Shown: piece after piece, positions 1-43,898 of the stretch
Numbering within the stretch: position 1 is the first letter of the stretch
Layout: every line of letters starts with the position of its first letter
From: a virus
DNA length: 43,898 bases
Virus record (IMG/VR): IMGVR_UViG_3300031730_000010
Location: 1-43,898 of that record
Strand: one strand, 5' to 3'
Notes under the pieces: model-generated
Database searches by the model: none
What the model was told of the DNA's origin: nothing
Seen by the model: only the letters and a program-made list of their open reading frames with translations
Program-made: the position numbers and the translations under genes

Positions 1-228
1 ACCACCCCTCACCCCCGATTTTGTTCGCCCTTTGTCCATAAATTTTGGCAACTCTATTGCATAGCAACCAAAACAAGCGTACAGGAGGGCTGTCGCCCAA
101 AAGTTGGGATTTAGGCGATAGCGCCCTCGGGGACCACTCATCCCGTTGCCCCCGTCCACCCCGGGTGTCCCCGAGGGTCGTCTTACCGATGAGAGGAGAT
201 TTTTCCCGTTGCCCTGAAGTGTGCAGAA
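1..228. repeat. Left copy of direct terminal repeat
   Basis: Bases 1-228 match bases 43671-43898 at every position except one: T at 127 against G at 43797. The repeat therefore covers both ends of the sequence, as in a linear phage genome with direct terminal repeats or a circular or permuted genome assembled past its start. The mismatch argues against a simple k-mer overlap artefact and suggests two population variants or a base-calling error. I see no convincing gene in it; a 69-codon open frame at 45-254 has no ribosome-binding site. Confidence 0.93.
124..177. repeat. 11-bp perfect inverted repeat within the terminal repeat
   Basis: CCCTCGGGGAC at 124-134 is the exact reverse complement of GTCCCCGAGGG at 167-177, with 32 bases between. 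In the right-hand copy of the terminal repeat the corresponding T is a G (43797), so one pair of the stem is lost there. The site could be a packaging or terminase recognition structure or an RNA hairpin; nothing else in the sequence decides between these. Confidence 0.7.
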
Positions 229-268
229 TTGAACACTTGAGGAGTTTTACCTAGGTAGGTTCTTGCTG

Positions 269-478
269 TCAAGCCCCCAGCATCCCCCAGAGAGATCTGG
301 GCGCCGATTTCCGTCGTCGCGCTAGCTCTTCGATCATAACCAGGTATGTTTTGGCCGGGAAATGGCCATAGGTGCGCCAATTCTTTACCGCATTGGGGTG
401 GAGTCCCGTTAGCTGGGCCGCCCCCTGGGTGCCGCCCAACTCCTCCAGAACCTCATCAAGTGTCATTAGCTCTTGCAT
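269..478 (-). CDS. Cro/YdaS-like helix-turn-helix regulator
   Basis: This 69-aa protein has a helix-turn-helix around residues 14-40 (GGTQGAAQLTG, then HPNAVKNWR), the pattern of small Cro, YdaS and CI-like phage repressors. It is read leftward, divergent from the early operon starting at 576, as expected for a protein controlling that operon. No ribosome-binding site precedes the ATG, and a promoter-like pair ends about six bases upstream of it, so a leaderless mRNA is likely. The fold is a confident call; repressor or antirepressor role is inferred from position. The reading frame ends in the sequence just right of the terminal repeat. Confidence 0.8.
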   Translation of the reverse strand: MQELMTLDEVLEELGGTQGAAQLTGLHPNAVKNWRTYGHFPAKTYLVMIEELARRRKSAPRSLWGMLGA

Positions 479-484
479 GGTGCA

Positions 485-513
485 GATATACCAAGCAAAA
501 TTATTTTATGCAA
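485..513 (-). promoter_or_regulatory. Putative sigma70 promoter for the leftward HTH gene, with embedded inverted repeat
   Basis: On the minus strand TTGCAT (513-508) and TATATC (490-485) are separated by 17 bases. The ATG at 478 begins six bases past the -10 element, so transcription would start at or next to the start codon. The inverted repeat AAAAT-T-ATTTT (497-507) lies in the spacer and could be an operator for the regulator itself. Confidence 0.5.
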
Positions 514-520
514 GGGAGGC

Positions 521-549
521 TTGACTTGTATTAAAAAAAGAAATAGGTT
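521..549 (+). promoter_or_regulatory. Putative sigma70 promoter for the rightward early operon
   Basis: TTGACT (521-526) and TAGGTT (544-549) are separated by 17 bases, in the 97-base gap between the leftward HTH gene and the first early gene at 576. The -35 is strong and the -10 moderate. It is the best candidate to drive 576-3953. Confidence 0.5.
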
Positions 550-575
550 GCTCTCAGATCAAGGGAGCTAGGGCA

Positions 576-779
576 ATGACAACAAAGCTATCCAAATCTG
601 AGCGCGAACGTTTCGACGAATACGATGAACGTTGGGCCACGCTCGGACGGGTGGAGCGGGAGGACTACGAACAACTCGCTCGCAGAATACACGCTCAAAA
701 AGTCTGTCCCACATGCGACTGCCCTTGTGGGCCGTGCCCGTTCGTCAATGCCACGCGCGCGTCGTGGTTTACCCGATAA
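576..779 (+). CDS. Small early protein with Cys-rich C-terminus
   Basis: This 67-aa protein has a charged N-terminal half (residues 1-42, rich in R, E, D and Y) and a Cys-rich tail with CPTCDCPCGPC around residues 44-54 that could bind metal. An AAGGGAG ribosome-binding site (561-567) lies upstream of the ATG. The same 15-base leader, including CAGATCAAGGGAGC, precedes the next gene. It is the first gene of the rightward operon. I do not recognise a named family, and its function is unknown. Confidence 0.65.
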   Translation: MTTKLSKSERERFDEYDERWATLGRVEREDYEQLARRIHAQKVCPTCDCPCGPCPFVNATRASWFTR

Positions 780-806
780 CCCGACTTCAGATCAAGGGAG
801 CAGCAG

Positions 807-953
807 ATGACCTACGACGACATCGACGGCCCATCCTGCGCCATCTGCCGCGAGATTGGCGTGCCGCTCACCCTCTACCTCACCGAATGGTGGTGCCAAG
901 CCTGCATCGAGCAGGAAGAGGAATATCTGCACGACGAGGAGTATGCGTCATGA
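807..953 (+). CDS. 48-aa putative zinc-binding protein
   Basis: A 48-aa frame starts with ATG at 807 after the leader TCAGATCAAGGGAGC (787-801), the same leader found before 576. The protein has CxxC at residues 11-14 (CAIC) and a second CxxC at 30-33 (CQAC), spaced like a small zinc finger or zinc ribbon, followed by an acidic tail. Its end overlaps the next start as ATGA (950-953). Function is unknown; a metal-binding adaptor or DNA-binding role would be a guess. Confidence 0.65.
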   Translation: MTYDDIDGPSCAICREIGVPLTLYLTEWWCQACIEQEEEYLHDEEYAS

Positions 954-1195
954 ATAAAAGCGACCCAGTAAATGAACTGGCCGCCGCGTTGGCGAGCCTC
1001 ACAGGAGGAGAGCCTAGCTTGAACTATCAAGACGACTGGCAGACCATAGCCGAACTGGTCAAGCGTGTAGAGACGGCTAACAAAATCGTTGCCGAACAAA
1101 ATCGCCTCATCGCGGATCTGTTTTCCCGTTTCGTCCCCGAGATGGAAAAACCGACCGTGATTCTAGGCTGGGATCGCGCCAAGGACATACCATGA
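950..1195 (+). CDS. Hypothetical early protein, coiled-coil-like
   Basis: This 81-aa protein starts at ATG 950, overlapping the previous stop by four bases and preceded by GAGGAG eight bases upstream. A longer open frame begins further upstream, but this start is better supported. Residues 30-62 form a probable amphipathic helix (ELVKRVETANKIVAEQNRLI) of coiled-coil character. No family is recognised. The gene is translationally coupled on both sides. Confidence 0.65.
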   Translation: MNKSDPVNELAAALASLTGGEPSLNYQDDWQTIAELVKRVETANKIVAEQNRLIADLFSRFVPEMEKPTVILGWDRAKDIP

Positions 1196-1386
1196 TTGGA
1201 TTTCTCGTAGCTCTCTGGATGGGCTTCCCGCCGCTCGATACCTTCCCGGCCGCAACCTTCAAGGAGAGGTGGCCGGCACCGTGGGAAGAACTCCACAGGC
1301 GGCCTTCGAAGTTTCAAGATAACGGCCCCTTGCGCCGCTATGCCATGGAGATAGGACATGAGCCGCTTTGTCCCCAATGCCATTGA
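1192..1386 (+). CDS. Hypothetical 64-aa early protein
   Basis: The start overlaps the previous stop as ATGA (1192-1195), with AAGGAC upstream. The N-terminal dozen residues are hydrophobic and the C-terminus contains CPQC. The 3' end overlaps the next small gene by 29 bases. No family is recognised. Confidence 0.5.
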   Translation: MIGFLVALWMGFPPLDTFPAATFKERWPAPWEELHRRPSKFQDNGPLRRYAMEIGHEPLCPQCH

Positions 1387-1447
1387 AATACTCTGCATCG
1401 TCGGGTTTGTTTGTGCGATCCTCATCTGGTGCGGGCTGCTGATATGA
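1358..1447 (+). CDS. 29-aa single-pass membrane microprotein
   Basis: A 29-codon frame starts with ATG at 1358, with GGAG seven bases upstream, and stops at TGA 1445-1447, which overlaps the next start as ATGA. Residues 8-29 form one strongly hydrophobic segment (IEILCIVGFVCAILIWCGLL), so the product would be almost entirely a transmembrane helix. Its placement in a chain of coupled genes supports translation. It could modify a host membrane process or superinfection; this is inference. Confidence 0.55.
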   Translation: MSRFVPNAIEILCIVGFVCAILIWCGLLI

Positions 1448-1665
1448 CCCTTCCCGACGATATGTATATGGGCGAGCAAAGCCACCGGGCGCACACCGCT
1501 GTTCGCGATATCATCAGCCGTGCCCAAGAATTGAGTGCTCTTAGCGCGGAGGCGGAGGGAGGCTGGCGAGCCGTCAAGGTCGAGGAGCCAGAGTTAATCA
1601 AAGCCATGGCTAAGCTTCATAACTTACTATGGTGGATTCACGACTATCATAGGGATGGCGCGTAA
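1444..1665 (+). CDS. Hypothetical 73-aa early protein
   Basis: The ATG at 1444 overlaps the preceding stop as ATGA; a start further upstream would overlap the microprotein more extensively. The product is largely helical and charged (for example residues 20-55) and ends in a Trp- and His-rich stretch (LLWWIHDYH). The stop codon TAA shares a base with the ATG of the nuclease gene. No family is recognised. Confidence 0.65.
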   Translation: MTLPDDMYMGEQSHRAHTAVRDIISRAQELSALSAEAEGGWRAVKVEEPELIKAMAKLHNLLWWIHDYHRDGA

Positions 1666-2318
1666 TGCCCACCCCGAGGCAGGGCTATTATCTCAAAGAC
1701 GGCGGCCGCGTTCCCGGCACCACCACGGTTATCGGCCGGTTCAAGGAGTCGGGCGCCCTCATGCAGTGGGCCTTCAAGCAGGGCAAGGAGGGCGCTCCGA
1801 GTCTTTACGCCGAGGCCGAAAAGGCGGCCGAGATTGGCACCCATGCGCATGCCATGGTGGAGGCGCACATCAAGGGCCTCGATCTGCCCCCCGCCATGCC
1901 TGATTTGTCCATGCAGGAGCGCGCAGTTTCTTGCTTTGGCGCTTATCTGACTTGGGCAAAGAATTACGATGTGAATGTGATCGATCAGGAAATCGGATTG
2001 GTCTCGGAGAAATATCGCTATGGCGGAACAGTGGATGCCATTGGCCTTATTGGCAATCAGTTGGTCTTACTCGACTGGAAAACTTCAAACGCCATTTATA
2101 CTGATTACCTGGTGCAACTTGCGGCCTATGGAAATCTCTGGGAAGAGAATTTTCCCGATCGCCCCATAACCGGAGGCTACCACTTACTCCGCTTCAGCAA
2201 AGAGAATGGCGACTTCGCCCACCATTATTATGCCCAGCTCGACAGTGCTTGGCGCCAATTCCAGCTCTTTCGTGAAGCATACGAGATCGACAAGGAACTA
2301 AAGAAACGAGCAGCATAA
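1665..2318 (+). CDS. PD-(D/E)XK nuclease, RecB/Cas4-like
   Basis: This 217-aa protein carries the hallmarks of RecB/Cas4-type exonucleases: GTHAH...E (58-66), D124 in GGTVDAI, DWK (137-139) and QLAAY (151-155). These correspond to motifs that bind metal and cut DNA. Enzymes of this type resect duplex ends for recombination, sometimes as partners of a ssDNA-annealing protein. It is followed directly by a candidate ssDNA-binding protein and then an HNH-like protein, consistent with a recombination/replication module. The ATG shares a base with the previous stop. The exact polarity of digestion cannot be read from sequence. Confidence 0.85.
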   Translation: MPTPRQGYYLKDGGRVPGTTTVIGRFKESGALMQWAFKQGKEGAPSLYAEAEKAAEIGTHAHAMVEAHIKGLDLPPAMPDLSMQERAVSCFGAYLTWAKNYDVNVIDQEIGLVSEKYRYGGTVDAIGLIGNQLVLLDWKTSNAIYTDYLVQLAAYGNLWEENFPDRPITGGYHLLRFSKENGDFAHHYYAQLDSAWRQFQLFREAYEIDKELKKRAA

Positions 2319-2330
2319 AGGATGATTATC

Positions 2331-2756
2331 ATGGCTAAGTCGACTATAACCATCAAAAGTTGCGGTCCGTCCAAAAAATTCCCGGAGAAATACGGATGGA
2401 TTTTGGATAACACCGATCCCGGAACGTTCTGGAATGTTTCACTGGCGGAAGCTACCGAAGCCAAGAACCATATCGGCTCGACTTGCGTCATTCAACACCA
2501 CACTAATCCCAAGGGATATACGCAGGTGGACGGCATTGTCTTCGGTGAGGGCAAACCCGCCTCCAATGGACATGCACCCAGCAACGGAAGCGGCCCCGAG
2601 AAGGGGATGATCATCAAGGAGTCCGTGGCTCTACTCGCCGCCGGAAAAACGCCCAATCAGGTCTTGGGCTATTTCCGGAGCGCCGAGGAAATCTATCGCC
2701 GTCTTAAATCGCCGGAGTCGGAAGACCCGAGTGATAGTTTGGACGATACGTTCTGA
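2331..2756 (+). CDS. Candidate single-stranded DNA-binding protein
   Basis: This is a 141-aa protein beginning MAKSTITI, with AAAGGA nine bases before the ATG at 2331; an earlier ATG at 2322 sits too close to that site. The N-terminal ~75 residues look like a beta-rich fold, followed by a Gly/Ser/Asn-rich linker and a final acidic tail ending SLDDTF. An acidic tail closed by an aromatic residue is typical of ssDNA-binding proteins such as bacterial SSB and T7 gp2.5, which use it to recruit partners. I see no diagnostic OB-fold motif, so this rests on the tail, size and the neighbouring nuclease. Confidence 0.55.
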   Translation: MAKSTITIKSCGPSKKFPEKYGWILDNTDPGTFWNVSLAEATEAKNHIGSTCVIQHHTNPKGYTQVDGIVFGEGKPASNGHAPSNGSGPEKGMIIKESVALLAAGKTPNQVLGYFRSAEEIYRRLKSPESEDPSDSLDDTF

Positions 2757-3076
2757 TGATCGTCAAGCCCAGCCAAGTCGAGGCGGCACTAGCCTTTAAG
2801 GATGGTGACCATGTCGCACAGATATTCTGGGAAGCAGAAATGGCGCGCCTTAATTATGAGGAAGCGAGAGCGGAGGCCGAAGAGAGCTTTAATACTGGCT
2901 CTGTTCCGAGCAAGAAAAATAGAGCGACTCTCTTACCCAAGGTCAAGGAGTTGGCTCGCGCTAAGATTTTAGCCGAAACGGAAGAGCGCCGTTTAAAGGC
3001 CAAGCTGGGAAAGGCCGACGCTATCATAGAGCTATACCGGACTGAGAGCGCCAATGCGCGGGAGGGGGTTTTGTGA
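2756..3076 (+). CDS. Hypothetical charged helical protein
   Basis: This 106-aa product is rich in E, K, R and A and predicted almost fully helical; residues 55-95 (KVKELARAKILAETEERRLK) suggest a coiled coil. The ATG at 2756 shares its first base with the previous TGA, and the stop overlaps the next GTG start. No family is recognised. Its position between the ssDNA-binding candidate and the HNH-like gene suggests a nucleic-acid role. Confidence 0.7.
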   Translation: MIVKPSQVEAALAFKDGDHVAQIFWEAEMARLNYEEARAEAEESFNTGSVPSKKNRATLLPKVKELARAKILAETEERRLKAKLGKADAIIELYRTESANAREGVL

Positions 3077-3402
3077 AGCGTGTCAAATCCGCCGCTTATC
3101 TGGATTTTATCCGTGCGCTGCCGTGCTGCATTTGCCTGGACAATACATCCACGGAGGCAGCGCATATAAGATTTGGGGATCGGCGCGCAGCGAAGCGCCC
3201 AACAGGATTGGGCGAGCGGCCGGACGACAGGTGGGCAATTCCATTGTGCGGAGCACATCACCGATGGCAGCATGCGCGCGGCGAGAAACTGTTCTGGGAG
3301 GAAATGGATAAAGACCCTATTTTCCTGGCCTTGGCGCTTCAAGCCAGTGCAGGAGATCTGGAGGCGGCCGAGGAAATCATCCGGGGCCATCGCCAAGGCT
3401 AA
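3073..3402 (+). CDS. HNH-like/treble-clef nuclease (DUF968/NinG-type)
   Basis: This 109-aa protein starts with GTG at 3073, overlapping the previous stop as GTGA, with GGGAGG seven bases upstream. It contains CCIC (18-21), EAAHIRFG (28-35), then DDRWAIPLCGAHH (51-63), QH and GEKLFW. This is the spacing of small phage HNH/treble-clef proteins such as DUF968 and NinG/Rap relatives, which act in phage recombination. The Cys and His residues would hold zinc and the catalytic metal. It closes the nuclease / ssDNA-binding / nuclease set. Confidence 0.75.
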   Translation: MKRVKSAAYLDFIRALPCCICLDNTSTEAAHIRFGDRRAAKRPTGLGERPDDRWAIPLCGAHHRWQHARGEKLFWEEMDKDPIFLALALQASAGDLEAAEEIIRGHRQG

Positions 3403-3411
3403 GGAGCGGAA

Positions 3412-3720
3412 ATGAACTACCCACCGATACAATGCCTTCACGGTTTATATTGGCGCTGCGAAGCGTGCGGCACGCTCACCCGCACCGACGACTGCGACTG
3501 CACAAAAATGAATACTGATACGCAGCGTCTAGTCCCGTTAACGTGGATTAGTGAAAGCGAACTCAAGGCTATGCGCGCCATCAACGCCGAGTTGGTGGAG
3601 GCATGTCTATGGCTCAAGATTTACGCTGAAGTGCAAGTTAGAAACCATCCTGACGCCACTGATACACCGGACTGGCAAAGGCTTTTGGTCGCTCTCGCCA
3701 AGGCCCAGGAGCAGAAATGA
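3412..3720 (+). CDS. Hypothetical protein with Cys cluster and ALAKA tail repeat
   Basis: This is a 102-aa protein with a good AAGGAG site before the ATG. The N-terminus has Cys and His residues in a zinc-finger-like arrangement (CLHGLYWRCEACG, then CDC). The C-terminal half, from INAELVEACL to LLVALAKAQEQK, resembles the C-terminal half of the next gene, so the two share a module. Function is unknown. Confidence 0.65.
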   Translation: MNYPPIQCLHGLYWRCEACGTLTRTDDCDCTKMNTDTQRLVPLTWISESELKAMRAINAELVEACLWLKIYAEVQVRNHPDATDTPDWQRLLVALAKAQEQK

Positions 3721-3953
3721 ATGATCTTGTGCAGCAGTTGCGGCGTATGGGCATTGGAAGAAGTGATGGTCCTTGGCCGACTTGTCATAAAGCCGCCGAC
3801 GAAATCGAACGCCTCCGCGTCCTCAACGCCGAGTTGGTGGCGGTGTTAGAAGCGGTCGATGTATTATGGGATGAGGTGGAGCTTAATCCAGAGGTCAGAA
3901 TATTGCACGCAAGGGTTTGTGCCGCTCTCGCCAAGGCTAGGGAGTCAGTCTAG
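3717..3953 (+). CDS. Hypothetical protein, paralogous module with upstream neighbour
   Basis: This 78-aa protein starts by ATGA overlap with the previous gene and has AGGAG upstream. Residues from LNAELVAVLEA to AALAKARESV repeat the pattern seen in the preceding protein, and it has a helical, coiled-coil-like centre. It is the last gene of the rightward operon. Its TAG stop (3951-3953) interlocks with the TAG of the converging leftward gene through the palindrome CTAG. Confidence 0.65.
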   Translation: MNDLVQQLRRMGIGRSDGPWPTCHKAADEIERLRVLNAELVAVLEAVDVLWDEVELNPEVRILHARVCAALAKARESV

Positions 3954-4233
3954 GGCTTTACAGGCTTGCCCTGGCCTTGCCATTGGCCAATGAGGGAATA
4001 GCCGCGGTTATCGGCGGAGGCGCCAATTTTCCATCCGGCTTTTTCATAGTCTGCGGCTCGCGCCCGAGGGACGTAACAAAGGAAGGTACAAGGCACTTGC
4101 TCAAATCCGCCCATAGGGTCCAGGCTTGCCCGAGATCGATGATCTCCACCGTCTCCACCCCACCCCTCACCTGAATCAACTCCATCGGACTCTCGGGATG
4201 GGCGCGGCGAATACGGATCAGATTCTTCCTCAT
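3950..4233 (-). pseudogene. Frameshifted small phage gene
   Basis: Two overlapping leftward frames each look like half of one protein. The first starts at ATG 4233, coupled by ATGA to the gene upstream, and reads well through VRGGVETVEIIDLG and WADLSKCLVPSF. It then degrades after about base 4080. The second frame, one base back, reads YVPRARAADYEKAGWKIG to GQGKPVKP and ends at TAG 3952-3950. Joining them with a single -1 shift near 4075-4090 gives a continuous product of about 94 aa. A mutation, a sequencing indel or programmed slippage are all possible; I see no classical slippery heptamer. Confidence 0.6.
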
Positions 4234-4481
4234 ACATTCAACTTCTTTCTTTCCGTGATGCAGTTTTTGAGGATATATTGGGTATTGCCGACCGAGCCGT
4301 TTTCTTCAGTAAGGCTAGAAGCAAGGGTAATGGCTTTGCGATCTTCTTTCACTAACCAGCCGACAGAGTGGCAAATGGCGGGGGTATGGTCGATGGAGTC
4401 AGTCCAAGCGCCGTTAGCGTGATGGTCCAACCAGATAATGCGTAAAAGCGGGCGGGCTGCGCCCTTTGGAGGCTTTCGCAA
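4230..4481 (-). CDS. Hypothetical 83-aa protein
   Basis: The frame starts with TTG at 4481 after a GGGG stretch and ends by ATGA overlap with the next gene. The product begins with a basic segment, followed by LLRIIWLDHHANGAW, CHSVGWLVKED and further residues. It resembles small phage proteins that share the phrase SVGWLV, whose function I do not know. The 85 bases between this start and the exonuclease stop (4482-4565) hold an open frame without a usable start codon. Confidence 0.6.
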   Translation of the reverse strand: MRKPPKGAARPLLRIIWLDHHANGAWTDSIDHTPAICHSVGWLVKEDRKAITLASSLTEENGSVGNTQYILKNCITERKKLNV

Positions 4482-4565
4482 TGTAAACCCCGTTAATGAT
4501 GTGCGATATGGTGCCGGCGTTGGTGTTCTTTGCGATGGGGGCGGTGTTCAGCTCGATACTCGCGG

Positions 4566-5309
4566 TTAGCTTAATTCTTTTATGGCCGTACCGCTGAACC
4601 AGGTGCCGCAGTCCTGACAGTGATAGCGTTGATAACGCCGAGAACGAGCAACCGAAACGCCGCGGCGCTGGATATTTTTGGAAAGACAGGTAGGACAACC
4701 ATGGGCACCATTGAAGACCCTGAAATCGGGAAGTTTGGCCCATGGTTTGAGGCGCTCATAAACGCGAACCAGGAGGGTGACATCCTGCGCATTATATCGA
4801 CGCATTCGTCGCCAGGATTTGGCATTACCCTCTACACAACCACGCCAGAGTTCGGCCCCCGTATTCGGTATTTTCCGGCCGACTCCGAAATAACGGCCGA
4901 GATTATCAAGCTTATTGCTGTCAAATTTGAATGTTCGCCTGGCGAGCTTGAGGGTATCTATCGTTTTGAAGGGGGCAGGTGGCTTAAAACCGTGGACGGC
5001 TAGTCGCGCGTTGATTTTCTTCAGGTCAAAGGAGTCGCCGTTATGAGCAACGACTACATCAGCCTCATCAAGTATTTTCCACAGGTCAGCGACCAGCTGG
5101 GCGTCATCGTGCTTGTTCTTCTGGTAACGCGGGTAGTCGGGAAGACAATAGGTTTTTACGGCCTTCTCGCCCGCCCACTGGACGGCAAATCCTAATATGA
5201 AGGTGTCTCTTTCAACCCAAACGGCATTGGCTTCAAAGAGGGTCCATACGGTGGCAAGGATCGGAGCGGTTTCTATATCTATGAACGCGACTCTCGGTCC
5301 TTCGCTCAA
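4566..5309 (-). CDS. DnaQ-like 3'-5' exonuclease fused to a zinc ribbon
   Basis: This 247-aa protein has an RNase H-like/DnaQ fold. Motif I is DIET (11-14, D11 and E13), motif II is HNGDSFD (89-95) and motif III is YNAQD near residue 172, the usual DEDD metal ligands. The C-terminal ~45 residues form a zinc ribbon with CPTC and CQDC, resembling ribbons of some transposases. It starts with TTG (5309), overlapping the previous stop as TTGA, with GGAG six bases upstream. It may trim DNA or RNA ends; being in the late block after lysis genes is unusual. Substrate is unknown. Confidence 0.8.
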   Translation of the reverse strand: MSEGPRVAFIDIETAPILATVWTLFEANAVWVERDTFILGFAVQWAGEKAVKTYCLPDYPRYQKNKHDDAQLVADLWKILDEADVVVAHNGDSFDLKKINARLAVHGFKPPAPFKTIDTLKLARRTFKFDSNKLDNLGRYFGVGRKIPNTGAELWRGCVEGNAKSWRRMRRYNAQDVTLLVRVYERLKPWAKLPDFRVFNGAHGCPTCLSKNIQRRGVSVARSRRYQRYHCQDCGTWFSGTAIKELS

Positions 5310-5464
5310 TCTTTCTCCCGAAAAAGGTAATCATAAATATGGATGCAATACCAAATCAGGGCAGCTCCCGCGGCAGCTTCGGGCAGAAGACCGCCGAGGG
5401 ACCCAAGGACCGCCATCAATGAAATCCAATCTCCCGCCACTATAAGATGATGGTGCGAGTCCAT
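5306..5464 (-). CDS. 52-aa membrane protein, holin-like
   Basis: A 52-codon frame starts with ATG at 5464, sharing a base with the preceding stop (TGATG), and ends by TTGA overlap with the exonuclease. The middle of the protein is hydrophobic: SLMAVLGSLGGLLPEAAAGAALIWYCIHIY, two short segments separated by LPEA. This resembles small phage membrane proteins of holin or holin-accessory type. It sits three genes after two other membrane proteins and the endolysin, so it probably belongs to the lysis block. Confidence 0.65.
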   Translation of the reverse strand: MDSHHHLIVAGDWISLMAVLGSLGGLLPEAAAGAALIWYCIHIYDYLFREKD

Positions 5465-5676
5465 CACTCACCACAACGGAAATGAAGGCATGTCCCATGG
5501 ACGACTTCGGTTTTATAGCCGCGATGCTGATTATAATGGGTGTTGTGCTTATGCTTTGCTTGCGCTATTAGGCGCTGTTGAATGAGCGGGGCTAGAACGT
5601 GTAGCCCCGCCGCATTCAATTCGAGCACAGGTCCGATTGCCGTTAGAATGGCAAGGACCACCGCCAAGCTAACCAT
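5464..5676 (-). CDS. Small protein with N-terminal membrane segment, spanning a long hairpin
   Basis: This 70-aa frame is coupled at both ends by TGATG overlaps, which supports translation. Residues 1-24 form a hydrophobic segment (MVSLAVVLAILTAIG...), and the rest is His-, Lys- and Gln-rich. The coding DNA contains a long inverted repeat (5578-5619) and, on the plus strand, a 24-codon hydrophobic frame (5497-5571). The C-terminal half looks less protein-like than its neighbours. It may be a small secreted or spanin-like protein, but no motif confirms that. Confidence 0.5.
   Translation of the reverse strand: MVSLAVVLAILTAIGPVLELNAAGLHVLAPLIQQRLIAQAKHKHNTHYNQHRGYKTEVVHGTCLHFRCGE
5578..5619. 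other. Long hairpin (two-part stem)
   Basis: GCGGGGCTA (5586-5594) pairs perfectly with TAGCCCCGC (5602-5610) around a seven-base loop. After a small internal loop, TTGAATG (5578-5584) pairs with CATTCAA (5613-5619). The total is 16 base pairs. Neither strand is followed by a T run, so it is not a standard intrinsic terminator. It lies inside an open frame of the lysis region and could slow transcription, protect mRNA or act as a two-way pause. Confidence 0.7.
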
Positions 5677-5978
5677 CAGCCCGCTACGACATGAGCGCCG
5701 TTGCTCATCATCATCTGCTGAGTGGCCGGGGGCAGCGCCGCAAAGGCCGAAGCCGTGACGGTCGGGCCAATCACCACATTCGGGTTATTGGCCGACGAAG
5801 GGGCCTGGTCATGGTGAAACAGGTGCAGCGGGTCGAGCGCATCCTGCCCCGCGGCGGTTTTCATGCCGGCCAGGACGGTGGTGGCGCCAGCGCCAATGAT
5901 GACCTGCTGAAGAATGTCGGAGCTCGACGGAATCAGATTGCCGAGGTCACCAACAATGCCTGTGAGTGCAATAGCCAT
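5676..5978 (-). CDS. Hypothetical 100-aa late protein
   Basis: AAGGAGG lies eight bases before ATG 5978; an ATG at 5984 is too close to that site. The protein begins MAIALTGIVGDLGN and is rich in A, T, S, N and M, with a moderately hydrophobic stretch around residues 24-45. It contains HLFHHDQAPS and ends with QMMMSNGAHVVAG. It lies between membrane genes of the lysis block. No family is recognised. Confidence 0.7.
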   Translation of the reverse strand: MAIALTGIVGDLGNLIPSSSDILQQVIIGAGATTVLAGMKTAAGQDALDPLHLFHHDQAPSSANNPNVVIGPTVTASAFAALPPATQQMMMSNGAHVVAG

Positions 5979-5997
5979 TTTCATTTCCTCCTTGGGG

Positions 5998-6186
5998 TTA
6001 ATCGAGAACGTTGGTTTCTTGCACCACCATTGCGACGATGCCGAAGAAACCGATAGCCATAGTCGAGATATTATGTGCCCAACTATCCGCAAAGGGCACA
6101 TTGAAGGCGAGCAGTAAGGCCGCAAGTCCGGCATAGGTTGACGGCTCGCGGCCCCGAGCAATCAGCCACCTTAAAACATTTTTCAT
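5998..6186 (-). CDS. 62-aa membrane protein, candidate holin
   Basis: ATG at 6186 overlaps the previous stop as ATGA; a longer open frame further upstream is not supported. Two transmembrane segments are visible, about residues 17-33 (TYAGLAALLLAFNVPFA) and 42-56 (TMAIGFFGIVAMVVQ), joined by a short loop, with a basic N-terminus. This is the size and shape of a class II holin. It is immediately downstream of another membrane gene and the endolysin. Confidence 0.65.
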   Translation of the reverse strand: MKNVLRWLIARGREPSTYAGLAALLLAFNVPFADSWAHNISTMAIGFFGIVAMVVQETNVLD

Positions 6187-6452
6187 TTGAGGTTTGCTAT
6201 GTGTTGGAGTGTGATATGGGGCAGGATACCCACGGTAATCGAACCGGGTGGGCACCAATGCCAAAAGAAGTGTACGGCCAGGCCGCCGACGAGGGCGCCC
6301 CACAGGAAAATGGAGAGCGGGAAAGCCTTGCCCATATTGTAGATAAAGCGCGAGAGCGTCGTGTTCTTGTTCTTGAATCCGCGTATTTCAAAGATCGTAA
6401 AGAAAATCACAAAGCCTATTCCGCCCAAAATCCAGGGCCAATTGTCGATCAT
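6183..6452 (-). CDS. 89-aa membrane protein of the lysis block
   Basis: Hydrophobic segments lie at residues 6-22 (PWILGGIGFVIFFTIFE) and 45-62 (LSIFLWGALVGGLAVHFF), with a basic loop between (RGFKNKN). The start overlaps the endolysin stop (ATGA), so the two are coupled. Together with the next gene it could form a holin/antiholin pair; which one forms the pore cannot be told. Confidence 0.65.
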   Translation of the reverse strand: MIDNWPWILGGIGFVIFFTIFEIRGFKNKNTTLSRFIYNMGKAFPLSIFLWGALVGGLAVHFFWHWCPPGSITVGILPHITLQHIANLK

Positions 6453-7012
6453 GATTCTCTCGTAAACATGACGGTCGGGTCCAGCTTGTCAATTTCGGCC
6501 AGCATAGGGGCGCAGCCGGGCTGGGTATCCCACACATGCGGGTCATAGACGCCATCATGCACATACTTCCCGGGCTTTTGCTGATTGGTGCCGCCCCAGA
6601 TATAGGGCGAATGGGTGCCGTATCCCCACCCATTAAAGCCCGTGGCCCAGAACAGCATCTTTTCGAGATTCCAATCTATGACTTGGGTCAGGCCGTCGAG
6701 CCTAAGGGCATCGACTGCACCTGCTAGGAAATTAGGAAACGGTCCTCGTCCCCGTGGGACCAAAGTGGTGCGTATGCGTAAGGACTGGCCATTGCCGAGG
6801 TAAGCAGAGAAATTGGCATCACTTTCACGCCGATGAAGCACAGCGACCATAGGCCAAGGGACAGAAGTTGCCTCTTCGACATTTTGGTATTCCTTTTTAT
6901 GGGCAATGGCGAAGCCGGCCAACCCTTCGAACTCCGCGCGCCTATTGGTATTGATGACCATCGCATCCCACATGCGGGCGTAAACTGGCCAGACTGCGCT
7001 GTATCTCATCAT
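6449..7012 (-). CDS. Predicted endolysin (lysozyme-like)
   Basis: This 187-aa protein starts at ATG 7012, overlapping the preceding stop as ATGA. After ~45 helical residues comes VPWPMVAVLHRRES, with E63 as the likely catalytic glutamate. It continues with a beta-type stretch (NFSAYLGNG) and the Gly/Trp-rich region FNGWGYGTHSPYIWGG, as in muramidase-like phage endolysins of this kind. There is no signal peptide, so export would need the adjacent holin-like membrane proteins. The location next to those genes supports the assignment. Confidence 0.75.
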   Translation of the reverse strand: MMRYSAVWPVYARMWDAMVINTNRRAEFEGLAGFAIAHKKEYQNVEEATSVPWPMVAVLHRRESDANFSAYLGNGQSLRIRTTLVPRGRGPFPNFLAGAVDALRLDGLTQVIDWNLEKMLFWATGFNGWGYGTHSPYIWGGTNQQKPGKYVHDGVYDPHVWDTQPGCAPMLAEIDKLDPTVMFTRES

Positions 7013-7401
7013 ACGCCGCCCGCCGGCATGAAGCATCGGACGCTGAATTTTTTGGTTTCACCGAGCATCCAATATCCCCAGACAAGAGCGCGGCCATATT
7101 TGTTCGGGCCGGGCACGACTGCGGATGCCGGCACATCGACCCATTCGTTTTCAATCCTAACTTGATAATTGCCCTTGGGGTCGGCTCTCCAATCGGGGTC
7201 CATAATGGGCTCCGCATCGGTCCCATCACAGCAGGGCAGGCCGGCGTCAGACCTGAGCCCTGCCGCCCATTTATTGAGATCCGGTCTGTCGGCAAGATGG
7301 GCGTGCGCTAAGCTATGAAACCATATCCCCGCTGTTAGCACGAACAAGACGAGGAAAAGAAAACTCAAGAGCACATAGCCGACAAGAGATAGAATCCGCA
7401 T
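7009..7401 (-). CDS. Membrane-anchored protein with extracytoplasmic Cys domain
   Basis: ATG 7401 shares a base with the previous stop (TGATG), giving 130 aa. A single long hydrophobic segment covers residues 3-27 (ILSLVGYVLLSFLFLVLFVLT), followed by a soluble domain with CCDGTD, WRADPKGNYQVRI, EWVDVP and VRCFMP. Similar proteins are frequent in alphaproteobacterial phages near lysis genes; their role is not known to me. The three Cys residues outside the membrane could form disulfides or bind metal. Confidence 0.7.
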   Translation of the reverse strand: MRILSLVGYVLLSFLFLVLFVLTAGIWFHSLAHAHLADRPDLNKWAAGLRSDAGLPCCDGTDAEPIMDPDWRADPKGNYQVRIENEWVDVPASAVVPGPNKYGRALVWGYWMLGETKKFSVRCFMPAGGV

Positions 7402-7598
7402 CAAGTGGTTCCCTCTTTGGGGGTCATGATGATTTGGCAAGCGGCGCCGGCCATCTTCAGTCCTTCGATGTTTCCGGCATATTCAAGAAATTTATTCGCC
7501 TCTGAAAGGCAGTGCTCGAGGTCGGGTACCTCAATCTTGCCCTGGGTCGGCTTATCTCCAACTAGCATCATGAGAACAAGCAAAATATGGGCCGTCAT
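7401..7598 (-). CDS. Small protein with N-terminal hydrophobic segment
   Basis: This 65-aa frame runs between the fibre gene, whose stop it touches, and the membrane-anchored protein, with a TGATG overlap. Residues 1-13 are hydrophobic (MTAHILLVLMMLV), possibly a short signal or anchor. Two Cys residues lie in the remainder (EHCLSEA, AACQIIM). No family is recognised. Confidence 0.6.
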   Translation of the reverse strand: MTAHILLVLMMLVGDKPTQGKIEVPDLEHCLSEANKFLEYAGNIEGLKMAGAACQIIMTPKEGTT

Positions 7599-8479
7599 TA
7601 ACGCATTCTCCTGGCTCTTAGGATTCCATAATATCCACAGGTGGCACTGCCGCTATCGTTAAGCACATTCAGATAATAGATAGCACTGCTCGATAGAGTT
7701 ACACGTGTATGAAGACCGTGGACTCCAAGCGGGAATCCGGACGCTACGCTGGCCGTCGCATTGGCGCTGTATTTGACGTAGGCATATCCATCGGCAGGCA
7801 CGGAAAAGGCCGCAGCCGTGGTTTCGCCGGAGGCCGCAGATAACGCAACATAGGTCGCATTATTGAAGCCTGACGATATATAGATGCTTCCGTCCAGATC
7901 CCAGTCGCCGGCAGTAAGTCCAAGACTGAGAACATTCGAGGTCGCATTGGGCGCGATGGCGACGGCCGCGCCGGAGGCAACAGTGGATTTTAATTGCTCT
8001 CCTATTGTTCCCACGAAGGCGTCAGATGCGTCTGTAACGCCGGGGGTAGTTTGGTCTGCACCCTGGGCAATCCATTGCCCCGAACCAGTCGAGGAATAGG
8101 TAAACCGAGCCATGCTGCCGGTGCGGAATTCGCCCCCCTTGAGGTTAAGTCCGGCGACTACTTGCAGGGGCTTGGCGGTCAGACCATCCACGGCCAGAGT
8201 TGCAGATGAATCATTCGTTGCGTGAAATTGGACTCCGACCGTATAGCCGGACGTTAGGGCGGCCTCTATTTGATTACTGGTTGCAGTATAGGCCGTGCTC
8301 GAGCCGCCGGTAACGATGGTACAGTTATTGTCATCCCGCCATGCGGCCACCGAGGCCATCTCGGCCCGGGCGCTGTCGTTGACCTGGGAGGGCGCCATAC
8401 CTTCCGCCCAATTGATATTAGTGTCAGCGTTGCTATTGCTGGCCGCGGTTTTCGACCAGACTTGAAGACCAATGGCCAT
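7598..8479 (-). CDS. Tail fibre / appendage protein
   Basis: This 293-aa protein has an N-terminal ~55 residues (NADTNINWAEGMAPSQVND, then ARAEMASVAAWRDD) of a type seen at the start of many phage tail fibres, thought to attach to the tail. The rest is beta-rich and full of S, T, G and A, and ends in a basic tail LRARRMR. It follows the ejection proteins and precedes lysis, a common place for receptor-binding genes. The C-terminal half should carry receptor specificity. Confidence 0.75.
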   Translation of the reverse strand: MAIGLQVWSKTAASNSNADTNINWAEGMAPSQVNDSARAEMASVAAWRDDNNCTIVTGGSSTAYTATSNQIEAALTSGYTVGVQFHATNDSSATLAVDGLTAKPLQVVAGLNLKGGEFRTGSMARFTYSSTGSGQWIAQGADQTTPGVTDASDAFVGTIGEQLKSTVASGAAVAIAPNATSNVLSLGLTAGDWDLDGSIYISSGFNNATYVALSAASGETTAAAFSVPADGYAYVKYSANATASVASGFPLGVHGLHTRVTLSSSAIYYLNVLNDSGSATCGYYGILRARRMR

Positions 8480-8489
8480 TTATGATTTC

Positions 8490-9329
8490 CTAATAGAGAG
8501 ACTTGAATTGCGACGGCAACCCTAAGGGGGTCGGCAGTCTCTGAAGCAAGGTTTGTAGCTGCTCCATATTGATCTGCGGCCGCTGCGCCTGGGTTATCGT
8601 GCCCTGCGGTGGCAGTTGGAGTTGCGCGAATTGCGGTATCTGTGATGTCTGACCCGGGGCTGCTGCGCTCCAGCTGCCGAAACCGCCCGCTAGTGCCTGC
8701 TGCTGTTGGGGCTGTTGTGGCGCTCCCAGAGCTGGCAGTTGTGGCGCGGCTTGTGGCCCAAGTGGGAAATTGCTTGATATCGGTGTGCTAGAAACGTTTT
8801 GGGCAATGCCGTGTTGCGGGGCAATATTCGGAATCCCGCTGCCCTCGAATTTGTTGACCCAGAACTTGGAGAAATCCCCGGCCGTGATCTGATCGGCCGG
8901 CACCCCATAAAGCGGACTGCCGCGGGGAATATTGCCGGTGATCGCCCTCTTGGCTACTTCCCCCGAAGGATAATATTGCTTGATAACTTGCCAAGCAGGG
9001 GTACTGGGCTCTGCGGTCAACAGGGCGGGCCCGCCAGCAATGCCTTGCTGGTGCATGAGGTAGATTTCACCCGGAGTGGGGTCGCGTCCCAGGCGTTTTT
9101 GCAATATCCCGGTGAACTCTTGTCGCTCCTGCGCTACTGCTCTTGCTTGCTGCGCGGGGTCGGACGAGTCAGTAATGCCGTATTTCTTGCTTTCCGCAGG
9201 TCCGAATTGACCTAATCCCCTATTGCTCCCCGTTACGGCATTAGGGTCCCCGCCGCTTTCGATTTGGAATAGTCGCGACGTGTATGGATCAAGGCTCGCC
9301 GAGAAGTCGGTTCCGAGAATGGAGGCCAT
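8490..9329 (-). CDS. Virion-associated lytic transglycosylase (SLT-like)
   Basis: Residues 15-60 contain the lysozyme-like SLT signature: LFQIESGGDPNAV, with E24 as the catalytic acid, then GSNRGLGQFGPA and a helical stretch. The remaining ~200 residues are Pro/Gln/Ala-rich and low in complexity. Such proteins ride in the virion and open the peptidoglycan during DNA entry, so it is an ejection-complex component rather than the endolysin. It is the last of four consecutive ejection-type genes. Confidence 0.85.
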   Translation of the reverse strand: MASILGTDFSASLDPYTSRLFQIESGGDPNAVTGSNRGLGQFGPAESKKYGITDSSDPAQQARAVAQERQEFTGILQKRLGRDPTPGEIYLMHQQGIAGGPALLTAEPSTPAWQVIKQYYPSGEVAKRAITGNIPRGSPLYGVPADQITAGDFSKFWVNKFEGSGIPNIAPQHGIAQNVSSTPISSNFPLGPQAAPQLPALGAPQQPQQQQALAGGFGSWSAAAPGQTSQIPQFAQLQLPPQGTITQAQRPQINMEQLQTLLQRLPTPLGLPSQFKSLY

Positions 9330-10858
9330 TATTGCAGCCCCAGAATTGCGCTTCGTATAAGCTGGTCTCTAATGGGTCCCTTGGCATCAATTTGCGGAAG
9401 GGCTGCCTTGCGTTGCAGGCCCAATGGGGACCGCATTGCAATCATCTCGGCAAGGCTTTTAGCGCGAGATTTGGTGAGTGCGTTGTCGCCTAAGCGAGCG
9501 CCGATCATTCCGGCCCAAACGGGAAGGGAGAGCCCACCGGTTTTGGCTGCGGCCCCCAATTGTCCCATGATGGGAATCACATGGGCGGCACCACCACGGC
9601 CGAACTGCCGCAGGAAATTGCCACCCAGGTCCCCGCCATTTATCAAATCGACTTGCGCACGTTCATCCGGTTTCAGGTTGCGCATGACCTGCGGATTATC
9701 GAGAAGAGCCCCGACTTTGGACCTTATTTGATTGGCTTCCGACCCATGGACGTTCCTATCTGCGGCGTGTTCGGCCTTACTGAGACGGACGTCCACCGTG
9801 CGGAGGTCGGAGAGCGCGCCGTGAGTTTGATTGGCTTCTCTAAGGATTGCACTCGCGGCCTGGGGGTCGCCAGCCACAACATGACCCGGAGGGGGATTTT
9901 CAAGATACTGAGCAAAAGGACGCTTAAGCGCCATAGCGGCGGCAGCATCCGATGTCGGACGAGGCCCGCTGGTGGTGAATTGGGTTTCGGATGCGATGTC
10001 GTTGATTTGGCGCCGAATAGTATCAAGATTTGCGGCGGTAACGGTTGCATCTGGCGGCATAGACTGCAGCCGCTCGACAAGGGCCATGGTTTTAGGAGCG
10101 GTGCCATCCCGGCCCCCCGTAAAGGCGTATTCGGGACTATTGGTAAGGTGCTGCTCGGCGGCGGCACCGAATTGGGCCAATCCTTGGGGATGGTATTCAA
10201 CTCCGGAATTACGATAGTCCTTGTATAAAGTCCTTTCCCGAGCTGCTAGTTCCGCCTGGGTGGGGACGGCCGCCTCTACGGCCCTCGGGCCGAATGTTCT
10301 GCTAGCCGCAGCGCCGCCCGCCAGAGACCCGGCAATACGTCCTGGCGTTCCCGCTACGTTCTCCCCTATCTCGCCGGCCGCCCCACTGGCGGCGCCCCCA
10401 AGGGCTTTAAGGGCCAAGGAACCGACACCCGTGTAACTGAGGGGGTTAGTTAATCCCTCGGCGCCCCCCGCAACCGTCTTTTCGGCTGGCGATTGCGGCG
10501 GGGGCAGGTCTCGGCCGGTGACGCTGCTATAGGCGCCGCGGGTTTGCGCGGAGGTCGGGGCCAGTGAAAGCGCTGACAGGCCGGGGCCGACTCCCGGAAT
10601 GGCCGCCATGCTGGCAGATATGGCAGTACGCCCAAGCTGCCCGAGATTATTCATGGCGTCTTGAATGCCCTGAGGCATCTGGCCAACCAGCGAGCTGCGC
10701 AAATCGCCAGGACCGCCGGGTCCGCTTGCTAGGCCATATTCGGCCGCCTTGCCCAAGCCGGGGCTTTGCTGGAGTTCAAAGCCAGGCGGTAGCCCAGCCG
10801 GGGCCGCAGTGGGTTCTAGTTCAAACCCAGCAGGGAGGGCTACTGAACCGGCTGCCAT
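9329..10858 (-). CDS. Ejection (internal virion) protein
   Basis: This 509-aa protein starts with a repeat LPAGFELEP...LPPGFELQQ, a short module seen in internal virion proteins. It is followed by Ala/Gly-rich amphipathic stretches (SLAGGAAAS, GAASGAAGEIG) that could insert into membranes, and a charged helical C-terminal half. No enzymatic motif is visible. It is grouped with the transglycosylase and two other proteins of similar composition, and probably helps form the channel for DNA entry. Confidence 0.7.
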   Translation of the reverse strand: MAAGSVALPAGFELEPTAAPAGLPPGFELQQSPGLGKAAEYGLASGPGGPGDLRSSLVGQMPQGIQDAMNNLGQLGRTAISASMAAIPGVGPGLSALSLAPTSAQTRGAYSSVTGRDLPPPQSPAEKTVAGGAEGLTNPLSYTGVGSLALKALGGAASGAAGEIGENVAGTPGRIAGSLAGGAAASRTFGPRAVEAAVPTQAELAARERTLYKDYRNSGVEYHPQGLAQFGAAAEQHLTNSPEYAFTGGRDGTAPKTMALVERLQSMPPDATVTAANLDTIRRQINDIASETQFTTSGPRPTSDAAAAMALKRPFAQYLENPPPGHVVAGDPQAASAILREANQTHGALSDLRTVDVRLSKAEHAADRNVHGSEANQIRSKVGALLDNPQVMRNLKPDERAQVDLINGGDLGGNFLRQFGRGGAAHVIPIMGQLGAAAKTGGLSLPVWAGMIGARLGDNALTKSRAKSLAEMIAMRSPLGLQRKAALPQIDAKGPIRDQLIRSAILGLQ

Positions 10859-12102
10859 TGTCCGCCCTTGAATATAATACGCTGTCCGGTCTGCTTATTG
10901 ATTGCCATGGAGCCCTCTTGAACTTGTGGGGCCGCAGTCTGTTGCGGAGCCTGTCCGCCCCCCTTGAGGCGAGCAATGGTTTGATCAATCTTGTTGAGGG
11001 CTTCTTTGGTTTTGGGATCGAGAATGGGAAAGATATTTTCCCCATGGGAACCATAGACCTGATCCCGCGCCGTTTGGAGGGAATTCATCTTGCCGAAGAT
11101 CAGATTACGGAAGGCTTCCAAGGCACCGGCAGATTCGGCGGGTGTGTTGGTTTGTGAGAAATCCCGAGCAGTATTCAATCGTTCTGTTTCGCCGCCCCCG
11201 GCGCTGCCGGAATAGAGTTTGCCGACTTCGCCTGATGCCCGAGCGGCCGTTTCATTCACCCGCTTGACGGTCCCGCCTTGCGAGGAAGCGGTGTTCTTGA
11301 TTCGATTAACAACATTGGCGACCGGACCGGAACCGGGCAACCATTCTGGTAGCGGGCCGCCTGTATTATGCAATTCTTCTAGAGCATCGGCCAATTCGGC
11401 ACCGTGTTGTAGGGCCGTATTCAGAAGAATTTTCTGGCCGCCGTTAGAGCTTGGCGAGGTTTGCCCCATGCCCCGCGCAAAGGTTTGGCGTTGTGGGATG
11501 AGGGTTTCATCAAAGTTCGGGTCAATGGCATGGGCAAGCCGCATCACCATATCGCGCGAGGGACCGCGGGGCGGCAAATTGGTTGGAGTGGACTTCCCGC
11601 TAATCATTGCATCAACAACATTGCGGATGCTGTTGGGGACACTTTTCAAAAGTTCCTCGGGCGGCAGGCCGGATGCCCTCCCGCGCTCAATGGCATTAAA
11701 CATTTCGTCCGTAGTATTGCCTTGAACCGCGCCTCCTCCGCCCGCAGCTTGTATGGGCGCCGCGCTCATAGAAGGATTGGGGCCGCCGCGCTGGACAGCA
11801 AAACTCTTTTGCCCCGTGAATGGATCGACTCCGGTTTCAACGAATTTTGGCGCCACGTCCAAATAAGCAGGCGCCAATTGCTTGGCCAATTCTGGATCGA
11901 GTGCTGCGGCGCGAGCCTGCGGCTCCGGCATGCCAGCTTTTAGAAAGGCTTGATATTTTGCCTGTAGTTGCTGTTGGCCTATCGCTTGCTGCTGAATGGC
12001 TGGGCTGAAGGCGCCGGCCAAGCCGCCAGGCCCCGCGCCCTGTCCCGTCAAGAGCCCCAGAATGCCGCCGTTGCTACCGATGCTATCAAAAAGACCAGGC
12101 AT
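10840..12102 (-). CDS. Ejection (internal virion) protein
   Basis: ATG 12102 with GGAG six bases upstream gives a 420-aa product; an open frame extends further upstream but overlaps the neighbouring gene. The N-terminus is Gly/Leu-rich (GILGLLTGQGAGPGGLAG), followed by Gln-rich helices and long hydrophilic helical regions. The end, GSMAINKQTGQRIIFKGGQW, resembles a small beta module found at the ends of phage internal proteins. It is likely part of the ejection apparatus. Confidence 0.65.
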   Translation of the reverse strand: MPGLFDSIGSNGGILGLLTGQGAGPGGLAGAFSPAIQQQAIGQQQLQAKYQAFLKAGMPEPQARAAALDPELAKQLAPAYLDVAPKFVETGVDPFTGQKSFAVQRGGPNPSMSAAPIQAAGGGGAVQGNTTDEMFNAIERGRASGLPPEELLKSVPNSIRNVVDAMISGKSTPTNLPPRGPSRDMVMRLAHAIDPNFDETLIPQRQTFARGMGQTSPSSNGGQKILLNTALQHGAELADALEELHNTGGPLPEWLPGSGPVANVVNRIKNTASSQGGTVKRVNETAARASGEVGKLYSGSAGGGETERLNTARDFSQTNTPAESAGALEAFRNLIFGKMNSLQTARDQVYGSHGENIFPILDPKTKEALNKIDQTIARLKGGGQAPQQTAAPQVQEGSMAINKQTGQRIIFKGGQWQPVQ

Positions 12103-12103
12103 T

Positions 12104-13030
12104 TTATACTCCGATGCCCTTGAAGAGATTGCCAAGGGCGGGGGTAGCCCCTCCAAACAAGCCGCTATTGCCGCCGAGAATGCCGCCAAGCATCCCGATA
12201 TCCTGCAAGATGCTCGGCGTGCCTACCGTATTCGAAGTGCCGGTTCCGGAAGCCGCGGCCGTTCCGGAATTATTGCCGGTATTGAAACCGCCCATGCCGG
12301 CGAGCGGCAGGGTGATGCCCTCCACTCCTGCGAGATTGGATAGGGGTAGATTGTAGGCCGTCTGTGCATTCTGTAGCTGCTGCAACGCGGGGGCCATCTG
12401 GATGCCGGGCTGCATTGCTGCAGCGCCCAAGCCAGCCTGCTGGTTGCCAGTGATGGCGTTTGCGGTACCGTAGTTAGCGCCAAACATCTGCGAACCGGCA
12501 TTAATCGTATTCTGCACGTCTTGGTTATATTGGCCGAGCAGCATGGGAGCTTCGGCGTTGGCGATGCCTTGACCGAGTGCATAGGACTGGGCGCCGCCGC
12601 CTGTGCGGCCTGCACCGCTAAAAATGGCATTGTTTTGCTGGGTGGCATTGTATTGTGCCGCCTGCAAAGCTTTCTGAATTTCCGGGTTCTGGGTCGGGTC
12701 AAGTGGAGCGTTGGCAATCGGAGCAAGTTGCTGCTGGAATGTCGTATTGCTCTGTTTCAACAACCCGGTCGGGTCGCCACCCAGCAATCCGCCGGTTACA
12801 TTCGCCGCAGCCCCGCCGAAATTCGGCAGATTCATCCCGGCCTTATAAAGGTTTGTGCCGGCTTCGGTTTGCGCCGGAATAATCCCCGGATTCATGCCCG
12901 GGATGGTCTTTAGCAGGTTCAGCATCTCGACGCTGGACGGCAACCAAGGATTGGCCGAGGATTGGTTCTGGTTGCCGTAGGTGCTGTTTTGCTGCTGTGA
13001 CGTGTCGGTAGTACTTGATGATTGTGTCAT
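12104..13030 (-). CDS. Low-complexity virion/ejection protein
   Basis: This is a 308-aa protein rich in Q, N, G, A and T, with an N-terminal stretch SSTTDTSQQQN and C-terminal Gly/Leu motifs (MLGGILGGNSGLFGG) that could be membrane-active. The ATG overlaps the previous stop (ATGA). Together with the two genes after it, it makes an ejection-type triplet. It could instead be a tail-needle or hub component. Confidence 0.6.
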   Translation of the reverse strand: MTQSSSTTDTSQQQNSTYGNQNQSSANPWLPSSVEMLNLLKTIPGMNPGIIPAQTEAGTNLYKAGMNLPNFGGAAANVTGGLLGGDPTGLLKQSNTTFQQQLAPIANAPLDPTQNPEIQKALQAAQYNATQQNNAIFSGAGRTGGGAQSYALGQGIANAEAPMLLGQYNQDVQNTINAGSQMFGANYGTANAITGNQQAGLGAAAMQPGIQMAPALQQLQNAQTAYNLPLSNLAGVEGITLPLAGMGGFNTGNNSGTAAASGTGTSNTVGTPSILQDIGMLGGILGGNSGLFGGATPALGNLFKGIGV

Positions 13031-13425
13031 AAAGGTCTTTCAAGCATGATGAGGTCGCCGACATTGGCAACCGGCTTGTATTCTTTCAGAAGACGCTGCC
13101 AACCTCTGCGGCCTATCAGGCGCATCCGTTGGCGGTTTTCATCGCGTGCGTGGGCTTCAAGATCGTAAATGAGATGCCTCCAGGAATGGAAATCCGTTCC
13201 TGCGGCAACAATGATCTCACAGGCATCACCGAATAATCCGGTGATCGCAATGCCCTTTATCTGTTTTCCGTCATAGGCGAGCCAGAGCAGAGACAGCCCC
13301 ATAAAGACGTTCTTTTTGGTCTGCTCGTAATCTTCGCAGCCGTAGCTGATGCCCTTGCGGACAAGATTTTCGACCAAAGGCCAGACTTGATCCATAAGGG
13401 CAGGATCAACGCAGAGTGCTTTCAC
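13027..13425 (-). CDS. GNAT-like acetyltransferase-fold protein
   Basis: This 132-aa protein starts at GTG 13425, overlapping the previous stop as GTGA. It has the pattern of short phage GNAT-like proteins: helices around LVENLVRKG, a beta stretch SLLWLAYDGKQIKGIAITG, then CEIIVAAG and an internal helix ending YKPVANVGDLIMLERPL. The acetyl-CoA loop is not obvious. Such proteins are common among structural genes of podoviruses; substrate is unknown. Confidence 0.6.
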   Translation of the reverse strand: MKALCVDPALMDQVWPLVENLVRKGISYGCEDYEQTKKNVFMGLSLLWLAYDGKQIKGIAITGLFGDACEIIVAAGTDFHSWRHLIYDLEAHARDENRQRMRLIGRRGWQRLLKEYKPVANVGDLIMLERPL

Positions 13426-13871
13426 CCGATTCTGACTGCCGTGATGAAGCTATCCGCGCTACTGCCACTCTTGTTAAACTTGATAATTCCGGTGGCCGTA
13501 AACGCGTTTGCCGCACTTAGTTTCAGGTTGCTCGCCGGAGAGATAATAGTCCCACTCAGGGAAATTTGGGCAGGTGAGCTGCTTCCCGAAGTGGCTGTCG
13601 CCCCGCTGGCAATAACAGTGGTTCCGTCCCATAGCTTGACAAAGAATTGGGTATTTGTGGCCGTGTCCTCCAACGTGAGGCTGCCGCTGACATACCAAAC
13701 CCCTGCTGAGCCCTGGCTTACGCTAGGTCCATCAAAAAATGCCGTAGACCCCATTGCAATGTCGGCCGTTGTGGCCTTGGTAAGACTATTCAGCGGGAAA
13801 TTCGTAGTCCCAAGGCTTGCTATGTCTACCTGCGCAAAGGTGCCGTCGTTGCGGTTAAAGGTATTGGTCAT
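13422..13871 (-). CDS. Beta-rich virion protein
   Basis: This 149-aa protein is rich in S, T, A and G with alternating hydrophobic residues (GVWYVSGSLTLEDTATNTQF), as in a jelly-roll or Ig-like fold. It resembles decoration or appendage proteins. It lies between a small Cys-rich protein and the GNAT-like protein in the tail region. No specific family is recognised. Confidence 0.65.
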   Translation of the reverse strand: MTNTFNRNDGTFAQVDIASLGTTNFPLNSLTKATTADIAMGSTAFFDGPSVSQGSAGVWYVSGSLTLEDTATNTQFFVKLWDGTTVIASGATATSGSSSPAQISLSGTIISPASNLKLSAANAFTATGIIKFNKSGSSADSFITAVRIG

Positions 13872-14022
13872 CTGCTATTTCGATATAACCCTTATAAGGA
13901 CCACCATGGACGCAACGGCCGCACCTCTTCCCGGCAACTATTAACCGGCATTTATTACAGCAGGGGCAGCTATGAGGTATTACCCATTCTTCATAGAGGC
14001 CGTCCCATTCAGCCAATGGCAA
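13855..14022 (-). CDS. Small zinc-ribbon-like protein
   Basis: A frame overlaps both neighbours and has no ATG in the supported part; TTG codons at 14022 and 14016 are candidates, and ATG 14061 would overlap the upstream gene by 53 bases. The core CPCCNKCRLIV...CGRCVHGG has five Cys residues in a zinc-ribbon-like spacing, followed by GYIEIADDQ. The Cys arrangement makes it unlikely to be a random frame. The start is uncertain and no function is known. Confidence 0.5.
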   Translation of the reverse strand: MPLAEWDGLYEEWVIPHSCPCCNKCRLIVAGKRCGRCVHGGPYKGYIEIADDQYL

Positions 14023-14329
14023 GATAGTTGTAGGTCTTATCGGTATTCGCATTGCTGGCATGGTTGACGATAAACTGCCCCCTGATAATATTGGTGGACG
14101 GCACGGATACAGTCGTCACCGCGGCCGCTGCATTTGCAGTCGTCGGGAATAAAAACACTGCGCTCTGCGGACCGCAGGTAACGGCAGTGACGGTTGTGGC
14201 CGTTCCGGTCGTTAGCGTGACGGTACCAACTGCGTTAGAGCGCCCCTCGATTAACTGCTTAATGGCAGTATTGATGATAAGCTGGTTTTGCTCGGCTAGA
14301 TTGATATATAACCCGGAACCGACCGTCAC
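14009..14329 (-). CDS. Hypothetical virion protein, beta-rich
   Basis: This 106-aa product starts at GTG 14329 by GTGA overlap with the nozzle gene. An N-terminal helix (NLAEQNQLIINTAIKQLIEG) is followed by Thr/Val/Ala-rich beta strands (VTLTTGTATTVTAVTCG). It is of the type that decorates virions or attaches to the tail hub. Confidence 0.65.
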   Translation of the reverse strand: MTVGSGLYINLAEQNQLIINTAIKQLIEGRSNAVGTVTLTTGTATTVTAVTCGPQSAVFLFPTTANAAAAVTTVSVPSTNIIRGQFIVNHASNANTDKTYNYLAIG

Positions 14330-16086
14330 CGCTGCCCTTCCAAGCTAATAATAGGCTCGATGCCCGCAGCAAAGGTCCAAGTCGAGGCTGCAGTAATTCT
14401 AATCTTGGCCCTCGCATAGCGGGTGGTGGCGCGACAGGGAATAATCCCAACTGCATTGGTAATCTGCTCGGTAGTGTAGGTGGAAGCATTTTCTTCCGCT
14501 TCACGCTCCGAGAGCGAGCCAAATATATTAGCCTTTGGAGCATCGGTGATCGGGCGAAAGCCGCTGATGAAAATGCGCCGCATGCTATCGCCATGCTCGG
14601 CGGATTCAAGCGTGGCCTGCAATGTCGGGCCATTGAAAAAGCCCGCCTTGTGGTTGGCGTCAACCGCAGCAATCGCCGGAAGCTGGGCAATCGAAATCGA
14701 ATCGAAGGAACCCAGGTTAAGCGTGTCAATGTCGCCTTGCTGGAACGTGATCGCGCTCGAACTCGTCGTGGTCGCGCTGCTGGTCGTTCCCACCAATGCC
14801 CCTTGGAGGGCGCCAACGCCGCCGGCCGCGGATATCTTGAACGAATTCGTGGTAAAGCTGGTCGAGCTGATGTAATAAGGAGTGGCGGCAGTCAGCCCCA
14901 CAACATTGGTGCCGAAGTAAATCCCCTGCCCGATAGACATGCCGTGATTGCTGGCGTTCACCACCAAGGCTGAGGTCGAGGTGGTGATCGAGCTTACCGC
15001 GACGGACGGCTGAACGCCAAATGCCGCGTCGGTCTGCTCAAGCGTCAGGCCAGGAGCCGCAAGGGGCGCGAAATATTCTCCGGTCGTGGTAATTGAGGAC
15101 CATCTATCCAATACCCAATCATAGCATAGGATAGTGTCGAACATCGTCTGTGCTTGCTGCTGGCTCTTATAAGCCCAATAGACCCTTGTTTTGGTCGGAT
15201 CTGCGCAGCCTATGATCAGTTGCAGGTTGCTGGTGTCGACGTTATTAAAGAACGTCCTGTCCACTCTCTCTTTACCGATCGGCGTCGGATTGGCTCCCGG
15301 GTTCCACATCTTGAAACCCTGAGTAGAGAGATAGAAAATACCCACATCGGAATTGATGATCGAGTAGGGGGCATATAGGCCCTCGCCTTGCGCGATCTTA
15401 TCAATGCCGAATATGTAAGGACTGCCTGGCGCATAAGTCATGCGCCGGATCATGCGGTCCTGAAAGATAAGTCCAAAGACATCACCACCAGACACTCCGC
15501 GGCAGATGCCTCCGTCCGCTAGATCCTGGAAGTCCGATTGGTTGATGCCGGCAGTCCAGCTTGTGACAGAGCCATTACCGGACCACTGGACACGATATAC
15601 GTTTGGAGAGGCGAGGCCAGAAAGAACGACGAACTGGTTGACAACGGTAATATACGCAGCTTGGGGAGGCGATCCCCCAAGGTCTGCAAATGCGCTTGAT
15701 GCGGTAAGATCATAGACCTGAACTGGGACATTTACCTGGGTGGCCAAAATGAAGTTATTGAACTGCTCGAAATCCCATTGGGCTGTACTGGATAGGGCTG
15801 TATAAGGCCCGCCGCCCTTGGAGACATTTGTCCATGCCTGCGTGGCACTATTGAGCAGGTAGAGATTGGTCGAAGTGGCTGCAAAGACCGCGATAGTACC
15901 ATCATTCTTCAGGGCATAGAAGAAGCCGCGGCACTGACCAGGGAGCGCCGAGCTGAAGGCCGCGAAGGATGGAAACGGTCCATAGCCGTCGCCCTGCGGG
16001 ACAACGTTGGTTGCGTCTTTGGTATGCTGCCCCTGATAGTCTGCAACGTCCGGGCGATACTCTCCGAACGATATCAGGTTGGCCAT
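14326..16086 (-). CDS. Tail nozzle / DNA-stabilisation protein with inserted beta module
   Basis: This 586-aa beta-rich protein begins MANLISFGEYRPDVADYQG and has recurrent strand pairs consistent with a beta-propeller (NNFILATQVNVPVQVYD, VVNQFVVLSGLASPNVYRV). This pattern fits the P22 gp10 / tail-nozzle type of protein that closes the portal. Residues ~355-435 (SSITTSTSALVVNASNHGMS and on) form an insertion similar in style to the module in the next upstream gene's product. It is adjacent to the adaptor gene, as in other podoviruses. Confidence 0.7.
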   Translation of the reverse strand: MANLISFGEYRPDVADYQGQHTKDATNVVPQGDGYGPFPSFAAFSSALPGQCRGFFYALKNDGTIAVFAATSTNLYLLNSATQAWTNVSKGGGPYTALSSTAQWDFEQFNNFILATQVNVPVQVYDLTASSAFADLGGSPPQAAYITVVNQFVVLSGLASPNVYRVQWSGNGSVTSWTAGINQSDFQDLADGGICRGVSGGDVFGLIFQDRMIRRMTYAPGSPYIFGIDKIAQGEGLYAPYSIINSDVGIFYLSTQGFKMWNPGANPTPIGKERVDRTFFNNVDTSNLQLIIGCADPTKTRVYWAYKSQQQAQTMFDTILCYDWVLDRWSSITTTGEYFAPLAAPGLTLEQTDAAFGVQPSVAVSSITTSTSALVVNASNHGMSIGQGIYFGTNVVGLTAATPYYISSTSFTTNSFKISAAGGVGALQGALVGTTSSATTTSSSAITFQQGDIDTLNLGSFDSISIAQLPAIAAVDANHKAGFFNGPTLQATLESAEHGDSMRRIFISGFRPITDAPKANIFGSLSEREAEENASTYTTEQITNAVGIIPCRATTRYARAKIRITAASTWTFAAGIEPIISLEGQR

Positions 16087-16949
16087 TAGGGGGTGGCCCC
16101 GTAGCTAGAGCCAGCCACCCGGATGGCTAACTGGCCTTCTTCCCTAAATCGTTTGGTATGGATTTGTTCGAAAACCGCTGACTTGGCTTGCTGATAGACC
16201 TGCGCCTGCTCGTAGTCCTTCATATAGCGATAGATTTGCTCGAGGACTCCGTTCCAATAGGCATCCACATAATTGACAAAAAGCCAATTCAGTGAGCCTG
16301 AGAGAGCGGCGGTTTTGGCATAATAATCGAATTCGAGCGGCGTGCCGTCAATTGGCATAATTTTGAGGTTGTTTCCCTCGATTGTAAAAACACGTGGTAA
16401 GTCGGTTTCGACGATTGGTAAGAATGTAGGAAATTCAACCGACAATATTGAAGGGTGGACATATTGCAGTTCCGTGGTGGGCGTGCCCGTCCAGGTGACG
16501 CGCCGCCATCCCATATAGTCGCTTGGCAGTGAGCAAATACCCTGCGGGGCCTGGACTTGGCCGCCGCTGGTATAGGTATGGGTAAAGGTCGAGCTCTGCA
16601 GGTCGAGTTGGGTCGTATTAATGACCGTGATAATCCAAGTCCCGTTTGCCTCCGTGGTGCCGCCTACGGATGAAACGGCCAATTCCTGCCCGGTGGTAAG
16701 GGTCGATGTACTGGTGATAGAAAGTCGAATAAGGCCGCTTCCATTATTAACGGCACCAGAGACCAGAATAGCAGCAGGGTTGGAGGGAACAAGAATGGTG
16801 GTTGTTTCAGCCAATCGTTGACGGAATAGCTCACGCGCTGCCTCCACTTCAAACAGGGTGATACAGTCGATAATCTGGCTGGTCAAGTCGGAGCGGACGA
16901 TCTGATCCGCTATTGCCGCTTGAAAGGTTGCGTAAGTATTTAGTGCCAT
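16086..16949 (-). CDS. Head-tail adaptor with inserted beta module
   Basis: This 287-aa protein begins MALNTYATFQAAIADQIVRS, the typical helical start of podovirus/siphovirus adaptors. It ends with a helical region (WNGVLEQIYRYMKDYEQAQ) of the same class. Residues ~55-130 are an Ig/FCCH-like insertion (GLIRLSITSTSTLTTGQELA...GTWIITVINTTQLDLQ) of a kind found in many phage virion proteins. The gene directly precedes the nozzle protein. Confidence 0.75.
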   Translation of the reverse strand: MALNTYATFQAAIADQIVRSDLTSQIIDCITLFEVEAARELFRQRLAETTTILVPSNPAAILVSGAVNNGSGLIRLSITSTSTLTTGQELAVSSVGGTTEANGTWIITVINTTQLDLQSSTFTHTYTSGGQVQAPQGICSLPSDYMGWRRVTWTGTPTTELQYVHPSILSVEFPTFLPIVETDLPRVFTIEGNNLKIMPIDGTPLEFDYYAKTAALSGSLNWLFVNYVDAYWNGVLEQIYRYMKDYEQAQVYQQAKSAVFEQIHTKRFREEGQLAIRVAGSSYGATP

Positions 16950-17134
16950 TCAAAGACCCAGCGTCCATCACCCTTATAGACAAGTCGGGTGGGGTTATCG
17001 GTGAAATGTGGGCGTGTCGGCCCCTCCCATTGGCATTCTAGTGCCTTGCATGGGCCGTCCTTGTATTGCATGTTATAGTCGTCAATGGTCCCGCGGTAGC
17101 AGGTGCGATCACCGCAGGGCATTTGTCGCTTCAA
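16940..17134 (-). CDS. Hypothetical 64-aa protein
   Basis: This small frame overlaps the end of the XF1762-like gene by 26 bases and the start of the adaptor by 10. It contains three Cys (PCGDRTCYRG, CKALECQW) and an aromatic C-terminus (LVYKGDGRWVFEWH). The internal start MPCGD would shorten the overlap. No family is recognised. Confidence 0.55.
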   Translation of the reverse strand: MKRQMPCGDRTCYRGTIDDYNMQYKDGPCKALECQWEGPTRPHFTDNPTRLVYKGDGRWVFEWH

Positions 17135-17561
17135 ATAAGAGTTTTTTCTGCAATGGTGCCTTATCGACGCGCGGACGATCCACTCGCGACCACGAACCGC
17201 CGCCAGCCTCTCCGATGAGTCGCCAATTGGCCGCGGTTAGCGATGTGCCGGGTTCGCTGGCAAGAATGTACGTCCCTATGCGCTTGAACCCGAGAGCAAA
17301 AGCCGCACGCGCGCTGGCTCCATAGAGGAACGAACATGCGTTGCGCGTGCCATCCGTGCAGAGCCGCGTTACTTCCGCGGTAACGCCATCATCCCGCATA
17401 CGCGATACTGGCCGGCCGACTATAGCAACGCCAATAATCTTCCCGTCACTTGCTGCACCCAGCGAAAATAAATGGCCTATAACCGGCTTATGATGCCGAT
17501 GGAGCGCGGCGACGAAGGCATTAGCCTCGCCCAAACTGACGCGCTCTAGCGTGAGCTTCAT
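17109..17561 (-). CDS. XF1762-like GNAT-fold protein
   Basis: This 150-aa protein matches the XF1762-like family that I know from phages: an N-terminal HRHHKPVIGHLFSLGA, then GKIIGVAIVGRPVSR, EVTRLCTDGTRNACS, and a C-terminal YILASEPGTSLTAANWRLIGE. It is related to GNAT N-acetyltransferases, but the family's substrate is not established. It overlaps the upstream gene by 41 bases. Confidence 0.75.
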   Translation of the reverse strand: MKLTLERVSLGEANAFVAALHRHHKPVIGHLFSLGAASDGKIIGVAIVGRPVSRMRDDGVTAEVTRLCTDGTRNACSFLYGASARAAFALGFKRIGTYILASEPGTSLTAANWRLIGEAGGGSWSRVDRPRVDKAPLQKKLLFEATNALR

Positions 17562-17874
17562 TCCGCCCCCAGCCCAGCCTATACGGGTTGCTCGGATTGT
17601 AAGTCCAGAACACTCGATACTGCGGGTCTTTCATTTTCTTGTCAACCCAGGCCCAAAACTCAGCATTCATGGGCTTATGGGGCGCAAAGCCATCGCCGCA
17701 ATATTCGTTATAGAAGGCAATGATCTGAGTCTGAGGTAGGCTCCACTTGTGATGAAAGTCCCGCCCGTGTTGCGGCCGATCGGATAAGAGCTTGGCCCCG
17801 TCCGCAATGTTCTGCGCGTCCTCGTAGTTCCTGACGACAACCGTGTCGCCATCAAGCTGAATGTTGGTTTTCAT
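17521..17874 (-). CDS. Hypothetical 117-aa protein
   Basis: A soluble protein with a charged N-terminus (VVVRNYEDAQNIADGAKLL) and aromatic-rich centre (FYNEYCGDGFAPHKPMNAEFW). It precedes the XF1762-like gene and overlaps it by 41 bases. The gap 17875-17905 upstream is AT-rich without recognisable motif. No family is recognised. Confidence 0.65.
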   Translation of the reverse strand: MKTNIQLDGDTVVVRNYEDAQNIADGAKLLSDRPQHGRDFHHKWSLPQTQIIAFYNEYCGDGFAPHKPMNAEFWAWVDKKMKDPQYRVFWTYNPSNPYRLGWGRNEAHARARQFGRG

Positions 17875-17905
17875 CAGCGTATAATATGATTTTCTGAGCT
17901 AATTA

Positions 17906-18148
17906 TCATAGTACAGCATGAATACCAGAGCTTGGCTGAGTTGCAGCCTTGGAAAACGCAGTTGAGATGGCGGTCAGAATGCCTTTTTCCTGATTGGACA
18001 GGCCGGTATCCGCCGACGCTTGGCTGGCAATGGACGTTACCATCTGGGTGCAGGTGGTCGTCGTGCCGGAGGCTTGGGTAAGGCAGAGCGCCACCATGGA
18101 ATCCGTAAACCAGGTGAGAAGTTGTCTTCCATCAATATTGGAGGCCAT
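17906..18148 (-). CDS. Small virion protein, single copy of a ~70-aa repeat
   Basis: This 80-aa protein shares its pattern (MASNIDGRQLLTWF, SADTGLSNQEKGILTAIS, SSGIHA) with each half of the adjacent 148-aa protein. The three copies look like one family of helical units. It probably belongs to the virion or tail, inferred from location. Confidence 0.65.
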   Translation of the reverse strand: MASNIDGRQLLTWFTDSMVALCLTQASGTTTTCTQMVTSIASQASADTGLSNQEKGILTAISTAFSKAATQPSSGIHAVL

Positions 18149-18150
18149 TT

Positions 18151-18597
18151 TTAAACCTGACTGTGAGTGCTGGCGGCAGGCGTGGCGTTGCCCACTGCGC
18201 TGGTGAGCAATGTAACGAGGCCGCTTTCCACGCTGGTAAGACCGGTATCAATGGCAATCATCGAGGATAGTTGAGTTGCAAAATTGCCGGTTGTAACCGA
18301 GCTGGCCGAGGAGAAGGCCGTCAGGGCCGAGGCCATGGCGGTATAGAGGGTTCGAAAGTCCACCCCACCGCCCAAGGCGCTGTTGTGAATGCTGCTGGAC
18401 GGCTGCGCAGAGCCGATAGCGCTGCTGATCTGGGTCAGGATCTTGCTTTCCCCCGACGACAGCGAGGTGTCGGCAGTCTGCTGGGATCCTATCGAGGTTG
18501 CGAAGGTGGCAGTAGAAACACCAGTTGCAGAAGTGTAGGCGGTCAACACGGAAACCATGGCCGTGAGTACCGTCCTAGAATCGACCGTAGAGGCCAT
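18151..18597 (-). CDS. Tandem-duplicated virion protein
   Basis: This 148-aa protein consists of two similar halves: residues 1-72 (MASTVDSRTVLTAM... SSSIHN) and 77-148 (GGVDFRTLYTAMASALTAF... THSQV). Each half resembles the whole of the downstream 80-aa protein. It is rich in S, T and A, with helical segments. It appears to be an internal gene duplication fused in frame. Confidence 0.7.
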   Translation of the reverse strand: MASTVDSRTVLTAMVSVLTAYTSATGVSTATFATSIGSQQTADTSLSSGESKILTQISSAIGSAQPSSSIHNSALGGGVDFRTLYTAMASALTAFSSASSVTTGNFATQLSSMIAIDTGLTSVESGLVTLLTSAVGNATPAASTHSQV

Positions 18598-18617
18598 TAT
18601 GTTATCTCCGTTTTCAT

Positions 18618-18920
18618 TTACGACATCTCCGTCACGCTTAAGGAACCGGTCGTGCTGGCTGTCGAGCTAAAAGTAACGATGTTGCCTGGAACACAAGAAA
18701 AGTAGTCGCCACCGGCGGTATTGGCCGCAATCAGCGCCCCCACTCCCGTGGAGGCCGCCGCGACATCAATAGACAGAAAGCCCGGAAGCTGGGAAAGCAC
18801 CCGAAGGTGATAAATGCCGGGGCTTACACCGGTGGTCGAAAAGGCTCCCGATCCGGTATAGTTCAGGACTTTATTGAGGCCAAGCCGCGACGAAGATGCC
18901 TTTTGAAAAAAAGCGCTCAT
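18618..18920 (-). CDS. Small virion protein, paralogue of the upstream gene
   Basis: ATG 18920 overlaps the upstream stop as ATGA, giving 100 aa. The sequence begins MSAFFQKASSSRLGLNKVL and ends SLSVTEMS, close to MASFFTKQPASRLLKNQLL and TISVTEMS of its neighbour. A longer open frame runs further upstream but only in a shadow reading. Likely a beta-rich decoration or appendage unit. Confidence 0.75.
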   Translation of the reverse strand: MSAFFQKASSSRLGLNKVLNYTGSGAFSTTGVSPGIYHLRVLSQLPGFLSIDVAAASTGVGALIAANTAGGDYFSCVPGNIVTFSSTASTTGSLSVTEMS

Positions 18921-19228
18921 GACATCTCCGTCACGCTGATTGTGCCGCTGGCAGTCGTGGTCGAGCTGAACGCGAAAGCCTGCCCGGGGGTGACAGTGAA
19001 GTAGTCCCCAGCCGCGGTGTTGGCTGCGAGAAGGGCCCCACCGGTTGACGATGAAATCAAGCCGGTGGTGTTGTCGATCGAACACCAGCCATTCACCTGA
19101 GAGAGTACCCGGACTTGATAAGTCTCTGACAGGAAGGGGGTGGTAAGGAGCGTCCCGCTTCCTGTATATTGAAGCAATTGGTTCTTAAGAAGCCGGGATG
19201 CCGGCTGCTTCGTGAAGAAGGACGCCAT
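18917..19228 (-). CDS. Small virion protein, tandem paralogue
   Basis: A 103-aa beta-rich protein with the motifs QVRVLSQVNGWCSID, ALLAANTAAGDYFTV and the ending SVTEMS. The next gene repeats these (HLRVLSQLPGFLSID, ALIAANTAGGDYFSC). The two are adjacent tandem copies, presumably from duplication. Placement in the capsid-tail region suggests virion decoration. Confidence 0.75.
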   Translation of the reverse strand: MASFFTKQPASRLLKNQLLQYTGSGTLLTTPFLSETYQVRVLSQVNGWCSIDNTTGLISSSTGGALLAANTAAGDYFTVTPGQAFAFSSTTTASGTISVTEMS

Positions 19229-19232
19229 TGGA

Positions 19233-19604
19233 TTAAAACTCCTGGACGACGTGCGTCACGAACCCAGCCTGGCTGGTCGAACCAACGGTAAGAATGACAT
19301 CGCCGGGATTCAGAAATACGGATGCCGTGCTAGTGATAGTAACCGGAGATCCGAGCGTCCCCGTAGTGGTCGTGACGCTGGTGCCGCTACTGATAACGGT
19401 AGCCGTGGCAGAGCCGGCCAGGAACGCCAGAACGTCAAAGCCTGTGACGTTTGTCGAGGTGCCGGCATTGTTGGGCGCAAACCATCCGGCCACATACTTG
19501 CACCGACCCACCATGACGGCCGTGCTGACGGGAGCACCGGAGCTTGATGTGGTTGCGACACTGTAAGTGCGGGTTCTAAAAGGATAGAGCTGAGCTAAAG
19601 CCAT
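19233..19604 (-). CDS. Beta-rich virion protein
   Basis: This 123-aa product is Thr/Ser/Val-rich (TSSSGAPVSTAVMVG, SGTSVTTTTGTLG) and predicted to be all-beta. GGGAGG lies before the ATG. It fits a decoration or head-fibre protein. No family is recognised. The 64 bases upstream (19605-19668) hold no gene. Confidence 0.65.
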   Translation of the reverse strand: MALAQLYPFRTRTYSVATTSSSGAPVSTAVMVGRCKYVAGWFAPNNAGTSTNVTGFDVLAFLAGSATATVISSGTSVTTTTGTLGSPVTITSTASVFLNPGDVILTVGSTSQAGFVTHVVQEF

Positions 19605-19668
19605 AAAAGGTGCCTCCCTGGGGGCGGGTTAAAATGTGCGTTTCCTGCACGATGATGTTGTTGTTATT

Positions 19669-20388
19669 TTAATAGAAGTCGCGCCGATTAGCCCAATGCG
19701 CGAGCTGGTATTCCATATCATCCATCGCACCAACTAGGTGCGCGGCTTCTTTGGATTTCTTGTCGATTTCCTGCTGCAAGGTAGAAACGCGATGCTGTAA
19801 CTCAAGCTTGCGAGCATAGTATTTGCGCCACTGACGAGAGGATTCACAATAACCATATAATGGCGCTGGCTCCAGAATGTCGGACTCAGGAGGAACAACG
19901 AGCTCAATGTCCTTGTCAAGAATTTTAGTAATAAAGTACTGACAGGCGAGCCGTTGCTGGTTGTATTCACTATTTGCCGCCATATCGACACCATAGATGC
20001 CGATAGCTACTGGATTCTGCTCGATGGCTAAAGCGATCATGTAAGAAAGCTGTGAGGTCCACCAAAATGGACCGTACTTCTCGAACATCTCCTTGAGTGG
20101 ATATTCCTTGGAGTTGGGAAAGTCCGGGTATTGTTTTTGCATGTAGACGAGTGGCTGAAGCTTGAGATACTCCAGCCACTCAGTCAGTCCTTCGCGTCTT
20201 TTAACGTCGAGATTGTGCAACTCAAACCAGACATCACATCGCCCTATTCCCTTGTTTGCAGGGCTACACGCCCAGATTTCCCATTCGGGATCTTGCAGGG
20301 GGGCAAAGTGAACTGAGGAAATTGCAGAACCAAGAATCGCTATCTTGCGATGCTTGGGGGTAAAATCCTGTTCGGTATGATCCGACAC
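19669..20388 (-). CDS. Rossmann-like protein resembling DUF115/MptE-like domains
   Basis: This 239-aa protein starts at GTG 20388 with AAGGAG five bases upstream. An N-terminal KIAILGSAISSVHFA suggests a nucleotide-binding loop (residues 14-28), followed by WEIWACSPAN. The later stretch FWWTSQLSYMIALAI...VAIGIYGVDMAA resembles the GVD-containing region of DUF115/MptE-like and GT42 relatives, some of which transfer nonulosonic sugars to proteins. The last 50 residues form a coiled coil. Similar proteins occur in other phages; enzymatic activity is not established. Confidence 0.55.
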   Translation of the reverse strand: MSDHTEQDFTPKHRKIAILGSAISSVHFAPLQDPEWEIWACSPANKGIGRCDVWFELHNLDVKRREGLTEWLEYLKLQPLVYMQKQYPDFPNSKEYPLKEMFEKYGPFWWTSQLSYMIALAIEQNPVAIGIYGVDMAANSEYNQQRLACQYFITKILDKDIELVVPPESDILEPAPLYGYCESSRQWRKYYARKLELQHRVSTLQQEIDKKSKEAAHLVGAMDDMEYQLAHWANRRDFY

Positions 20389-20402
20389 AATCTCTCCTTA
20401 TA

Positions 20403-20936
20403 TTAGGTTGACGTGGTGGTCGTAAACGCGATAGCGCCGGCGCCGATGGACATGCCCGTCACTTGCCACGCCGAGGTGGAAAGTGAAATCAGATCAATGT
20501 AAGCCGAGTTTTGGCCGAGCAAGGTCTGAAGACGTGGCACGATTGTATTGGTCGAGGTGCCGGTGGTGTAGATTTGGCAACTAGCGCTCGAGCTAGAGAT
20601 GATCTGAAAGCCCGTGCTAGTCGAAGTGGCGCCCATCATAATGCTTTTATAAATACCGGCCGCCGGAGGGGCTGGCATGATATTGACTCCCCCGGTAGCC
20701 GCTGCGGTTATGATGCTCGTCCCATACGGAAGGAGAGACGGAAAGATTGTCCCCGCCCCTGTCGCCGTAGTGACAGATTGGACCGCGCCCTGTGCAGATG
20801 CGGCGCCAAGTGTCGTCATATACTTCTTGTTGGCGCTGTTACTGTGTACGATTGCAAGGTCGGTGGACCCCATAACCGTGGTCGTGGTACTGGTTAACAG
20901 TACCTCATTTTGTTCGAAGACAGTATAAAAAGACAT
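20403..20936 (-). CDS. Ser/Thr-rich virion protein beside the capsid gene
   Basis: This 177-aa protein has long runs of S and T (TSTTTTVMGSTDLA, SSSSASCQIYTTGTSTN) and predicted beta structure. It lies directly downstream of the major capsid gene in transcription, where capsid decoration proteins are often found. Start ATG with GGGGG upstream. No named family is recognised. Confidence 0.65.
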   Translation of the reverse strand: MSFYTVFEQNEVLLTSTTTTVMGSTDLAIVHSNSANKKYMTTLGAASAQGAVQSVTTATGAGTIFPSLLPYGTSIITAAATGGVNIMPAPPAAGIYKSIMMGATSTSTGFQIISSSSASCQIYTTGTSTNTIVPRLQTLLGQNSAYIDLISLSTSAWQVTGMSIGAGAIAFTTTTST

Positions 20937-20951
20937 TATGACCCCCTATGA

Positions 20952-21929
20952 TTACGAGGTCGTCAGGTCGGTGACGAGGCCGGAGCCCTTTTCGTTGCGA
21001 GCCTCCAAGGTGTACTCCGACAGGATCATGCGGCGAACCGAGTCACCCGTCTGAGACAGTGGCACCGAAACCATGCGGCGGCCATTGACGAAAGCAATGC
21101 CCCACAGGTCCATCTGGAACGTGAACACGTCACGCTGCCGGCAGAAGCGGTTCGGAACCACTTTCAGGGTGCCGAAGTCCGACTCATAGGCGTCAACTGC
21201 CGCCACAATCTTCTTGCTGGCGGCCTGCTCGATGGGCGAGCTGCGGCCGGTGAAGGTCGAGAAGACCTGCTTATTGAAGCTGCCGGTCATGATGAGGTCG
21301 GGCTTGCCGCCGTTCACCCACACCGCCTGAAGCACGTTCTTCAACTGGGCCTCAGTAAAGGCGCGCTGGGTGCCGTTGGTGCGAACGCCCGAGCCGTCCG
21401 AGCCTGTCGGATCGACGCCCGTGGTGGCACCGGTCGACACGCTGGTATTGCCTTTAGCGCCAACGCCGATCCAAGACAGGACCGAACCCAGATGCCGCAC
21501 GGCTGTATCGGAGCCGGTCGTGCTGCCCCACGTCGAGGCAATCAACGAACCCTCCATGTCGCGTTTCAATTCTAGCCCTTTAAGCATCTCCTGGTAGGCC
21601 ATTTCGTTTCCACGCCCGGCGTGGTCAACAGCCTGCTGGGTGCCGGAAACCATGGGCACCTTGCGCGAGATTTGCGCGATGTTGCTCAAGCGAGCGGTAA
21701 CGGTCGTGGCATCTGCCGCGGCGTCGTCGCCTTCAAGCACTGCGTTGGTGGTCTGCGCGGTGGCAAGGGCCTGTGTCTGCCATTCGTGCTTGACGGCGCT
21801 TGCTTTGGCCTTTTCGGCGCCCGACAAGAAGGGAGTTTCAGTCGGGTCAATTCTGTAAATAACGTCCGCGAGATCTTCGCGGTTGCCGATGGCCTCATAC
21901 GAAGCCAGGGCATTGCTGGGGAGAGACAT
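20952..21929 (-). CDS. Major capsid protein, SU10/DUF5309 type
   Basis: This 325-aa protein begins MSLPSNALASYEAIGNREDL and continues VIYRIDPTETPFLSG, then HEWQTQAL. These phrases mark the DUF5309 / SU10-type capsid family (HK97 fold). The centre and C-terminus follow the family pattern (LIMTGSFNKQVFSTF, RDVFTFQMDLWGIAF). A scaffold-like gene precedes it, as expected. AAAGGA lies upstream of the ATG. Length is typical of the family. Confidence 0.9.
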   Translation of the reverse strand: MSLPSNALASYEAIGNREDLADVIYRIDPTETPFLSGAEKAKASAVKHEWQTQALATAQTTNAVLEGDDAAADATTVTARLSNIAQISRKVPMVSGTQQAVDHAGRGNEMAYQEMLKGLELKRDMEGSLIASTWGSTTGSDTAVRHLGSVLSWIGVGAKGNTSVSTGATTGVDPTGSDGSGVRTNGTQRAFTEAQLKNVLQAVWVNGGKPDLIMTGSFNKQVFSTFTGRSSPIEQAASKKIVAAVDAYESDFGTLKVVPNRFCRQRDVFTFQMDLWGIAFVNGRRMVSVPLSQTGDSVRRMILSEYTLEARNEKGSGLVTDLTTS

Positions 21930-21942
21930 TTCGTTTTATCCT

Positions 21943-23010
21943 TTATCTGGAGCGCCGGGCTATGAGTAGCTCCGCGGCGTCTTTCCAGTTTCCTGTTGTG
22001 TCTAATCGTTTGCTCAAGGCAACTTCGATGCTGCTCTTGTCCGCATTGCGCGGCGCAGCAACACCGGGGCGCTGAACTTGTGGAATGGGCTTGGCAACAG
22101 CTTTGGGAATTGCAGCCTTGGCTTGGCGATAGAGAAGCGCCTCCCTGGTCATCTGCAATTGGCGACGATCATGAGGAGAAATCGAAGCGGTGCCTCGCTG
22201 CAATTGTGTTATCTCGTCTTCGGAATATCCTAAATCCCGATAGAGATTAACGGCGTCAGTCGCAAACTTGGTGGCCTTCTCGCTGTTTTTCAGCTCGGGC
22301 ACGGTTTCAATGAATTGGTCCGTGTTGTCCTTGACGAATTTAGCGTATTGGGCCTGGTATTCCTGCTGCTGACGATCCTGGGCCGCCCTTAATTCTTGCT
22401 GCCGCCCTGCAATTTGCTTTTGCTTGGCGTCCCACAAGGCATAACGCGGCCAATCTTCCCTGGCGAGTCGCTCGACATCGGCATGAGTTCTGATATCGGC
22501 AAATTCGCCCAACTGCTGTCCTTGAAGCTCCTGAAGGGCCACTAAAGAGGCTTCTTCGTATTGCTTCCTTGCCTGTTCCAACTGTGCGCGTTCGGTCTCA
22601 AGGACCCTAGCGCGTTCAGCGGCTTCATTATGCGTCCGACGCACTTCCGCAGAGGCTTTGCTGTCATGATCCAAGAGGTACTCTTGGGTGTCACGGTCGA
22701 GCCTTGCCCATGCTTCCGCTTTGTCTTTCGCCCAGGACCTTGGCAAATCGAGTGGAGGCGCTTCCGCCTGGTCGGTTGCTTCGGTCGGTAGTTCGCCGGT
22801 AGCCTCTTCGGGAGGGGCGGCGTCAATTTCTCTCGCGGCGTCATTGACCTGCGATGGTGTCATTTCCTCCGCAGCGCGTTCTCCACTGGCATCGCGTTTA
22901 TAGCGATATTGGCTCAGTGAATCCGCAGCCTGGCGGGGAGTAAGGGGGGTGGTGTCGCTTGTCGGTACAACTTCAGTGGCATTCTGTGGAATATCAAGAT
23001 TCTCAGACAA
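21943..23010 (-). CDS. Scaffolding protein
   Basis: This 355-aa highly charged helical protein directly precedes the capsid gene. Long coiled-coil-like regions span residues ~115-235 (RARVLETERAQLEQARKQY, RQQELRAAQDRQQQEYQ). A TTG start at 23010 is preceded by AAGGTGA. Lacking enzymatic motifs and having this composition and position, it is best read as the scaffold that guides capsid assembly. Confidence 0.8.
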   Translation of the reverse strand: MSENLDIPQNATEVVPTSDTTPLTPRQAADSLSQYRYKRDASGERAAEEMTPSQVNDAAREIDAAPPEEATGELPTEATDQAEAPPLDLPRSWAKDKAEAWARLDRDTQEYLLDHDSKASAEVRRTHNEAAERARVLETERAQLEQARKQYEEASLVALQELQGQQLGEFADIRTHADVERLAREDWPRYALWDAKQKQIAGRQQELRAAQDRQQQEYQAQYAKFVKDNTDQFIETVPELKNSEKATKFATDAVNLYRDLGYSEDEITQLQRGTASISPHDRRQLQMTREALLYRQAKAAIPKAVAKPIPQVQRPGVAAPRNADKSSIEVALSKRLDTTGNWKDAAELLIARRSR

Positions 23011-23013
23011 TTA

Positions 23014-23286
23014 TCACCTTTTCAGATATTTGATATTGGCAAGGTCTTTGCTCGCGATCTTGCCATCGGAAACATATTTTTGCAGTTGATCCTTGACCAA
23101 ATTCACGATGTGAACGGCCTGCCAGAGCTTTTCGCGAGCCTGGGTGTCTGCCACACGCGTATTGCGCCAAGCCAGCAGATACTCGGTTTCCAGATACGAA
23201 AAGACTTCTTTTAGGAGTTCACTTTGGAGCAGAGCTTCAGCAGCCGCGCCCCGGCCCTGCTGTTGGCCTAGCTTGATTTCGTCCAT
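23014..23286 (-). CDS. Small helical head protein
   Basis: This 90-aa protein is helical and charged (AAAEALLQSELLKEVFSYLE, REKLWQAVHIVNLVKDQL). It sits between the head genes and the scaffold. Proteins of this size and shape next to scaffolds occur in many podoviruses. No enzymatic motif is visible. Confidence 0.7.
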   Translation of the reverse strand: MDEIKLGQQQGRGAAAEALLQSELLKEVFSYLETEYLLAWRNTRVADTQAREKLWQAVHIVNLVKDQLQKYVSDGKIASKDLANIKYLKR

Positions 23287-23459
23287 TTCTCACAATCACA
23301 TTTGCCAATTCTTGTCCAAGGATTTTGGACTGGCACCAGATTATCCGGCAGGCCATAACCACCGTCGCACCAAACATGCCTGCGGCCATTGCACCAAACA
23401 TCGTGGCTTCCGCCTTGGTAGACCCGGATGCAGTCGTCTAATTCAAGAGCAGCACTAAT
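23268..23459 (-). CDS. Candidate 63-aa Cys/Trp-rich protein with ATT start
   Basis: Between two head genes the third frame is open for 63 codons. It has a strongly protein-like composition: LELDDCIRVYQGGSHD, then a near-repeat VWCNGRRHVWCDGG, then GKCDCEKW. It has no ATG, GTG or TTG near its 5' end. ATT at 23459-23457 follows GAGGA by six bases, so an ATT start is plausible, or translation may come by a -1 shift from the gene upstream. An alternative frame here, MFGAMAAGMFGATVV, is hydrophobic but less convincing. Confidence 0.4.
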   Translation of the reverse strand: MSAALELDDCIRVYQGGSHDVWCNGRRHVWCDGGYGLPDNLVPVQNPWTRIGKCDCEKWTKSS

Positions 23460-23890
23460 GCTTCTTCCTCGTCCTGTTCGAATTCATATTCGTAATAGGC
23501 CCTGGCAATCGCCTCGGCGTGTCGGGCGGCTTCCGTGCCTTCCTTGATGCGCTTTGCTCTTGCCGCCTCCTCTAGCGCTAACAAGAGCGGCGCCGGATCA
23601 ATCGTCGGACTTTCGATATCGACCAGCTCAGCCGATTCCAGAGCGGCCTTAAGCGCCTTACGCTGCGCTTTGTTTTTGGCTTCCTTAGCCTTGGCGGCTA
23701 TGTCCTCAAGAAGCTGGGCGTACTGCTCCCGGCTGAGCCCGCGCTGCCTAGCTAATCTGCGTTCGAGTTCTTCCGGGTCGTGTCTAAAGCCGGTGCCCCA
23801 TTCGGGCATCCAGCCGACTCTGCGTGTGTCTCCGCCAACTTGGAAAACGTTATTCTGAAATATGTTTTTTTGAAAAACCTTGGCGCCCAT
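23438..23890 (-). CDS. Virion-associated protein with conserved N-terminus and helical body
   Basis: This 150-aa protein begins MGAKVFQKNIFQNNVFQVG, a short start sequence I associate with phage head/tail-region proteins. It continues with a charged, helical Ala-rich body, including AKAKEAKNKAQRKALKAALE, and an acidic C-terminus. It lies between the tail-appendage and scaffold genes. Function is unknown. Confidence 0.7.
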   Translation of the reverse strand: MGAKVFQKNIFQNNVFQVGGDTRRVGWMPEWGTGFRHDPEELERRLARQRGLSREQYAQLLEDIAAKAKEAKNKAQRKALKAALESAELVDIESPTIDPAPLLLALEEAARAKRIKEGTEAARHAEAIARAYYEYEFEQDEEEALVLLLN

Positions 23891-23900
23891 TAGCCACCCT

Positions 23901-24053
23901 TTATTTAGGCGCGTCCTGCTCCGATGGATTTTTTTGCGCGGAGATTTGGCGTTGCATTTCCTGTATCACCGGCATGGAAATCTTGGCCGGCATTTCGCCC
24001 AAGGCTCGGGCGACAACTTGAACCATCTCCTGCGACAATTCGAATTTCAGCAT
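23901..24053 (-). CDS. 50-aa helical protein
   Basis: A frame of 50 codons starts with ATG 24053, sharing a base with the upstream stop (TGATG), and ends TAA at 23903-23901. The product (MLKFELSQEMVQVVARALG, then EMPAKISMPVIQEMQRQIS) is a regular amphipathic helix pair. It is a standard small gene for this region of related phages in my judgement. No function is known. Confidence 0.65.
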   Translation of the reverse strand: MLKFELSQEMVQVVARALGEMPAKISMPVIQEMQRQISAQKNPSEQDAPK

Positions 24054-24511
24054 CACGCAAACTGCACCGATTTTAGTGTGCCGGCATCATTGTAATAGGC
24101 TTTTGCTGTATCGTTCACGCTGTCGTAGATCAGTGCCCACCCGCCAGCAGGAACATCTGATGCGACCGGAGCTCCCACCTTTGTCTTGGCGATAAAGGAC
24201 GTGCCGCCCCAATGAATCGGATAGGCGGAATTAAGAAAAAGCCCGTTCCAGCCATGCGCCGAGGTTCCAAGCGAAGTAACGGCTTCCGGATACACGCCGT
24301 TGACATCGATCACCACTCGCGGAGTGCCTTGAATACTGAAGGAAAAGCTGCCTCCAGTCGGGACGTTAAAATACAATTCGTTATCCCCGGGAGCGCCCCC
24401 CTCGACGCACATCGCATCGTTAAAAGAGGTGACATTATTAAAAGAGAGCATGAGATAGTTTGAATCTATGCTATCGGGGCCGATAACGACTCTAGGCAGT
24501 GGGGAGGTCAT
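24053..24511 (-). CDS. Tail appendage module protein
   Basis: ATG 24511 gives 152 aa; an upstream open extension is the shadow of a gene remnant. Residues ~50-110 (LYFNVPTGGSFSFSIQGTP, VVIDVNGVYPEAVTSLG, WNGLFL) match a stretch of the 314-aa protein at 26494-27438. The C-terminus KAYYNDAGTLKSVQFA is a short module found at the ends of phage appendage proteins. It is likely part of a fibre or appendage. Confidence 0.7.
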   Translation of the reverse strand: MTSPLPRVVIGPDSIDSNYLMLSFNNVTSFNDAMCVEGGAPGDNELYFNVPTGGSFSFSIQGTPRVVIDVNGVYPEAVTSLGTSAHGWNGLFLNSAYPIHWGGTSFIAKTKVGAPVASDVPAGGWALIYDSVNDTAKAYYNDAGTLKSVQFA

Positions 24512-24524
24512 TGTTGATTTGCCC

Positions 24525-24596
24525 TTATGTGAGTGCGACAGTTTGGAGGGAGCCGGCATTGTTATAGTAAACCTGCGTCCTGTATTTTGGCGGCCG
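24525..24596 (-). pseudogene. Remnant of an appendage C-terminal module
   Basis: A short open stretch just downstream of a stop codon encodes VYYNNAGSLQTVALT at its end, which closely matches AYYNDAGTLKSVQFA at the end of the next gene. It has no start codon of its own and is cut off after about 23 codons. This looks like the leftover tail of an earlier copy of the appendage gene after recombination. Confidence 0.5.
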
Positions 24597-24657
24597 CTAT
24601 CTGCAAGTTAACTACTAGGTCGCCAATAACGAGTTTAACTCTCTGATTCACGTCCAT
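24562..24657 (-). CDS. 31-aa short helical protein, possibly truncated
   Basis: ATG 24657 follows closely on the preceding stop. The product (MDVNQRVKLVIGDLVVNLQ, then IAAAKIQDAGLL) resembles the start of small coiled-coil phage proteins that are usually longer. Its end runs into the appendage remnant described for 24525-24596. A recombination event has therefore probably cut its C-terminal part. Confidence 0.45.
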   Translation of the reverse strand: MDVNQRVKLVIGDLVVNLQIAAAKIQDAGLL

Positions 24658-24661
24658 CAGT

Positions 24662-25432
24662 CTATATCCCGCCCATTGGCATATTTCCCAACCCGCGTTT
24701 GTCGAATGTTGCACCGGCAACGGTCCGTAGGACCGTTAAGACCACCTGAGATGCTCGCACTGCCGGTTCGTTGGCCGTGGTGCCCGATCCCAATATTTCA
24801 ACGAGGAACGTGTTCCAGAGGGTATTCGGAATTGGCACTGAAATCGCGTCCGTGGCTGAACCCGTACCGTAAACCGGAGTATCAGCAAGACCGTTTGAGC
24901 CGCTGCTATTGCCGGTTTGCGCACGATTCACATAGCCGGGAGGAAGGTTGGTGCCACTCAGAAGAGTGCGACTTGCGCTGGTTAGGAATATGGCAATCAG
25001 TAAGCTGTTATTCCCCGTCGTAGTTACCGAAGCCGCAGTCATCGTGGCGCTGCCGGTCGTCGGTGGACTATGAGCATTATTCGATACGCCAATCGGCGTA
25101 GGCGTGGCATTGCCGCTATATTGGAAAATCTGCGCCTGACTAATGAAACTTCCCGTCCAAGAAAAAACCGGCGCCGCTTCGGTGCCATCAACCAAGCGCC
25201 ACGCTAGAGCGCAATAATCGCCTCCCGACGTGCCTCCGCCATTATCCGTCGCAAAAATTGTCCAGCCGCCACCAGGCGCAGAGGGACCTCCGCTTGCTCC
25301 GCCGAGCTGCAAATCAAGTTGAGCAATGAGAACGTTATTGTTAGTCCGACTTGCCGGAAGCGCGGGCGTTATAGTTGTGCTGGCGGCTTTGACCTGAAAT
25401 GCGCCTGAATTGACGAAAGCCGGAATGCCCAT
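24662..25432 (-). CDS. Beta-rich tail appendage protein
   Basis: This 256-aa protein is rich in G, S, T and N, with alternating strand patterns (NNVLIAQLDLQLGG, YCALAWRLVDGTEAAPVFSW). It lies next to the LamG-like protein and overlaps its stop by one base. It may be a structural appendage or receptor-binding component. No named family is recognised. Confidence 0.7.
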   Translation of the reverse strand: MGIPAFVNSGAFQVKAASTTITPALPASRTNNNVLIAQLDLQLGGASGGPSAPGGGWTIFATDNGGGTSGGDYCALAWRLVDGTEAAPVFSWTGSFISQAQIFQYSGNATPTPIGVSNNAHSPPTTGSATMTAASVTTTGNNSLLIAIFLTSASRTLLSGTNLPPGYVNRAQTGNSSGSNGLADTPVYGTGSATDAISVPIPNTLWNTFLVEILGSGTTANEPAVRASQVVLTVLRTVAGATFDKRGLGNMPMGGI

Positions 25433-26481
25433 TAAACCTGCTCATAACCAATCAGGGTAGCATTGGCTGCTGGGCCCAACCAAGCAACTCCGGTATTCGG
25501 GTCTGTCACATAGCTATCCCGAATACTCCTATAGCTCCCAGGTATTGGGTTTACAGTCGCCCCGTCTTGCGACGTGACCCCCGAAGAAAGCTTGGTTCTT
25601 GCACTTCTCTGCGTCACATCATCCTTGCGCATGTACGCACAAACGTCGACAGCAAAGATGGTCGTCGGGTTATTGGTCATAGGACCGTGGGTAAATTTAT
25701 CGATCGTCCCACTCGCAGTGCTGATATTGTAAGTGGTGTCCCCGTCGAATCCAGTTTCCTGGATTTGGCTCAGGTTCGTAGAGGCATTCGGCGTGAAAGC
25801 CGCCGAGTTAGTGCCGGTTGCAAATAAGGTCTGAGTTTGCGCATTGCCGAGAAAAGTGTTTGTAGGTGCGCTCCCGGTGGTGTCACATACGTATAGATCG
25901 TCATAAACAGGATTTGTAGTGGTGATACGAAGCTGTACGCCGTTGGTGAAATTGTTTGCGGACTGTCTGGTATTCTGGCCGGTTGCGGTTAGCTCCTGAG
26001 TCCCATTAAGATTGACCGTAAATGCGCCGGTCGTGTTGTTAATCGTGGCCGACATTTCTATAAAATAGGTGGTGCTCGTCGTAAGGACCGTTGTGCCCGT
26101 CGCCAAGACTGTTGCGTTGGTTCCGCGCCAGACGATAAGTTTCCCGGACGTATTAATGGACAAACCACACTGAGCCGTTGCGGTCGTATCCAGAAAGGCT
26201 AGGATATCGTTGATTGCAGCAAAGCTGCCGCTGGTCGTGTATCTCATCCCGAAAATGAGTGTTGTATAATTGGTGGTGAAAGACAGATTGGCCTGCTGAT
26301 TGCCCGCGCTTTTAACGCCAGAGCCCGCCAATGCCCCCGCTACCTTGGTCCAGCTAGCCCCGTTCAGAGTCCAAATGCCGCCGCTCGTCCCACCAAATCC
26401 GGTGCTGAACGGCACAACGAGAAAATCAGTCGCAGGGGTTGTAGACCAATAGTCAAAGCCCTCATAGCCGATCAATGCCAT
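25432..26481 (-). CDS. LamG/concanavalin-like tail appendage protein
   Basis: This 349-aa protein shows the pattern of a lectin-like jelly roll: GFDYWSTTPATDF, LIFGMRYTTSGSF, GLSINTSGKLIVWRG, YFIEMSATINNTTGAF, and LRITTTNPVYDDLYV. Such domains usually bind polysaccharides on the host or brace fibres. It lies between two other appendage genes downstream of the portal, suggesting a receptor-binding or adsorption apparatus. Confidence 0.7.
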   Translation of the reverse strand: MALIGYEGFDYWSTTPATDFLVVPFSTGFGGTSGGIWTLNGASWTKVAGALAGSGVKSAGNQQANLSFTTNYTTLIFGMRYTTSGSFAAINDILAFLDTTATAQCGLSINTSGKLIVWRGTNATVLATGTTVLTTSTTYFIEMSATINNTTGAFTVNLNGTQELTATGQNTRQSANNFTNGVQLRITTTNPVYDDLYVCDTTGSAPTNTFLGNAQTQTLFATGTNSAAFTPNASTNLSQIQETGFDGDTTYNISTASGTIDKFTHGPMTNNPTTIFAVDVCAYMRKDDVTQRSARTKLSSGVTSQDGATVNPIPGSYRSIRDSYVTDPNTGVAWLGPAANATLIGYEQV

Positions 26482-26493
26482 TCGTGGAGTTTC

Positions 26494-27438
26494 CTATTGC
26501 AGGGCAATGATGCTGTAGGCCGCGGTCCCATTTATGCGTCTGAGACTGATAATGAATTTGTTGGTGTTTGAAGTAGTCAGCGCATCGCCGGTATTTGAAC
26601 CGACGGTAAAGCCCGAGAATGTAATCGTCCCAGCGGATGCGCCGTTCGTTACCAATATATCGACGGCCCCGTCTGCGGCCATCGCGGCTAATGTATGAGC
26701 GCCGTTGTTGGTATAGTATTGATAGTTGCCATTCGTCAGAACCGGAGTCACCGTACCGCTGCTTATGGTCCCGCCGTTATAAGCGGTAACAGAGAAGCCA
26801 GGGCCTATGACGCCCGCAGCGCTTACGCTGAAAACAGTAGCGCTACCGACTTGCAAGTCCATCAGCAAAGAACCGGCCGCGCTCGCCGTATTCGTGACGT
26901 TCAGGAATATCGGTGCGTCGAACGTCACGCCGGCGTTATTCCATGTGGCGGCGATACTTATTGCGTCGGTATTCGTGGTGATGGTGCCGAGCGCAATGTC
27001 CAGCGTGTTCTTTGCAAAAATCCCGTTCCAGCGATTGGTGCTCCGCCCCAATGGAGTCGTGCCGACTGGATACATGCCGCTGACATCAATTGTGAACCTA
27101 CTGGTGCCAGCAATGCAAAACGAATAGCCGCCTCCTGTCGGGACGTTGAAATACATCACCCCGTCACTGCCGCCGCCGCCTTCGATTATCATCCCCGTAG
27201 TGAAGGCTAGATCGCCATTAAAGGAGAACGCGTTATAGGTAGTGGCGCCCGAGTCAACGCCGATCTTAAGCGTATTTGTGGCGCTCGACAGCTTTACGTC
27301 TTGCTCGGCGGTGAATGTATTAGTTGCGTCGGTGACTACAATGCCAGTTAATGTATGAGTAGCATTCCACGCATTCGAACCAACATCGGAGCCGTCATCC
27401 GCTATGGCTGAAACGTGAGTGTGGGTAACAGAAGCCAT
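26494..27438 (-). CDS. Tail appendage protein, modular
   Basis: This 314-aa protein contains VMYFNVPTGGGYSFCIAGTS, a module shared with the 152-aa protein at 24053-24511, in which FNVPTGG is followed by a hydrophobic strand, IDV, YP and WNG motifs. The rest is Thr/Ala/Ser/Gly-rich beta. It overlaps the portal gene by one base. It probably forms a fibre or collar component. Confidence 0.7.
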   Translation of the reverse strand: MASVTHTHVSAIADDGSDVGSNAWNATHTLTGIVVTDATNTFTAEQDVKLSSATNTLKIGVDSGATTYNAFSFNGDLAFTTGMIIEGGGGSDGVMYFNVPTGGGYSFCIAGTSRFTIDVSGMYPVGTTPLGRSTNRWNGIFAKNTLDIALGTITTNTDAISIAATWNNAGVTFDAPIFLNVTNTASAAGSLLMDLQVGSATVFSVSAAGVIGPGFSVTAYNGGTISSGTVTPVLTNGNYQYYTNNGAHTLAAMAADGAVDILVTNGASAGTITFSGFTVGSNTGDALTTSNTNKFIISLRRINGTAAYSIIALQ

Positions 27439-30077
27439 TATCGTGCAGTCTCAACGTGCGAAATCTTGCCGTCTTTCCCGCGCACGATTTTACGCGGGGC
27501 GGAGGCGTGTTTGAGCACGCTCCCAAGAGCTTCGGCTGTTTGCTTATGGGCGTGCATTTGCTGTGCGTGCATTTTGCTCAAATGCTCGCCAAGAGCACTA
27601 TGCGCCTGTGATTGCTGGTCGTGCATCTTCCCGAAGTGCTCGGTAATCTGCTTAAATCCGCCCGTAAAGCCGTCCGCGACGGATTGGGCGCCCTTATCGC
27701 CTGCAATAACGGTAGTCCCGCCGCTGGACTGCTTGGCCGTCTGCGCCTTGGCCTGCTCGGCCTTATGTCCAGCTAGCGCAATCTGCGTTCCAGCCTGGAC
27801 TTCGGCCAATCTAGCTTGATGCGTGGCGAGCTGCATCTTGTGGCCGTGCTCTTCGCGCTTCATGTGCATCTCAAGCATATCGAGTTCTTTTTGGTGTTCG
27901 AACTTTTGCTGCTCAAGAGCGGCATCGGCTTGCAGTTTGGCCGCTTCATGCACCGCTTCGGTCTGCTGCTTTTGCTGCTGCAACTGAGCGGCGCTCTGCG
28001 CCTTGATCATCTCGATCTGCAGCTTAGGATCAGGTTGCGCTTGCGGAGGCGGTTGAGTGCTCGGGTCGGTAAAGAAGGCGTCCACATCCTTATGCCCGCT
28101 AATGCGCGTCAGCACCTTGGCGGAGTTGTAGAGATTCATCGGCGTAACGAGATTGGTCAGGCCCCCCATAAGAGCCTTCTCTTGCATGGCAATGACCAAG
28201 TTTACCATCTGCATTTGCTCGGCCTTGCCGCCGGTGCCGAGGCCCACCTCTACCGTCATGTCATTGCGCTTTTTCCAGTCCCGCGGATCAACCTGGACCC
28301 ACTGATTGCGCAATCTGACGGTCTGGGCTTGCTGGCCGTGCTTGCGCACAATGCCATGAAGCAGCAAGAAAAGGTCCTTGATACCAGTCTCGGCAAAAAT
28401 GCGTGCAATCAACTTCATGCGGGCCTGGGTGGCCGAATACATCTGATTGACCGCGGTAGCCGTCTGGTTCACTAGCGCATCGGCGTCAATGCCTTGCCCT
28501 TGGCGGGTGACACCAGTGCGAACTTCTCTTACTTGATCGAAATACTCCAAGGCAGGAAAGATGTTTTGCCCGATGTCTGGAACTTCAATGACGTTAAGGC
28601 CGCCGGGCTGTTTAGTGCGTACAATTCCGCCCTGACGGCTGATTAATAGGTCATCCAAAGTGTTGACCGAAGCATGACTTTCGGCAATCTCGGTACGCGG
28701 ATTGTTGGCAAGATACTTGTTGTCGAGATAGGCCCGCAATAGAGCCGTCTTAATACGCTGAATCTCCATAACCAAATCGGCCAAGGAGCGACCAAAGAAC
28801 CGATGCGTGATAATCACTGGCGTCATGGCGGCAAAGGGGATCTGGTCGAACTCCTCCATATCGAGTTCGCCGCCGTTCTTGGTTAGTAGAACACCTTGCT
28901 CGTCGCCCGTAGTGACTTTATAGAGTTTAGCAACTCCCGTTCCTTCATAGTCCATTCGGACGTAGTGTTCGATAATAGCAATTCGTCGAGAAGCCGGGTT
29001 ATGCTCTTCTCCAACGTCAAGATGTTCCGCAACTGTGTCTCGGTTGATCTCTTCCGGGTTGGTAATGGAGAGATAGGTAGGAAGCGATTCGACGATATCG
29101 CGGTCATAGCCCTGCCGAATAAGCTCACCTTGGGTAATCTGTGTTATGCGATGGAAGCAATAATTGCAACTCCGAATCGACCGGGCGGTCTTTTCAATGC
29201 CGAATTCTTCCGGCGGCACACCAAGGACTTTTGCCTCGGCATATTTCTTGCTGCGCTTGACTTTGACATCGTGCAGGGTGGGTGCCGGGCCAGCCATGCC
29301 TGCGGCCGGCGCGCCTATTCCCGGAGGTCCTGAAGGCGCCGGCGAAGCGTCTAGGGGGGCGCTGCGGTTTATGGTCTGACCGCCCCGCGGTTGCCATGAG
29401 CCATTATTTGACTCTCCGACATCTTGGCCAATCGCCGCACGAGTCTGAGGCAATTGACTAGGCGCATCCTCTGTATCCCCGAGCGAACTATCTCGGAGTT
29501 CATCCCCCTCGGATTGCCCCTGATGGCTTGAATGGGCGACGATTTCAACATCCTGATCGGTCGCCAATAGGGCAAACTGGTCATCGGTGAGATTGTAATA
29601 GGTTTCTTGCTCTTCTTCCTCACGTTCCTCCCACCAAACCTTGACCACGCCAACCTTGGACAGGAGCGCATCCTTAATGAAGCTATACAGAACCAGAAAG
29701 CCGGGGTTCTGGTTCATAAAAACGTGATTGATATAATCGGTTTCCTGCTCGGCGGCCTGAACGTCCTCAGGACCCTGCGGATTGAATTTAACGACTTCTT
29801 CCGAGCCGGTGAAAATCTCCATCAGTGAAGGCATTAGGCCCTCGATAGTGTCCGATACGTCCGAGCTGACGGCGCTCGATCGGCCGTCCATGGCGGGCAT
29901 GTCTTTGGACATGTCGTTATTGTAGTACATCAGCGCATCATCGCGCTGGGAGCTTAGGACGGATGCCCGGATAGCGGCAAGTGCGCTGATCTTCTCGGAG
30001 TCCAGCAACGTCTTCAGTTCGCTGCGGCTCATTCGTCTGTTAGGACGCGGCTCTGCGGCGTAAGTGGGTGATGCCAT
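27438..30077 (-). CDS. Portal protein
   Basis: This 879-aa protein starts at ATG 30077, with AAGGA five bases upstream; a longer frame lacks such a site. The core holds typical portal phrases: MPSLMEIFTGSEEVVKF, FLVLYSFIKDALLSKVG and FAAMTPVIITHRFFGRSL. The C-terminal third is a Gln/Lys/Glu-rich coiled coil (KLQADAALEQQKFEHQK and on) that may extend into the capsid as a barrel. It follows the terminase genes, as expected. The portal forms the DNA-translocation ring at the capsid vertex. Confidence 0.9.
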   Translation of the reverse strand: MASPTYAAEPRPNRRMSRSELKTLLDSEKISALAAIRASVLSSQRDDALMYYNNDMSKDMPAMDGRSSAVSSDVSDTIEGLMPSLMEIFTGSEEVVKFNPQGPEDVQAAEQETDYINHVFMNQNPGFLVLYSFIKDALLSKVGVVKVWWEEREEEEQETYYNLTDDQFALLATDQDVEIVAHSSHQGQSEGDELRDSSLGDTEDAPSQLPQTRAAIGQDVGESNNGSWQPRGGQTINRSAPLDASPAPSGPPGIGAPAAGMAGPAPTLHDVKVKRSKKYAEAKVLGVPPEEFGIEKTARSIRSCNYCFHRITQITQGELIRQGYDRDIVESLPTYLSITNPEEINRDTVAEHLDVGEEHNPASRRIAIIEHYVRMDYEGTGVAKLYKVTTGDEQGVLLTKNGGELDMEEFDQIPFAAMTPVIITHRFFGRSLADLVMEIQRIKTALLRAYLDNKYLANNPRTEIAESHASVNTLDDLLISRQGGIVRTKQPGGLNVIEVPDIGQNIFPALEYFDQVREVRTGVTRQGQGIDADALVNQTATAVNQMYSATQARMKLIARIFAETGIKDLFLLLHGIVRKHGQQAQTVRLRNQWVQVDPRDWKKRNDMTVEVGLGTGGKAEQMQMVNLVIAMQEKALMGGLTNLVTPMNLYNSAKVLTRISGHKDVDAFFTDPSTQPPPQAQPDPKLQIEMIKAQSAAQLQQQKQQTEAVHEAAKLQADAALEQQKFEHQKELDMLEMHMKREEHGHKMQLATHQARLAEVQAGTQIALAGHKAEQAKAQTAKQSSGGTTVIAGDKGAQSVADGFTGGFKQITEHFGKMHDQQSQAHSALGEHLSKMHAQQMHAHKQTAEALGSVLKHASAPRKIVRGKDGKISHVETAR

Positions 30078-30140
30078 TGCAATCCTTAAAAGGGGGCTGG
30101 CCTTGATGACTTCCGTCACCGACCCCGCATTCGCGGTTTT

Positions 30141-30158
30141 CCCCTCGGATTAGAGGGG
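30141..30158. other. Intergenic hairpin between methyltransferase and portal
   Basis: CCCCTC (30141-30146) pairs with GAGGGG (30153-30158) around a six-base loop, between the portal start and the methyltransferase stop. No U-tract follows on either strand. It may be a partial terminator, RNA processing point or attenuator separating the methyltransferase message from the portal message. Confidence 0.5.
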
Positions 30159-30167
30159 GAGGCCCAA

Positions 30168-31412
30168 TTAAATCATATTGCCGGTGATTAAAGGAATCAA
30201 GCCGCTTTCTAAGCGGCGTTGAATATCAATCTGGTATTCAGGCTCACGCTCGATTAAAATTGCGTGACAGCCTTCATTCAATGCGGCCTGTCCTGTAGTG
30301 CCAGAGCCAGCGAATGGATCTAGTATTGTTCCGCCCTTGGGGGTCACTAGGCGGATAAGATATTGCATGAGTTTGAGCGGTTTGACGGTCGGATGCTTAG
30401 ATCCATTGCGTTCGGCCTTGGAGGCTTTGGCACAATAGAAGAAGCGAGCGGCAGAACCGGAGTCGCCATAATCCCATTCCCCGTCCAACTTCTTAGGACG
30501 CGAACCGTAAATCTGATTGGGCGCCTTGATACTCGATCCCCTCAAAATACCAGACTGTGTATCAGGAAACCCATCCACCACTTCCTCGCTGCCGTCGTGG
30601 AGGATATTGGCGGGCCACCTACCAACCTCAGAACCAACGTAGGTAGTATTTCCCCCAACGTCTCCAGTCTGCCACGGCCGCTTACCATTGCCAAAACCAC
30701 CCGAGCGCTCGTCACTTGCTGGAATGCGCGCGCCGTCGATATTCAGCGCCCCCGTTCCCCACTTCAGCACATTGGCCGCCACTGTCTTTTCCGATAGCGG
30801 CTTGCGGGCGAGGACAATCGGTTCGCATGCGGGCTTTAGCGCCGTGCCCCAGCCTTGCCATTGGCGAGCAGCGTCGGTGGCTGGAGCAGTGATATCCGGC
30901 AACCCATTAAGTTCACGAGTAGGATCATGACAGAAACGACGTCCTTTTCCGCCGCTGGTATTCTCGGGCGAAACATATTTTCCGACAACCTGCCGCTCCG
31001 CTCCCGCCGCCCGATCAATCCCCTTGCTCACGTCATGCGACTTCGGGAAGCCTGAGCCATACACCCACATGATCGTGTCGCGTATCTCAAAGCCCGCATC
31101 CTCAATGGCGCAGGCCATGCGGTGATAAGTGCGAGTGCCCCCGAAGGCGAGTAGATGGGCGCCGGGCTTCAATACTCGATAGACTTCGGCCCATGTCTCA
31201 GGACGAAAGGCTATGTCGCCGCCATCCCATTGCTTGCCCATGAAGCCAACCGCCGCGCCCTTTGTGCCGGCGTATCGCCCTGGAAATGCACTGCGCGTCG
31301 TGGCAACCTGACTGGTCAAATGATACGGCGGATCGGTCACGCATGCGTCTAGGCTGTTTTCGGTCAGGGTCGGCAATATCTCAAGACAATCGCCGCTCTT
31401 CAGATCAATCAC
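30168..31412 (-). CDS. Site-specific DNA methyltransferase (DPPY type)
   Basis: GTG 31412 overlaps the previous stop as GTGA, giving 414 aa; a TTG 21 bases upstream is less likely. DPPY (27-30) is the catalytic motif of N6-adenine and N4-cytosine methyltransferases. FGGTRTYHRM and the C-terminal HPTVKPLKLMQYL and LDPFAGSGTTG complete a beta-class order (catalytic motif first, SAM motif last). A central ~200-residue region should recognise the target. No restriction endonuclease is nearby, so it is a solitary enzyme, probably shielding phage DNA. Confidence 0.9.
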   Translation of the reverse strand: MIDLKSGDCLEILPTLTENSLDACVTDPPYHLTSQVATTRSAFPGRYAGTKGAAVGFMGKQWDGGDIAFRPETWAEVYRVLKPGAHLLAFGGTRTYHRMACAIEDAGFEIRDTIMWVYGSGFPKSHDVSKGIDRAAGAERQVVGKYVSPENTSGGKGRRFCHDPTRELNGLPDITAPATDAARQWQGWGTALKPACEPIVLARKPLSEKTVAANVLKWGTGALNIDGARIPASDERSGGFGNGKRPWQTGDVGGNTTYVGSEVGRWPANILHDGSEEVVDGFPDTQSGILRGSSIKAPNQIYGSRPKKLDGEWDYGDSGSAARFFYCAKASKAERNGSKHPTVKPLKLMQYLIRLVTPKGGTILDPFAGSGTTGQAALNEGCHAILIEREPEYQIDIQRRLESGLIPLITGNMI

Positions 31413-31576
31413 TTGTGCCTGAAATAATCGCAAACTGCGGACGGGGAAATCTTGCCAGTAACAGTGCTACAAGAATCGGGTTTGATAAACATGACGCAAA
31501 TCGAGCAGTGTCGCCCTTGCGACCCCTTGCGATAAGCCGCCTCGTCTTTGCTGGCTTTGGTCTTAAGGCCCAGCAT
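31409..31576 (-). CDS. 55-aa four-Cys protein, HiPIP-like spacing
   Basis: ATG 31576 shares a base with the preceding stop (TAATG); the stop overlaps the methyltransferase start. The four Cys residues are C24, C27, C36 and C49 (CSIC, C-x8-C, C-x12-C). They sit in HCSICVMFIKPDSCSTVTG and KISPSAVCDYF, the arrangement of high-potential iron-sulfur proteins and their small phage relatives. It could hold a [4Fe-4S] cluster or zinc. Role in the phage is unknown. Confidence 0.7.
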   Translation of the reverse strand: MLGLKTKASKDEAAYRKGSQGRHCSICVMFIKPDSCSTVTGKISPSAVCDYFRHK

Positions 31577-32202
31577 TATGCCCAGCCATAATCGGAAAAG
31601 GCGTCATGGGGTATGCGCTCGACCGGAACGCCAAAGACCTCCAGATGCCCGGTGGATTCGCCCTTTTGGGCAAAGACCCGCGGATCAATATCGCCATTTT
31701 TAGGGTAGCCGGCCGCTTGCCAGGCCTTCAAGAGGCGCTCGACTCTATGATGCGTCACAATCCCGGGTATCTCGTCGTTGGCGCGCAATAGATTGTAAAG
31801 GCCGCCAAACAAGCGTGCCTTAAATGTATTGAACGCCTCGCCCCCCGGAACCTTTTTGCCGGGTTGCTTCTCTGCCATCTCGGTGAGAATGGGGACGCTC
31901 TCTTGGCTCGATGTGCCGGCGTATTTCCCTACGTCCCAAGGTCTGAAGGACTTGGTGACAAGCTCCAATGGAATGCCGGATATCTTGGAAATAATAACCG
32001 CGGTTTCTTTGGCCCGAATCAGGTCAGAGGCAACCAGATAGTCGGGTCCAGCGCCCTTGAGGCGCTCGCCGAGCTTGGTAGCCTCCTTACGTCCTATTTC
32101 ATTCAGCGGTACGTCTTTCCAGCCCCTGATTTTATCGCCCGAACTATCGGTTTTGTTTAATGCCGTGCAGCCATGCCTGATAATAACAATAGGGCGCGAC
32201 AT
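31576..32202 (-). CDS. Histidine phosphatase superfamily protein
   Basis: This 208-aa protein has RHG (9-11) as the phosphohistidine motif, LNEIGRKEATKLGERL typical of the phosphoglycerate-mutase branch, an SDLIRAKETA motif, and IVTHHR with the second catalytic His. It should remove phosphate from small molecules or proteins. The substrate is unknown. It sits between the terminase and the methyltransferase in the head region, where related phages sometimes carry such a gene. Confidence 0.85.
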   Translation of the reverse strand: MSRPIVIIRHGCTALNKTDSSGDKIRGWKDVPLNEIGRKEATKLGERLKGAGPDYLVASDLIRAKETAVIISKISGIPLELVTKSFRPWDVGKYAGTSSQESVPILTEMAEKQPGKKVPGGEAFNTFKARLFGGLYNLLRANDEIPGIVTHHRVERLLKAWQAAGYPKNGDIDPRVFAQKGESTGHLEVFGVPVERIPHDAFSDYGWA

Positions 32203-32496
32203 CTAGACTGTTACAGGTTGGCCGAGCTGCGCCTGCAAGCGCTCGACAGCCACCGTGAGTGCGGCAATCTTAGCATTCAGCGCATACAGATCGGCCTGCG
32301 CGGCATAGATAGGCGCTGCGGCTGCTTGGGCGACAATCATTTGGTTCTGATAGGCTGCTTGGGCTTGAGCCCGATAAGCTTCAGTCTGGGCCTGGGCAGC
32401 CTGGGCAATCGCTACCCCGCCCACAATATTGCCCACCATGCGCATGTCGTGCATGACCGGATCGGGATGCCAGCCTGGCCGATTTTCAATGATCAT
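32203..32496 (-). CDS. Hypothetical coiled-coil protein
   Basis: This 97-aa product starts MIIENRPGWHPDPVMHDMRM, followed by an Ala/Gln-rich helix (QAQTEAYRAQAQAAYQNQM) and a leucine-rich C-terminal helix. GAGGA lies ten bases before the ATG. The design resembles small head proteins. Its stop abuts the phosphatase start. Confidence 0.65.
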   Translation of the reverse strand: MIIENRPGWHPDPVMHDMRMVGNIVGGVAIAQAAQAQTEAYRAQAQAAYQNQMIVAQAAAAPIYAAQADLYALNAKIAALTVAVERLQAQLGQPVTV

Positions 32497-32508
32497 GGGG
32501 AGTTATCC

Positions 32509-32766
32509 TCAACTCGTCAGACTTTTCGCGTATTTTAGTAAATTTCCAAACGTCCAAGGTCCGGCACGATAGGCAATCGAATTTAGGCTGTCCCATGCCT
32601 CTTTGCCGGGACTAAACTTTACCCCGAGATGCTTGCCATATTGCGCGCAAGCGCACTCCTCGCTGCGGCGCCACGGATATTCCTGTTCTGGGTCTTGCGT
32701 CTCGAGCCATGAAATAAAGCCCTCCAAGGTCGGGCCTTCGCCGTGGCGCTTTTCCTCTAGGAACAT
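32509..32766 (-). CDS. Hypothetical 85-aa protein
   Basis: A soluble charged protein (MFLEEKRHGEGPTLEGFISW, then ACAQYGKHLG) lies in the region between terminase and phosphatase. Its 5' part overlaps the small membrane-type frame at 32612-32884 in another frame. Composition and length suggest it is real. No family is recognised. Confidence 0.6.
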   Translation of the reverse strand: MFLEEKRHGEGPTLEGFISWLETQDPEQEYPWRRSEECACAQYGKHLGVKFSPGKEAWDSLNSIAYRAGPWTFGNLLKYAKSLTS

Positions 32767-32884
32767 TTGGCGAGCACCTTGTTAAGAAAGTGAGTGATCC
32801 GATCGCCCTCGAATGACATCGCGCCAGCCCTAGAAATGCTGCCGCAAAGATAAGGACGAGGCAAACTAGTAAGGCTCTCTCCAT
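32612..32884 (-). CDS. Candidate small membrane protein overlapping its neighbour
   Basis: ATG 32884 shares a base with the terminase stop (TGATG). The N-terminus MERALLVCLVLIFAAAFLGL is a strong membrane segment or signal, followed by a basic, less ordered tail. It overlaps the next gene by 155 bases in a different frame, so only the first third may be meaningful. A short product ending early or a frameshift is possible. Confidence 0.4.
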   Translation of the reverse strand: MERALLVCLVLIFAAAFLGLARCHSRAIGSLTFLTRCSPNVPRGKAPRRRPDLGGLYFMARDARPRTGISVAPQRGVRLRAIWQASRGKV

Positions 32885-34221
32885 CAAGCCACCCCCAAAT
32901 TAGGATAAACTAGCTTGCGGTTGAAGTCCGGCGAACTCACATGCCGATCCAGAGCAACAGCCAGATAGCGAAAAGCGTCGGCACCATGAGAAGCCCAATC
33001 ATGCACAGGGCTTGCACTCAAGGTCTTGAGCTTCTCATCGTACTTCGCCCGATACATCTTCAGCGACTCGATACCCAGAGCGCAGTTTTGAGCATCAAAT
33101 ATACATCGCGGCAAAAGCAGCCGAGCTGCGTTAATGCCATGTTCGCGTATGCCAATAGGCAGGATAGTAATATCCCTAAGACCATGATTGCGGAGAAAAT
33201 CAGAATAAGACTGATCAATGCCAATACGGTTAGGGCCTGCGTCATGTGGAATAAAATGTTGCGCGTAGCTATACGGTTTAGCGAGTAACACCTTGACGTG
33301 CGGCCCAGAATCCGACCCCACAGCCTCATAATAATCAATGAGGCAGATTTGTCTACCGATGGCTTGCCAGAACCAGATGGCCGTTGCATCTCTGTCCCCG
33401 CCAATGTCCCATGCGGTATAAACCTGGAAAGCCGGATCGTACGGCACTTGAGTAATACGTCCACTCTTGGCGGCGTCCGCCATGTAGGTGCCGTAGTAGG
33501 CTCCAACGATGGCGGCCTCGAAGTCACACTCGTATTCCTGCTCGTAGAGTTCGGCCGGCATCGACTTGCGAGCGTTCTCCAGCTCGACGGGATGCACCAA
33601 GCCTTTAGCGCGGCATTCTTCTAGGCTGTACTTGACGTTGTGGGGGACGTACTCGGAGGCTTTGAGGCAAGCAGTAAACCATTCTGGGTCAGACTGAGCG
33701 TCACACCACAGTCGGTAGAATCCATCATGGCCTCTAGGTGTGCCAATAAATACTGCTCCCCCTTGGCGGTCACTAAGAGCCGGTCGGATGACCGCATCCC
33801 ATGTTCGAGGATTAACATCAGCGAATTCATCAAACACAACGCCATCGAGCCGCAAACCGCGCAAGGAGTCGTGATTATCAGCCCCGAACAATCGGATTTG
33901 CGACCCATTCGGGTAGTCGACCCTTAGTTCTGATTTGTTGACCGTCGCCCCAAAAGGCATGATCGGCGCTACGGCGTCCGTCAGGTAGTCGAAAGCTGCT
34001 GTCTTGGCCTGGCTGTAGGTCGGTGCGATGTAAGCGTAGCGAGGTCGCGTAAGCGTGTTCCGGATGGCAGCCCGTTGCAAATCATGAATGCACGCAACCG
34101 TCTTGCCTGCTCTTCGGTGAGCAATAATACAAGCGAATCGTTCTGTACGAGCATGAAACGGAAGGAAATAGGGCCGCGGTTCATAATTGATGCGAACTAT
34201 TCCGTCTTCGTGTCGATCCAC
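32884..34221 (-). CDS. terL: Terminase large subunit
   Basis: This 445-aa protein begins at GTG 34221, with AAGGGA five bases upstream. Walker A is AHRRAGKT (34-41), Walker B is LDGVVFDE (125-132), and the coupling region TPRGHDGFY follows. The RNase H-like nuclease domain begins near D272 (AWDIGGDRDATA) and closes with HDWASHGADAFRY. The enzyme cuts concatemers and pumps DNA into the capsid through the portal. The gene overlaps the small-subunit gene by 25 bases, as usual. Confidence 0.93.
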   Translation of the reverse strand: MDRHEDGIVRINYEPRPYFLPFHARTERFACIIAHRRAGKTVACIHDLQRAAIRNTLTRPRYAYIAPTYSQAKTAAFDYLTDAVAPIMPFGATVNKSELRVDYPNGSQIRLFGADNHDSLRGLRLDGVVFDEFADVNPRTWDAVIRPALSDRQGGAVFIGTPRGHDGFYRLWCDAQSDPEWFTACLKASEYVPHNVKYSLEECRAKGLVHPVELENARKSMPAELYEQEYECDFEAAIVGAYYGTYMADAAKSGRITQVPYDPAFQVYTAWDIGGDRDATAIWFWQAIGRQICLIDYYEAVGSDSGPHVKVLLAKPYSYAQHFIPHDAGPNRIGIDQSYSDFLRNHGLRDITILPIGIREHGINAARLLLPRCIFDAQNCALGIESLKMYRAKYDEKLKTLSASPVHDWASHGADAFRYLAVALDRHVSSPDFNRKLVYPNLGVA

Positions 34222-34517
34222 GCAAATCCCTTAATGCCCGGGAGCTCGTCTGTGCCACCGATGGCTTGCGGTACCTTGCCGTCCATCCTGTCCGCGAATT
34301 CCTTGATGGCGCCCATGTCGCCCTCTGTGCATCGGGTGAGATGGGCAGCCGCTATTCTATCCAGCGTCTTTTGGGCATCCCCTAGTCCCAATAGGGCTAG
34401 ATTGCGTTCTAGGGCTTCCCTGTAAGCTTTGTGCTTACGGCCGCCTGCTGGGTTGCCCGATTGGCCGGGCTTCCACTGGCCGCTTATGGGCGGAGGAGTA
34501 GGGTTCGGATTCGACAT
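34197..34517 (-). CDS. DUF5681 protein, probable small terminase subunit
   Basis: This 106-aa protein has SGQWKPGQSGNPAGGRKHKAY near its N-terminus, the signature of the DUF5681 family, followed by helices. Many phages carry such a protein directly upstream of TerL. It should recognise DNA and regulate TerL. It is the first gene of the long leftward late block. The 254-base intergenic region upstream (34518-34771) contains the divergent regulatory sites and no other gene I can support. Confidence 0.75.
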   Translation of the reverse strand: MSNPNPTPPPISGQWKPGQSGNPAGGRKHKAYREALERNLALLGLGDAQKTLDRIAAAHLTRCTEGDMGAIKEFADRMDGKVPQAIGGTDELPGIKGFAWIDTKTE

Positions 34518-34716
34518 TTGCCTGTATATTGCCTGACACTTGGATTTGAGGGAGGGCCGCGCAATCAGTCAGCAAGGACCGATCACCGCCCTCTCTATGC
34601 CTTGGGGGCACAGTTGTCCCTTGGATTGTTTTGCTCCAAGGCGGCCATTGCCAGAGCGCTACTCTGACCTAGGGGAGCTACCCCAACCATGCATACCTAT
34701 TATGCATTATTAACAG

Positions 34717-34746
34717 TAGACAGTATAGGGTCTATTGCCCTATAGT
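34717..34746 (+). promoter_or_regulatory. Putative promoter of the 34.8-kb rightward operon
   Basis: TAGACA (34717-34722, five of six to the -35 consensus) and TATAGT (34741-34746, five of six to the -10 consensus) are separated by 18 bases, upstream of ATG 34772. The inverted repeat TATAGGG-N7-CCCTATA lies across the spacer and overlaps the -10 element, so a bound repressor would block this promoter. Confidence 0.55.
34724..34744. promoter_or_regulatory. Operator-like inverted repeat
   Basis: TATAGGG (34724-34730) is the exact reverse complement of CCCTATA (34738-34744), with a seven-base spacer, giving a 21-base symmetric site. It overlaps the promoter of the operon that encodes an HTH protein three genes later, the classic layout of autoregulation. 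Two ATGCAT palindromes 13 bases apart (34689-34694 and 34702-34707) lie further upstream. Confidence 0.6.
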
Positions 34747-34771
34747 GTATTTCATCAGATAGGAGATGGAC

Positions 34772-34951
34772 ATGACCAAATTTGAAATAGTCTACATTCG
34801 CCGAAACGGCTTGAATCTTCTTCATACCGAAGGGGCGGATTATGCAGCGAAGGTGACTTACCTCGCTTATACACCCGGCCAGACCTACGACCCGCGCAAC
34901 GGTATTAAGGCCGAGTGGTTAGTTCCAATGCCAAATATGTGGGCCAAATGA
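34772..34951 (+). CDS. Hypothetical 59-aa protein of the second regulatory operon
   Basis: AGGAG six bases before ATG 34772 favours this start over ATG 34766. The product reads MTKFEIVYIRRNGLNLLHT with a KAEWLVPMP stretch later and appears to be a small beta-rich domain. Its stop overlaps the next start as ATGA. No family is recognised. Confidence 0.6.
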   Translation: MTKFEIVYIRRNGLNLLHTEGADYAAKVTYLAYTPGQTYDPRNGIKAEWLVPMPNMWAK

Positions 34952-35103
34952 CACTCATAGAAAGGCTGCGGGCCCTTGGCCTCCGACGAGAGGCTGAGGG
35001 CAATTATACTGATCAAAATATCTGTGAGGCGGCAATTGAGAAAATTGAAGCCCTAGAAAGAAAACTAGAATGGCTTTTGGGTCGAATATATTGTAGCCGC
35101 TAA
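34948..35103 (+). CDS. Hypothetical 51-aa helical protein
   Basis: ATG 34948 overlaps the preceding stop as ATGA; a longer frame upstream is not supported. The product is charged and helical (MTLIERLRALGLRREAEGNY, then AAIEKIEALERKLEWLL), with coiled-coil character. Its TAA shares a base with the HTH start. It may partner the HTH protein. Confidence 0.6.
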   Translation: MTLIERLRALGLRREAEGNYTDQNICEAAIEKIEALERKLEWLLGRIYCSR

Positions 35104-35300
35104 TGACCCCCACCGAATTCCGCCTAGCCCTAGCCGCCCTTGGCTTGTCACAGCGAGGGGCGGCAAAGCTTTGGGGTATCAACGAGCGCACCGTCCGTAC
35201 ATGGGCAAAGAAGGGTCCGCCGCAATTGGTGGCTTCTCTTCTCGGCGAGTTGGTGTATTATATTGCAATAGAAGGTGACAGGGAACTTGAGCAATATTGA
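35103..35300 (+). CDS. Helix-turn-helix regulator
   Basis: This 65-aa protein has a clear HTH: LGLSQRGAAKLWGINERTVRTW (residues ~13-34), the Cro/XRE pattern. The ATG shares a base with the previous stop (TAATG). It is the third gene of an operon whose promoter overlaps an operator-like repeat, so it probably regulates its own operon and perhaps the adjacent leftward terminase operon. It differs from the regulator at 269-478. Confidence 0.8.
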   Translation: MTPTEFRLALAALGLSQRGAAKLWGINERTVRTWAKKGPPQLVASLLGELVYYIAIEGDRELEQY

Positions 35301-35326
35301 ACAGTTTGGTACGGAAGCGTACTGTT
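35300..35326. other. Inverted repeat/hairpin after the HTH gene
   Basis: ACAGT (35301-35305) and ACTGT (35321-35325) face each other, and inside them GTACG (35309-35313) pairs with CGTAC (35318-35322) around GAAG. This lies right after the HTH stop, in the 69-base gap before the last gene of the operon. It may be an operator or a weak terminator; no T run follows. Confidence 0.45.
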
Positions 35327-35369
35327 ACTTGGGGTGGCCGGAAACATCGGAAACAAAGGAGACCCCCCG

Positions 35370-35549
35370 ATGGACGTCGACACTATGCGGCAAGTGAATC
35401 TATTGCGTAACCGCTTAGAATACCTACGCAATAGCCGTGGTCACGATCCCGAGCACGAGTATGAAGTCTTGCTTATGCTCCAAATGCTACTCCACCCGGG
35501 GTATGCAATTGCTTCCCCAATCCGGAGGCACTGTCTGCCTAGCGACTAA
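35370..35549 (+). CDS. Hypothetical 59-aa protein
   Basis: AAAGGAG nine bases before ATG 35370 supports this start rather than one 36 bases upstream. The product (MDVDTMRQVNLLRNRLEYL, then DPEHEYEVLLMLQMLLHPG) is mainly helical. It ends overlapping the converging leftward gene by four bases. No family is recognised. Confidence 0.6.
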   Translation: MDVDTMRQVNLLRNRLEYLRNSRGHDPEHEYEVLLMLQMLLHPGYAIASPIRRHCLPSD

Positions 35550-35695
35550 CCCTGACCGCGGTAGAGCTTCCAGTTCTTGCGGTCATGTTTGTTCTTAGGC
35601 TTATGATAGGTACCCTGCGATGTGCGCTTAGAGATAGGCTCGCGTCGCGGGGCTGCCTTGCCGATCGCTAAGGGCTTAGCGGCCTTTGCGGCCAT
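35546..35695 (-). CDS. 49-aa basic protein
   Basis: ATG 35695 lies within the end of the upstream gene in another frame, giving a 49-aa product with pI clearly basic. It reads MAAKAAKPLAIGKAAPRREP and ends HDRKNWKLYRGQG. The ending HKPKNKHDRKNWK with YRGQG recurs in small phage proteins that I believe are virion-associated. It meets the plus-strand gene tail to tail. Confidence 0.6.
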   Translation of the reverse strand: MAAKAAKPLAIGKAAPRREPISKRTSQGTYHKPKNKHDRKNWKLYRGQG

Positions 35696-35909
35696 TGGTC
35701 AGGGCGCCAGGGGCCTTATTCTTGGGGGCATAGCGTGGAGGCCCGCCCCTGGACACAACGCCCGTAGGCTCGTCCTTGTCCACTTGCTGGATCTTCGCGC
35801 GGACCGGCTTGCTGTTATAGTCTACCGGCCGGTCGAATTTAGCATAATCCCCCGAATAGGGGCCAACGCCGCGCTTCCAGCCCTCTCTGTCGTTGCGGGC
35901 CTGAGCCAT
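35676..35909 (-). CDS. Small basic phage protein
   Basis: ATG 35909 follows the previous stop by one base, giving 77 aa; a longer frame starting further upstream is in the neighbour's sequence. The product is rich in K, R, G and P (MAQARNDREGWKRGVGPYS), without hydrophobic core, and ends NGRKGR. It is one of five consecutive small genes here, probably virion-associated. Confidence 0.6.
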   Translation of the reverse strand: MAQARNDREGWKRGVGPYSGDYAKFDRPVDYNSKPVRAKIQQVDKDEPTGVVSRGGPPRYAPKNKAPGALTNGRKGR

Positions 35910-35910
35910 A

Positions 35911-36060
35911 TTACTTGCCGGCCTCGCTGCCAGTCTTGACACCGCCGGTTAAGGATTCGCCATACATCTTTTTGAGTGCGGCACGGTCGATGTCGCGGGT
36001 CTGGAAGCCAACGTCCTTGTTACCATCAATGCCCTTACCGGGCTTCACTGTGTCAGCCAT
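35911..36060 (-). CDS. 49-aa hypothetical protein
   Basis: A short frame with ATG 36060 sharing a base with the previous TAA. The product reads MADTVKPGKGIDGNKDVGFQ followed by TRDIDRAALKKMYGESLTGG. It is hydrophilic and has a small helix at its centre. It belongs to the five-gene cluster of small proteins. No function is known. Confidence 0.6.
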   Translation of the reverse strand: MADTVKPGKGIDGNKDVGFQTRDIDRAALKKMYGESLTGGVKTGSEAGK

Positions 36061-36236
36061 TAGATTTTCCTTATTTTGGGTTTACGGGGTTTGCGCATAG
36101 CGCGGGAAAGTATGCCGCCGCCCTTATCGGCTTGATTGAATTCGCGCCCCACCGATTGAGGCACACCGCCATAGCCGCCCTTGGTGTGAGCCGCGGCCGC
36201 CATCAGGCGAGCTTGAGCGGGGGATTTGGAAGGCAC
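36060..36236 (-). CDS. 58-aa conserved small phage protein (MPSKSPAQARLM type)
   Basis: The GTG start at 36236 directly follows the previous TAA, with AAGGA eight bases upstream. The protein begins MPSKSPAQARLMAAAAH and continues with GVPQSVGREFNQADKGGG and a basic C-terminus KPRKPKIRK. This beginning is a recurrent small-protein family in tailed phages; its role is not known to me. It may bind DNA in the virion. Confidence 0.7.
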   Translation of the reverse strand: MPSKSPAQARLMAAAAHTKGGYGGVPQSVGREFNQADKGGGILSRAMRKPRKPKIRKI

Positions 36237-36410
36237 TTATGGTGTCCTTATCGGAAGATCGGTCAGGCGATGCAGGCCATCGGGGTGGAATTCCTCATCG
36301 TCCAGAATTCCATATTGTGCGGTCATGGCGTCGGCCAAGCGCTTATCGTGATCGGCATACCATTGGCGGCGGCGGGCAATCTCGCCCTCCGTGAATCGTC
36401 GCGTTCGCAT
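36237..36410 (-). CDS. 57-aa hypothetical protein
   Basis: AAGGA five bases before ATG 36410 decides this start; an earlier ATG at 36428 lies in the terminator's T run. The product is charged (MRTRRFTEGEIARRRQWYAD, then DEEFHPDGLHRLTDLP). It is the first gene after the terminator at 36421-36450, so it needs its own promoter or read-through. Confidence 0.6.
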   Translation of the reverse strand: MRTRRFTEGEIARRRQWYADHDKRLADAMTAQYGILDDEEFHPDGLHRLTDLPIRTP

Positions 36411-36420
36411 GATGTCCTTG

Positions 36421-36450
36421 AAATACAAAAACCCGCCGGGGAGGCGGGCT
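36421..36450 (-). terminator. Rho-independent terminator of the right-hand leftward operon
   Basis: On the minus strand CCCGCC (36448-36443) pairs with GGCGGG (36437-36432) around a five-base loop, and TTTTTGTATTT follows directly. This is a textbook intrinsic terminator at the end of the operon that runs from 43622 to 36507. Confidence 0.88.
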
Positions 36451-36506
36451 AGAAACCTAATTAGTACCTATACTTCAAGAGTATCACGCAGACGTACGTC
36501 TGTCAA

Positions 36507-37052
36507 TCATAGTCCCCACTCCAACACCAAGACCCGCAGCGCGCCTCTCACCAGTATGGTGGCCCTATTCTCAGCCTTGCGGCCGGCACCCCACACCATC
36601 TGCGCGGCTTCTGCAAATGGGGTTTCCCGACAAACCACCAAATCGAGGAGCCTAACCGCATCCATGCCCATGCCGGCCGCGTCCATGTTCTCTCGAACTG
36701 CTTTTAGAGCCCTACAGTAGGCTTTCCAATGATTTTCGCCCTTTTCGGTTGCACAAAGCTTCGTAAAATCGTGATCAGTGCCAAAGATTTTCAGGGGATC
36801 AGCACACCCGATTGTTCCGGCCATTCCAGCTTCGTACCAGTGAGTGTATAATTTCTCTGCCGCTCGTCCTTGCTGGTCGTTAAGAAGACCCCTTTTAACG
36901 GCTCGATCCACAGGACTTTGCCGGACTGTGATCGTACCCGTATCTCCCACGTCAAAATCTGTCCGTCTAAGTCTCTCAGACGTTGGTCCACGCTCATCCA
37001 GGAGGCGGTTGTCAAGGGTTGACTCCTTAAGAGAGGTTTTGGGCTTTGACAT
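36507..37052 (-). CDS. DUF6456-like alphaproteobacterial phage protein
   Basis: This 181-aa protein has a disordered N-terminal 45 residues and a helical domain (LLNDQQGRAAEKLYTHWYEAG, ALKAVRENMDAAGMGMDAVR, RLLDLVVCRETPFAEAAQMV). It resembles DUF6456-type domains, which occur in alphaproteobacterial phages and prophages; their role is uncertain but some are thought to bind DNA. It is the last gene before the terminator and the last of the right-hand operon. Confidence 0.55.
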   Translation of the reverse strand: MSKPKTSLKESTLDNRLLDERGPTSERLRRTDFDVGDTGTITVRQSPVDRAVKRGLLNDQQGRAAEKLYTHWYEAGMAGTIGCADPLKIFGTDHDFTKLCATEKGENHWKAYCRALKAVRENMDAAGMGMDAVRLLDLVVCRETPFAEAAQMVWGAGRKAENRATILVRGALRVLVLEWGL

Positions 37053-37125
37053 GAAGAGGCACCATCCCCCTAGCCTTTTCGTTTTGACGCATCAGGGCCA
37101 CCACGGCGCGCCTTACGGCCGTGTT

Positions 37126-37329
37126 TTATCGCGGACGCAACAAACGGTCCGCTAAAACCCGAGCGGCGTCTTTGCCTCTTGCCAGGTTGACCCGATCCGT
37201 CAAAGTTCCATCAGGTTTCTTAACCCGCCACATTTTAGGCCATGCGGAGTCTTCCACGACAGCAAATCCGGTATATTTCTTGAAATACATCAATCTATTC
37301 CCCTTCCAATGGAAACGGTCCTCAGGCAT
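37126..37329 (-). CDS. Hypothetical 67-aa protein at the end of the sugar cassette
   Basis: ATG 37329 overlaps the cytidylyltransferase stop by eight bases. The product (MPEDRFHWKGNRLMYFKKYT, then KMWRVKKPDGTLTD) is basic and beta-like, with RVNLARGKDAARV near the end. No family is recognised. Between it and the next gene (37053-37125) there is only a 24-codon frame with weak support. Confidence 0.55.
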   Translation of the reverse strand: MPEDRFHWKGNRLMYFKKYTGFAVVEDSAWPKMWRVKKPDGTLTDRVNLARGKDAARVLADRLLRPR

Positions 37330-37966
37330 TTTTTACCCTTTCATGGGCCGCCAAGGTGGCAGCTAAGGAATAATCATACGGTCCAGCAGCGTCGATTGCC
37401 CGCACCAGATCCAGATCCTCCTGAGTGTCCACCGAGAAATTTAAATCCTGAACCCCGGGAACCGGGCAAAGAATGGGGAGTTTGCTGAATGTGTTGCCGC
37501 GCTTCATAAAGGGCGAAACATGCTCGCGATCGTAAGGCTTTTCGGCCAGTTTATGGGTCCATTCCAAACACTCCCGGCTGAATACTTCGCATCCCATGCC
37601 CCTTGGATATCCTGTGGTTGAGTTTAAATCGTTTGCAACATAATCGTGCAAACCTACACAATAGACTTCTAAGGCTCGCTGGCAGGCTTTAGGGTCGATA
37701 AGGGGGCAATCACCGGTCACCCGCATAATCGCATCCAGAGCGTTCCTACGGGCACTGAAGGCATATCTGGCGAGCACATCGTCCTCGTGGCAGTCATAAT
37801 CTTCGGGAAAGGCAAAAATTGCCTCAAGACCCACCGATGCCAGCCGAGTCTCGATATGCCACAGCATGGGCTTGCCGCCGATCAGGGCCTCGATCTTTCG
37901 GGGGAGGCGGGTTGAGCCCAGTCGCGCTTGAACGATGCAGCCTATTCGCATAGCTGACGCGACCAT
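37322..37966 (-). CDS. Cytidylyltransferase (SpsF/acylneuraminate type)
   Basis: This 214-aa protein has the nucleotide-binding signature CIVQARLGSTRLPRK (10-24), then KPMLWHIETRL, ALDAIMRVTGDCPLIDP and YDREHVSPF. This is the family of SpsF and CMP-sialic/CMP-pseudaminic acid synthetases (PseF, NeuA), which join CMP to a nonulosonic sugar. It comes last in the cassette after the dehydratase, two aminotransferases and the NeuB-like synthase. A second ATG at 37951 could be the true start. Confidence 0.82.
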   Translation of the reverse strand: MVASAMRIGCIVQARLGSTRLPRKIEALIGGKPMLWHIETRLASVGLEAIFAFPEDYDCHEDDVLARYAFSARRNALDAIMRVTGDCPLIDPKACQRALEVYCVGLHDYVANDLNSTTGYPRGMGCEVFSRECLEWTHKLAEKPYDREHVSPFMKRGNTFSKLPILCPVPGVQDLNFSVDTQEDLDLVRAIDAAGPYDYSLAATLAAHERVKNA

Positions 37967-38154
37967 TCTAGAATCTGCGCGTCGTTTGCCAGAATCTCAC
38001 GATGTTCCGCTGCCGCCTCTGCGGGGTGAAGCGCATAGGCACAAATCACTACGGCCAAGGTATTGTCCGCCGTGCCCAGGCTTTTAAGCTTTTCGTAGCG
38101 CGCCTTATTGGCCATCCTGAGATGCTCGATATGATATAGGGCTAAGCGGTTCAT
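37942..38154 (-). CDS. Hypothetical 70-aa protein in the sugar cassette
   Basis: ATG 38154 overlaps the upstream stop as ATGA; the end overlaps the cytidylyltransferase gene. The product is helical with His and Glu residues (MNRLALYHIEHLRMANKARY, then ALHPAEAAAEHREILAND). No known family. The tight coupling suggests it serves the same pathway or is a small partner. Confidence 0.55.
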   Translation of the reverse strand: MNRLALYHIEHLRMANKARYEKLKSLGTADNTLAVVICAYALHPAEAAAEHREILANDAQILEWSRQLCE

Positions 38155-38708
38155 GTCAGAGCGTTCCAGTCTGTGGGCATGAGGTCTGGATAGTGGTCGG
38201 GCGGAACAGTCTGATCGGCGTTGTGGCGGGGCAAACTAGCAAGCCTGACATGCAGGGCCGCGGCGACATCGGACGGCATCCAGCAATGCATCCCAAGGCC
38301 GGCGCCGTCGCGGGTCATTTCACGCATCTCGGCCCAGTCGTCAAATTGGTCGCACAGGATGGCACCGCCGCGGGTGTGCCCCAAGATTTTCTTAAAGTGG
38401 AAGCTTACGCAAGTGAACGTGCCGGCTTTATACATCCCTGCATAAAACCTGCGCGCCGAATCCCAGATGGGTGTCGGGCGTAATTGGTATGCGCCCACCC
38501 ACTCCCGGTCTTCGATATAGACCTGCGCCCCCGCCCGCCTAATGGCTCTCGGAACACCGCGCCAAGTATAGCGCGGGATGCTCGCCTCTTTGACTTTCAG
38601 GTATCGACAAACAAGCTCGATGGCATTGGTGCAGCTGTCGGTAAGAACGACATATCGCGCATTCGTGTACTGGCTTAATGCATCTTCGAATTCTGCTTGA
38701 GCAATCAT
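38151..38708 (-). CDS. Short DegT/DnrJ-like aminotransferase
   Basis: This 185-aa protein has the DegT/DnrJ/EryC1/StrS pattern: LTDSCTNAIELVCRYL (residues ~22-38), WDSARRFYAGMY, and VSFHFKKILGHTRGG with the candidate PLP lysine at about residue 105. Full-length enzymes are about 370 aa, so this is roughly half length. It could pair with the second DegT-like protein (40243-41007) or act alone on a sugar. In the PseC role it would aminate the 4-keto sugar produced by the dehydratase. It begins one base after the dehydratase stop. Confidence 0.72.
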   Translation of the reverse strand: MIAQAEFEDALSQYTNARYVVLTDSCTNAIELVCRYLKVKEASIPRYTWRGVPRAIRRAGAQVYIEDREWVGAYQLRPTPIWDSARRFYAGMYKAGTFTCVSFHFKKILGHTRGGAILCDQFDDWAEMREMTRDGAGLGMHCWMPSDVAAALHVRLASLPRHNADQTVPPDHYPDLMPTDWNALT

Positions 38709-38709
38709 G

Positions 38710-39564
38710 CTAATCGCTCCATGGGTCTAGCGACCAATTGTCGAGGGCGGCCCTCAGTTCATCGATCGACATGCGCCGAGCGTCCTTGCTACAACGTCCC
38801 TCGCACATGCTTTCGTGCATCTTTTCCCATTCCGGTAGCCCGATCACGTTTTGTTCGGCACCCATGGCAACAGCCAGATCGCCAAGGCGGTGGGCTGGAA
38901 GCTCCGGAATAAACGTTTCTCCCCCCTTCATTGTGTCGATACCTCGATCAACAAGGTCCAGCGCCTCCCGCATGAGCATAAAAAAACGTGTGCAGTCGGG
39001 ATTTGTAACCGGGACAATGCGGGAACCACTGGCAAGGATACTTCGCCAGATTGGAAGGACGGACCCGGCACTTCCCCAGACATTCCCGTACCGCGTGACC
39101 GCAAATTTAGTCCCTCCTGGAGAGTTCGCGGCGAGGAAGATGCGTTCGGCAATGGCTTTGCTTTGTCCGTACGGACTGATCGGCTGAAACGCCTTATCAG
39201 TCGAAAGAGCCACCACTTTCTTAACTCCGGCATCTCGCGCGGCTTCGGTGACATTGATTGCGCCCTCTATGTTGGTGCGTACCATTTCGACAGGGTTATA
39301 GTGTCCAACTTCGATCCTCTTGAGCGCGGCCGTATGAACGATAACGTCCACGCCTTCGCATGCCCTCGTGAGCCGCCATCTATCACGCACATCCCCAATA
39401 AAATACCTGACTCTGGGGTCATCAAGCAGCTTTGCCAGCTCTGCCTGGCGGTGCTCCCCGCGGGAATAGATGCAGATCCGTCCATACCCAGTCCCCTCCA
39501 GCAGCCTTTTCGCAAATGCAGTCCCGAAAGACCCTGTCCCCCCAGTAACGAGAATAGATTTCAT
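38710..39564 (-). CDS. UDP-sugar 4,6-dehydratase (PseB/FlaA1-like)
   Basis: This 284-aa extended short-chain dehydrogenase has GGTGSFGTAF (8-17) as its NAD(P)-binding loop, LSTDKAF (D123, K124) and YGQSK (Y132, K136). That Asp-Lys-Tyr set marks the PseB/FlaA1 family of UDP-GlcNAc 4,6-dehydratases (inverting or not). The reaction makes a UDP-4-keto-6-deoxy hexose, the first step of pseudaminic or legionaminic acid synthesis. It overlaps the NeuB-like gene by four bases. Confidence 0.85.
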   Translation of the reverse strand: MKSILVTGGTGSFGTAFAKRLLEGTGYGRICIYSRGEHRQAELAKLLDDPRVRYFIGDVRDRWRLTRACEGVDVIVHTAALKRIEVGHYNPVEMVRTNIEGAINVTEAARDAGVKKVVALSTDKAFQPISPYGQSKAIAERIFLAANSPGGTKFAVTRYGNVWGSAGSVLPIWRSILASGSRIVPVTNPDCTRFFMLMREALDLVDRGIDTMKGGETFIPELPAHRLGDLAVAMGAEQNVIGLPEWEKMHESMCEGRCSKDARRMSIDELRAALDNWSLDPWSD

Positions 39565-40250
39565 CTATGTGCCAGCTTGCAAAGCAGCTCCATTGTTGGC
39601 GGATCGGCGGAAAAGGCTGCGTCAATGCAGTCGTCATTAATCTTGAAATGCTTTTCGATCATGCGGACTCCCGCCCGAATGAAACCCAGGGGAACAGCGA
39701 TGCCTGCGGTATGGTCCGAAAACCCATACATCCAATCGGGATCAAAGCGGCGCAGCGATTCCCAAATTTCAGAATTATTCGGAGGGTGACCGGGGGGGCA
39801 AACCATCGCCAGCGTATTAGTAAAACTTTTTAGGAATGTTCCGTCCCATACGTTCGATACGATTAAGGGGATGTGCTTCGGTATTGCTTCATAGATTGCG
39901 TCACGCACTTTGGCGTCTAATGGAGTACTTCCCGGCGCCGCTATTTTAAAGTAAGGCACGTCGAACTTCAGCAATGTTTCGACCGCGCGGACGCTGAAGA
40001 CGCTAGCGAACAGGCCAATACAACAATCGTACGCCTGATCAAATAACTCCGGCAACCATTCATCCGGCACCATCAGCTTGCGATATATGGCATCGTTGTC
40101 GCCTTCGTGCCGGTCGGGCATGTCCTCGGGGCGGTAGAATTGGAATTTAGCGTAATCGCAGCCACAGTCGGCCGCCGCTATAATCAGGTGTCTGGCTTTG
40201 TTTAGTGAACCGCCATGGTTGCCCGATATCTCAGCTACGATCTCAACCAT
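39561..40250 (-). CDS. NeuB/PseI-like sugar-acid synthase
   Basis: This 229-aa protein begins VEIVAEISGNHGGSLNKA (barrel strand 1) and continues DYAKFQFYRPEDM. A later strand carries SDHTAGIAVPLGFIRAGVRM and IEKHFKI. These are the signatures of NeuB and PseI, which condense phosphoenolpyruvate with an amino sugar to form a nonulosonic acid. It lacks the C-terminal SAF domain and is near the minimum barrel length (full enzymes about 340 aa). GGGAGGATTC precedes the ATG. Confidence 0.82.
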   Translation of the reverse strand: MVEIVAEISGNHGGSLNKARHLIIAAADCGCDYAKFQFYRPEDMPDRHEGDNDAIYRKLMVPDEWLPELFDQAYDCCIGLFASVFSVRAVETLLKFDVPYFKIAAPGSTPLDAKVRDAIYEAIPKHIPLIVSNVWDGTFLKSFTNTLAMVCPPGHPPNNSEIWESLRRFDPDWMYGFSDHTAGIAVPLGFIRAGVRMIEKHFKINDDCIDAAFSADPPTMELLCKLAHR

Positions 40251-41007
40251 GAATCCTCCCGATGATCTTGCACGCCTCTTTGATCCTGTCCTCGTCGTAG
40301 TCTTCGGCGAGGGAGAAATTGATTACCGTATCGCCGAATTTATTGGTGCCCTCCAGCGGCTGATAGTTTGTGCCCACATCATGCCCCATTCGGCGCAGTG
40401 CCAATACGATGGCATCACGTTTATTGGTGCGCCGCATGACCCGCCATGGGATGACCTGCTCGGCAGATATCCTTGTGAGCATGTCGCCCAAATGCCGGTC
40501 CCATAATGCCACCTTCTCAAACTTGGTAATCTTGGCGCGCAAAAAGAACTTGAGGCTGGTCCGCAAGAGCGCCGTGACTTCATCGGTCTCGCTGAATGGC
40601 CAATGCCCCAGGGGCTCTATTTCCTCGGCCAACCCTTGATCGTTGGTCAGGAAAGCCCCACCGTGGCCGATGCTAATGAACTTCTTGGCACCAAAGCTAA
40701 CGACGCAGGACGTGGCTTGTGGCGGGCGTCCCCAGCCGGTCATAAGCGGATCTAACTCTATGGCCGAGAAATCCGCCGCTTGACGATAGCCATAAAGATG
40801 CACCGGAGCCTTACACAGTCCGGTTTCTTGGTCAGTCTCGATGCCCCTCACCATATCGCTGATTGATGGACAGATATTCTCGGGGGTATCGAAAGACGTT
40901 GCGTGCGCGGCCCACAAATAAGACCGCATGGCATCTCGCGCCCTTGGAAATAGCACGGCGTATTTATAGCCCATCGGATTGGCCAGCTCGTCATCAGCCC
41001 AGCTCAT
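40243..41007 (-). CDS. Short DegT/DnrJ-like aminotransferase (second)
   Basis: This 254-aa protein contains VVSFGAKKFISIGHGGAFL, the lysine-containing region of the DegT/DnrJ/EryC1/StrS family, with the catalytic Lys near residue 109. It is shorter than the ~370-aa family norm, having lost part of the first domain, but retains C-terminal residues (NKRDAIVLALRRMG). The start overlaps the WbqC-like stop by four bases. It may transaminate a keto-sugar or act with the other DegT-like protein. Confidence 0.75.
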   Translation of the reverse strand: MSWADDELANPMGYKYAVLFPRARDAMRSYLWAAHATSFDTPENICPSISDMVRGIETDQETGLCKAPVHLYGYRQAADFSAIELDPLMTGWGRPPQATSCVVSFGAKKFISIGHGGAFLTNDQGLAEEIEPLGHWPFSETDEVTALLRTSLKFFLRAKITKFEKVALWDRHLGDMLTRISAEQVIPWRVMRRTNKRDAIVLALRRMGHDVGTNYQPLEGTNKFGDTVINFSLAEDYDEDRIKEACKIIGRIHG

Positions 41008-41687
41008 GCAATACTCCCGCTATGTTCAATGATGGGCCTCGCTCCCGGGCCGAGACGAAATAGCAAATCAATGACGGATAGCCGCCCGTCATTCACTCGC
41101 ATATCTTGCCCATAAACCGGTTGATTGAATTTCTGCCAGCGGTGCGTAATGCCGGCTTCTTTCATTTGTTCTTCTTGCGGATAATGAATGTAGGCCAAGG
41201 CGCCTTCGTTGGAGAGATATTCGGTCGCCCCGACCGCTTTGCACATGGCGATGATCTTCTCAATGGCATCCCCCTCGAAATGCCACTGCGCGCCACCGAC
41301 CATCTGTGTTTTGATGTTCAGATAATCCGCAATCATACTAATCAGACTGCAATTGAGCGAAGACAAAAATCGCCATTCGAATTCCAGAATTTTTTTCAGC
41401 TCAGGAAAGAAGTCGTCAAAGAATCGAAAGCCCTCATAGGCCTTTTCGATTGCTTTCACATGTTTGCGTCGCCAGCGCCCATCGGCGATTGTTACCTGGT
41501 TTATTTGGTCGCCAAAAGTCTTGTGGACCGGCACAATCAATTCACAGGTGCGAATGAAGTTATGAGAGTGCCAGGACTTGGATTGGTACTGCAAATGCCC
41601 GCAGTGCATGAATACGTCCGACAATGTTATTTTGTTGAATAGCTGGATGCCGGGGAGGTAACATGGCTGGTGGCCGGACAAAATCAT
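41004..41687 (-). CDS. WbqC-like protein
   Basis: This 227-aa protein begins ILSGHQPCYLPGIQLFNKI (residues 2-20), the HQP..LP signature of the WbqC family. This family occurs in polysaccharide and glycan biosynthesis clusters and has been linked to amino-sugar modification; its reaction is not settled. It starts only four bases after the tRNA 3' end, without an upstream ribosome-binding site. It is the first sugar gene of the cassette. Confidence 0.78.
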   Translation of the reverse strand: MILSGHQPCYLPGIQLFNKITLSDVFMHCGHLQYQSKSWHSHNFIRTCELIVPVHKTFGDQINQVTIADGRWRRKHVKAIEKAYEGFRFFDDFFPELKKILEFEWRFLSSLNCSLISMIADYLNIKTQMVGGAQWHFEGDAIEKIIAMCKAVGATEYLSNEGALAYIHYPQEEQMKEAGITHRWQKFNQPVYGQDMRVNDGRLSVIDLLFRLGPGARPIIEHSGSIA

Positions 41688-41691
41688 ACGG

Positions 41692-41763
41692 TGCCGGGGG
41701 GTGGATTTGAACCGCCGCCCTTCTCCTTACCATGGAGGTGCTCTACCACTGAGCTACCCCGGC
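41692..41763 (-). tRNA. tRNA-Thr (anticodon GGT)
   Basis: A 72-base cloverleaf: acceptor GCCGGGG (41763-41757) pairs with CCCCGGC (41699-41693). The D arm is GCTC-AGTGGTA-GAGC. The anticodon arm CCTCC-ATGGTAA-GGAGA has anticodon GGT, with only the outermost pair mismatched (C/A). The T arm GGCGG-TTCAAAT-CCACC has one internal C/A mismatch. The discriminator is A, and CCA is not encoded (CCG follows). It lies between the 53-aa gene, whose stop is adjacent, and the WbqC-like ATG, so it must be cut from a polycistronic RNA. Confidence 0.88.
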
Positions 41764-41925
41764 TTATTTGTAGTAACTCAAAACGCGGTCCATGGCGTCT
41801 ATGAGCTCCTGGTCGTCCGGCCATCCGAGAGTGGTGTCTTTTGCACTCTTCAAGAACTTTCGACTCCGCCTCAAAGTCTTGATTGTAATTCTTTCGGCTT
41901 GGTCGTCATGGACTTCGATCTTCAT
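41764..41925 (-). CDS. Hypothetical 53-aa protein before the tRNA
   Basis: ATG 41925 overlaps the methyltransferase stop as ATGA and the stop TAA is at 41766-41764, directly adjacent to the tRNA. The product (MKIEVHDDQAERITIKTLRR, then LGWPDDQELIDAMDRVLSYY) looks like a folded charged protein. No family is recognised. Confidence 0.65.
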   Translation of the reverse strand: MKIEVHDDQAERITIKTLRRSRKFLKSAKDTTLGWPDDQELIDAMDRVLSYYK

Positions 41926-42428
41926 GGGTGCGCCTCCACAATCCAGCTACGAAAACAGTCCTCGCCCGGCAGGTGAGAGTGGGCGCTTCCGATTTTTACC
42001 TGCGAAAACATCTTCAACATTGCGACCAGATCATACTCACTGGCCAGGCGGGTAAACTCCTTGCCCTCCTTGACACGCTCCGAAGTATTCAAGGTCGGAC
42101 AGATGGAGAAGAACACTCCGTCAGGCTTCAACCAGCTTTTGATTTTCTCGAATGGTGGTCGGTCGACGTGGCAAAGCGTGTTGATGTCGTAGATGCAATC
42201 AAAGCCTGGGTCGAAATCCACGTCCCGAATGTCATCGCAAAGGTAGGCGTCAGCTTCCGGGTCCTTGTCTATGGTGACAACGTGGAAGCCCCTGAACCTC
42301 AATTCACGGGCATTGGCGTCCTCGCCGCTGCCGATGTCCAAAAATACCCCGTCCCATTCAGGGAATCTCCGCGCCACAAAACGCATCAGATTGTTGTCCG
42401 GCGTTTGCCGGCCGTGTTTCCAGGTCAT
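41922..42428 (-). CDS. Class I SAM-dependent methyltransferase
   Basis: This 168-aa protein has FLDIGSGEDAN (residues ~29-39) as motif I for SAM binding, and the HVVTIDKDPEADAY loop following it, then DCIYDINTLCHVDRP and WLKPDGVFFSICP as motifs IV-V. The fold is clear; the substrate is not. Being directly upstream of the sugar cassette, it could methylate a sugar or glycan, but it could also belong to the replication block. It overlaps both neighbours by four bases. Confidence 0.82.
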   Translation of the reverse strand: MTWKHGRQTPDNNLMRFVARRFPEWDGVFLDIGSGEDANARELRFRGFHVVTIDKDPEADAYLCDDIRDVDFDPGFDCIYDINTLCHVDRPPFEKIKSWLKPDGVFFSICPTLNTSERVKEGKEFTRLASEYDLVAMLKMFSQVKIGSAHSHLPGEDCFRSWIVEAHP

Positions 42429-42907
42429 GCCTGCCTCTTGAGCTTCGCCAGGATTTCGGCGCGGCGTTCCGGGGTGAGGGAAACGATTTCAGCGGTGGGC
42501 GTGGGCGGGAAGTCCTCCCAGCGGTCATTGTGCAGCCAAGTGCTGGCAAGAAGGATGAACTGCTTTTCGGTCTTGGCCATCGCGGAGGCATAGGCGGCCG
42601 AGGAGGAAATCAGGAGCTCTATATCGACGCGTTTCGCCGCGGAACAAAATTTCCGGAAGCTGCGCTTCTTGTCTTGGTGCCTTGGGTAGGCGAGCCAGAA
42701 ACGATCAAACCCCTCGGACAGCCTCTTGTCCCGGGACAGGGGTTCTTTCTTACTTATAGAAGTAGATATAGAAGAAGATATACCTCTGTCCCGGGACATT
42801 TGCCTAAGCCTCTGTTTCCGTTCACGTTCATACGTTTTTTGGCTGTCCCGGGACATTGTGGCGGAAGTTAGTGCCCCGAGGACGAAGGCATACTCAAATG
42901 GTGTCAT
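42425..42907 (-). CDS. Replication-initiator/replisome-organiser-like protein
   Basis: This 160-aa protein has a low-complexity N-terminal region with three copies of SRD (residues 19-21 and later), and a C-terminal domain. The latter runs FDRFWLAYPRHQDKKRSFRKF (from ~residue 67) to LLASTWLHNDRWEDF, a pattern of phage replication proteins that help load the host helicase. The gene carries three TGTCCCGGGACA palindromes and an AT-rich segment, comparable with the origin inside lambda's O gene. No polymerase or helicase gene accompanies it. Confidence 0.72.
   Translation of the reverse strand: MTPFEYAFVLGALTSATMSRDSQKTYERERKQRLRQMSRDRGISSSISTSISKKEPLSRDKRLSEGFDRFWLAYPRHQDKKRSFRKFCSAAKRVDIELLISSSAAYASAMAKTEKQFILLASTWLHNDRWEDFPPTPTAEIVSLTPERRAEILAKLKRQA
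42727..42855. repeat. Candidate replication origin: three 12-bp palindromes and AT-rich stretch
   Basis: TGTCCCGGGACA occurs at 42727-42738, 42787-42798 and 42844-42855, starting 60 and 57 bases apart. The 48 bases between the first two are only about one-third G+C by hand count, in a GC-rich genome. All three copies use the same TCC-CGG-GAC codons. The pattern fits initiator-binding sites flanking a DNA unwinding element within the initiator gene. Confidence 0.65.
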
Positions 42908-43317
42908 GATTGACGGTCTAGCGCCGAGCGGCCGATAAGCGGATCACCGCAGAATTCGGCGGTATAATCACGGTGGCCGGCCGAAAGGGCACGCTCGCGT
43001 TCGGCAAGGGTCTCAGACGACGGCCTGTGGCCGGGGGTGACAAACGTAAACTGATGAAGGGCGCGCGGCTTCCGCACGTTGGGATTAATCTTTTTGCCTC
43101 CCTGCGCTCCTCTCTCTTTGCGCGCGGCCCAGACATAGCGCGGATTGAGCTTATTGAACGTGTTTCCCCAGCGATGGTGGCGGGTCGCTATCGAGGAGAA
43201 ACCGCGATCGATTTCCGTGGAAATCCTGCGATAAATACTCTGCATTGGCTCGCGCAAACGATACTCGGCAAGGAGGCGTGCCGCCGTCTGTATTTCGCCC
43301 TCTGTCCATCTACTCAT
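42904..43317 (-). CDS. Myb/SANT-like DNA-binding protein
   Basis: This 137-aa protein has an N-terminal helical domain beginning MSRWTEGEIQTAARLLAEY, with W4 and an EI.TAARLL helix typical of Myb/SANT-type DNA-binding folds. The second and third helices are near residues 22-52 (SIYRRISTEIDRGFSSIATR). The basic C-terminus is Lys/Arg-rich. It sits between the Hjc-like nuclease and the replication-initiator-like gene; a transcription or replication role is inferred. It overlaps the next gene by four bases. Confidence 0.6.
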   Translation of the reverse strand: MSRWTEGEIQTAARLLAEYRLREPMQSIYRRISTEIDRGFSSIATRHHRWGNTFNKLNPRYVWAARKERGAQGGKKINPNVRKPRALHQFTFVTPGHRPSSETLAERERALSAGHRDYTAEFCGDPLIGRSALDRQS

Positions 43318-43622
43318 CGTTTTCCCTCTACTGCCTTTGCTATGTCCGCCGCGTCCCTCAGGCGAAGGACCACCAGCGGTTCATGTCGGTCCTGTTTGAT
43401 AATCAGGAAATCTCGGTTATCGAGCCAGCCATAAAGCTGGGTAAAGCCGGTTGCTCGCGCCTTGACCTCGACGCGTTTATCAAAGCCCAGCAATGGAACG
43501 GAAATGTCTTCTCCGGGTTGGTACATGCGCGAGACCTTTTCAGCCGCAAAGCCGCGGTCCTGAAGAATTTTGACTATGGCGCGCTCTACACGAGCGCCTT
43601 TGTCTCTCGATCGTCGCCCCAT
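43314..43622 (-). CDS. Hjc-like Holliday junction resolvase/PD-(D/E)XK nuclease
   Basis: This 102-aa protein contains the PD-(D/E)XK set: E13 in ARVERAIVK, D39 in GEDISVPLLG, and EVK (52-54). The start MGRRSRDKGA and ending fit a phage family related to archaeal Hjc, which resolves branched recombination intermediates. It is the first gene of the leftward operon next to the terminal repeat. The stop overlaps the next start as ATGA. The 48 bases between this gene and the terminal repeat (43623-43670) contain no gene. Confidence 0.8.
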   Translation of the reverse strand: MGRRSRDKGARVERAIVKILQDRGFAAEKVSRMYQPGEDISVPLLGFDKRVEVKARATGFTQLYGWLDNRDFLIIKQDRHEPLVVLRLRDAADIAKAVEGKR

Positions 43623-43670
43623 CAGCCCCTCAGGCTAAAAGAAAAAGGGGCAGCCCAGCATTTGCGCTGG

Positions 43671-43898
43671 ACCACCCCTCACCCCCGATTTTGTTCGCCC
43701 TTTGTCCATAAATTTTGGCAACTCTATTGCATAGCAACCAAAACAAGCGTACAGGAGGGCTGTCGCCCAAAAGTTGGGATTTAGGCGATAGCGCCCGCGG
43801 GGACCACTCATCCCGTTGCCCCCGTCCACCCCGGGTGTCCCCGAGGGTCGTCTTACCGATGAGAGGAGATTTTTCCCGTTGCCCTGAAGTGTGCAGAA
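43671..43898. repeat. Right copy of direct terminal repeat
   Basis: Identical to bases 1-228 except G at 43797, which corresponds to T at 127. That base lies in an 11-bp stem that is perfect in the left copy and broken by one pair here. The repeat lies upstream of the Hjc-like gene and contains its probable promoter region, though I could not identify a clear -35/-10 pair. Confidence 0.93.

Follow-up and report, generated by a model that had tools for sequence, protein, structure and literature searches.

The window, i.e. the whole 43,898-nucleotide stretch analysed here (IMG/VR record IMGVR_UViG_3300031730_000010), is a contig of a podovirus-like phage and carries, at positions 37322–42428 on the minus strand, a compact gene chain coding for a methyltransferase (MT), a 53-aa protein, a tRNA-Thr, a WbqC-like protein, a DegT-like aminotransferase (DegT1), a NeuB/PseI-like synthase, a PseB-like dehydratase, a second DegT-like protein (DegT2), a 70-aa protein and an SpsF-type cytidylyltransferase (Table 1). 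Adjacent genes overlap by up to 8 bases or are separated by at most a 1-base gap; exceptions are the surroundings of the tRNA and the 25-base overlap between the 70-aa ORF and SpsF. A preliminary description of this DNA had reported a near-gapless leftward chain, and each gene named there is indeed an ORF at the given place on the minus strand; the enzyme families were borne out by family-model matches well past chance level, while the 70-aa ORF between DegT2 and the cytidylyltransferase had been overlooked. The enzymes are also unusually short, as had been remarked, with for example 229 aa for NeuB and 185 aa for DegT2.

Table 1. Features of the cassette and of the capsid neighbourhood (window coordinates).
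Feature	Position	Strand	Basis
SAM-dependent methyltransferase MT, 168 aa, candidate sugar methylase	41922..42428	-	PF13489 2.4e-10; homologues first in same gene order in L005, G004, G005
53-aa protein	41764..41925	-	ORF; no match in family-model search
tRNA-Thr (GGT)	41690..41763	-	ARAGORN
WbqC-like protein, 227 aa, probable sugar-tailoring enzyme	41004..41687	-	PF08889 1.1e-47; 58% identity to L005
DegT1, short DegT-like PLP aminotransferase, 254 aa	40243..41007	-	PF01041 9e-4 (slightly under cut-off); motifs common to L005
Mini NeuB/PseI-like nonulosonate synthase, 229 aa, TIM barrel alone	39561..40250	-	PF03102 8.5e-24; TIGR03586 1.5e-28
PseB-like UDP-GlcNAc 4,6-dehydratase, 284 aa	38710..39564	-	TIGR03589 1.4e-90; FlaA1 2gn4 1.4e-68
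DegT2, mini DegT/PseC-like aminotransferase, 185 aa, no C-terminal domain	38151..38708	-	PF01041 1.2e-10
70-aa protein	37942..38154	-	ORF; no match in family-model search or to phage SAF profile
SpsF/KdsB-type cytidylyltransferase, 214 aa, putative CMP-sugar activation	37322..37966	-	PF02348 (CTP_transf_3) 3.1e-12
Major capsid protein, SU10 type	20952..21929	-	PF17236 7.3e-92
Ser/Thr-rich protein, 31.6% S+T, candidate acceptor, between capsid and transferase genes	20403..20936	-	composition
GT42/Maf-like putative CMP-nonulosonate transferase, 239 aa	19669..20388	-	predicted fold; relatives in NulO-core records
Ser/Thr-rich protein, 30.1% S+T, candidate acceptor, past transferase gene	19233..19604	-	composition

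The NeuB protein was predicted (pLDDT 92.8) to form a full 8-strand barrel from which the C-terminal domain is absent, and structural alignment of the model gave Z 28.3 to 6ncs and 26.2 to NeuB and PseI. The model is that of a NeuB-family barrel and not of a protein with an unrelated reaction, an outcome the preliminary description had allowed for; KDO8P and DAHP synthases, at Z 18–19 versus 26–28 for the NeuB family, were ruled out. The PEP/metal residues E25, K53, K129, H215, H236 and D247 (NmNeuB numbering) are kept, and in the set of 28 phage NeuBs no longer than 265 aa, counterparts of K53, H215 and H236 are present in every protein and counterparts of E25, K129 and D247 in 27. The C-terminal SAF/antifreeze domain that completes the NeuB active site was found neither in this protein nor in any ORF of the window by a SAF profile that matched 67 ORFs over all loci, and, as this profile gave no match there, a SAF domain split off into the 70-aa protein or another window ORF was rejected. 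The solved 290-aa NeuB 6ncs likewise stops soon after the barrel, indicating that the SAF domain is not strictly defining for NeuB. On the PseI model TIGR03586 the window protein scored 100 bits, under the curated cut-off of 340, and a relative in L011 scored 426 bits, above it.

PseB was matched by Polysacc_synt_2 (3e-69), reached 304 bits with TIGR03589, below the 408-bit cut-off, and has an SDR fold profile with TDK and YGxSK catalytic motifs that align with FlaA1 (2gn4). In DegT2, Lys107 (the PLP Schiff-base lysine) and Asp83 (the cofactor aspartate) were invariant across 47 sequences. Its profile (A8) matched 58 PDB sequences, nearly all of DegT type, with both residues aligned to those of solved DegT enzymes; the alignment stops near residue 270 of about 390 in the latter, so that the C-terminal small domain is missing. 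DegT1 has VHLYGY and SFGxKK...GxGG motifs in common with L005, and SpsF has a CTP-binding motif, with IVQARxGSTRLPxK and TGDCPLIDP kept in its phage homologues. Short NeuB and short DegT2 proteins, the latter mostly of 185–215 aa, both recur in dozens of phage contigs, and the 'streamlined' pathway suggested earlier corresponds to recurrent viral forms, a SAF-less NeuB and a C-domain-less DegT.

Conservation of gene order in related phages had been proposed as a check, and the order MT-WbqC-DegT1-NeuB-PseB-DegT2-SpsF was found again in L005/L060, L177 and L178, diverged phage contigs whose cassette proteins are roughly 37–65% identical to those of the window, indicating that these genes form a genuine, conserved unit. 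Sister cassettes contain WbuX amidotransferase above cut-off, WbuZ/HisF, PseF-like and pseudaminate-methylase-like genes. Since PseI above cut-off and pseudaminate-type amidotransferases and methylases occur in relatives, a nonulosonic acid (NulO) as cassette product is well supported at the sequence level; the NeuB fold and residues, the PseB triad motif, the DegT2 lysine and the SpsF motif agree with the chemistry proposed in the preliminary description. The exact sugar would belong to the pseudaminic/legionaminic/sialic-type class. A scan of viral contigs with the single WbqC protein gave no match. A narrow-alignment scan of bacterial genomes for DegT2 returned six MAG contigs with E ≤ 1e-57, then one partial match (5e-29) and others at 5e-11 or weaker; among the contigs matched, L345 carries phage-like genes and L347 is chromosomal, with no phage-like neighbours.

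Searches agreed with the earlier remark that homologues of PseG and PseH were not recognised. PseG was found in 0/44 cassette-bearing phage records including the window, with control genomes positive, and no PseH/GNAT was recognised among the ten window cassette proteins scanned, whereas many sister cassettes include PseH-like GNATs. By its own genes the phage pathway is incomplete without PseG and PseH, and the PseG-type hydrolase step may be supplied by the host or by an unrecognised phage protein.

Outside the cassette, the 19669–20388 protein was predicted (pLDDT 92.6) to adopt a sialyltransferase/Maf_flag10 fold, as a short single domain with a long C-terminal helix. In Foldseek searches with the model, the top 14 places were all CstII/Cst-I (3.7e-6), and the best VIA-align match was Maf 5mu5 (Z 10.9). 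Sequence alignment revealed invariant G20, H58, E141 and Y178 and a GVDM motif in the homologues, 66 of which gave no match to Pfam PF06002 (CST-I) or PF01973 (Maf/MptE), and profile comparison with bacterial Maf was weak (E 0.007, probability 5%). A degenerate-motif scan of bacterial genomes, a method of limited sensitivity, gave 22 pattern matches and 0 relatives; a PF06002 search of 12 bacterial genomes gave no match and, its positive controls being silent too, carries no information.

One small gene separates the transferase gene from the major capsid gene, and the transferase gene lies close behind the capsid gene in the window, G001, G002, G004 and G005. Of the three phage proteins richest in Ser/Thr, two are encoded on either side of the transferase gene. 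The position of the 20403–20936 gene is taken by a homologue in G001 and G002 and by a gene for a Ser/Thr-rich protein in G004; homologues of the 19233–19604 protein occur in G001, G004 and G005. Over 79 loci, neighbours of the transferase gene contain 17.7% Ser+Thr versus 13.7% for other genes (p 2e-7). Maf enzymes link CMP-nonulosonates O-glycosidically to Ser/Thr (PMC11339370). In the 44 records, which were picked for nonulosonate core genes, transferase relatives are present in 28 (17/25 of those of at least 30 kb) and absent from 16, and in other loci the gene often adjoins nonulosonate genes. Among 26 records ascertained through TerL and no shorter than 20 kb, whose TerL seeds derived from transferase or NeuB loci, 16 contain both genes, 3 the transferase only, 0 NeuB only and 7 neither (Fisher 1.8e-4); after tree correction, with 2–3 informative pairs, co-occurrence was not significant.

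We propose, with a probability of roughly 0.55, that the phage produces or tailors a CMP-nonulosonate for use on its own particle, where it would be O-linked to head proteins, and not mainly for altering the host surface. This proposal draws on enzyme families, conserved catalytic residues, a predicted transferase-like fold, gene linkage and co-occurrence. PseB would convert UDP-GlcNAc to a 4-keto-6-deoxy sugar that DegT2 aminates, a hydrolase, host-supplied or unrecognised, would release the sugar, and mini-NeuB would condense it with PEP to the nine-carbon acid. After tailoring by MT, WbqC and DegT1, SpsF would form the CMP-sugar, from which the GT42/Maf-like protein may glycosylate Ser/Thr of head proteins, most likely both flanking Ser/Thr-rich proteins. 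Newly made virions would thereby be decorated, and the benefit could be stability, particle shielding or altered adsorption. It is a more tentative generalisation, somewhat short of even odds, that such self-contained NulO glycosylation, with mini SAF-less NeuB, C-domain-less DegT, a PseG-free route and a capsid-linked transferase decorating Ser/Thr-rich head proteins, is widespread among environmental tailed phages.

The preliminary description had left the destination open between host surface, superinfection block and virion, and the position of the GT42/Maf-like gene beside the capsid gene, outside 37322–42428, favours the virion over the host surface. That the CMP-nonulosonate alters LPS, capsule or flagellin, and thus blocks superinfection or changes a receptor, is unlikely. 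Such a role has precedents in Acinetobacter, where prophage epaA/epaB convert pseudaminic acid in the A. baumannii capsule (PMC12053666), and in the modification of capsule nonulosonates by phage acetyltransferases described in passages of PMC6586298, and Flavobacterium phage immuto has a short DegT2 within a cluster of glycosyltransferase genes. However, flippase, polymerase, acyl-carrier and other glycosyltransferase genes were not recognised among the window genes scanned, the sole transferase-like gene belongs to the head module, a position it shares across five related phages, and no integrase was recognised among the scanned proteins; were the phage lytic, it would have little time for remodelling. 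Somewhat unlikely, yet deserving more weight, is partial salvage, in which host NulO is merely tailored or re-activated by MT, WbqC, DegT1 and SpsF before transfer and PseB-DegT2-NeuB just lifts the flux. Virions could also be decorated under this alternative, which differs solely in the source of the sugar. It would account for the absence of PseG from all 44 records, for G005, which has MT-WbqC-DegT1-SpsF and the transferase and lacks NeuB, PseB and DegT2, and for Microcystis phage Mvi-Yong1342-1, in which a transferase homologue is present and the NeuB search gave no match; but the block PseB-DegT2-NeuB, retained with catalytic residues in the window, G004 and L005, would be superfluous for pure salvage.

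The transferase-like protein could instead be a metabolic enzyme resembling pyrophosphokinases (MptE/HPPK/TPK), unrelated to the cassette and linked to it by hitch-hiking of phage modules. Thiamin pyrophosphokinase (TPK) and HPPK folds scored nearly as high on the model (Z 10.3 and 9.6), MptE-like names occur among its BFVD matches and Maf or CST-I matches are absent at the sequence level. We consider this explanation improbable in view of the Foldseek ranking, the longer alignments to Maf/CstII (143–160 residues versus about 120 for TPK) and the association with nonulosonate genes. Least probable is a reading of the short enzymes as remnants, decaying or non-catalytic, or as decoys; their shortness and missing SAF and C-terminal domains might speak for it. 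Catalytic residues, whose loss the preliminary description had considered, are kept in NeuB, PseB and DegT2, as is the SpsF CTP motif; they are near-invariant in 28 mini-NeuBs and 47 mini-DegTs, frames are intact in diverged phages and the barrel fold is predicted confidently. The cassette enzymes are shortened, not decayed.

As in the pseudaminic acid pathway (PseB, C, H, G, I, F), a PseB-like dehydratase, a DegT aminotransferase, a PseI-like synthase and a CMP-transferase are united in one operon; in contrast to that pathway, PseH and PseG were not recognised in the window, NeuB lacks SAF, DegT2 lacks the C-terminal domain and the cytidylyltransferase is of SpsF instead of PseF type. Counterparts of the dehydratase SpsM, the aminotransferase SpsC, the NeuB-type SpsE and SpsF, which form the legionaminic acid pathway decorating the spore surface of Bacillus subtilis (PMC7439481), are present as well, whereas SpsD/SpsG counterparts are missing, the genes are compact and phage-borne, and WbqC, a methyltransferase and a second DegT are added. 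With Maf flagellin glycosyltransferases and GT42 CstII the transferase shares the predicted fold, linkage to nonulosonate genes and Ser/Thr-rich candidate acceptors, but it is a short single domain without Pfam-level similarity, encoded beside capsid and not flagellin. Phage-encoded virion glycosylation is already known. We know of no phage-borne nonulosonic acid pathway in mycobacteriophage virion glycosylation. The mycobacteriophages provide a case of glycosylated tailed-phage virions (Freeman et al., 2023, as cited in a passage of PMC12691614), which we propose here from genes. In contrast to them, the activated sugar itself would here be phage-made or phage-tailored. In the archaeal virus HRPV-1, the glycan sugar is supplied by the host machinery. 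Legionaminic acid in its virion glycan (Kandiba et al., 2012, as cited in a passage of PMC10866085) parallels the nonulosonic acid predicted here on a prokaryotic virus particle, whereas the sugar genes lie in the phage in our case. Searches of the open-licence literature yielded no earlier report of phages making an activated nonulosonic acid with a dedicated capsid-side transferase, nor of WbqC function or phage nonulosonate pathways.

If the proposal is correct, many environmental phages would display sialic-acid-like sugars, which would matter for the stability of virions, for adsorption, grazing and immune recognition. Mini-NeuB and mini-DegT would then represent smaller working forms of their enzymes, and for attaching nonulosonic acids to proteins the transferase would offer a compact tool. 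The proposal predicts a specific sugar mass on head proteins.

A tRNA-Thr inside the cassette is also present in G005 (CGT, same place) and L005 (TGT). Threonine codon usage in the window singled out no codon need to fit the tRNA anticodon; ACC, which is read by the GGT anticodon, is the most frequent Thr codon in the window.

The gene chain that the preliminary description had read as a phage-borne nonulosonic acid cassette was confirmed on the minus strand, with starts and stops that mostly overlap or abut. It encodes a SAM-dependent methyltransferase (MT), 53-aa and 70-aa proteins (p53, p70), WbqC, two short aminotransferases (DegT1, DegT2), a 229-aa NeuB/PseI-like synthase (NeuB), a dehydratase (PseB) and a cytidylyltransferase (SpsF). 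PseB, NeuB and WbqC matched their families strongly; the matches of SpsF, DegT2 and MT were clear, and that of DegT1 was marginal, yet backed by motifs. In this IMG/VR virus record of 43,898 bases, capsid and portal are of SU10 type, and the closest database relatives of the terminase come from Microcystis, Pelagibacter (HTVC010P-like) and Rhodoferax phages. The histidine-phosphatase-family protein listed below has a possible sugar-phosphate role.

Coordinates of the cassette, the transferase and further features (L- and G-numbers are other phage or viral records)
Record	Feature	Position	Remark
Window	Cassette: MT, p53, tRNA-Thr, WbqC, DegT1, NeuB, PseB, DegT2, p70, SpsF	42428 to 37322 (-)	
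Window	GT42/Maf-like putative transferase, 239 aa	19669-20388 (-)	no noteworthy Pfam or PHROG match
Window	tRNA-Thr	41690-41763	
L341	tRNA-Thr	6694-6770	
L005	tRNA-Thr	8179-8254	
Window	Mom DNA-modification family, weak match	17109-17561	PF25680, E 0.006, below cut-off
Window	N6/N4 DNA methyltransferase	30168-31433	
Window	Histidine-phosphatase family	31576-32202	near portal gene
G004	Histidine-phosphatase family	42715-43296	near cassette
L010	SpsF + class III aminotransferase	3822-5825	single long ORF
L011	SpsF + class III aminotransferase	3966-6002	single long ORF
L014	SpsF + class III aminotransferase	3992-5998	single long ORF
L005	HNH endonuclease	4806-5282	
L007	HNH endonuclease	3898-4371	
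L007	HNH endonuclease	6858-7382	
L004	HNH endonuclease	4011-4505	
L424	Mini-DegT2 homologue	7986-8630	Flavobacterium phage immuto
L012	Tandem GT42/Maf-like genes	4251-5102, 5075-6001	between capsid gene and PseB
L425	Transferase homologue	11905-12708	annotated 'type 11 methyltransferase'

The enzymes are short, as had been noted, and look intact despite their size, with catalytic residues kept in NeuB, DegT2 and PseB. The predicted NeuB model (pLDDT 92.8, pTM 0.91) has eight strands in barrel order and is closest to NeuB-family synthases (Z 28.3, 26.2 and 26.2), with KDO8P and DAHP synthases scoring lower (Z 18-19). The C-terminal SAF domain is absent from NeuB, and none is supplied by other ORFs of the window. 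In an alignment of 47 phage NeuBs, the 28 short ones (≤265 aa) all conserve the positions aligned with meningococcal K53, H215 and H236, and 27 of them those aligned with E25, K129 and D247; the catalytic roles of these residues we take from established NeuB knowledge. The short form required two changes on a quick tree, so it appears to have long been stably established in viruses. Alignment of DegT2 with solved DegT enzymes was confined to the PLP domain; neither lysine 107 nor Asp 83 of DegT2 varies among 47 homologues. PseB retains the FlaA1 TDK and YGxSK motifs.

Among viruses the cassette recurs as a unit. The window's seven-gene order (MT-WbqC-DegT1-NeuB-PseB-DegT2-SpsF) was also found in L005, L177 and L178. 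PseB relatives (57-65% identity) occur on 12 viral contigs, and alignment scans detected relatives of DegT2 in 568, of NeuB in at least 484 and of the transferase in 179 viral stretches. Among 60 loci with PseB and DegT2, which partly overlap so that counts are not independent, frequent partners were N-acetyl-sugar amidotransferase (36), NeuB (34), a pseudaminate-methylase-like gene (32), GNAT (27), HisF/WbuZ (20), SpsF (17) and a NeuA/PseF-like gene (16). Scores above the NCBIfam cut-off confirmed one WbuX and one PseI. Bacterial genomes seldom carry the mini-DegT form: a single motif scan across about 85,000 species genomes singled out six MAG contigs. A full-length DegT-sized gene replaces mini-DegT2 in L010, L011 and L014. 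HNH genes recur between cassette genes, hinting at cassette mobility. The mini-DegT2 homologue in phage immuto lies within a glycosyltransferase cluster, where the adjoining gene carries the annotation 'pilin glycosylation protein'.

The earlier reading as nonulosonate chemistry is upheld at the level of sequences and predicted models. The sugar may be pseudaminic, legionaminic or of another kind: likeness to PseB, PseI and Pse-methylase points to the pseudaminic series, and the kind of cytidylyltransferase, SpsF, suggests the sps route (PMC7439481). PseG was found in none of the 44 nonulosonate-core phage records by a search that matches in control genomes; a host enzyme may perform this hydrolase step. 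WbqC, DegT1 and MT are taken as candidate tailoring enzymes from gene order alone. The 44.8-kb record G005, a relative close to the window in length, has MT-WbqC-DegT1-SpsF and the transferase and is without NeuB, PseB and DegT2, so synthesis and transfer are separable; in such phages the sugar would be supplied by the host.

A modified host surface, a superinfection block and a decorated virion had all been proposed; as the destination we favour the phage's own virion, self-decoration being most likely. Precedents exist in prophage enzymes that act on host nonulosonates (PMC12053666) and, according to works cited elsewhere, in glycosylated mycobacteriophage virions (cited in PMC12691614) and an archaeal virus with a legionaminic-acid glycan (cited in PMC10866085). 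In the window, G001, G002, G004 and G005, the transferase gene follows the capsid gene at a distance that would fit one small gene. Its two neighbours in the window contain 31.6% and 30.1% Ser+Thr (mean 15%), and those in G004 rank 1 and 2 of 45; across 79 loci neighbours have 17.7 vs 13.7% in other genes (p 2e-7), structural genes possibly being richer anyway. The transferase occurs in 28 of the 44 nonulosonate-core records (17/25 of those of at least 30 kb). Among records ascertained through TerL and no shorter than 20 kb, 16 had both transferase and NeuB, 3 transferase only, 0 NeuB only and 7 neither (Fisher 1.8e-4, weakened by shared descent and seed choice, with too few pairs in a tree-corrected test). 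The candidate acceptors flanking the transferase are Thr-rich, and three phages (window, L341 and L005) carry tRNA-Thr, with the anticodons GGT, CGT and TGT respectively, inside or beside the cassette.

With the predicted transferase model (pLDDT 92.6), CstII/Cst-I took the first 14 places in Foldseek (best E 3.7e-6). In VIA-align, Maf glycosyltransferase was top (Z 10.9, 160 residues), followed by CstII and relatives (about 10) and, just below with shorter aligned lengths, thiamin pyrophosphokinase and HPPK. A PDB profile search placed a sialyltransferase top, non-significantly (E 0.25), and profile matches to seven bacterial Maf domains were co-linear but weak. We therefore file the protein as Maf/GT42-like by predicted fold and do not claim membership by sequence. 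Maf transfers CMP-nonulosonates onto Ser/Thr, and its central domain is CstII-like (PMC11339370). The homologue in Microcystis phage Mvi-Yong1342-1 (L425), a sequenced phage that has a cultured host and itself yielded no NeuB match, lies directly upstream of the terminase genes.
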